32,075 nucleotides of DNA from a virus: positions 1-32,075 of IMG/VR virus record IMGVR_UViG_3300032286_000430. One strand, written 5' to 3'. The position numbers and the translations under genes were made by a program. Shown here in pieces: positions 1 through 32,075 of the stretch; within the stretch, counting starts at the first letter, position 1; each line of letters starts with the position of its first letter. The notes below the pieces were generated by a model. The model did no database searches. It saw only the letters and a list, made by a program, of their open reading frames with translations, and was not told where the DNA came from.

Positions 1-11
1 CACGCTACAGT

Positions 12-3000
12 ATGGCACTGACTGTAGACATCAAACCGGGTCAGGTCGGTAAGGAAGCCAACAAGTTGAAATTAAAAACTGACAGCCAAGGGCATCCACA
101 GATTGCCAATCCAAATGGCCTGTTTGAAAAATTAAGTTTAGAATTAGCCCAATTCAAAAAAAAGAATAAGTTAGCAGAATCAACAGAACAGCTAGACGAA
201 GTTAAAATGAGCCCAACAGCCTTGCAACGCTGGGCCAAGAGTCCAGAAGCTGCTGGCATCCGTGCTGGCTTTGAAGCTGAACTGATCTTCCGTGACACCA
301 ACAGCGGCGACGACAGTGAATATGACATGGAACCTGATTACGATGCCGACGAACGTTGTCGTAGCATACAACAAATCCTAGACTTTTTTAACAATGGTGA
401 GTACGGTGGCCTGACATCACGGCAAGAAGCACGCCTACAAGAAGGACTTGACGAACAGTATTATGAGTGGTACGACGAGCAAATGTACAAGGACTTTAGA
501 GAAGAAGCAGAAGACTTGATCCGTAAAGTTATGGTAGACGAAGGCGATTGGGATCTTGACAACGAAATACAAAAACAGTTGGAGTTGTTGAATTTAACTG
601 ATGATGAAATGAATGACATTATCAAAGCAGGCGAACGGGCACCCAAGTTTACGTCAAGCAAAGAACAGATCTTGTATGCTGAAGCCAACCCACTCTACGA
701 CAAATACCTAGATGCACAGAACGAAGCCGAAGGCTTGTTGGATGATTTAATAGCCGATGAAGTTCGTAAGGAAGGTGCCAACTGGGATGCCGCACTGGAT
801 GATTTCCGTGACAATTATCAAATTGATGATGATTCGGGCTTTTTTGATGATGCTGGCCTTCGCTGGATGAGTGATGTGGCCAACAGCTATGACCTAGACT
901 GGCCCTATATGACCGGTGGTGGCAACAACGGCGGTTCACGCAGTTGGGAAGAAATTGGAGATAGTTTACATGCGGCCATAGACATGCCGGTCAAAGTAAG
1001 CAGCAACTATCACAGTACTACACGTAAGGAAGGCTTATGGATCGTTGAGCCCGACACAAGTTTACACCCCGACGACAGTGAAGACTTTGGTTTGGAAATT
1101 GTAAGTCCACCATTGCCGTTGGAGCAAGCCTTAGAAAAATTACAAGCGGTAACAGACTGGGCTAACAGCTCAGAAGGCAACGCCTACACCAACAGCTCAA
1201 CAGGTTTACACATGGGTGTTAGTGTACCATTCAAAGGTGGCGATGTTGACTACTTGAAACTGATCTTGTTCTTGGGTGACGAATATGTATTACAATCGTT
1301 TGGTCGTGAAGCCAACACCTACACCAAATCAGCCATGAGCAAGTTCCGCGAAAATATTCGAGGTGGCCGCGCAGATCCAATGGGCGCAATCAAATTGATG
1401 CAACATGGCCTACTCGAATTGGCTTACAAAGAAATACAAAAAGGTGTAGGCGAAGGCAAGTATACGTCAGCACACATACAAAAAGGCTACATTGAATTCC
1501 GCAGTGCCGGTGGTGATTGGTTAGCAGAAGAAAATGCTGACCCTGAAAAATTATCCAGCACCATGTTGCGTTATGCTCGTGCTATGAGTATTGCGGCCAA
1601 CGCTAGTGAAGAACGCAGAGAGTATGCTAAAAAGTTATACAAGTTGGTAGCCCCCGAAGGTGACAGCCAACTGGCCCTGTTCAGTCAGTATGCCGCAGGT
1701 GAACTCACCGCAGAACAACTCAAGAAAAAGTGGGCTGAAAAGACCATTGGCACAGAAAAGAAAATGAATCAGCGTTGGAAACTGTATCAAAAGTTCAACG
1801 GCACATGGACCGCGGTACCTGGTGCAGAATGGAATGGTTACACAGAAGATCAAGTTAAAAATGCTGTATGGAGCAAGTATGGTCGCGAAGCTCTTGACTC
1901 TGGCGAATATCAACTGGTCAACATGGGCGAGCAAGACTGGGAAGTATATGATGTCAACTCTGGTGCCACTCTTGAAATAGTCAAAGGCAAGAGCAAAGGT
2001 GAAGTGGCTGATGCTGTGTTTGACAAGTATGCCAATGCTGGCGTAGGATTCAATGTGCGTCCGTATGTGGATCCAGCCACAATGACACCAAGAGCCAAGT
2101 TGGCCAAGCGTATCACAACCAAGAAACCAGAACCAAAACAAGTGGCCAACCAAGCGACCAACGAGCGTGGCATTCCTTACTGGGAAGTGTATGAAATTGA
2201 AAACGATCATGTGGTCCATACATTCCTAAGTGACACAGCAGCCGATGCAAAAGTAGATGGAGCAAATTGGTTGGAGAGTATCGGAGCTGAATACCCTGAT
2301 CTGTTTGCAGTAAGACCCAAGATAAAAACTGCACAGGTTCGGGATGTTGAACCCAATGTTGCTCAGAACTTTGGTCAGCCACAAGACGCTACAAATAGAG
2401 TAGGTAGCTGGAGCATATACGATGTTACCTTGGGGCGTGAAATCAGTAGAATGGACAATGTGGCATGGTCGCAGGCCGATGCTCGTGCCAACGAACTAGA
2501 ACGTAGCACTGGACACAACATGTCAGTAAGAGGGTTATCTGAAGCCGTTGATGCTGTATCTGGTACTGGTGCTATTGCTCGAGCTATTGCCAGTGCAAAA
2601 CCGCCTTTGCCTGTTCCGGTGCGTAGGAAAGATCCTGCGGTCAAGCTGGATATTAAAAAACAACAGAAAGATCCATACGCTCAAACGTATACAAAACTAC
2701 CGGTAACTGAAACACTGCCGGCCAAGAATCTCAACCAACTGTACAAGATCAAACAGCAGTTGTCTAATCCTGCATTTAGCACTGCCGAGCCTGCTGAACC
2801 TACAGCACCAGAGACACCAAAACCAGCACAGCCCAGGGTACACACAGCATTAGCAGATCTACAACGCCAGCGTGACAAGGTGCAACAGCTTATGAATCTC
2901 AAGCAGGAAATAGAACTACTGACAGCCCGTGCTGGTCGTACCCGTTATGGCATCACTCCAGGCCTGGCCGCCGATATTGAAGACATATATCCTAATCCGC

Positions 3001-3287
3001 AGACTGAAGCTGACATGGATGCGGCCATCCAGGGCTATGAAGTACAGAAGAAAAAGCTGGCGGATTATATTGCCCGTCAACGTCGGGTATTTCCCAAAGA
3101 AGATATTGAAGAAAACTTTGCCGACGGCAAGGTCAAGGGCAAAAGTCGTCCAGGTCGTGTAAAACGCTCTGGTGCCAGTTGCAACGGAAGTGTAACAGAT
3201 CTACGAGCCCGTGCCAAACGTGCAAGTGGAGAAAAAGCCAAGATGTATCATTGGTGTGCCAACATGAAGTCAGGAAAGAAAAAATGA
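12..3287 (+). CDS. Giant mosaic protein with amidoligase-like domain and W-x-x-Y repeats (5' end uncertain)
   Basis: The protein has at least 1091 residues. Residues about 82-405 carry the signature of the amidoligase (glutamine-synthetase-like COOH-NH2 ligase) family: GFEAE at 86-90, a W..EPD.SL segment near 342-350, GLEIVSPPL at 360-368 and GLHMGVSV from 398. A long acidic insertion separates the first motif from the rest. Residues about 580-850 hold four diverged repeats centred on W589, W643, W724 and W800. A Pro-rich linker, a short coiled coil (about 935-965) and a basic Cys-containing tail follow. LDE at 61-63 and other L-x-E sites fit a T4-type prohead protease. The ATG at 12 has no Shine-Dalgarno sequence and its frame stays open to the window edge, so the true start may lie upstream. 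The family would join an amino group to a carboxylate; the substrate is unknown. The cargo role is inferred from the neighbours. Confidence 0.7.
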   Translation: MALTVDIKPGQVGKEANKLKLKTDSQGHPQIANPNGLFEKLSLELAQFKKKNKLAESTEQLDEVKMSPTALQRWAKSPEAAGIRAGFEAELIFRDTNSGDDSEYDMEPDYDADERCRSIQQILDFFNNGEYGGLTSRQEARLQEGLDEQYYEWYDEQMYKDFREEAEDLIRKVMVDEGDWDLDNEIQKQLELLNLTDDEMNDIIKAGERAPKFTSSKEQILYAEANPLYDKYLDAQNEAEGLLDDLIADEVRKEGANWDAALDDFRDNYQIDDDSGFFDDAGLRWMSDVANSYDLDWPYMTGGGNNGGSRSWEEIGDSLHAAIDMPVKVSSNYHSTTRKEGLWIVEPDTSLHPDDSEDFGLEIVSPPLPLEQALEKLQAVTDWANSSEGNAYTNSSTGLHMGVSVPFKGGDVDYLKLILFLGDEYVLQSFGREANTYTKSAMSKFRENIRGGRADPMGAIKLMQHGLLELAYKEIQKGVGEGKYTSAHIQKGYIEFRSAGGDWLAEENADPEKLSSTMLRYARAMSIAANASEERREYAKKLYKLVAPEGDSQLALFSQYAAGELTAEQLKKKWAEKTIGTEKKMNQRWKLYQKFNGTWTAVPGAEWNGYTEDQVKNAVWSKYGREALDSGEYQLVNMGEQDWEVYDVNSGATLEIVKGKSKGEVADAVFDKYANAGVGFNVRPYVDPATMTPRAKLAKRITTKKPEPKQVANQATNERGIPYWEVYEIENDHVVHTFLSDTAADAKVDGANWLESIGAEYPDLFAVRPKIKTAQVRDVEPNVAQNFGQPQDATNRVGSWSIYDVTLGREISRMDNVAWSQADARANELERSTGHNMSVRGLSEAVDAVSGTGAIARAIASAKPPLPVPVRRKDPAVKLDIKKQQKDPYAQTYTKLPVTETLPAKNLNQLYKIKQQLSNPAFSTAEPAEPTAPETPKPAQPRVHTALADLQRQRDKVQQLMNLKQEIELLTARAGRTRYGITPGLAADIEDIYPNPQTEADMDAAIQGYEVQKKKLADYIARQRRVFPKEDIEENFADGKVKGKSRPGRVKRSGASCNGSVTDLRARAKRASGEKAKMYHWCANMKSGKKK
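1767..2520 (+). repeat. Four tandem W-x-x-Y protein repeats inside the amidoligase-like gene
   Basis: Four coding units begin QRWKLYQ, QDWEVYDVNSG, PYWEVYEIEND and GSWSIYDVTLG. Their lead tryptophans are at residues 589, 643, 724 and 800. Each continues with a short turn, a helix-like stretch rich in A/D/K, and an ending such as FNVRP, FAVRP or MSVRG. Similarity is at protein level only, with spacing of 54-81 residues, so this is old domain duplication and not a recent DNA repeat. The function is unknown; a small beta-alpha binding module is a guess. Confidence 0.6.
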
Positions 3288-4867
3288 AAGCTAATGAATT
3301 TGTCACCGAAGATTCAGCCAAGTCATGTCCGCCAGCCACGCAGGACATTACACTGAATCTCAAAAATCGTCAAAAAGCCATTGACGACTACGGCTATGGC
3401 CCACTAAATCCAGACCTGCCCAACGAAAAATTCTGGCAGGCCAAGGTTGATGAATGGAATCTAGATTCAGTGGATGAAGCCAAATCTAGCCTGTGCGGCA
3501 ACTGTGCGGCCTTTGATCAACGTAAAGACACACTGGCGTGTATAGCACAGGGCATTGGATCAGATGCCGGTGCCGAAGATCCCACTATCGAAGCTGGTGA
3601 TCTTGGCTACTGCCGTTTCCTCAAATTTAAATGTGCCAGTCGTAGAACCTGTGATGCTTGGGTAACAGGTGGTCCGCTGGTTGACAAAGAACCTGTGGAT
3701 GAAAACTTACACGATTGGTTTGGCAAAGAAAAATGGGTGCGTATGGACACCAAGGGCAATATCAAAGGTCCCTGTGCTAGAGGTAGTTCTAGTGAAGGCA
3801 AACCCAAGTGCTTGCCACAGGCCAAAGCACATGCTCTTGGCAAGGCGGGCCGTGCAAGCGCCGCACAGAAAAAACGCAGAGAAGATCCTGATCCCGAGCG
3901 TCGTGGTGCCGCAAAAAATGTGGCCACCAAGGTCAAAGAAGATGAGCTAGATGAAGCTTGCTGGAAAGGCTATCACAAAGAAGGCATGAAGACCATGTTT
4001 GGCAAACGCTATCCTAACTGTGTAAAGAACAAGAACGAAAGTTTGGAAGTATATGTTGACCGTGGTGAATGTCCAGGCTGTGGTGGTGCCATGGTTGCCG
4101 AAGACCAAATTGCAGAAAAACAAGATGCTTGTTACCACAAGGTAAAAAGCCGTTACAAGGTATGGCCCAGTGCTTATGCGTCAGGAGCCTTGGTTCAGTG
4201 CCGTAAAAAAGGTGCCGCCAACTGGGGCAACAAAAGTGAATCCACAGAACAAGAGCTAGACGAAAAGTGGAGCCAAAAATACAAGAGCAGTATTAACTGC
4301 TCTAACCCTAAAGGGTTTAGTCAAAAGGCACACTGTGCCGGTCGCAACAAAAATGAAAGTCAGGAGAATATGATGGATGAATTAGATAGAATTTTAGAAC
4401 TCAGCACAGGCATGAGTACGGAAGCACGAGCAGAATTAGCAGAAGAGTTTGATCTCATTGAGTCAAACATCAATCGGCTTGCTGAACGCAATGGTGTAGA
4501 TGCTGAAGCAATCTGGGAAGATTTAGAGACATTAACAGATGATGAACTTTATGTTTTTGCTGCTACAATGCCAATTATGGAAAGTCAAGGTGTAGCAGAA
4601 GACTGGCAAAAAGCCAACAAAAAGGATCGTACAGCGGGCATGAGTCAGAAAGCTGTCAATGCTTATCGTAGAGAGAATCCAGGTTCAAAATTAAAGACTG
4701 CTGTGACTACCAAGCCTAGTAAGTTAAAGAAAGGTAGCAAAGCTAGCAAGCGTAGAAAGAGCTATTGCTCACGTAGTCGTGGACAAATGAAGATGCACAA
4801 CATCAGCTGTGCCAAGACTCCAGACAAAGCTATCTGCAAGGCACGCCGCCGTTGGAACTGTGAATGA
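3284..4867 (+). CDS. Cys/Lys-rich modular phage protein with capsid-targeting-like N-terminus
   Basis: The protein has 527 residues. The ATG at 3284 overlaps the previous stop as ATGA and follows AGGAAAG; an in-frame start at 3179 is rejected because it would lie far inside the previous gene. It begins MKANEFVTED, close to the T4 internal-protein targeting peptide. Cys-rich modules follow: residues about 69-131 (SLCGNCAAF to CDAW), 142-212 (WFGKEKW, GPCARG, PKCLP, then a basic helix), 226-248 (FGKRYPNCVK), 262-316 (CPGC, CYHKVKSRYKVWPSAYASG) and 328-357 (INCSNPKGFSQKAHC). A helical acidic segment and a very basic C-terminal Cys tail complete it. The modules are joined by LDE-containing linkers. 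The Cys pairs suggest small zinc-binding or disulfide modules and the basic tails suggest DNA contact. No enzyme is recognisable. I infer an internal head protein. Confidence 0.72.
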   Translation: MKANEFVTEDSAKSCPPATQDITLNLKNRQKAIDDYGYGPLNPDLPNEKFWQAKVDEWNLDSVDEAKSSLCGNCAAFDQRKDTLACIAQGIGSDAGAEDPTIEAGDLGYCRFLKFKCASRRTCDAWVTGGPLVDKEPVDENLHDWFGKEKWVRMDTKGNIKGPCARGSSSEGKPKCLPQAKAHALGKAGRASAAQKKRREDPDPERRGAAKNVATKVKEDELDEACWKGYHKEGMKTMFGKRYPNCVKNKNESLEVYVDRGECPGCGGAMVAEDQIAEKQDACYHKVKSRYKVWPSAYASGALVQCRKKGAANWGNKSESTEQELDEKWSQKYKSSINCSNPKGFSQKAHCAGRNKNESQENMMDELDRILELSTGMSTEARAELAEEFDLIESNINRLAERNGVDAEAIWEDLETLTDDELYVFAATMPIMESQGVAEDWQKANKKDRTAGMSQKAVNAYRRENPGSKLKTAVTTKPSKLKKGSKASKRRKSYCSRSRGQMKMHNISCAKTPDKAICKARRRWNCE

Positions 4868-5448
4868 GATTTGCGGAATTTGTTGCTGAGCTCAACTATC
4901 CTGACGAATTAAATGTAAGTGATGCCTTACAGCAATACTTTACCCGTCGCGGCTATCAAGTTGCTGGCGAAGGCCGTGATCAAATAGCATTTCAAAGTCC
5001 ACGCGGCACTGTGGTCAAAGTGCTGGGTATTGGTGACACTGATCGTGAAGATGTGGTCAAACGCTATGTCAAGTTCTTCGTGGCAAATCAACGCAATCCT
5101 TACTACCCACGCATATACAACACTGGTGAATTTCCAGTGGGCAATGAAACTTACTTTGTGTATGAACAGGAATACTTGACCTACATATCCGACGAAGAAG
5201 AAGTGTTAGAATACATAGAAGATTTGATGTCGGCACTGCCGCGTGGAGAACAAGCATTACACGCATTCCAACAAAATCGACCCATGCCCAAGTCGTTGGA
5301 TCCAGGCGAAGTTGACGGACTTGTTGTGGCCACACAAGATCTTGAAGATGCCATAGGTGGAGCCGCACCGCTAGATTTGAGCATGATTGAAAATATACGC
5401 CGTCGCGCCAATGGACACCTAGTTATTATGGATCCTTACAGCCTATGA
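4864..5448 (+). CDS. Truncated protein-kinase-like protein with capsid-targeting-like N-terminus
   Basis: This 194-aa protein starts in an ATGA overlap and begins MRFAEFVAEL. After about 30 residues the layout recalls a protein-kinase or aminoglycoside-phosphotransferase fold. Beta strands around GRDQIAFQSPRGTVVKVLG would place K52 where the ATP-binding lysine sits. A helix follows (REDVVKRYVKFF), then a hinge-like FVYEQEYL at 98-105, and the chain ends at GHLVIMDPYSL, which resembles the strand leading to the metal-binding Asp (D190). No HxD catalytic loop is visible and the chain stops right after D190, so most of a C-lobe is missing. It may be a pseudokinase or a minimal kinase. Fold assignment is inference from motif order. 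It belongs to the presumed internal-protein block. Confidence 0.6.
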   Translation: MRFAEFVAELNYPDELNVSDALQQYFTRRGYQVAGEGRDQIAFQSPRGTVVKVLGIGDTDREDVVKRYVKFFVANQRNPYYPRIYNTGEFPVGNETYFVYEQEYLTYISDEEEVLEYIEDLMSALPRGEQALHAFQQNRPMPKSLDPGEVDGLVVATQDLEDAIGGAAPLDLSMIENIRRRANGHLVIMDPYSL

Positions 5449-6866
5449 GATTAAGAGAATTTGCACCCAGCCCCGATCGTGACAACAACGATGACGTTCC
5501 AGATCCTATCTTTGTGCTGGCTAATCGTTGGTGGAATGCCACGGACCGGCAACCGCAAATTGAACATGTGCTAAACAGCCTGGGTTGGAGCATACAGCAA
5601 GTTGAAAGTGAAGATGATGCTGTGCAACTGCAACATCGTGATGGCACCACACATTTTATTAGTGCTGATGACTTTGATCCTGATCTGTTTGAAGCTATTG
5701 AAACAGTGCGAGCACATCGCGGTGGTTTAGATTTAGAAGCAAGATCAGATGAAAAAGGCATCAGCATATATGCCCATGATGCAGGCGGTAGACAAATAGC
5801 CTTTGCACATTTTGATCGTACAGGGCAAACCATAACAGGGTTTGATACATCAGTTCGTCCTGAAGCTCGAGGTCAAGGCATTGCCGCAGTCATGTATGAT
5901 TGGGCCAAAGAGTTAGGCCATCGAGTGGTACGCAGTAAAGATTTGACAGATGCTGGACGATACTTTTGGCAAAAGAATCGCGGACAAAAACGTGTATGGG
6001 AAGACCATGTAAACGAAATAAGTGATGAGCTACGTCGTAACTATCTTGACCGTGCTGGCAAGGTTGTTGACCGCCGTATGGATCACATGGCTCGTGTGCG
6101 TGACCGTCTTAACAAAGGTTATGAAATTTACCATGCTGATCGTCCTGCAGGATCCGCACAGATAGTAGATCGTTTTGAAGCCGATACTCCTGCACTAGCA
6201 CGACAGTATTATGAACGGTTTATCACTCGTTATAATTCAGACGTAGACTTTGATTTGAGACTGCGTAGGGCTACCGGCATAATGGAAATAGCTCGAATTC
6301 CACAAGGTGACTTTGGCGATAAAGACACACTTGCACCCATGACAACCCGTCCTAAAACTCGACCCTTACCGGGTGGCAGTCGATTCTCTTATGCTGTAAA
6401 TCGAAAAAATCCCGAGTTTATGGAAATTATGATCTTTGACGGTGATGCCTTGGTGGCTGAAATGGATGTAGGAGCCACACTAGACCCACTTAAAACCTGG
6501 CGTGTAGAAACTGTAGCTACCGATCCAGACTATCGCGGTCAAGGCCTAGGCAAGGCCCTGTACGGCCTGGCGCTTACTGTGCTCAAACTTACACTTGAAA
6601 CCGGCGCAACACAGACAAAACACGGACAGGCCATGTGGCTCATGTTGAATAGTATACCCGGGGTAGAAGTCATGGGCTATGCCATGGCGCCCACCAAAGA
6701 ATATCGTGCTAGACCCGGTGATACGGTTGTAGATCAAAATGACCGTTGGACTCGTTATACATTCCCTGTAGAGCCCGGGCGGCGTAGTATGCGTAGCACC
6801 AGACGTGGCACTGGCATTTATAGTAGCCAGTATGTCAGCATGATAGCCAAGTGGACCGGATCGTGA
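5445..6866 (+). CDS. Tandem GNAT N-acetyltransferase, candidate packaged effector
   Basis: The protein has 473 residues and its ATG overlaps the previous stop as ATGA. It begins MRLREFAPSP, the targeting-like peptide shared with neighbours. Two separate GNAT acetyl-CoA binding motifs are visible. The first is VRPEARGQGIAAVMYDWA (R/Q-x-x-G-x-G at about 142-146), followed by a helix and a YFW segment. The second is DPDYRGQGLGKALYGLAL at about 360-377. About 170 residues between them are rich in Arg and helical. GNAT proteins move an acetyl group from acetyl-CoA to an amine on a protein or small molecule; the target here is unknown. An ejected modifier acting early on host proteins, as T4 Alt does by ADP-ribosylation, is an attractive inference. 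The GNAT assignment is firm and the role is not. Confidence 0.82.
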   Translation: MRLREFAPSPDRDNNDDVPDPIFVLANRWWNATDRQPQIEHVLNSLGWSIQQVESEDDAVQLQHRDGTTHFISADDFDPDLFEAIETVRAHRGGLDLEARSDEKGISIYAHDAGGRQIAFAHFDRTGQTITGFDTSVRPEARGQGIAAVMYDWAKELGHRVVRSKDLTDAGRYFWQKNRGQKRVWEDHVNEISDELRRNYLDRAGKVVDRRMDHMARVRDRLNKGYEIYHADRPAGSAQIVDRFEADTPALARQYYERFITRYNSDVDFDLRLRRATGIMEIARIPQGDFGDKDTLAPMTTRPKTRPLPGGSRFSYAVNRKNPEFMEIMIFDGDALVAEMDVGATLDPLKTWRVETVATDPDYRGQGLGKALYGLALTVLKLTLETGATQTKHGQAMWLMLNSIPGVEVMGYAMAPTKEYRARPGDTVVDQNDRWTRYTFPVEPGRRSMRSTRRGTGIYSSQYVSMIAKWTGS

Positions 6867-7051
6867 GAGCCCAAGATCTCTATCCCAAGTACAGACTGTG
6901 GGCCGCCACTTTGCGTATTGAACAGCCTGACTACACCGAATATGTAGACGCTACAGTTACAGCCGCTGATCTGACACAGGCTCGCAGACTGATGAAAGCT
7001 CAGTACGGCATCACAGACCACAGCATCAGCAACATCAGAGAAGTCAAATAA
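6863..7051 (+). CDS. Small conserved-type phage protein of unknown function
   Basis: This is a 62-aa protein starting at a GTG that overlaps the previous stop as GTGA, the junction style used throughout the block. A GTG at 6851 in the same frame is the alternative. The sequence reads as two or three beta strands (YRLWAATLRI, EYVDATVTA) followed by a helix (DLTQARRLMKAQYG) and a last strand (ISNIREVK), a compact beta-beta-alpha-beta fold. It has no cysteines, membrane segment or catalytic motif. It sits between the double acetyltransferase and a beta-rich protein, so it is probably made with the internal proteins. I recognise the style from T4-like marine phages but cannot name a function. Confidence 0.6.
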   Translation: MRAQDLYPKYRLWAATLRIEQPDYTEYVDATVTAADLTQARRLMKAQYGITDHSISNIREVK

Positions 7052-7069
7052 AACCCAGCTAAATACAGC

Positions 7070-7366
7070 ATGGCCAAACAGAGCGTGCAAATCATAGCTG
7101 ACGTACATTGCAAGTGGGAAGGGTTAAATCCCATTTATCGCTTGTATGTCAATGACGAACTGTTTACAGAGCGCACCTGGGTCTGGGACAATTTTTATCT
7201 AGAAGAAACTGTGCCTATAGAAGCCGAACCAGGAGACTATTATCTTAGATGGGAATTAGTACCACCGCATTTGGCACACCTAGAAATAACCAACATGCGT
7301 GCAGGCCATGGAAATGTCACAGTAATGCCTGGCAACATTGTAAGGATAAACAATGAGACTGTATGA
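7070..7366 (+). CDS. Beta-rich hypothetical phage protein
   Basis: A 98-aa protein with an ATG start 18 bases after the previous stop. Alternating hydrophobic strands run from about residue 5 to the end: VQIIADVHCKW, IYRLYVND, FYLEETVPIEA, DYYLRWELVPP, HLEITNM and GNVTVMPGNIVRI. This suggests a small beta sandwich. It has one cysteine and no helices, signal peptide or active-site pattern. Neither the targeting-like N-terminus nor an L-x-E site is evident, so it may be a capsid accessory or binding protein and not cargo; this is speculation. CTAAATA lies just before its start (7059-7065), but too close to the ATG to act as its late promoter. Confidence 0.65.
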   Translation: MAKQSVQIIADVHCKWEGLNPIYRLYVNDELFTERTWVWDNFYLEETVPIEAEPGDYYLRWELVPPHLAHLEITNMRAGHGNVTVMPGNIVRINNETV

Positions 7367-7562
7367 GTTTGTTACGCTAACAGAAGAGGGCAGTGCCTGC
7401 GCCACTGTATCCGGCAGTATTGCGCCGGTTGAAATGGGCTTAGGCCCAGTCATTCGAAGAAATGGCGGAAGCATGTTTACAGGTAAATACTCTAATAGCG
7501 CGGATCCGTATCCGAATACTCCCGCCTATATGAAAAAAGGAAAAAAAGCTCGTGCTAAGTGA
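7353..7562 (+). CDS. Small protein with capsid-targeting-like N-terminus
   Basis: A 69-aa protein. The ATG at 7353 overlaps the end of the previous gene by 14 bases and is preceded by AAGGA at 7342-7346, a good ribosome binding site that supports the start. It begins MRLYEFVTLTEE, one of the clearest copies of the shared M-[K/R]-x-x-E-F peptide. The remainder is Gly/Ser-rich (SGSIAPV, GLGPVIRRNGGSMFTGKY) and ends in a strongly basic KKGKKARAK tail suited to nucleic-acid contact. No domain is recognised. Its size and charge recall the small internal proteins of T4 heads, which is an inference. Confidence 0.65.
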   Translation: MRLYEFVTLTEEGSACATVSGSIAPVEMGLGPVIRRNGGSMFTGKYSNSADPYPNTPAYMKKGKKARAK

Positions 7563-7992
7563 TTTATTAAAAACCTATTTGGCAAGTACATTTGCTTATT
7601 ACTTGAAGGCACACTACTTCCATTGGAATGTAGAAGGGCCGGATTTTGGCGAATTGCATGAGTTTTTCAGCAACATCTACGAAGATGCATATTCGGCTGT
7701 AGATCCCATTGCTGAATACATCCGTACCACAGAAGAATACGCACCCGGAAGCCTGAGTCGCTTCCAAGAATTAAGTCAAATACAGGACCAGACCAAGGTT
7801 CCTCGTGCCCGATTAATGTTACAAGAATTACTCGCAGATACACAGACCATGATTGACATGAGCAAGCAGGTATTTGATGTTGCTACTGGCGACGGTCGTG
7901 AAGACATTGCAAATTTTGCCGCAGAACGCCAGAGTAGTCATGGCAAATATTCATGGCAATTAAAGAGTTATTTGAAAGACGCAAGGGCATGA
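7552..7992 (+). CDS. Dps-family ferritin-like protein
   Basis: A 146-aa protein starting at GTG 7552, with AAGG at 7537-7540 and an 11-base overlap with the previous gene. The family signature is clear: H21 and H24-W25 in KAHYFHWNVEGPDF, then LHEFFSNIYEDAYSAVDPIAEYI with H36, D51 and E55 at the dinuclear ferroxidase positions. Dps proteins form 12-subunit shells that oxidise and store iron and protect DNA from hydrogen peroxide. Length is slightly short of the usual 155-170 aa because the N-terminal basic tail is missing, so direct DNA binding is less likely. Inside a block of presumed head proteins it may protect phage DNA or sequester iron during infection. Family confidence is high; role is inference. 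Confidence 0.85.
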   Translation: MLSDLLKTYLASTFAYYLKAHYFHWNVEGPDFGELHEFFSNIYEDAYSAVDPIAEYIRTTEEYAPGSLSRFQELSQIQDQTKVPRARLMLQELLADTQTMIDMSKQVFDVATGDGREDIANFAAERQSSHGKYSWQLKSYLKDARA

Positions 7993-7995
7993 TCA

Positions 7996-8571
7996 ATGGC
8001 ACCGGATCATAACGACATCTATAGTATAGTAGATCGACTCCGTGTTCTTGAAGAAGGCTTGGATAAAAACCAACGAAGTGTCAATCAGCTGAGTGCTACC
8101 TTTAAACCTAAAACAGTAGCGGTGCTCACTGCCAAAAAAGATCCCAAAAATCCAATGGCCGGCAAGTTAGTTGGCGGTTGTGAAGAGTCTGAAGAAAAGG
8201 AAATGGCCGAAGATATCTTGGACAAGGTACAAAAATCATTTACTGACTTTATCAAAACTGTAAAAGATGAAATCGAAGATAGCGACATCAAAGAAAAATC
8301 TACCGATGATGATGACATCAAAGAGAAAAAACGTGATGATCGTGACTTGATTGCTAAAGAAAGCGTGCCAGTTAAAACTTTTGAAATGGCACCAGGCCGT
8401 GTGTGTGAGATACACGGCAACGACAAAGATGGATTTGAAATACGTCATGCCGGTCGTGCCATGCCCACCCGGTTCAAACAATTAGATCATGCGGAAACTG
8501 CCTTGCAAATGTTCCGTGCTCGTCGTCCTCGTCCAGAGGCTCCTGACCAAGATTATGTAGAAGAAAGATAA
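7996..8571 (+). CDS. Acidic helical phage protein, possible head-internal or scaffold-like
   Basis: A 191-aa protein starting 3 bases after the Dps-like gene, with AAGGG at 7983-7987. The first 60 residues contain a helix (YSIVDRLRVLEEGL) and a short basic region ending NPMAGKLVGG. The middle (about 66-120) is a highly charged amphipathic helix with Asp/Lys runs such as DSDIKEKSTDDDDIKEKKRDD. The C-terminal part (about 127-170) looks like a small folded beta domain (VKTFEMAPGRVCEIHGNDKDGFEIRH, split by turns). The charged helices recall phage scaffold or internal core proteins. No enzyme motif is seen. Confidence 0.65.
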   Translation: MAPDHNDIYSIVDRLRVLEEGLDKNQRSVNQLSATFKPKTVAVLTAKKDPKNPMAGKLVGGCEESEEKEMAEDILDKVQKSFTDFIKTVKDEIEDSDIKEKSTDDDDIKEKKRDDRDLIAKESVPVKTFEMAPGRVCEIHGNDKDGFEIRHAGRAMPTRFKQLDHAETALQMFRARRPRPEAPDQDYVEER

Positions 8572-8572
8572 T

Positions 8573-11500
8573 ATGCTAACCTTAGATTTATTTAACACCC
8601 GCCATGAACAAGAACTGCACGAAGGTGCAGTGGACAACACAATCGCTAGATTGATTGAACCCTTGAGCCAACGAGCCGCTGATGTGCGTACACAGTTGCG
8701 TAATGGAAATCTCAGTCCAGCTGAAATAAAGGCTCTTGAAGCTGAATACGAAGATCTGGTTGCCAAGCGTCTAGACATTATTCATGGTCGCAGTCCTGCA
8801 CCACAAGACGAGTGCATGGGGTATGGCAGTCTAGGTGAAGCAGGTCTTCCGGATGTTGCTAATAAAGCCAACAAGATGGCTAGATTAAATCAGCCTGGCA
8901 AGGCAGGCACAGATGTGGTAACTCCACAACAGCGTGTGAATCCTAACCCCAACAAGGGCATTGTAGGTCACGCCAAAGATTGGCTGACTGGTAAAGGTGG
9001 TCCTGGCAAAGAAGGCCCAACTTACGAAAGCGAACTAGACGAGGAAGGTAATTACGATATCCCTCCAAAATATTTGTACGTAATTGATCAAATTAAAAAA
9101 GGATTTGATGAAGGTAAACCTGGTATTGATGTTACACTGCCTAACAACGAAACTGTGACTCTGACACGCACCACCATGTTCAATATTTTGGCAAGTCTGG
9201 GCAAAATGAGTCGTAAACAGATCAAACGACTGGTAGTTCGTTTTTTCAACGACAAGCACAGCCTGTTGACCTTGTTAAATAGTCCTTATATCAAACGTTA
9301 TCAAACTCCGCCAGTACCAAAACCAGTTCCGCCACACCCAGGCCAAGGTAGTTTAGGATTAGATGATCCTAACAAGATTGCCGAAGCTCAAAAAAAAAAT
9401 TCTAAAGAAGCGGATCTAACAGGCACTACAGCTGGCGATCCTATAGTGGCTCGCGAGTTGCGAAAGATACGTGGACGTCAACCATCTGCTAGATCTGATG
9501 TCGAAGCTTTGATGCGTGACGAAATGGATCGATCAGCTCGTACAGAACAACAACTTGCACAGCAAGAAGCCGAAATTGATCGTCAACAGCAACAGTTGAC
9601 ACAGTTGACTCAAGCCAATCAGACTCAAAGCTCTGATATCACTGCACAAGGTCGCGAAATTGACAACTTGACCAGAGATTTACAACAGGCTCGGGCTGAT
9701 CTACAGGCAGTCAAGTCTACACCAGCAATCAAGGCAGAACCAGCGGCTACGGCTAAAACAGAACCCACCGCAGTTGAACCTGAGTATATGCCACCTCCTG
9801 TACCAACCGATGCCAAGGATGATGCAAAAGTACAGCAACAGATACAGGATCTCAGCAAACAGTTGACCATGGCCACCCTGCAAATGAAGGAGCCTGGAGT
9901 TAGTCGGGCCGATCATAACAAGCTACAGCAAGCTGTAGATACTCTGCAGAAGCAGATTGAAAAACTCAGCAAGCGCAAAACCAATTATCGTCCAACTGGT
10001 AAGAAGTCTAATCAGTTGCCGGGACAAAAACAGGCTGCGACCAAGAACGCTGGCACTGCTAAACAAGTGAGAGCCAACCCAGCACAGTTAGGTATAGCCA
10101 CAGGTGTTGATCTTAATCCCTTGGCACAGCTCAACAAGAAAAATAAGTTTTCAAATAAGAAAAAAACAGAACCAGCAGTACAAACAATCGGTGGCGACGA
10201 AAATGATTGGTTTGCACCCTTGAGCGGATATAGTCAAGCAGCACAGCCATTACGTACAAACGAAGGTGCTATGAGTGAGCTGGATATTGAGCGTCAAGAT
10301 CTAGAGCGCATGACTGATCAGCAGTTCCTTAAGAACTATGGCATCAGCAAGGAGTTTTGGAAATACAAAAATCAAGCTGTCCTGAAAAAACCAGCTCGTA
10401 GACCCATGAGTGCCCAACTGGCTCGTAGTCCAGTGGGCAAGAAGATGAATGCCATGTACGGTTCAGCCTGTCCCGGCTGTGGTCGTTCAACCAATCCAGA
10501 TCGTTGCATCTGCGAAAGCACTCAACGCCTACATGCCGGAGATCCTATTATAGTCACAGCACCCAACGAGTTTGAAGGCGCCACAGGTGAGATTTATGAA
10601 CTCAGTCCAAGCGGTAAGTTTGTTGTTGTCGACTTGTACAATCACGGAAAACATAGCATGCACATATCAGATATAGAGTACAACAAATATGCCGATCAAG
10701 ATGATTGGTACGACGATGCTGACGAATTTGGCAAGCCAGGCAGTGAATTTTTTTCCGAAGCTGGCAATCCAAAATTGGCCGCTATTGTTAAAAATATCCA
10801 GGCACGAGTTCCTGCGGCTGCTGTCAAACGTCCTGAAATCATGCAACGAGTTGCACAAATGGTTGCTCAAGCTGACCCTACAGTGCCGGATGCCATGGCC
10901 ACAGCACAGCAGTTAGTTCAGCAGTATGGACAAGGTGCTCCTGCTCCTGCACAAACAAATGTAAACGATATCAAAGCACAAGCTCGCAGTGGCAATGCAA
11001 TGGCACAACTACCAAAAACAAGTGCTGGTACACCAACATATGCTCAACAACATTCAACATTTGAAGGATTCCAAGACTTTAACAAGGTCGAGCCATATGC
11101 TGTTTGCCTGGCTGGTAAGCCTGTTAAGAAGTTTGATTACTATGAACAGGCTCGTCGCTTCCACGACAACTGGAAGAAAAAGTTATACCGTGAAGGCAAT
11201 AAAGAAAAAGCAGATAAGATTACATTGATGCCGTTAAATCTGGATGAGGATGTTAAAACAATCAAAGGAGCTCATGGTCGATTAGATGTAGACACTAATA
11301 CTCCTGGAGTTACAAAAGTTAGACAAAAAGATCGCTTAGGTGCAAAAACTTTTACCAAAGATCCTTACAGAGTAGGTGGTAGTAGGATAGGGCAGAAATC
11401 GCCAGACACTTCACGTGGAAGTTCATTAAACAGTACAGGTGCCTATAATAGAAATCCCAGTGGCAGAACTTTTCCCAGATTAGATCACAGTGATGATAGC

Positions 11501-12856
11501 AATCAATTAGCTCACTATTCCGCTGAAGCTGCCAATGCCGCACAGCAGGCCGCTATTGCTATCGCTATGAAGAAGGCTGGTAAAAAGCCCAAGAATGAAA
11601 GTGATGATTATGATGATGGCGATTGGACAGATGATCCTGAGCAACACGTGGTGGTTAAAGCTCAACAACCGACACGCTATCCTGAGGCAGTGTTACGGGC
11701 CATTGAACGTAATCCGGCCATGCGTGCTGACATCATCGCCGACTACAAGCGCAAGCAAGGTGTAGCAGAAACAGCACTTAATCCTCGAGATCCTGCAGGT
11801 GACTATGCGGCCAAACGCAAAGCCTTACAAGATTTGGGAATGAACAAAGCGGTTGATCAAGCGGCTGTTCTACAGCGCAGACTAGATTTGGATCGTGAAG
11901 CCCGAGCCAAAGGTGTAGCGGAAGCCGAAACTGATTATTCTAAGCGTCGACAACGTGAGCGTGATGTTGATGCTGGTCGCCCAGTGAAACCCCTGCCTAA
12001 GAATCCGCAGACTGACTATGCTCGCAAACGTGCCAAGGAACGTCGTGACCTAGAACAATTTGGCGAAGGTTCTGATTTAATCAACATGTCAGATTTACAG
12101 TTTTATAAAGAATTATTGGGTGTTATGGTAATACCTGTTGCGGCATTTGGTGCCATGGCCTGGAATAAAGCTATGAATGCTATTAAATTATATCGTGCAG
12201 AGGATGTAGTTACAGCCCTACAGAAAAAAGGTGTCACTGTTGATCGTAGTACACTTGAACAAATTAAACCACTGTTACTAAAACTTGAACAGGCTATTGA
12301 TGTTGACAAAGATGGTGATGTGGCCAAAGAGTTAGCCAAGCGTATTCAACAAACAGTAACCTGGGGAAAATTAAAACAAGCTAATCCAAGAACTGATGCC
12401 AAGACGAAAAACACAGAACTTGGTGAAGAGTTCGAGATGCCCGGTACTACTATTCCACAGAAAAGTGTGATCCGTGGCTATGTGGTCTACTACAATCCAA
12501 AGACCAAAATAGTCAGTATCACACGACGTGGCGACAGTGAAGAAGCTGCTATTGAGCAGGCTCGATTGGGTAAACCTGGTATGCAGTCCTTTGAGACAAC
12601 AGTTTCCAAATTGATCAATCGACTTGAACAGGACCTGGTTGAAAGCGAAGAAGGCTCTGCCAGTGATGCAGTGGAGCAGGCTATCCTACGCAGAATCATG
12701 GTAGCACACACAGATCTACTCAAACAATTTGGTCCTGAAAAAGTCATGCAGGCCGCAGAAGAAGTGGCCTACAATGTGGGTGATGTAGACGAAATTGGTA
12801 CCAGTGATGTCAGTGCTTATGTTAACCAGGTTCGACAGATTTTAGGTGCCGAATGA
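8573..12856 (+). CDS. Giant 1427-aa mosaic protein, candidate head cargo polyprotein
   Basis: This is the longest gene. It starts one base after the previous stop and begins MLTLDLFNTRHEQELHE, a looser version of the shared N-terminal peptide. Along it are LDE at about 155-157; a helical region to about 240; a Gln-rich coiled coil at about 310-385; a zinc-finger-like C-x2-C-x8-C-x-C (C633, C636, C645, C647); an adjoining SH3/KOW-like beta segment (AGDPIIVTAPNEFEGATGEI); an Asp/Trp acidic patch; an Ala/Lys helix (AAIAIAMKKAGKKPK); GVAE and D-Y-x-x-K-R repeats near 1062-1165; a single hydrophobic stretch (about 1180-1197, GVMVIPVAAFGAMAW); and an EF-hand-like DVDKDGD at 1243-1249. Several linkers contain L-x-E. 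No single function can be assigned. It looks assembled from modules shared with neighbouring proteins and may be cleaved. Confidence 0.7.
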   Translation: MLTLDLFNTRHEQELHEGAVDNTIARLIEPLSQRAADVRTQLRNGNLSPAEIKALEAEYEDLVAKRLDIIHGRSPAPQDECMGYGSLGEAGLPDVANKANKMARLNQPGKAGTDVVTPQQRVNPNPNKGIVGHAKDWLTGKGGPGKEGPTYESELDEEGNYDIPPKYLYVIDQIKKGFDEGKPGIDVTLPNNETVTLTRTTMFNILASLGKMSRKQIKRLVVRFFNDKHSLLTLLNSPYIKRYQTPPVPKPVPPHPGQGSLGLDDPNKIAEAQKKNSKEADLTGTTAGDPIVARELRKIRGRQPSARSDVEALMRDEMDRSARTEQQLAQQEAEIDRQQQQLTQLTQANQTQSSDITAQGREIDNLTRDLQQARADLQAVKSTPAIKAEPAATAKTEPTAVEPEYMPPPVPTDAKDDAKVQQQIQDLSKQLTMATLQMKEPGVSRADHNKLQQAVDTLQKQIEKLSKRKTNYRPTGKKSNQLPGQKQAATKNAGTAKQVRANPAQLGIATGVDLNPLAQLNKKNKFSNKKKTEPAVQTIGGDENDWFAPLSGYSQAAQPLRTNEGAMSELDIERQDLERMTDQQFLKNYGISKEFWKYKNQAVLKKPARRPMSAQLARSPVGKKMNAMYGSACPGCGRSTNPDRCICESTQRLHAGDPIIVTAPNEFEGATGEIYELSPSGKFVVVDLYNHGKHSMHISDIEYNKYADQDDWYDDADEFGKPGSEFFSEAGNPKLAAIVKNIQARVPAAAVKRPEIMQRVAQMVAQADPTVPDAMATAQQLVQQYGQGAPAPAQTNVNDIKAQARSGNAMAQLPKTSAGTPTYAQQHSTFEGFQDFNKVEPYAVCLAGKPVKKFDYYEQARRFHDNWKKKLYREGNKEKADKITLMPLNLDEDVKTIKGAHGRLDVDTNTPGVTKVRQKDRLGAKTFTKDPYRVGGSRIGQKSPDTSRGSSLNSTGAYNRNPSGRTFPRLDHSDDSNQLAHYSAEAANAAQQAAIAIAMKKAGKKPKNESDDYDDGDWTDDPEQHVVVKAQQPTRYPEAVLRAIERNPAMRADIIADYKRKQGVAETALNPRDPAGDYAAKRKALQDLGMNKAVDQAAVLQRRLDLDREARAKGVAEAETDYSKRRQRERDVDAGRPVKPLPKNPQTDYARKRAKERRDLEQFGEGSDLINMSDLQFYKELLGVMVIPVAAFGAMAWNKAMNAIKLYRAEDVVTALQKKGVTVDRSTLEQIKPLLLKLEQAIDVDKDGDVAKELAKRIQQTVTWGKLKQANPRTDAKTKNTELGEEFEMPGTTIPQKSVIRGYVVYYNPKTKIVSITRRGDSEEAAIEQARLGKPGMQSFETTVSKLINRLEQDLVESEEGSASDAVEQAILRRIMVAHTDLLKQFGPEKVMQAAEEVAYNVGDVDEIGTSDVSAYVNQVRQILGAE
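11755..12069 (+). repeat. GVAE / D-Y-x-x-[KR]-R protein repeats inside the 1427-aa gene
   Basis: Three related units code for basic helices: GVAE...GDYAAKRKALQDLG, GVAEAETDYSKRRQRERD and NPQTDYARKRAKERRDLEQFGEG. Two carry the leading GVAE tetrapeptide. The same tetrapeptide starts a basic module in the gene at 3284 (GVAEDWQKANKKDR, near 4590), so the unit moves between proteins. The function is unknown; the Arg/Lys content suits nucleic-acid contact. Confidence 0.5.
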
Positions 12857-13485
12857 GAGCCACAGATTTTCAAATACGCAACCATGACAAACTAGATTCA
12901 ATTTTGGTGCGTCTCTGCGAAATGGTTGTTGAAGGTCAAAAGAAAAACATGAATCTAGGCGTGGTTGCAGCCGCTGTGTTGGATCCAGACAACAACTGTG
13001 TTGTAGGCGTCAACTATCCCTCCAAGGATGGTCGTCGTGTACACGGTGAGCGTGCGGCAATTGATAGTTATCATGCCAGGTTTGGTGAGATTCCTGCGGG
13101 TAGTATCATCATTACTACCTGTAGTCCATGCACACAACCCATGGACGAGCGTGAAGGCATCAACTGTAGTGACCTAATTGACGAAGTTGGTGTGCATAAA
13201 GTTTATGCTGGTTATCAAGACCCTAGCCAAGAACAGATACGCAAAAAGTATCACATAGAAATTACACGCAATCCCAAGATACGCGAGTTGTGTAAACAAT
13301 TTGCAGCTACCTTTCTTGATCAGGAACTAAACGAACTCTCATTCCTAGGAAGCCCGTGTACCAAGGACTGTTCAGGTCATCGTGCTGGTTACGCCTGGAG
13401 TCAAAGCAAAGGTGGACGGGTAGCGCAGAGTCCTTTCAGCCCCAGCTTCAACAAAGGCAGTCAACTACATGTGGATGGCAAATGA
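12853..13485 (+). CDS. Cytidine/dCMP deaminase-fold protein with extra Cys-His C-terminal module
   Basis: A 210-aa protein starting in an ATGA overlap. The deaminase zinc site is visible as H64-G-E66 (RRVHGERAAIDSYHARFG) and C90-S-P-C93 (IIITTCSPCTQPM), in the right order and spacing for the cytidine-deaminase superfamily. The second motif is CSPC in place of the common PC-x-x-C. The family removes the amino group from cytosine or related bases, nucleosides, nucleotides or nucleic acid; the substrate is open. After an LNEL linker (159-162), residues 166-205 form a second module, GSPCTKDCSGHRAGYAW then SPSFNKG, which is not part of known deaminases. The start MRATDF loosely fits the shared targeting-like peptide. 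A packaged deaminase would be unusual; a nucleotide-metabolism enzyme is the conventional alternative. Confidence 0.75.
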   Translation: MRATDFQIRNHDKLDSILVRLCEMVVEGQKKNMNLGVVAAAVLDPDNNCVVGVNYPSKDGRRVHGERAAIDSYHARFGEIPAGSIIITTCSPCTQPMDEREGINCSDLIDEVGVHKVYAGYQDPSQEQIRKKYHIEITRNPKIRELCKQFAATFLDQELNELSFLGSPCTKDCSGHRAGYAWSQSKGGRVAQSPFSPSFNKGSQLHVDGK

Positions 13486-13562
13486 GCAATTATCCTTATC
13501 CAGTATATCCAGAACAATCAGGTGAAGAGGACCGGCCCATCCTGCCTTACGCACCTGTTTAA
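13482..13562 (+). CDS. Possible 26-aa peptide at the end of the block
   Basis: The ATG overlaps the deaminase-like gene's stop as ATGA, as at other junctions here, and the frame stays open for 26 codons before the intergenic hairpins. The peptide is rich in Pro, Tyr and Glu (NYPYPVYPEQ, then EEDRPILPYAPV), with no recognisable domain. There is no clear ribosome binding site apart from coupling to the upstream gene. It may be real or simply a run-out. Confidence 0.35.
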   Translation: MSNYPYPVYPEQSGEEDRPILPYAPV

Positions 13563-13564
13563 GA

Positions 13565-13609
13565 ACACACCTTAGGACCGCTAGGGTTATGTGTCGGCGG
13601 CTGCTGCCG
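13565..13609 (+). terminator. Two consecutive RNA hairpins, possible terminator
   Basis: The 92-base gap between 13563 and 13654 holds two inverted repeats. The first pairs ACACA+CCTTAG (13565-13575) with CTAGGG+TGTGT (13581-13594), with a three-base bulge and one G-U pair. The second pairs CGGC (13595-13598) with GCCG (13606-13609). No T-run follows, so a classical intrinsic terminator is not proven; the position at the end of a 13-kb gene run suggests termination or RNA processing. Confidence 0.4.
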
Positions 13610-13612
13610 GGT

Positions 13613-13620
13613 TATAAATA
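13613..13620 (+). promoter_or_regulatory. T4-type late promoter TATAAATA
   Basis: A perfect match to the T4 late promoter octamer TATAAATA, recognised in T4 by gp55 with gp33 and the gp45 clamp as coactivator. It lies in a true intergenic gap on the coding strand, 35 bases upstream of the ATG at 13655, leaving room for a short leader. I noticed no second intergenic copy in the window. Confidence 0.7.
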
Positions 13621-13654
13621 GAATCGCTACCTATTTAGACCAAAGTGAGCATCA

Positions 13655-14719
13655 ATGCATCCTTACATTCCTGTAGCAGTTACAGGCCCTATACAAGACG
13701 TTAAAATTACTGATGAGATTCTGCATTGGTGGCCCTGGATTGCTGACATAAAAAACAAAAGAGTTTATCTAATGCTGTGTGCTCAGTGGAAGTGGGACGG
13801 TGGTTATCCAGATACGCCGCCGCCAGGTTATGACTACTACATCACGCACGGTGACAGTTACATGTTTGGATTTCCTGAACATATTGCTTCCAAGGTAGAT
13901 GGACGGATTATACACCTGACCGGTAGTATCATACCAGATAGCCTAGATACCGATCGCATACAGTATGTGAGTTACAATAACATACACCAACGCATCATGG
14001 GTATACCCAGGACCAGACCTTGGGTCAAGGATATACAATACAAGGCCAGTGCCTTGAACAATCGTGTGACCCAAAGCAAGGCCATTGTCTTTGCAGCATT
14101 AAAACAATACCTTGGCGACGATTGTGTAACTGCCTTGCACCACAACCTATATCGACCCAAAGACATACACAGTTGGGATTCCACTGGCAATGCTGTGTGT
14201 GATTACTTTTCTGAACAGTTTCAAACCACATGGAATCATCAAAAATTACAACTGCCCAAGGACGACGGCATTGAAGGCAGTTACAACAACACTGCCTATT
14301 GTCAAGCGGCACTGAACTTTACACAAGAAAGCTATCACTACAGCTTTACACAACACAATGGACGTGCTATATGTCGTCCAGGTCCGTTTATCACAGAAAA
14401 AACTTGGAAATGTTTATTAAGCGGTACAGCATTTATATCTGTTGGTCAGGCCTATGTGTATCGCTGGTTGCGTAGTCTAGGCCTACAGTTTGATTATGGG
14501 GCGTTAGATCTTGCATTTGATGAAGATGTGGGCGACTTGACACGTTTAGAAAAAATTGTTGCTGTAATAAAATCTCTACAGGAATGGTCGGCCGACGACC
14601 TTTATGAAATGACTAGAGCCAGTACGGAATACAATCAAGAGTATGTAGATTCTAACGCCTTCCGTATGACCTGTGAGCGCACAAATGAATCAGTACACCA
14701 CATGTTGGCCAATTTATGA
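13655..14719 (+). CDS. Glycosyltransferase-like protein
   Basis: A 354-aa protein and the first gene after the late promoter. The C-terminal half contains RPGPFITEKTWKCLLSGTAF then ISVGQ (about 245-268) and a long helical tail with a DEDVGDLTRLEKI segment. The TEK-W/I...L..G.xF...G pattern is the donor-binding signature seen in fucosyltransferase-like and related GT-B enzymes and in many phage proteins of this type. The N-terminal half alternates strands and helices (VYLMLCAQW, YYITHGDSYMFG, GRIIHLTGSI), as expected for a Rossmann-like acceptor domain. No membrane segment is visible. It ends in an ATGA overlap with a sugar acyltransferase-like gene, which supports work on a glycan of host surface, virion or DNA. 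Donor and acceptor are unknown. Confidence 0.6.
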   Translation: MHPYIPVAVTGPIQDVKITDEILHWWPWIADIKNKRVYLMLCAQWKWDGGYPDTPPPGYDYYITHGDSYMFGFPEHIASKVDGRIIHLTGSIIPDSLDTDRIQYVSYNNIHQRIMGIPRTRPWVKDIQYKASALNNRVTQSKAIVFAALKQYLGDDCVTALHHNLYRPKDIHSWDSTGNAVCDYFSEQFQTTWNHQKLQLPKDDGIEGSYNNTAYCQAALNFTQESYHYSFTQHNGRAICRPGPFITEKTWKCLLSGTAFISVGQAYVYRWLRSLGLQFDYGALDLAFDEDVGDLTRLEKIVAVIKSLQEWSADDLYEMTRASTEYNQEYVDSNAFRMTCERTNESVHHMLANL

Positions 14720-15309
14720 TTATTGGCAACAACAAACCTATCCGTATCATTGGCTACGCCCAGTCATCTATGACTCAAGAGTATGTGAATGAGATCAGTA
14801 AAACTCACACTGTACAAGTGGTCGAACCGCCTAACTTTGTAGCCGACACTGACTATCAGTATATTGTTGCTGTAACTTTGGATTTGGCAGAACGTAAACG
14901 CATGATTGATCTACTAGATCAAAACAACTTGGATCTGGTCACGGTCATACATGATACCAGTTTGATAGGATCCAACCCACCAGCTCAAATTGGTGCTGGA
15001 ACTTTTGTATTTCCATTTACTATTGTGGCGTTGGGTTCTGAAATTGGTCCACACAGCGTGATAGGCCCGTACAACCTAATTGGACACTACAGCCGGGTAG
15101 GGCGCAACTGTATTACTAGACCTGGAGTTATCATATCTGACAAGTCCACGGTGGGCGACGATTGTGTATTCAACATCAAGGCCACTGTGACCAACAAGGT
15201 CAAGATTGTGGATAATGTAGAAGTCATGGGTCTAACTAATGTGGTTAAAGATATTGATCAAGCTGGGCGCTATGTTGGCTCCAGTGCTAGACGTATCAGC
15301 GATTCTTAA
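14716..15309 (+). CDS. NeuD/PglD-like sugar O-/N-acyltransferase
   Basis: A 197-aa protein with an ATGA start. The first 90 residues form a small alpha/beta domain (IRIIGYAQSS, YIVAVTLDLAERKRMIDLL), like the sugar-binding N-terminal domain of PglD and NeuD. From about 92 on, hexapeptide repeats make a left-handed beta-helix: IGAGTFVFPFTIV, LGSEIGPHSVIGPYNLIGHY, SRVGRNCITRPGVIIS, STVGDDCVFNIKAT. The usual PglD N-terminal GxGG dinucleotide-like loop is replaced by GYAQSS. These enzymes acetylate an amino or hydroxyl group of a nucleotide sugar using acetyl-CoA. The gene converges on the minus-strand aminotransferase with a 14-base tail-to-tail overlap. Amino-sugar formation followed by acylation is a plausible joint function. 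Confidence 0.75.
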   Translation: MIIGNNKPIRIIGYAQSSMTQEYVNEISKTHTVQVVEPPNFVADTDYQYIVAVTLDLAERKRMIDLLDQNNLDLVTVIHDTSLIGSNPPAQIGAGTFVFPFTIVALGSEIGPHSVIGPYNLIGHYSRVGRNCITRPGVIISDKSTVGDDCVFNIKATVTNKVKIVDNVEVMGLTNVVKDIDQAGRYVGSSARRISDS

Positions 15310-15958
15310 ATACTGAGAATTCAGTCAATGGCTTGTAGTCTTGCCAGGTCCATGTTTTATCTGGTGTGACCATGGATAACTCATCAAACAACAAGATACC
15401 ACGTGCAGCATCCTCGGGTGTCATGTAATAGTGATAACCAATTTCTTCAATGTCATCATCGATCCATAAGGTAGCACGATCACGACCGTCACGTACCATA
15501 CGTTGCAGTCTTGCATAATGATCGGCATCGTCAGTTAGAATCATGCCGCCGCGACCAATGGCAATGTGTTTTTTAAATTGAAAGCTGAGAGTCAGCAAGG
15601 TGCCGGGCTGATAGGAATTGGCACGCCATAATCTAGCACCATCCACAATAGGCCAAGGATTTAATCTATATTGTTCCGACCAAGCACTGTCTACAAATCT
15701 CCAGGCCTGCCCTATCTTGTCCAACATCATTGGCACACTCATATAAGTGTGCAAGGGTACCTTTAAACTTTGCTTTTTATGATTGTGTAGTTGACAACAC
15801 AGTTCTAAAGCATGAGTACACGAGTCAGTGGCAACAGCGTAAGGTGCGCCAAAGAATTCTGCAATTTTCTTTTCAAATAGGTCTACCACTTGCCACGGAT
15901 AGTCAAATGCATATCCGGCTTGCCGAAGTAGATCTAATTCTGTGCGAGTCACAGGCAT
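15296..15958 (-). CDS. DegT/DnrJ/EryC1/StrS-type PLP aminotransferase, short form
   Basis: A 220-aa protein on the minus strand. The ATG at 15958 (MPVTRTELD) is chosen; it overlaps the upstream gene by 10 bases with AGGA 11 bases before it. A TTG at 15988 would add ten residues. The N-terminal region GAPYAVATDSCTHALELCCQL matches the cofactor-binding segment of sugar aminotransferases, and the PLP lysine lies in SFQFKKHIAIGRGGMILTDD. The family transfers an amino group from glutamate to a keto-sugar nucleotide. Typical members have about 370 residues; this one ends after MTPEDAARGILLFDEL, so the C-terminal domain is nearly absent. The DNA shows no frameshift, so it is a compact phage version and not an obvious pseudogene. 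Confidence 0.78.
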   Translation of the reverse strand: MPVTRTELDLLRQAGYAFDYPWQVVDLFEKKIAEFFGAPYAVATDSCTHALELCCQLHNHKKQSLKVPLHTYMSVPMMLDKIGQAWRFVDSAWSEQYRLNPWPIVDGARLWRANSYQPGTLLTLSFQFKKHIAIGRGGMILTDDADHYARLQRMVRDGRDRATLWIDDDIEEIGYHYYMTPEDAARGILLFDELSMVTPDKTWTWQDYKPLTEFSVFKNR

Positions 15959-16869
15959 GATGCTAGATCCTGTATAATTTCTTGGCAACTACGTAATTCA
16001 GTCACGTGATCAATTCCGTGACCAAGATACACATGACCAGTTTCACGTCCACGTAGGCCACGCAGTAGACCCATAGTACCGTTAGCATCGTCTGGACCTG
16101 TATAGGGTTCAAATTGTAAGGTTGTTTGTTTGCGGTCGACATTGCCCACTGTGTGTGCGAACTGTGTTAGGTCCGTGCTGTGTGCCTGTATTGCGGCCAG
16201 TTTAGTTTCTGTGGACATTGGGCTTTCTACACTTAGAGCCAACACAGTTCCAACCGCAACTATTTCTGCACCCAAATCCATGTACTCTCGAACTTGTTCA
16301 GCAGATCCTATGCCACCATATGGGATCAATATGGCACCAGGTGTTAGATATCGCTGACGTAAAAACACTTCTCTAATGGGTGTATAGGAGGTAAAGCCGG
16401 CGCTTTCAACACCTTTGATACAAAATCCATCCAGTAGATGTAGATCCATTGTGGCCTGGTCAACTGGATCATAGATACGTTTAAAAACTTTGGTACCAAG
16501 TGCTTTGATCGGTGTCAACAACTCAATCACGTCCTCAGTTAGTTCTGTTTCTGTTCTGGTTGGTCTGAATGTATTTTTGTCACCGTAGACGATTTCTATG
16601 GTAGGAATAGCATGCGATCGAACAATTTGGTAAACTGTATCCGAATCATATTCGTGCAATTCAAAACTGATGTGTATGCGATTGGATCCGGTAATTGCCA
16701 CAAATCGATCTAGATCGCGTTGTAGCAGTTCGTGTTTACCGTTATAGGTCCAAGAGCACAGGCTAGGGTAGCCACCTGCATGATATACCGCTAACGCCAA
16801 TTCCAGGGTAGAACCTTTGTTCATACAGGCTTCTAGGATAGGATAAGGGCTTTGAAATATTGTTGACAT
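15949..16869 (-). CDS. Nitronate monooxygenase / FabK-like FMN TIM-barrel protein
   Basis: A 306-aa minus-strand protein, first gene of the two-gene island. The family pattern is visible from the N-terminus: YPILEACMNKGSTLELALAV and YHAGGYPSL correspond to the PI..apM...s...la.av..aGG.G.l segment. The FMN-binding end has CIKGVESAGFTS near the middle and IPYGGIGSAEQVREYMDLGA then EIVAVGT. Typical members have a His (E-A-G-G-H) where this protein has Phe (ESAGF), so the usual catalytic base appears to be missing. The reaction is therefore uncertain; a flavin-dependent oxidation or reduction linked to the sugar pathway is an inference. It reads divergently from the DsbA-like gene. Confidence 0.7.
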   Translation of the reverse strand: MSTIFQSPYPILEACMNKGSTLELALAVYHAGGYPSLCSWTYNGKHELLQRDLDRFVAITGSNRIHISFELHEYDSDTVYQIVRSHAIPTIEIVYGDKNTFRPTRTETELTEDVIELLTPIKALGTKVFKRIYDPVDQATMDLHLLDGFCIKGVESAGFTSYTPIREVFLRQRYLTPGAILIPYGGIGSAEQVREYMDLGAEIVAVGTVLALSVESPMSTETKLAAIQAHSTDLTQFAHTVGNVDRKQTTLQFEPYTGPDDANGTMGLLRGLRGRETGHVYLGHGIDHVTELRSCQEIIQDLASCL

Positions 16870-16891
16870 GTCTTGGAAAATGTTATATAAT

Positions 16892-16920
16892 CAATACTTA
16901 TTATGGGTTGGTTGAGTCAA
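16892..16920 (-). promoter_or_regulatory. Possible minus-strand promoter for the two-gene island
   Basis: On the minus strand TTGACT (complement of AGTCAA at 16915-16920) is a good -35 element. The matching -10 is weak: GTATTG at 17-base spacing or TATTGA at 18. The TTGACT stands back to back with the plus-strand TTGACT at 16930, only 9 bases away, so the two promoters could share or compete for polymerase. Confidence 0.4.
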
Positions 16921-16929
16921 ATTAAAATG

Positions 16930-16957
16930 TTGACTTTACCAAAAAATCCTGTATAAT
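16930..16957 (+). promoter_or_regulatory. Sigma70-like promoter for the DsbA-like gene
   Basis: TTGACT (16930-16935), a 16-base spacer and TATAAT (16952-16957) form a near-consensus host sigma70 promoter. AAAGGAG at 16966-16972 gives a strong ribosome binding site 6 bases before the ATG at 16979. This points to early or middle expression of the replication block by host polymerase. Confidence 0.75.
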
Positions 16958-16978
16958 ACATATTCAAAGGAGATTTAC

Positions 16979-17239
16979 ATGTCTAACAGAACTTTTAACA
17001 CAGCCGAGCAGGCCAAATTGACTCAGGTCATCAACGAAGGTATGCAAGTTACCTTGGAAATCGAAACACTCACAGGTGGGCTTAATGACACCATTAAGGC
17101 CATTGCCGAAGAACTAGATATCAAACCCAACATTCTCAAGAAAGCCATCAAGTTGGCACACAAGAGTGAATTTGGTCGCGAACAACAGGATCATGAGTTG
17201 TTGGAAACAATTTTGACCACTGTAGGCAAAACATTATAA
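16979..17239 (+). CDS. dsbA: DsbA-like dsDNA-binding late-transcription regulator
   Basis: An 86-aa helical protein. T4 DsbA (89 aa) binds double-stranded DNA at late promoters and stimulates late transcription. The resemblance is in layout: an N-terminal helix, then GGLNDTIKAIAEELDIKPN and ILKKAIKLAHKSEF, then a C-terminal helix HELLETILTTVG, following the order and spacing I recall for T4 DsbA (GYNELIKDI...ELGVD...LLALYHKDN...LYDTV). This is remembered similarity and was not aligned. It lies just upstream of the polymerase gene behind a strong sigma70-like promoter and ribosome binding site. Together with the TATAAATA motif at 13613 it supports a T4-style late-expression system. It has no link to the thiol oxidoreductase also called DsbA. 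Confidence 0.65.
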   Translation: MSNRTFNTAEQAKLTQVINEGMQVTLEIETLTGGLNDTIKAIAEELDIKPNILKKAIKLAHKSEFGREQQDHELLETILTTVGKTL

Positions 17240-17292
17240 GTACTGTTTTAACAACAGCGAGTCGTTCACGTTACGAACATGAATCAAGGTCA

Positions 17293-17313
17293 GTGGGCCA
17301 TAAGCCACAGGAG
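17293..17313 (+). promoter_or_regulatory. Hairpin beside the gp43 ribosome binding site, possible translational operator
   Basis: GTGG (17293-17296) pairs with CCAC (17305-17308), leaving an 8-base loop, and AGGAG (17309-17313) follows at once before the ATG at 17318. T4 and RB69 gp43 repress their own translation by binding an RNA hairpin with an 8-base loop that abuts the Shine-Dalgarno sequence. The same layout is seen here, though the stem is only four base pairs and the loop sequence differs. Confidence 0.4.
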
Positions 17314-17317
17314 AAAA

Positions 17318-19972
17318 ATGTATATTGATGCCTTATTTGATCGTGAACACGATCGCATACATGTAGTTGAGCGCAGAGATGGCGAGCGGAAGTACTGCGA
17401 GTATCCGGCCAACTACATTTTTTATTACGAAGATGCTAGAGGCAAGTTCCAAAGTATTTTTGGCACGCCTGTCAGTAGATTCTCAAGTCGTAACAACAAA
17501 GAATTCCGCAAGGAACTCAGGATGCAGTCCAGCAAGCGACTGTTTGAAAGCGACATCAATCCAGTATTCCGTTGTTTAGAGGACAACTACAAAGGTCAAG
17601 ATGCGCCTCGACTAAACGTGGCATTCTTTGACATTGAGGTTGACTTTGACCCTGAACGTGGATTCAGCAAGCCAGAAGATCCGTTTAACCCTATCACAGC
17701 CATTTCGGTCTATCTGCAATGGTTAGAACAGTTGGTTACTCTGGTTGTGCCGCCCAAGCACATGAGTGCCGAAACAGCACAGGAAATTGCCAGCGAGTTT
17801 GAAAATACCATTATCTTTACTGACGAAGGGGAAATGTTAAAAACATTCCTAGACTTGATTGAAGATGCGGACGCCATATCAGGTTGGAACAGTGAGGGTT
17901 ATGATATACCTTACACAGTTAATCGTGTTACTAGAGTTCTCAGCAAAGACGACACCCGCAGATTCTGTTTATGGAATCAATATCCCAAAGGCCGTACCTT
18001 TGAACGCTTTGGTGCCGAAAGTCAGACCTATGACCTGATTGGGCGTGTACATATGGACTATATGCAACTGTATCGCAAATACACATATGAAGAACGTCAC
18101 AGCTATAGTTTGGATGCTATCGCCGAATACGAGTTGCAGGAAAGCAAAACCGTGTTTGAAGGCACCCTGGATCAGTTATATAATCAAAACTTTAAAACGT
18201 TTATTGAGTACAATCGTCAAGACACAATGATTCTGGCCAAACTGGACAAGAAACTAAAGTTCTTGGACCTTGCCAATACCTTGGCGCATGAGAACACTGT
18301 TCTACTACAAACCACTATGGGTGCTGTAGCTGTGACTGAACAGGCCATTATCAATGAAGCACACGAACGTGGTATGGTTGTGCCCAATCGTAAAGAACGT
18401 TACAGTGATGAAGATACACAGGCCGCTGGTGCCTATGTTGCTTATCCACGCAAGGGCATACATGAATATGTTGGAAGCATAGACATCAACAGTCTGTATC
18501 CGTCGGCAATTCGTGCCTTGAATATGGGTCCAGAAACTATTGTAGGACAACTACGTCCCATCATGACTGACCGCTACATTGGCGATAAGATGCGAGCAGG
18601 CAGTAGTTTTGCTGCCGCTTGGGAAGGCCTGTTTGGCAGTCTTGAGTACACCGCGGTGATGGAAATGCAAACCGGCACAGAGATCACAGTGGACTGGCAA
18701 GACGGTGAAGAGTCAGTACACAGTGCGGCCGAAGTATGGAAGATTGTATTTGATAGCAATCAACCCTGGATGATCACAGCCAACGGCACGATCTTTACCT
18801 ACGAAAAAGAAGCTGTTATTCCTGGATTGCTTAAACGCTGGTATGCCGAGCGTAAAGAGATGCAGGCCAAATTGAAAGAATGTAAAAATGCAGAAGATGA
18901 AGAATACTGGGACAAGCGTCAGCTTGTTAAAAAGATTAACCTCAACAGTCTCTATGGTGCTATTCTTAATCCTGGTTGCCGTTTCTTTGATAAGCGTATT
19001 GGTCAGTCCACAACTCTTACTGGTCGTGCCATTGCCCGGCACATGGATGCTTATGTAAACGAATGTATCACAGGCAAGTATGACCACGTGGGCGAAGCTA
19101 TTATCTATGGTGATACTGATTCTTGTTACTTTACTGCTTATCCTGTGCTACAAAAAGAAATAGAAGCCGGCAACATGACCTGGAGTCGCGAAACTGCTGT
19201 TCAGTTGTATAACAGTATTGCTGATCAGGTCAATGACAGCTTTCCGGGCTTTATGGAAACTGCATTCCATGTGCCACGCGAAATGGGTGATGTGATCCGA
19301 GGTGGTCGTGAGATTGTGGCCAGCAAAGGCTTGTTTATTACCAAGAAGCGTTATGCTGTCATGTATTACGACAAAGAGAACAAACGTGTGGACACACACG
19401 GAAGTCCTGGTAAAGTAAAAGCCATGGGTCTTGATCTTAAACGCAGTGATACTCCTAAAGTTATCCAAGAGTTCTTAAGCGAGATTCTCAATGATGTGTT
19501 GATTGGTGCTACACGTGAACAGATCATTGAAAAGATTCGTGAGTTCAAATACATTTTTAAAGAACGTCCGGGTTGGGAGAAAGGTAGTCCCAAGCGTGTC
19601 AACAACTTGACCAAGTATGCCAAAGAAGAAGAGCGCCTAGGCAAAGCCAACATGCCTGGACATGTGCGTGCAGCCATCAACTGGAATAATCTACGCAGGA
19701 TGAATTCAGACAAATATTCCATGCAGATCGTAGACGGTATGAAAACTATTGTGTGTAAACTAAAACAAAATCCATTAGGGTGGACCAGCATTGGATATCC
19801 CACCGATGAGATACACCTGCCACAATGGTTCAAAGACTTGCCGTTTGATGATTCGGAAATGGAAGCCACTGTGGTAGATCAAAAATTGGACAACCTGTTG
19901 GGTGTGTTAGATTGGGATCTAGCAAGTGCTACCAATACAGAAAATACCTTCCAGACTTTGTTCGAGTGGTAA
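17318..19972 (+). CDS. 43: Family B DNA polymerase, T4 gp43 type
   Basis: An 884-aa protein when started at ATG 17318, preferred because AGGAG precedes it by four bases and the product then opens with MYIDALFDREHDRIHVV, as T4-type polymerases do. An in-frame ATG at 17279 has no binding site. The proofreading exonuclease shows D105-I-E107 (FFDIEVDFDP), the NSEGYDIPY motif and YNRQDTMI. The polymerase shows DINSLYPSAIR (D389), KKINLNSLYGA and YGDTDS (D599, D601), so both active sites look intact. It copies phage DNA with the gp45 clamp, whose gene lies 1.1 kb downstream. Length is close to T4 gp43 (898 aa). No intein or split is present. Confidence 0.97.
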   Translation: MYIDALFDREHDRIHVVERRDGERKYCEYPANYIFYYEDARGKFQSIFGTPVSRFSSRNNKEFRKELRMQSSKRLFESDINPVFRCLEDNYKGQDAPRLNVAFFDIEVDFDPERGFSKPEDPFNPITAISVYLQWLEQLVTLVVPPKHMSAETAQEIASEFENTIIFTDEGEMLKTFLDLIEDADAISGWNSEGYDIPYTVNRVTRVLSKDDTRRFCLWNQYPKGRTFERFGAESQTYDLIGRVHMDYMQLYRKYTYEERHSYSLDAIAEYELQESKTVFEGTLDQLYNQNFKTFIEYNRQDTMILAKLDKKLKFLDLANTLAHENTVLLQTTMGAVAVTEQAIINEAHERGMVVPNRKERYSDEDTQAAGAYVAYPRKGIHEYVGSIDINSLYPSAIRALNMGPETIVGQLRPIMTDRYIGDKMRAGSSFAAAWEGLFGSLEYTAVMEMQTGTEITVDWQDGEESVHSAAEVWKIVFDSNQPWMITANGTIFTYEKEAVIPGLLKRWYAERKEMQAKLKECKNAEDEEYWDKRQLVKKINLNSLYGAILNPGCRFFDKRIGQSTTLTGRAIARHMDAYVNECITGKYDHVGEAIIYGDTDSCYFTAYPVLQKEIEAGNMTWSRETAVQLYNSIADQVNDSFPGFMETAFHVPREMGDVIRGGREIVASKGLFITKKRYAVMYYDKENKRVDTHGSPGKVKAMGLDLKRSDTPKVIQEFLSEILNDVLIGATREQIIEKIREFKYIFKERPGWEKGSPKRVNNLTKYAKEEERLGKANMPGHVRAAINWNNLRRMNSDKYSMQIVDGMKTIVCKLKQNPLGWTSIGYPTDEIHLPQWFKDLPFDDSEMEATVVDQKLDNLLGVLDWDLASATNTENTFQTLFEW

Positions 19973-19973
19973 C

Positions 19974-21005
19974 ATGAAACTGAGCAAACTTGTACACTAT
20001 CTCAATCAGTTGGAAAGATTTTCAATTGAACCAGTTGATCTGCTGGCTCAAACCAGTCTTGACGATATAGTACACGTGGTGCAAAGTCACCAATTTCAAC
20101 TTGAAACAGTTTCTGATACTATTGGTCTACGTCGAGACACTGTCATGCAGGCAATACAGAATTTTGAAGATTATGTGAACGACTTGAAAAAAACAGTAAG
20201 AGACAAAATCACTGAGCTGGAACCGGCATTATTTCAACAAAGTTATCAATGGTACGAAGAACAAAACAATATGTTGCGTGGCTTCAACAATCAAGCAGAT
20301 ACCTATCGTGACGACTACGGCATTGTTCGCCGTGGTAAAGATAAAAATGTTGAGGCCATGCGTGATACCATGTTAGCTGACATGTTGAAACGTTTGCCTA
20401 AAATTAGTGCAGAAGCACAGGAGTTACAAACTGCCCGTGTACGACGCACTGCAGATTGGCGATACCCTGCCATGATTATCCATCCCGGAAACAACGACCT
20501 GGTCGACCATATGGTTCCTAATGATCCATTGTATATCATTGATGAGCATCGTCAATTGCTACAACCAACCATGGATCGATTTCCTGACGGATATCAGCGT
20601 CGTTTGAGACCGTATGTGGTTCAGGAAATGCCAAATCAACCTATTTTAAAAAATATACCCAATGATCAATTTATAGTTTGCGTGGCTTACAATTTTTTTG
20701 ATTATAAACCACTTGATATAATACGGCAATACCTGACCGAGATATACACCAAACTGCGACCTGGTGGCGTTGTGATCATGACATTCAACGACTGTGATCG
20801 CGGATGTGCAGTAGAGTCGGTTGAAGGAAACTTTGCCTGCTATACTCCGGGATATCTAATTCGAAGCCTAGCTGAAGCCATTGGATATCAAAAAGAGTTT
20901 GAGTTCAACAATGGTGATCCGTGGACTTGGATTGAATTTCAAAAACCTGGTACGCTATCTACCATACGTGCTGGACAAACAATGGCAAAAATATTACCAA
21001 ACTAG
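19974..21005 (+). CDS. SAM-dependent methyltransferase-like protein with helical N-terminus
   Basis: A 343-aa protein starting at ATG 19974, one base after the polymerase stop; a start 48 bases upstream would sit inside gp43. Residues 1-170 are mainly helical (LVHYLNQLERF, TVMQAIQNFEDYVNDLKK). From about 175 there is a degenerate class I methyltransferase fold: AMIIHPGNNDLVDHMV replaces the usual G-x-G-x-G loop, PLYIIDEH supplies the acidic residue after strand 2, and IVCVAYNFFDY, LRPGGVVIMTFNDCDR and the C-terminal strands follow the family order. The substrate is unknown; DNA, RNA or a small molecule are all possible. Its place between gp43 and gp45 suggests a nucleic-acid role, which is inference. 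Confidence 0.55.
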   Translation: MKLSKLVHYLNQLERFSIEPVDLLAQTSLDDIVHVVQSHQFQLETVSDTIGLRRDTVMQAIQNFEDYVNDLKKTVRDKITELEPALFQQSYQWYEEQNNMLRGFNNQADTYRDDYGIVRRGKDKNVEAMRDTMLADMLKRLPKISAEAQELQTARVRRTADWRYPAMIIHPGNNDLVDHMVPNDPLYIIDEHRQLLQPTMDRFPDGYQRRLRPYVVQEMPNQPILKNIPNDQFIVCVAYNFFDYKPLDIIRQYLTEIYTKLRPGGVVIMTFNDCDRGCAVESVEGNFACYTPGYLIRSLAEAIGYQKEFEFNNGDPWTWIEFQKPGTLSTIRAGQTMAKILPN

Positions 21006-21034
21006 TTGCAAAATCTAAATAACCCCTGTACAAT
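21006..21034 (+). promoter_or_regulatory. Sigma70-like promoter for the sliding clamp gene
   Basis: TTGCAA (21006-21011), a 17-base spacer containing CTAAATAACC, and TACAAT (21029-21034). It starts right after the previous gene ends. AAGGAG at 21042-21047 precedes the clamp ATG at 21056. The spacer block recurs in the promoter at 31402. Confidence 0.7.
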
Positions 21035-21055
21035 ACAACATAAGGAGAATTACAC

Positions 21056-21778
21056 ATGAAAGATCATTTATTAGACTTAGTAGAACACACACATGACCTG
21101 GGCGTTATCGACCTGGTCAAAATTACCGGTACTGATACCGAAACACAGATTTTTGGTGTAGCCGAAGATCGCAGTGTAGTGTTGGATGGCAAATTTGCTG
21201 GTCCAGTTGCTGATTTTATTGGCCTGTTTGGCATGCCCAATCTCAGCAAACTAAAGGTACTGTTAAACTTGCAGGAATACAAGGAAGGTGCTGACCTTAG
21301 TCTTACACGCAAGACCACAGGTGAACCCGACGGTATCGCTTTTAAAAATGCCGCAGGCGACTTTAAAAACAACTACAGATTCATGAGTTCTGAAATTGTT
21401 ACAGAAAAAGCCAAGGCTGTAAAATTCAAAGGTGTCAACTGGCACATTGAATTTGAACCCACTGTGGCTTCTATCCAGCGGCTCAAGATGCAAGCACAGG
21501 CCAATAGCGAAGAAGTAAACTTCCAGGTCAAGACCGAAAACGGCGACTTAAAGTTTTTCTTTGGAGATCACTCAACCCACGCAGGTAACTTTGTGTTCCA
21601 CCCAGGTGTAACCGGAACACTCAAGCGTTCATGGTCATGGCCAATCAAACAGGTTATCAGTATCTTGGATCTCACAGGCGACAAGACATTCAAGATCAGT
21701 GATGACGGTGCGGCACAGATCACTGTGGATTCTGGCGTGGCTGTTTATAACTACATCCTTCCTGCACAGACCAAATAA
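21056..21778 (+). CDS. 45: DNA polymerase sliding clamp, T4 gp45 type
   Basis: A 240-aa protein, close to T4 gp45 (228 aa). Gp45 forms a trimeric ring that tethers the polymerase and also activates late transcription at TATAAATA promoters. The sequence shows the alternating beta strands and amphipathic helices of the clamp: SVVLDGKFAGPVADFIGLFG, LSKLKVLLNLQEY, then a second half with MSSEIVTEK, WHIEFEPTVASIQRLK, VKTENGDLKFFFGDHSTHAG and a C-terminal TVDSGVAVYNYILPAQ, which matches the final strand of gp45 proteins. It has its own promoter and strong ribosome binding site, so it can be made in excess over polymerase. Clamp-loader genes are not in the window. Confidence 0.9.
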   Translation: MKDHLLDLVEHTHDLGVIDLVKITGTDTETQIFGVAEDRSVVLDGKFAGPVADFIGLFGMPNLSKLKVLLNLQEYKEGADLSLTRKTTGEPDGIAFKNAAGDFKNNYRFMSSEIVTEKAKAVKFKGVNWHIEFEPTVASIQRLKMQAQANSEEVNFQVKTENGDLKFFFGDHSTHAGNFVFHPGVTGTLKRSWSWPIKQVISILDLTGDKTFKISDDGAAQITVDSGVAVYNYILPAQTK

Positions 21779-22131
21779 TGACAACAACACAAATCTTAGC
21801 AGCAGTAGCAACATGGGCAATCCTGATCGGTGTTAGTTATACTCACATCGGTTGGGATAAAGTTAAAGAATGTTATGGCATGTGGTTTACACGCGAATAC
21901 TGGACTGACTACAATACAGTAGAGTTTGTAAGCTGGTTGGCCAAAGCTATCATTATTATTCCAGGATTGATCTTTGGTATTAGTCTTTGGTGGTTGTATT
22001 TCTTAACTTTGGCAACCAGCCTTACACTTATTTGGGCCAGTAACAAAAAGTTCTTACCTACCCTGGTTGGATTTAATACCATGTGGGTTTGGTTGAGTCT
22101 AATGGTATTAGCACAACATTTAGTCAAATGA
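21778..22131 (+). CDS. Small multispanning membrane protein
   Basis: A 117-aa protein overlapping the clamp stop by one base (TAATG). Four hydrophobic stretches are visible: about residues 5-24 (ILAAVATWAILIGVSY), 52-70 (WLAKAIIIIPGLIFGISLW), 71-88 (WLYFLTLATSLTLIWAS) and 94-115 (PTLVGFNTMWVWLSLMVLA). Short polar loops lie between them. It lacks charged catalytic residues and any transport motif I recognise. Sitting between the clamp and DpdA-like genes it could be an inner-membrane anchor, exclusion or lysis-timing protein; none of these is supported directly. Confidence 0.7.
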   Translation: MTTTQILAAVATWAILIGVSYTHIGWDKVKECYGMWFTREYWTDYNTVEFVSWLAKAIIIIPGLIFGISLWWLYFLTLATSLTLIWASNKKFLPTLVGFNTMWVWLSLMVLAQHLVK

Positions 22132-23795
22132 CCCAAGACAACTTAACAGCCAAGCAAAACGATTACGCTGTGTTCTTGCCGGCTATCAGTGGCTTCTATG
22201 CCACTTACATAGGCAAACAGCGTGATCCTGTGAATGGTCCTTATGTAGATCCGGCACGTATGCCTGCAGGTATACAAGACATGGAGCAGATGAACTGGCT
22301 CAACAGTAGTAAAGGCCTATTTCCGTACAAGTGGAGCCTGTATTCAGGTGGACATGCCAACTTAGATTTAACCAAGCAGGACTGGTCAGAGGACATGGTT
22401 CGCAATCGTGAACCTGGTACACTCATGTTAGGTGACTCGGGTGGGTTCCAGATTGCCAAGGGCTTGTGGGAAGGTGATTGGAAAGCCGGCTCAGGTTGCA
22501 AAAAAGCCGAGACCAAACGCAAGGCTGTACTGACCTGGTTAGACAATGTCAGTAACTATTGTATGACTTTGGATATTCCGACCTGGGTGATACATGATCA
22601 AAAAGCTTCAGATGCTTGTCAAATCAAAACCCTGCAACAGGCCATTGATGCTACCAAGTACAACAACGAATACTTTATGGCCAACCGTAAGGGCAAGGCC
22701 AATGGTGGCACCAAGATCTTGAATGTGTTACAGGGCGACAATCATAAAAATGCCGACGATTGGTATGAGATCATGAAAGAATATTGCGATCCTGTCAAGT
22801 ACCCCACCACACACTTTGATGGTTGGGCTATGGGTGGTCAGAACATGTGTGATGTTGAGCTAATTCTAAAAAGATTGGTTGCATTGAAATTTGATGGTTT
22901 ACTACAGGAAGGTGTGCATGATTGGATGCATTTCCTAGGCACCAGTAAATTAGAGTGGGCAGTCCTACTCACAGACATTCAACGTGCTGTCCGTAAACAT
23001 ATTAATCCAGCATTTACTATCAGCTTTGATTGTGCTAGTCCGTTCCTGGCCACTGCTAACGGACAGGTGTATCATCATATAGATCTTCCACCCGAGGGCA
23101 AATGGTGTTATAGAATGAGCCCTATTGTGGACGACAAAAAATATGCTAACGATACTCGTCCATATAGAGATGCAGTTTTACAAGACGGTTTGCTAGATAC
23201 CAAAAAAGATGGAAAAATTATTCCTGGACATTTTGACGAAAGTCCAATCAGTAAACATTTGTTGATGAAGGACATCTGCATTTACAAGGCAGGAGTTCCA
23301 AAAGCTAGTGTCGTGATCACTGAAGATAATTTCCAAGATCCAACACTGTATGATGTATTGCCTGATGTAAACAAAAACGGCAAATGGGGCAAGACATCAT
23401 GGGACAGTTTTAGCTATGCGTTGCTAATGGGTCATAATGTTTGGATGCACATCGAAGCGGTACAACGTGCCAACAGAGGATACGATTCAGGCAAGTATCC
23501 TTACATGATGCGACACGATATCCCCAGTGGTGACGGTGAATTTTTCTCTGATATCATAGACCGTATTTTTTCTGCTCCGGATAGAGCCAGCGCATTGGCC
23601 ATCATTGAAGATCCCAAGTACAGTAGCACCAATGGATATTGGAACCAAATCATTGGCACACGCGGATTCAAAGGCAAAAAAACCACCAGTGGTAGACCCA
23701 TGTTTAATCTCCTGTTTGAAGAAGTAGAAACATCTGATAACGAAGACGAAGTAGAATTCGATCAATCAAAACTAGACGCATTGGAGGCGGCATGA
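22128..23795 (+). CDS. dpdA: DpdA-like transglycosylase for 7-deazaguanine DNA modification
   Basis: A 555-aa protein starting at ATG 22128 in an ATGA overlap. It belongs to the tRNA-guanine transglycosylase superfamily. [12 protein letters not shown] places D103 like the conserved Asp of [13 protein letters not shown] matches the GLAVGE-type loop, [21 protein letters not shown] matches the H-x-x-G-x-G segment, and ISFDCASPF places D301 as the likely nucleophile. The C-x-C-x-x-C zinc site of bacterial TGT is not seen, as in DpdA proteins. DpdA swaps guanine in DNA for preQ0 or a related 7-deazaguanine and so blocks restriction enzymes. A QueD-like gene and folE nearby would supply the base. 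The superfamily is firm; DNA as substrate is inference from context. Confidence 0.85.
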
Positions 23796-23974
23796 ACAAG
23801 TTTAAATTAGGCGACACCGTGAAAAAAGTTTCAGGATCCCAATGGCACGGAACTGTAGTTGGTACTTACTCGACCGAATTGACTCCAGAAGGTTATGCTG
23901 TGGAAAGTTCTACCGAACGAGGTTCCGTGCAAATTTATCCTGCAAAGGCACTAGAATTTTGGGAGGCGGTATGA
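23792..23974 (+). CDS. dfrB: R67/DfrB-type (type II) dihydrofolate reductase
   Basis: A 60-aa protein with GGAGG at 23783-23787 and an ATGA overlap with the DpdA-like gene. From residue 7 it follows plasmid R67 DHFR residue for residue without gaps: [14 protein letters not shown], then [10 protein letters not shown] and GSVQIYP. The R67 active-site residues K32, Q67, I68 and Y69 correspond to K12, Q47, I48 and Y49 here, and W38 to W18. R67 DHFR is a tetrameric SH3-like barrel with one central pore that reduces dihydrofolate with NADPH and ignores trimethoprim. The N-terminal tail of R67, dispensable for activity, is missing. It would regenerate tetrahydrofolate for phage thymidylate synthesis. 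Activity is inferred from retained residues. Confidence 0.85.
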
Positions 23975-24177
23975 CTTGGGAAAACCGTATTCGACATTTA
24001 GAGCAAGCACATCAGGCCCTGGACAAGCGTATCGACGGGTTAGAGTCAACTGGAGTATTTGATGATGTCGAACTGACTGATTTGAAGAAACAACGGTTGC
24101 AATTAAAGACACAAATTGTTAAACTTAAACAAGATCACATTCCATCAATCCATTACAACACTGAACAAAATGATTAG
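23971..24177 (+). CDS. YdcH/DUF465-like short coiled-coil protein
   Basis: A 68-aa protein starting at ATG 23971 behind GGAGG, with an ATGA overlap. The pattern [20 protein letters not shown] and [20 protein letters not shown] matches the YdcH family (DUF465): an antiparallel helical hairpin in which a first helix with L..aH..LD..I is followed by a second with LKK.KL.LKd.I. The last dozen residues are disordered. YdcH-family proteins have no clear biochemical role. The gene ends with an 8-base overlap into the next gene, so it is probably translated with dfrB. Confidence 0.7.
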
Positions 24178-24685
24178 AGCAGGACATGAAGAAGTAAGTT
24201 TCTTTACTGGAACCGAAGTAGAGCATACTGTTGCGTTTGGAAAACCTACCCTGTTTGTGGTAGGCTTACAAGACAGCCAGATTGTTCAACAAGAAGCCAA
24301 GAACAACGATTGCGAACATATCTACTTTGGTGCCAACCAAAGTTTTCCTGCATTGGATAAGAACGACGCTGATGCTTGGCGTGATTGGGAAGTCATGATA
24401 CAGGACTGTTTAGAAGCTGGATGGCTATGCACACTTGATCTAGATCACGCACAAGCCGAAGGTCTATTGGAAAGTGGTCTGGTAGAGTTTCATAATTTTG
24501 TTCCAATGATTAGTGTCAAACTTCCTTATATCAAACAGTTTGGATATCATGCTACTCTTAAAATTGATGATCGAGACTTTGCCGCAACAAATCCAGGAGT
24601 GTGGTGTCATAGCCTACACGACTTACAAAATCGATCAGTATTTACTGACTGGTCTAAATACACAAAAGATGAAATAATCAAATGA
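24170..24685 (+). CDS. Conserved-type phage protein of unknown function
   Basis: A 171-aa protein starting at ATG 24170, 8 bases inside the previous gene; starting further upstream would overlap it by 60 bases. Alternating strands and helices (KPTLFVVGLQDSQIVQQEA, HIYFGANQSF, WLCTLDLDH, PMISVKLPY, HATLKIDD) suggest an alpha/beta barrel or sandwich. An N-terminal GTEVEHTVAFGKPTLFVVG segment looks well ordered. It contains scattered cysteines but no C-x3-C-x2-C cluster. A degenerate relative of the TIM-barrel enzyme QueE is a speculative idea based on its place between DpdA-like and QueD-like genes. No function should be assigned. Confidence 0.65.
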   Translation: MIRAGHEEVSFFTGTEVEHTVAFGKPTLFVVGLQDSQIVQQEAKNNDCEHIYFGANQSFPALDKNDADAWRDWEVMIQDCLEAGWLCTLDLDHAQAEGLLESGLVEFHNFVPMISVKLPYIKQFGYHATLKIDDRDFAATNPGVWCHSLHDLQNRSVFTDWSKYTKDEIIK

Positions 24686-25269
24686 AAAATACTGCCATAA
24701 ACAAAGTTTTTAAACTGGCGCAACAACTGATTGGAAAACAGTTGCCCACAAATCAAGGCGGACATGCTGGACGTGCTGCCGAAGACCTAGTTGAACAACT
24801 ACTAGGTATCACTTTAAATAGAGGTAAAGGTCTTGATGTTAAAATCTGGGGTTGGGAAATCAAAACTAGAAAACGTTCAGCTACCAGTCCTCAAACAGTT
24901 TGCACTATCAGCATTAGCGATGTCAGTATATTGCCATACAAGCTAAGTCCAGTGTACGAAAAATTTAAGCAACAGTTAAGAATTTATACCAATGAGCTAG
25001 ATATAATTGACGAAGCTATACTGGTTGATTTTGATCAACCACACATTCAAAAACTGATCCAAGAAGCTTACGAACATGGTCAGAAACAAATTATCAAAAA
25101 CCCTGATATTGGATACACCGAGTGTGTGAACAAATGGGGCTACTTTGAACAATGTCATTTACCTAATTCTGACGCATACTCTTTTAGAATTAGCGGATCT
25201 GATATGGACAAGTTAGAAGACATGGCACAATCTACCTACAATGAGTTGTTTGAGGAGATGGAATTATGA
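24682..25269 (+). CDS. PD-(D/E)XK nuclease, MutH/MvaI-like
   Basis: A 195-aa protein with an ATGA start. The nuclease core lies in residues 24-75: a Gly-rich lead NQGGHAGRAAEDLVEQLLG with E34, then GKGLDVKIWGWEIKTRKR with D52, E59 and K61, giving the D...E-x-K metal site, and a following Ser/Thr-rich strand SATSPQTVCTISISDV. This arrangement is typical of PD-(D/E)XK enzymes related to MutH, Sau3AI and MvaI. The remaining 120 residues are probably for DNA recognition. The enzyme would cut double-stranded DNA in a metal-dependent way. Next to a DpdA-like gene it could attack unmodified host or rival DNA while phage DNA is protected; recombination or repair is the alternative. Confidence 0.75.
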   Translation: MKNTAINKVFKLAQQLIGKQLPTNQGGHAGRAAEDLVEQLLGITLNRGKGLDVKIWGWEIKTRKRSATSPQTVCTISISDVSILPYKLSPVYEKFKQQLRIYTNELDIIDEAILVDFDQPHIQKLIQEAYEHGQKQIIKNPDIGYTECVNKWGYFEQCHLPNSDAYSFRISGSDMDKLEDMAQSTYNELFEEMEL

Positions 25270-25583
25270 GAAACTGGCTAAGACAACGACTACTACATTT
25301 TTTAATAGATGCCGAAGATAGTAGACCCAGTAGGATAGGTCGCGGAAACATTAGTGTTTCTCTGATGAATGACGAACTGTGTGATGACAGTCCCGGTGGT
25401 ATCGATCTTCCGGATCCTATTAACTTCAAGGTACAAGCAGTAAGTGGCGGAACAGTAGTAGAGTCTAGATGGTATGACCACAAGAAGGACGAAAATCGTG
25501 TCAAACTGCACATCATCACCCAAGATGAAAACTTGTCAGAAGCTATTGGAAAAATTGTAACCATGGAACTACTACAAAAATGA
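25266..25583 (+). CDS. Hypothetical phage protein
   Basis: A 105-aa protein in an ATGA overlap at both ends. The N-terminus is a basic amphipathic helix (MRNWLRQRLLHFLIDAED), followed by a Ser/Gly linker, then a beta-rich domain from about 52: INFKVQAVSGGTVVESRWYD, RVKLHIITQDENLSEAIGKI. No motif with known function is found. Tight coupling to the nuclease gene before and the QueD-like gene after it suggests shared expression. Confidence 0.65.
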   Translation: MRNWLRQRLLHFLIDAEDSRPSRIGRGNISVSLMNDELCDDSPGGIDLPDPINFKVQAVSGGTVVESRWYDHKKDENRVKLHIITQDENLSEAIGKIVTMELLQK

Positions 25584-26029
25584 TACAAGAACAACGTGAA
25601 ACAGTTGAACGCATCAAAGCGGCCGCACAACGACAGATCTGGGTCACATTCCAGAAGGAAGGTATCCATTGCTACCCAGCAGCCGCAACAGACCCAAAGT
25701 TAAATACAGCAGGAGAATATGATGTATCGTTCCTTGCTAATCCTCATCGCCATATATTTCATTTCCGGGTGTCAATCGATGTGTTCCACAACGACAGAGA
25801 CATTGAGTTCATTCAGTTCAAACGATGGCTCGAAGCGTTGTATAACGGTACGAATACCGTTTTAGCCTTGGACTGGAAAAGTTGCGAGATGATCGCAGAT
25901 GACCTATATATACAGATAGCTGATCGCTATCCAGGCCGTAATGTAGTAATTGAAGTGTCCGAAGACGGCGAGAACGGATGCTGCATTAAGTATAATCTTA
26001 CTCGTCCAACCCAATCAATTGTAATTTAA
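25580..26029 (+). CDS. Divergent QueD / 6-pyruvoyl-tetrahydropterin synthase-like protein
   Basis: A 149-aa protein starting in an ATGA overlap. The order of features follows the PTPS/QueD fold: a first His (H30 in EGIHCYP), a His cluster PHRHIFHFRVSIDV (H56, H58, H61) where QueD has HGH-x-Y/F and its zinc ligands, then DIEFIQFKRWLE in place of the GMVxDF..LK segment, SCEMIADDLYIQI in place of tsE.la..i, and VVIEVSEDGENGC near the catalytic Glu. QueD turns dihydroneopterin triphosphate, the FolE product, into 6-carboxytetrahydropterin on the way to preQ0. The usual catalytic Cys is not clear, and residue identity to QueD is low. The assignment rests on motif order plus nearby DpdA-like and folE genes. 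Confidence 0.5.
   Translation: MIQEQRETVERIKAAAQRQIWVTFQKEGIHCYPAAATDPKLNTAGEYDVSFLANPHRHIFHFRVSIDVFHNDRDIEFIQFKRWLEALYNGTNTVLALDWKSCEMIADDLYIQIADRYPGRNVVIEVSEDGENGCCIKYNLTRPTQSIVI
25722..25865 (+). CDS. Possible out-of-frame lipoprotein peptide inside the QueD-like gene
   Basis: In the +1 frame relative to the QueD-like gene, ATG 25722 (or the adjacent ATG 25719) opens a 47-48 codon frame ending TAG at 25863-25865. AGGAG at 25711-25715 is spaced ideally for the second ATG. The product starts MYRSLLILIAIYFISGCQSM: a basic residue, a 12-residue hydrophobic core and ISGC, a perfect lipobox. The tail is short and rich in Ser/Thr. Small phage lipoproteins include Rz1 spanins and exclusion proteins. 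The signal may be accidental, since the overlapped protein region is itself constrained. Confidence 0.3.
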   Translation: MYRSLLILIAIYFISGCQSMCSTTTETLSSFSSNDGSKRCITVRIPF

Positions 26030-26040
26030 AAGGAAACATC

Positions 26041-26268
26041 ATGGGCAAGCCCCTACCACGTGTAAACCCTAGAGCTCTAGCAGTACAAGAAGAGCTTGGT
26101 AAGTTTTTAGAATTTTGTGTCGACTATGGTTACAGATTCCGTGAGGAAGATGTATACAATTTCAAAAGCTATGCTTGGCAACAGTACAACAAGTACAGCC
26201 AAGGTAAAAATGCCAAGAACATGTGGGATGAAGATGCTCGCAGATTCTCAGGATATCGTCGCACATGA
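26041..26268 (+). CDS. Small conserved-type phage protein
   Basis: A 75-aa basic protein preceded by AAAAGGAAA, 11 bases after the previous stop. It has a helical ALAVQEELGKFLEFCVDYGYRF region, then EDVYNFKSYAWQQYNKYSQG and a basic aromatic C-terminus (RRFSGYRRT). It has no known motif. Basic and aromatic content would suit nucleic-acid or protein contact. It ends in an ATGA overlap with the SGNH-like gene, so it bridges the nucleotide block and the glycan cassette. Confidence 0.65.
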   Translation: MGKPLPRVNPRALAVQEELGKFLEFCVDYGYRFREEDVYNFKSYAWQQYNKYSQGKNAKNMWDEDARRFSGYRRT

Positions 26269-26984
26269 TCCTAGTAAATGGTTGTAGTTTTAGTCAAGGG
26301 AAATATTCTTGGCCAAATCAATTACAAACATTTAAACAACATCAAATTGTCAATTTGAGTTGCAGCAGTGCTGGCAATACCTACATTCATGAATCTACAG
26401 TGAACGAATTATCTCACAGGTCATATCAGGCAGTATTAATCATGTGGTCAGGACTAACTCGGATTGACACCCAAGTTAGTGATATCGGTAAGTTTGAGAA
26501 TTCGTGGTATAATAGTAAATTTGCAGCTGAGCACAACGACTGGCCTGAAAAAATAACCACACCAGTGAATGATCAAGAATTTGTAGACAAGAATTGGGTA
26601 TTTGGTCTAGGTGAACAAAATCGTGACAAGGTTGTTACACAAAGTGGTCTGTTCACCGGGTTATATAAACATATGGAACTAACACAATTTGTGTTTCATT
26701 TTTTAATCAAGTTAATCAGTTTGCAAAATACTTTAAAAATTATGAATTTGCCATATTGTTTTATGTTTTATCAGCCATACCAAAAAGTCTTGCAACAGTT
26801 TCCAGAATTGTGTAAACTAATTGACTGGAATAACATTTATCTTGAACAAAATATTTTTGAGATGGCCAAAGTAAACAACGACTTTGATTCTACCAATCAT
26901 CCCGGAACAATGACACATAAACGATGGGCAACTGTTGTAGATCAAATTATTATAAACAAATTATTAAGAGAAGAATATGCGTAA
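26265..26984 (+). CDS. SGNH/GDSL hydrolase-like protein
   Basis: A 239-aa protein with an ATGA start. The N-terminal VNGCSFSQGKYSWPNQL fits block I of SGNH hydrolases (G-D/C-S-F/x-S, with the nucleophilic Ser). NLSCSSAGNTYIHES recalls the G-containing block II, MWSGLTRID the block III region, and STNHPGTMTHKRWA the C-terminal D/N-x-x-H block with the catalytic His. The usual block I Asp (GDS) is Cys here. SGNH enzymes remove or add acyl groups on sugars and lipids. In this cassette an acetyl-glycan esterase or transferase is plausible; no signal peptide is present. Moderately sure of the fold, not of the substrate. Confidence 0.65.
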   Translation: MILVNGCSFSQGKYSWPNQLQTFKQHQIVNLSCSSAGNTYIHESTVNELSHRSYQAVLIMWSGLTRIDTQVSDIGKFENSWYNSKFAAEHNDWPEKITTPVNDQEFVDKNWVFGLGEQNRDKVVTQSGLFTGLYKHMELTQFVFHFLIKLISLQNTLKIMNLPYCFMFYQPYQKVLQQFPELCKLIDWNNIYLEQNIFEMAKVNNDFDSTNHPGTMTHKRWATVVDQIIINKLLREEYA

Positions 26985-28182
26985 ACTATTTTACATGGGC
27001 CTGGAGTCTTACGAAGCACGATACACGCTACAACTGACCGAGTGGAATCGTCGTGTGTTTGATCGACGAGGCCTAGATGTAGTTTATGTTCCTGGAACCA
27101 CTATTGACAACACACAAAGCATCAGTGTAGGACAAGTGTTAGACGCACATGGCCGTAGTTTCTTTAGTATGAGCCAAATGATGAACCTGGTTCAAATGAT
27201 GCGTAACGGAGAGGTCACCAATGAAGATGTTATCTATTTTGAAGACATGTTTCAACCCGGTATTGAGAGCTTACCTTATATCCTTGATCAAGTTGATCCT
27301 GCTCAGCGTCCCCGTATTTTTGTTCGTTGTCTTGCTCAGGCCATTGATCCTGATGACTTTGTTCATGTATGGGGTATGGCTAAGTGGATGGCGACCTATG
27401 AAAAAATGGTTAATGAATTTGTAACAGGTGTATTAGCAACCAATGAAGAGATGGTTGCTCATATGCGTATTGCTGGTTGGGAAGCGCCGATCTATAATAT
27501 CAGTGGTCTGGCATTTGGCAAACAGGAAGTTCTAGAGCGCATAGGCGGTGTCAACAACATTAAACCATTTGATCAACGCAAACGACGTGTGGGCTTTGCT
27601 GCTAGGTTTGATCAGGAGAAGCAACCTGACTTTTACATGGACTTGATTGAAATGTATCATGCACAAGGACGTCATAAGGATATTGAGTTTGCAGTATTTC
27701 AAGGTGGTCCATTGCGTAGTAATAATACTCGGTATATTGAACGTGCTCGACAGTTAGAGCGTGAAGGTAAACTTCGGATTTATGAGAACTTAAAGAAAAA
27801 TGATTACTACGATCTACTTAATGATACTAGGGTGTTGTTTAATTGTGCTTTACAAGATTGGGTCAGCAACACAGTGTCAGAAGCTGACACTTTGGGAAGC
27901 AATGTTCTTTATCCTGCTTATCGTAGTTTTCCTGAAACTTTTGCTGATGATCCTAATAGGCTCTATGTTCCTTGGTCAATTGACGACGCTTATACCAAAT
28001 TAGAATTACTACTCGAAGAACCGCATCACAACATAGGCCTGATTAGTGACTGGACCGATGGCACTGTAGATCGCATTGTAGATATCTTGGAAGGCAAGGG
28101 CGAGTCTTGGAATCGTGCAGGTAATCGGTATCGTGATCATGTGAGTCAAGCCAAATACCCAGTAAGGAAAATTGAATCTTGA
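26977..28182 (+). CDS. GT-B (family 4-like) glycosyltransferase
   Basis: A 401-aa protein overlapping the previous gene by 8 bases. The N-terminal half is a Rossmann-like domain (FYMGLESYEARYT, DVVYVPGTT, DVIYFEDMFQPG). The C-terminal half has the GT4 donor-domain pattern: RRVGFAARFDQEKQPDFYMDL, like the GR...KG...li segment, then IEFAVFQGGP, LRIYENLKKNDYYDLLNDTR and VLFNCALQDWVSNTVSEADTLG, where an E-x7-E-like donor-binding motif normally lies. It probably transfers a sugar from a nucleotide sugar; neighbouring epimerase and acyltransferase genes fit. DNA glucosylation of the T4 type is less likely because the context is glycan modification. Confidence 0.75.
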   Translation: MRKLFYMGLESYEARYTLQLTEWNRRVFDRRGLDVVYVPGTTIDNTQSISVGQVLDAHGRSFFSMSQMMNLVQMMRNGEVTNEDVIYFEDMFQPGIESLPYILDQVDPAQRPRIFVRCLAQAIDPDDFVHVWGMAKWMATYEKMVNEFVTGVLATNEEMVAHMRIAGWEAPIYNISGLAFGKQEVLERIGGVNNIKPFDQRKRRVGFAARFDQEKQPDFYMDLIEMYHAQGRHKDIEFAVFQGGPLRSNNTRYIERARQLEREGKLRIYENLKKNDYYDLLNDTRVLFNCALQDWVSNTVSEADTLGSNVLYPAYRSFPETFADDPNRLYVPWSIDDAYTKLELLLEEPHHNIGLISDWTDGTVDRIVDILEGKGESWNRAGNRYRDHVSQAKYPVRKIES

Positions 28183-29132
28183 AAGTAATGGTAACCGGAG
28201 CCGTAGGATATATCGGCGGCGAAACTGTATTAAAGTTATTGGATGCTGGACACGAAGTATTAGGTGTAGACCGACGTGCGCCTCCTGAGAGTTTGGTAAA
28301 CTTGCCCAACACCTGGTGGTGTACGCACGACTTTGCCAGTGATCCAGCTTTGGCTACCATAGACATGTTCAAACCTGATGCAATTATACACTGTGCCGGA
28401 ACCAGCCTGGTAGGGCCAAGCCTGGCTAATCCTGCTGAATACTACGAAAACAATTTTGTCAAGACCAAACGTTTATTGGATTTTTTGATTGCTCAACAAC
28501 TAACACATATTAGATTTGTTTTTAGTTCAAGTGCTGCTACCTACGGTGATCCTGTTATGACTCCGTGTAACGAAGCTGACCCATGTGATCCTATCAGTCC
28601 GTACGGACAGAGCAAGTTGATGACAGACTGGATGTTGCAAAGTTACCAACGTGCTTACGGCCTAGACTATGTGAGTTTTCGATATTTTAATGCCTGTGGT
28701 GCTGACAGTCAAGCACGGCACGGTCAAGAACCCGGTGCCACGCACATCATTGCCCGTGTACTAGAAGCAGTCAAAAACGGTCAGGACTTTACCTTGTATG
28801 GCACTGACTATCCCACAGAGGATGGCACATGCGTTCGTGACTATATTCATGTAGAGGATCTAGCCGATGCCCATGTTGTTGCAATAGATCGATCTGTTTC
28901 TAGCGACATTTATAATCTTGGCACCAATCGTGGTCACAGCAATCTTGAAGTGGTTCGTACTGCGGCGCAGATTACTGGCGTTGATATTCCTGTGTTGCAC
29001 GGACCCAAGCGCGAAGGTGATCCTGCTGTACTCACTGCCGATGCTGGAAAGTTTATGAGTGCAAGTGTATGGCAACCAAAATTTGGCATGACCGATATAA
29101 TTAATCATGTATGGACCTGGTATAATCGATGA
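28179..29132 (+). CDS. galE: GalE-like NAD-dependent nucleotide-sugar epimerase
   Basis: A 317-aa protein. The start is TTG 28179, which makes a TTGA overlap and gives MKVMVTGAVGYIGG; an ATG at 28188 would cut into the first strand. This is an extended short-chain dehydrogenase: TGAVGYIGGE is the G-x-x-G-x-x-G NAD loop (with A for the second usual Gly), SSSAATYGDP supplies the catalytic Ser/Thr, YGQSK the Y-x3-K pair, and RYFNACGAD and GTCVRDYIHVEDLADAH are GalE signatures. It interconverts UDP-glucose and UDP-galactose or their N-acetyl forms. Length is slightly below E. coli GalE (338 aa). It supplies a sugar donor for the adjoining glycosyltransferase. Confidence 0.9.
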   Translation: MKVMVTGAVGYIGGETVLKLLDAGHEVLGVDRRAPPESLVNLPNTWWCTHDFASDPALATIDMFKPDAIIHCAGTSLVGPSLANPAEYYENNFVKTKRLLDFLIAQQLTHIRFVFSSSAATYGDPVMTPCNEADPCDPISPYGQSKLMTDWMLQSYQRAYGLDYVSFRYFNACGADSQARHGQEPGATHIIARVLEAVKNGQDFTLYGTDYPTEDGTCVRDYIHVEDLADAHVVAIDRSVSSDIYNLGTNRGHSNLEVVRTAAQITGVDIPVLHGPKREGDPAVLTADAGKFMSASVWQPKFGMTDIINHVWTWYNR

Positions 29133-30043
29133 CTCAACCAGCAATGAACAACCTTAAGGCATTGAATTTTGGGGGAGCATCCAGTGTTGTTGATCCCACT
29201 ATGTTGTCTTCAATGTATGATGTTATTTTTGATCTAGCCAATCAAGGTGAGTTCTTAGACAACTTAGAAATTCAAAATAATTTTTTATCTCGGTATCAAG
29301 CATGGATACGGGCCACCAAACTTAACAGCTTATCAGGACTAGATCAATTTCCTATTGCGGCATTTAGTAACGGTACCACCGAGGCTTTTGACAAGTTTTA
29401 TCTTAAAAATTCTCGTTGCAGATTTAGATGCTTTCGTGGTGAGTACATGTATCATCAAGCGGCCTGGCGTAACTATTTTCCAGGATGGAAACACATTGAA
29501 GATGAACCCTTGGCCGCCGGCGATGCTGTAGTGGTCAGCATGCCATTTAGCGACACCGGTGACATTCATACTGAAAGCATGGCTGTGCTTGATCAATGCG
29601 ATGCCTTGGGCATTCCAGTGTTGATTGACTGTGCATTTTTTGGTATCTGTCAAGGTATTGAATTTGACTTTGATCGTCCTTGCGTCACCGACATTGCATT
29701 TAGTCTGAGCAAAAGTTTTCCTGTGGCAAACTTACGCATAGGCATGCGACTTACTCGTACCGATGATGACGATTCCTTGTTGGTACACCACAAAACAAAC
29801 TACAACAATAGACTGTCCTGTGCTGTAGGATCAATTTTATTAGAAACTTACACAGCCGATTACAATGTCAAAACTTGGAGTGCCGCTCAATTAAAATTTT
29901 GCAAGCAACTGGGAGTGACACCAAGCAAGAGTGTGGTGTTTGGTCTAGGCGGCTCTGACTTTGTTAAATATAATCGAGGTGGTACTACCAACCGCTTGTG
30001 CTTTGCAAAATATCTGTACAGTGGAATCCTTCCTAGTGATTGA
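29129..30043 (+). CDS. PLP aminotransferase-like protein (fold type I)
   Basis: A 304-aa protein with an ATGA start after the epimerase. The fold-type-I markers are present: FSNGTTEAFDKFYLK for the cofactor phosphate loop, AVVVSMPFSDTGD, then PVLIDCAFFGICQGIEFDF with the pyridine-binding Asp, and FSLSKSFPVANLRIGMRLTR with the PLP lysine (S-x-S-K). The C-terminal small domain is short compared with the usual 380-400 aa. Aminotransferases or related PLP lyases would act on an amino acid or a keto sugar. Placement after GalE suggests amino-sugar or amino-acid decoration of a glycan. Confidence 0.75.
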   Translation: MTQPAMNNLKALNFGGASSVVDPTMLSSMYDVIFDLANQGEFLDNLEIQNNFLSRYQAWIRATKLNSLSGLDQFPIAAFSNGTTEAFDKFYLKNSRCRFRCFRGEYMYHQAAWRNYFPGWKHIEDEPLAAGDAVVVSMPFSDTGDIHTESMAVLDQCDALGIPVLIDCAFFGICQGIEFDFDRPCVTDIAFSLSKSFPVANLRIGMRLTRTDDDDSLLVHHKTNYNNRLSCAVGSILLETYTADYNVKTWSAAQLKFCKQLGVTPSKSVVFGLGGSDFVKYNRGGTTNRLCFAKYLYSGILPSD

Positions 30044-30764
30044 CATAGACCTAATAACCAGCAAGTACGATCCAAAAAATTATGCCATAGACTACAGTCA
30101 CGGTACTCCGGTACCCTGGCTTGCGTTTGATGACTTTTTACCAGAAGATTTGTTACACGGCATACAGGAAGAAATAGAAACTATACCAGCACATGTTTGG
30201 AGTAAGTTTACCAGGAATGGTTCGTTCATGCGTGAGTGCAACAATCTTAAATTTTCCCCGCGTATTAGAGATCTGGTGTTAAATCTAAACAGCCGTGAAT
30301 TTTTAAACTGGTTGGAAAACATTACTGGACTTAAAAAACTGATTCCAGATCCACATTTGATTGGTGCTGGACTTATGCGTTGTGGTCCTGGAGACAGTTT
30401 AAAACTGCACACAGACTTTAACTGGAATGAACAGCTGGGACTCAACAGATGCCTTAGCATGATCCTATACATAGGCAAGACTTGGGAATCTGATTGGGGT
30501 GGTGGTTTGGAATTTTGGGACTTTGAAAGAAAAAATCGCCTACATACCATTGAACCTCGCCCTAATCGATTGTTGATTTGGAACTACAACGAACAGTTGG
30601 TACACGGGCATCCTAAACCAATTGCTTGCCCTGAAAATATAAGCCGTGATGGCCTACGTTTATTTTATTTCAACAGCAATGCCACTCCAGCTAGTCCGCC
30701 GCATCGTAGCTTGTATTGGTTTGATGACGAGGTAGGTCCTTATGATCGCAAGGAGAATCGTTGA
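30036..30764 (+). CDS. 2-oxoglutarate/Fe(II)-dependent oxygenase (prolyl-4-hydroxylase-like)
   Basis: A 242-aa protein when started at GTG 30036, which overlaps the previous stop by 8 bases; GTG 30021 is an alternative and the start is uncertain. The iron site is clear: H125-T-D127 in LKLHTDFNW, distal H190 in LVHGHPKP, and R208 in RDGLRLFYFNS for 2-oxoglutarate binding. GGGLEFWDF between them is typical of the double-stranded beta-helix family. These enzymes hydroxylate proteins, sugars or small molecules using oxygen and 2-oxoglutarate. T4-like marine phages often carry such genes; the substrate is unknown. Its place in the sugar cassette suggests hydroxylation of a glycan intermediate. Confidence 0.85.
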   Translation: MIDIDLITSKYDPKNYAIDYSHGTPVPWLAFDDFLPEDLLHGIQEEIETIPAHVWSKFTRNGSFMRECNNLKFSPRIRDLVLNLNSREFLNWLENITGLKKLIPDPHLIGAGLMRCGPGDSLKLHTDFNWNEQLGLNRCLSMILYIGKTWESDWGGGLEFWDFERKNRLHTIEPRPNRLLIWNYNEQLVHGHPKPIACPENISRDGLRLFYFNSNATPASPPHRSLYWFDDEVGPYDRKENR

Positions 30765-31396
30765 TGCAATATGATATCATACACGATCATGGGTTACCTT
30801 TATGCTTCATAGGCAACACATTTCACAACCATACTTTATACAACTATTTTAAAGAACTTAGACCATGTGAGCATCTAAGTTTAGAAGATGTTGCAACAAA
30901 AAGTCAAGCATGGATAGATAGCCACCAGTTCATGGGCGTTGTAACCAGCGTGCCTTTTAAAAAACAAATTGCCGATACCTTGTCCAATTGCAACATCAAA
31001 TGGTTCAGTGCGGTAACTGCCAACTCACATGTTGGACACAATGTCAAGATTGGTTACAATACCTTTGTTAACAACTTCAATGTGGTGTATGACGATGTTG
31101 TGATTGGAGACCACTGTACCTTAGCCAATCACTTGGCCATAAGCCACTGTGTAACTATTGGCAACTTTTGTCACATCAGTCCATTTTCCTATCTGTGTTT
31201 TACCACCTTAGGCACAGGAGTATGCATTGGCATTCGCGGAACATTTCCAGGCAAGCCCGACAATAGACTGACCATAGCCGATTGGTCCAACTTCATGCTA
31301 GATAGTACTGTTACTGAATCAATTGATACGTCCGGAACTTATGCTGGCAAGCGCAAACAGTCAGATGATACCAGTCTTACGCTTAAAATCTTCTAA
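30764..31396 (+). CDS. Left-handed beta-helix acyltransferase (NeuD/PglD-like)
   Basis: A 210-aa protein. ATG 30764 is chosen because AAGGAG at 30750-30755 precedes it by 8 bases; it overlaps the last base of the oxygenase stop. An alpha/beta N-terminal part (about 1-80) is followed by hexapeptide repeats: HVGHNVKIGYNTFVNN, VVIGDHCTLANH, VTIGNFCHISPF, TLGTGVCIGI, then an exit region with SGTYAGKRK. The second such protein in the window, after the one at 14716, but with low sequence similarity, so they probably act on different acceptors. It would transfer an acyl group from acyl-CoA to a nucleotide sugar. The end of the cassette is marked by the following promoter. Confidence 0.75.
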   Translation: MQYDIIHDHGLPLCFIGNTFHNHTLYNYFKELRPCEHLSLEDVATKSQAWIDSHQFMGVVTSVPFKKQIADTLSNCNIKWFSAVTANSHVGHNVKIGYNTFVNNFNVVYDDVVIGDHCTLANHLAISHCVTIGNFCHISPFSYLCFTTLGTGVCIGIRGTFPGKPDNRLTIADWSNFMLDSTVTESIDTSGTYAGKRKQSDDTSLTLKIF

Positions 31397-31401
31397 ACGT
31401 A

Positions 31402-31430
31402 TTGACTTCAACCTAAATAACCTTTACAAT
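31402..31430 (+). promoter_or_regulatory. Sigma70-like promoter for folE
   Basis: TTGACT (31402-31407), a 17-base spacer containing CTAAATAACC, and TACAAT (31425-31430). GGAG at 31464-31467 precedes the folE ATG at 31476. The spacer block is the same as in the gp45 promoter at 21006, which suggests a shared timing signal. Confidence 0.75.
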
Positions 31431-31475
31431 AGCAACAAGACTGGTCATCCACGACCATAACTCGGAGAAAATGTA

Positions 31476-32075
31476 ATGAAATATGTATCACCAGAAGAAC
31501 AAAAAATAGAAAATCTTAGATCAAGCACCTTGGTAGAAGAAGCACCGTATCATCCCGGATACGAAGATGCCGCAATGAACATGAGTGATAAAGGCTACGA
31601 AGAAGCAAATCTTGCTGATGCTATTCGCTTTAACATGAAACGTGATAAAAAACGTTTTTGGGCTGGCGATAACATTAGTGAATATGTAGTTGGTCACAGA
31701 GATGAACTAATTGCAGGCGCAACAGAGGCTTTTGAAAAAGTTTTAGATGCGTTACTAATCGATCGTGAAAACGATCCTAACAGTCGAGGCACAGCACATC
31801 GCTTGGCCAAGATGTATTTTAACGAAATTATGGGAGGTCGATATGATCCAGCACCAGATGCAACAGCTTTTCCAAATGATTCAGCAGATAGATATGAAGG
31901 TATGCTTGTTGTTCGTAGCGAACTGCGTTCTATGTGCAGTCATCATCATCAGCCTGTGTCTGGTGTTGCTTACATCGGAATCATCGCCGCAAATAAACTT
32001 ATTGGCCTGTCTAAATATACTAGGATCGCTCAGTGGTGTAGTCGTCGTGGCACACTTCAAGAAGAACTATGTAAC
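31476..32075 (+). CDS. folE: GTP cyclohydrolase I (partial, runs off the right edge)
   Basis: Two hundred codons are open to the window edge without a stop, starting at ATG 31476 after GGAG. It begins MKYVSPEEQKIENL. The GTP cyclohydrolase I core is clear: SRGTAHRLAKMYFNEIMGG, then RSMCSHHHQPVSGVAYIGII with the Cys and His zinc ligands (C-x2-H-H type), then LIGLSKYTRIAQWCSRRGT and LQEELC, the family's closing signature. The enzyme converts GTP to dihydroneopterin triphosphate, first step of both folate and 7-deazaguanine (preQ0) synthesis. The nearby DpdA-like and QueD-like genes favour DNA base modification; dfrB leaves a folate role open. The C-terminal part is outside the window. Confidence 0.9.
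   Translation, partial: MKYVSPEEQKIENLRSSTLVEEAPYHPGYEDAAMNMSDKGYEEANLADAIRFNMKRDKKRFWAGDNISEYVVGHRDELIAGATEAFEKVLDALLIDRENDPNSRGTAHRLAKMYFNEIMGGRYDPAPDATAFPNDSADRYEGMLVVRSELRSMCSHHHQPVSGVAYIGIIAANKLIGLSKYTRIAQWCSRRGTLQEELCN

Follow-up and report, generated by a model that had tools for sequence, protein, structure and literature searches.

Our analyses indicate that P0001, the 1427-aa product of an unbroken open reading frame at 8573-12856 on the plus strand, is probably a head-packaged 'polyvalent' polyprotein that the prohead protease cuts into its modules and that recombination at a short recurrent linker diversifies. The window, which is the whole metagenomic contig of 32,075 nt analyzed here, belongs to an uncultivated T4-like phage that is probably jumbo. 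The features are collected in Table 1.

Table 1. Features of P0001 and of the region upstream of it; arrows mark proposed cuts
Feature	Position (nt)	Strand	Remarks
Neighbour ORF of the same kind, leader MKANEFVTE	3284-4867	+	One QGVAE linker at 4586-4603
Neighbour ORF, leader MRFAEFVAE	4864-5448	+	Weak kinase-like match, phrog_15752, E 7.6e-4
Neighbour ORF, partial leader MRLREF	5445-6866	+	Two matched GNAT acetyltransferase stretches
CTAAATAC	7059-7066	+	Precedes ORF at 7070
N-terminal leader MLTLDLFNTRHEQELHE, candidate capsid-targeting sequence	8573-8623	+	Ends L-H-E before G
Conserved N-terminal domain, ends GYGSLGE↓A	8624-8839	+	8 alignment ends cluster at residue 90, 4 starts at 88
Cysteine (zinc-ribbon-like) module, ends CICE↓S	10265-10516	+	88% identity to L009
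C-x2-C-x8-C-x-C motif	10469-10513 (residues 633-647)	+	
KOW/SH3-like module	10517-10708	+	AlphaFold2 core blocks pLDDT 79-92; Foldseek best NusG/Spt5 KOW
Small module EGFQDFNK..NLDE↓	11063-11248	+	Up to 94% identity in other ORFs; 9 alignment ends cluster at residue 893
Module with terminal linker QGVAE↓T (residues 1062-1066)	11636-11770	+	
Linker KGVAEA	11909-11926	+	3 mismatches to the 18-mer
Module with hydrophobic stretch and non-conserved DVDKDGD loop	12068-12424	+	83% identity to L027; about 35% to stand-alone ORFs of L079 and L106
Conserved C-terminal helical domain, LVE↓S just before	12644-12853	+	17 aligned sequences including the window

The initial annotation had described P0001 as a mosaic of short unrelated modules in one frame, and this was borne out: the ORF is real, and its middle modules are gained, lost and reordered among uncultivated T4-like relatives. 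In the 56 ORFs that align to P0001, a number that includes the window copy and, as in the border counts, overlapping loci of one contig more than once, the N- and C-terminal ends are conserved and the middle is variable. Module order can be reversed, with the zinc-ribbon-like module (633) before KOW (656) in the window and KOW (678) before the zinc-ribbon-like module (811) in L009. A single 62-aa module occurs seven times with seven left and six right neighbours, a count that, like those for leaders, seams and Pfam families below, pools homology-derived loci with others found through the linker 18-mer (L214-L332). Altogether 196 internal modules were counted, with a median of about 72 aa, and their parent ORFs mostly have no Pfam match.

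Several of the modules noticed at the outset were recovered. The cysteine motif is kept as CPGC...C-x-C in L004 and L009, and the SH3/KOW-like segment found NusG as its best Foldseek match, followed by Spt5 KOW, ribosomal uL24-type and Tudor barrels, together with weak uL24 profile matches. A supposed EF-hand had to be rejected, as the DVDKDGD loop (residues 1243-1249) is kept in one close relative only (L027), whereas the more distant L079 (the same as L157) and L106 have DDEG or DNEG there, with a gap. The hydrophobic stretch spans residues 1181-1197. For the C-terminal domain, whose predicted model has a mean pLDDT of 74.7, a PDB fold search gave no credible match, and neither this domain nor the 62-aa module had a match in the phage collection.

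A GVAE segment shared with another protein of the window had been read as a sign of exchange. Exchange between proteins is upheld by our data, while GVAE is not itself a module that is exchanged: it is the seam that recurs where modules meet. The peptide occurs at residues 1063-1066 and 1114-1117 of P0001, the first within a QGVAE↓T copy that lies more than 3 mismatches from the 18-mer, and in the neighbour ORF 3284-4867 in the context ESQGVAEDW. When linkers were masked, 302 of 2182 alignment ends fell within 3 aa of one, whereas shifting the linkers gave 55 on average; four random-mask controls placed 81-98 of 2254-2312 ends near the mask. Without masking, ends within 3 aa showed no enrichment on the near side of the linker (73 versus 61) and were enriched on the far side (263 versus 61), which is expected if alignments run through the shared linker. 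A pair of filled and empty sites was found between L108, with a 69-aa insert flanked by two linkers, and the window ORF at 3284, which is empty; a second pair (L240 versus L219) has a linker at just one end.

The linker reads (K/E)Q-GVAE-G, and its DNA seam, the 20 bases AGCAAGGTGTGGCGGAAGGC, is nearly identical at different joints. Codon usage was taken from 45 contexts that had not been selected by DNA, where GGT was used 44 times, GTG 32, GCG 33 and GAA 39; elsewhere GCG makes up 7% of Ala codons. These 45 contexts, the 73 near-matches and the 96 sites described below are unselected for the linker; codon counts are biased in mixed sets because L214-L332 were found via the 18-mer itself. Across loci totalling 2.25 Mb, chosen for homology to P0001 or DNA polymerase and not by the linker, the 18-base linker at 0-3 mismatches gave 73 matches versus 0.0 in mononucleotide shuffles, and all 73 share the same reading frame. 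At 4 mismatches, 23 matches lie in the linker frame and 11 outside, with 9.7 expected by chance over all frames. The exact 18-mer was found in at least 120 stretches of viral contigs, compared with 6 for a synonymous 18-mer, and in the 80 of 119 loci examined all 101 exact matches read QGVAEG in the longest of the three forward frames.

Substitutions at the linker point to a constraint on the protein as well. Over 96 linker sites, which include the 23 in-frame 4-mismatch matches, some of them probably chance, Glu is kept in 95, a hydrophobic residue stands two positions before it and the residue between is free. Non-synonymous changes number 1 for Glu, 14 for Ala and 18 for Val (15 of them to Met). 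Judged by these residues, the constraint follows the T4 prohead protease (gp21) pattern. The T4 cut motif published in PMC9026906 is L/I-x-E, from which the linkers differ by V or M at the first position.

One alternative, which we consider unlikely, is that the linker is a mere recombination seam or micro-mobile DNA element and that P0001 is an uncut multidomain virion or cytoplasmic protein. It would account for linker DNA that is conserved beyond the need of the peptide, and the GVAE peptide is short with a V outside the published T4 motif. A pure DNA element should, however, also hit other frames and non-genic DNA, against the single frame of the 101 exact and 73 near-matches, and it leaves Glu as the one nearly immutable residue unexplained. 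Moreover, hydrophobic-x-E is also present at the leader and at the border of the C-terminal domain, where there is no linker DNA. Just before that domain it was found by eye in 17 of 17 sequences, two of them one column off, and at the leader site all 16 sequences of the alignment, the window among them, have [L/I]-x-E followed by G, with seven residues (H, R, Q, A, N, V and T) at x. Of 53 borders within P0001, 13 have the pattern within 3 aa versus 4.5 expected; its overall abundance in P0001 is not above shuffles (18 versus 19.5). Away from linkers it was enriched at alignment ends (218 of 890 versus a null of 122.9) and barely so at starts (152 of 915 versus a null that averaged 127.5 and reached at most 156).

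The leaders provide a second line of evidence for a packaged and processed polyprotein. That of P0001 ends LHE↓G, in keeping with the L/I-x-E leader ending of T4-type internal head proteins. The set of linker ORFs was reduced from 195 to 158 by removing the 240-aa MKDHLL family and all ORFs that lacked a linker-like context or were shorter than 150 aa. Hydrophobic-x-E ending at residues 8-15 was seen in 57 of 95 linker ORFs (shuffled mean 14.5) versus 308 of 1884 other ORFs, some of them unreal (shuffled mean 199). Many linker-ORF leaders resemble those of T4 internal proteins such as IPI, and in some cases the leader directly adjoins the linker (MRINEILVE-QGVAEG, MRATEFIIE-GVAEG).

From these features we infer the following route for P0001. 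The N-terminal leader, which is the sole pointer to packaging and injection, would take P0001 into the prohead core in the manner of T4 capsid-targeting sequences. An S77 (gp21-type) protease would then cut after Glu at LHE↓G, at the QGVAE↓ linkers and at further module borders, freeing a set of small modules within the head; the mature fragments suspected in the initial annotation would in our judgment be right. The modules may then be ejected alongside the DNA, to act on the host like T4 Alt and IPI. Recombination within linkers would gain, lose and reorder modules with frame and cut site kept, and such exchange would be frame-safe because the linker DNA is nearly identical at different seams.

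The head genes that this route calls on were sought in relatives. An S77 protease and gp23 are both present in four of eight large polymerase relatives; the other four have neither in the records at hand, perhaps because these are incomplete. A gp21-type S77 protease was found in 1 of 19 P0001-related records, and neither protease nor capsid gene was seen in the searched parts of the 32-kb window. P0001 matches occur in 9 of 11 relatives' records; G022, which has both protease and gp23, matches neither P0001 nor the linker. In the four relatives with both genes, the gp23 N-terminal regions hold VILE and YLRE or YLKE.

A less probable reading than the seam alone is that P0001 belongs with assembly-core or scaffold-type proteins (like gp22, gp67 and gp68), to be chopped up by the protease and discarded rather than injected. 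T4 core proteins are cleaved into several pieces that are for the most part removed, according to PMC9026906, and stretches of P0001 appear low-complexity or coiled-coil-like by eye. Against this, relatives seem from their sequences to have other core-like ORFs beside gp23, and module turnover between relatives would be odd for a scaffold. Sister linker ORFs also hold enzyme and other named domains (GNAT, deaminase, nucleotidyltransferase, amidoligase, LysM, chitinase and SutA RNAP-binding), each in a few members. The Pfam scan covered 144 of the 158 linker ORFs (12 fell outside the size limit, and two more, one in L199 and one in L013, were set aside by hand), and at E ≤ 1e-4 no family was matched in at least 57 of 74 and at least 44 of 70 ORFs, nor was a peptidase among the 8 and 14 families that were.

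Assignment to a tail fibre, tape measure or baseplate is very improbable. The large size of P0001 would suit it, and cyanophage homologues of a neighbouring ORF sit among neck, terminase and tail genes. However, leader and cut-site pattern are present and a tail match is absent: as the initial annotation had supposed, PHROGs, Pfam and 50,697 phage records yielded no tail-fibre, tape-measure or scaffold family that matches P0001 over its full length, and neither the family libraries nor the named phages searched contained a full-length relative. PHROGs yielded a partial match (phrog_26930, function unknown, residues 1065-1123) and one weak match, Pfam had nothing above its cut-off and tblastn against the 50,697 records returned zero matches at E ≤ 1e-3. 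Neighbours with family matches, in the part of the window genes searched, are enzymes and DNA polymerase and include no tail family. A chimeric contig or mis-called ORF, to which a metagenomic origin and mosaic look might point, is hardly credible, given that these ends and modules turn up again in many contigs that were assembled independently.

The closest known systems share some traits with P0001 and differ in others. T4 internal proteins (IPI, IPII, IPIII and Alt, cut by gp21) have in common with P0001 a short N-terminal leader and the hydrophobic-x-E pattern, and the S77 protease and gp23 occur likewise in relatives of the window phage. To our knowledge each T4 internal protein carries one body, whereas in P0001 one chain joins several modules and the internal sites are repeated. 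The DNA-conserved linker is absent from T4, unlike the P0001 group: at up to 3 mismatches there were no matches in T4, Sinorhizobium phage Phosso, Agrobacterium phage Atu_ph07, Bellamy or S-P4, in a scan of 26 records of which six had been picked because they hold the 18-mer. In PMC5512222 (Iyer et al. 2017), polyvalent proteins join many disparate domains in one phage polypeptide, show mosaicism in domain order and are thought to be injected. P0001 shares the disparate domains (cysteine, KOW and helical C-terminal modules) and the mosaic order. That paper proposes a fused metallopeptidase as processing device and does not use the word 'linker'; linker ORFs, in contrast, lack a matched Pfam peptidase, and their sites fit the phage's own prohead protease. 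In the giant phages phiKZ and SPN3US many head proteins are cut C-terminal to Glu by S77 proteases, as proposed for P0001, but the phiKZ motif is S/A-x-E, unlike P0001 linkers, and the passages on these proteins contain no module shuffling at a shared linker. Cyanophage S-P4 GC0119 ('T4-like structural protein') and its Bellamy homologue have modules in common with ORF 3284-4867 but, unlike it, no linker DNA in their records at up to 3 mismatches; this S-P4 homologue is annotated 'structural protein'. Titles and abstract openings of the open-access literature on capsid targeting, cyanophage virions, polyvalent proteins and shuffling describe no such linker, and the QGVAE matches listed there are mostly on alpha-synuclein, with no phage paper among them.

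A further and more tentative possibility is that the seam, shared by many uncultivated phages, acts as an integron-like cassette system within ORFs, being at once a crossover site for module swaps and the code for the prohead-protease site that later parts the modules. Phages could then trade injected effector domains as plug-ins, frame and processing included, and the dual use of the seam in DNA exchange and protein cutting would explain multidomain effectors that are shuffled yet functional. Phage-injected proteins take over cells and block defences, and are hard to find as many resemble nothing known. The leader together with the 18-20-base linker offers a text-searchable tag for candidates (a single viral collection yielded at least 120 stretches), and the internal modules counted above are candidate host-takeover and anti-defence factors.

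A bacterial origin of the linker was considered and rejected. The 26 stretches in 257 Gb of genomes, versus about 7 by simple arithmetic, were taken as chance; their contigs have 53-74% GC, and in 9 of the 26 the linker frame is longer than the other five (table read by eye). For the synonymous 18-mer, the 6 stretches lie in contigs of 58-70% GC, and only one of the 6 has the linker frame as its longest. The GVAE of ORF 21056-21778 (IFGVAEDRS) is an unrelated occurrence. After CTAAATAC, the next [AC]TAAATA on the plus strand does not come before 13614; CTAAATAC itself resembles a T4 late promoter.

P0001 proved to be a mosaic of modules, as the initial annotation had proposed. Its ends are common to many of the 56 ORFs that aligned to it among the loci fetched up to then (the window's own copy is counted, as are overlapping fetches). 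Many of these match solely over the first 90 to 110 and/or the last 70 to 80 residues plus a few internal modules, and in the related locus L009 the cysteine and KOW modules are in reversed order. These alignments indicate modularity of P0001-type ORFs. The cysteines of the zinc-finger-like module are kept in two related loci (L004 and L009) and fold comparison supports KOW for the SH3/KOW-like module; the proposed EF-hand-like loop was not borne out, its conservation being confined to one close relative.

The virus record is a 32-kb fragment with a T4-type DNA polymerase downstream of P0001. By polymerase comparison the best named relatives were Sinorhizobium phage Phosso (49.6% identity) and Agrobacterium phage Atu_ph07 (46.5%), and the nearer ones were uncultivated contigs, three of which span 317-337 kb. 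P0001 found a match in 9 of 11 polymerase relatives (whole records), and in many polymerase-fetched loci the polymerase gene is preceded, at a distance of a few kilobases, by the P0001 homologue.

Features of the window
Position	Feature	Leader
12-3287	1091-aa ORF; Amidoligase_2 match (Pfam); long low-complexity stretches by eye; resembles cargo proteins in style	none at called start
3284-4867	ORF; empty form of an insert site	yes
4864 (start)	left-hand gene	yes
5445 (start)	left-hand gene	partly
7552-7992	Ferritin/Dps-like protein (PF00210, E 3.9e-20), two genes upstream of P0001	
8573-12856	P0001; 1427 codons without stop	yes
14716-15309	sugar/polysaccharide metabolism, judged by eye alone	
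21056-21778	240-aa MKDHLLDL protein near polymerase	
26977-31396	sugar/polysaccharide metabolism, judged by eye alone	

P0001 homologues contain 45 distinct contexts of the peptide GVAE. The residue directly before it is Q in 29 of these, often with K or E ahead of the Q; the residue directly after it is G in 25 contexts and A in another 10. The codons of this linker are nearly fixed (GGT in 44 of the 45, GTG in 32, GCG in 33 and GAA in 39), and in these phages GCG accounts for 7% of all alanine codons. The corresponding exact 18-mer was found in at least 120 stretches of viral contigs, versus six, in GC-rich contigs, for a synonymous control whose combined codons are about four times likelier by phage codon usage. 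All 101 exact matches examined encode QGVAEG, and in each case the frame so read is longer than the other two forward ones; the same frame is shared by 73 of 73 matches at 0-3 mismatches in homology-chosen loci, where none was expected. Scanning 26 records, six of them picked for holding the 18-mer, gave 58 matches at up to three mismatches in 18 records, on a single strand in 17 and on both in G027; the pattern read backwards matched once across all 26. Five named isolates gave no match at up to three mismatches. The codon preceding Q is a DNA signal beyond the search 18-mer, with AAG/GAG/CAG at 171 and AAA/GAA/CAA at 62 (CAA by subtraction) of 393 sites, a biased set mixing loci found by homology and by the 18-mer. 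Together these counts indicate that the linker is conserved at the DNA level and in reading frame. The GVAE of the 240-aa protein (IFGVAEDRSV) was rejected as a linker; many homologues retain it.

Linkers mark where homology between linker ORFs breaks. Of 2182 alignment ends, 302 fall no more than 3 aa from one, versus a mean of 55 for shifted linkers, and random six-residue masks had 81-98 of 2254-2312 ends nearby. The internal modules number 196, with a median length of about 72 aa, and 46 of them group into 19 shared clusters. One 62-aa module has seven copies with seven left and six right neighbours, and all three clusters of at least three copies show two or more different neighbours on each side. 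Three loci (L224, L256 and L287) share nearly the same stretch, MEFAPQLLVKQVLG, before the linker and carry different modules after it. At the site that is empty in the window ORF, L108 carries an insert of 69 aa with a linker at each end; in the sole other filled/empty case found, L240 versus L219, a linker stands at one end of the insert only. Recombination within the linker would move modules.

Several arrangements were seen in passing. In L162 (record G025), ORF residues 174-302 hold two similar 59-aa modules in tandem, with GVAE linkers spaced 64 residues, probably a duplicated cassette. In L274 and L278, KVINTYLWHGSRQKIP directly follows QGVAEG and the residues before the linker differ; its WHGS stretch is reminiscent of ADP-ribosyltransferases. 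SLNE, SLEE or TLNE often directly follows the linker in L214-L293 and would be a second hydrophobic-x-E site.

Because non-synonymous changes across 96 linker sites number 34, 12, 18, 14, 1 and 36 for the codons of Q, G, V, A, E and G, the Glu is nearly fixed and the residue before it freer. At the V codon 15 of the 18 changes give Met, and the residue two before the Glu is V, M or I at 94 of 96 sites. T4 gp21 is described as cleaving after the Glu of L/I-x-E (PMC9026906). Outside linker DNA, the leader site of the P0001 family reads [L/I]-x-E followed by G in all 16 aligned sequences (x being seven different residues), and the C-terminal domain border has the same signature in all 17 sequences as judged by eye, with an offset of one column in two. 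Hydrophobic-x-E lies within 3 aa of 13 of 53 P0001 alignment borders (4.5 expected); its overall count in P0001 is not raised (18 versus 19.5). In a wider set, away from linkers, it is enriched at alignment ends (218 of 890 versus a null of 122.9) and barely at starts (152 of 915 versus 127.5, null maximum 156). By sequence, the linker Glu is nearly invariant and a protease is present in relatives, an S77 prohead protease occurring together with gp23 in four of the eight large relatives checked; we infer that the hydrophobic-x-E sites are cut.

Pfam domains in linker ORFs include GNAT, cytidine deaminase, nucleotidyltransferase, amidoligase, LysM, chitinase and SutA RNAP-binding, each present in one to four ORFs. 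Of two groups of 74 and 70 linker ORFs, at least 57 and at least 44, respectively, matched no Pfam family at E≤1e-4. This content fits head-packaged effectors and the 'polyvalent protein' idea, and the modules would be packaged and injected. For polyvalent proteins a fused metallopeptidase is put forward as the processing device in the proposal as outlined in PMC5512222, whereas for linker ORFs the device would be the phage prohead protease.

Leaders occur on linker ORFs, with N-termini including MRAHEFIVE, MKTTDFITE, MRINEILVE-QGVAEG and MRATEFIIE-GVAEG. These resemble the N-terminus of T4 IPI, MKTFKEF...ITE|A, which is cleaved after the E. Hydrophobic-x-E ends at residues 8-15 in 57 of 95 linker ORFs, where shuffling gives a mean of 14.5, and in 308 of 1884 other ORFs, where it gives 199. 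These other ORFs include non-genes and some real-looking ones that share the leaders and lack a linker. The leader would target the protein. In the window, leaders stand on left-hand genes (see table); the polymerase and most right-hand genes have none. Leaders including MRASEFIIE, MRAREFLIE and MKAHEFIFE were also found on related-locus ORFs that lack the GVAE linker; the cargo may therefore extend beyond the linker ORFs. ATAAATA, the T4 late promoter core, is present in the 60 bases preceding 14 of 104 linker ORFs, versus 2 of 525 random places. A late-promoter-like CTAAATAC also lies upstream of the Ferritin/Dps-like gene, whose product might be further head cargo.
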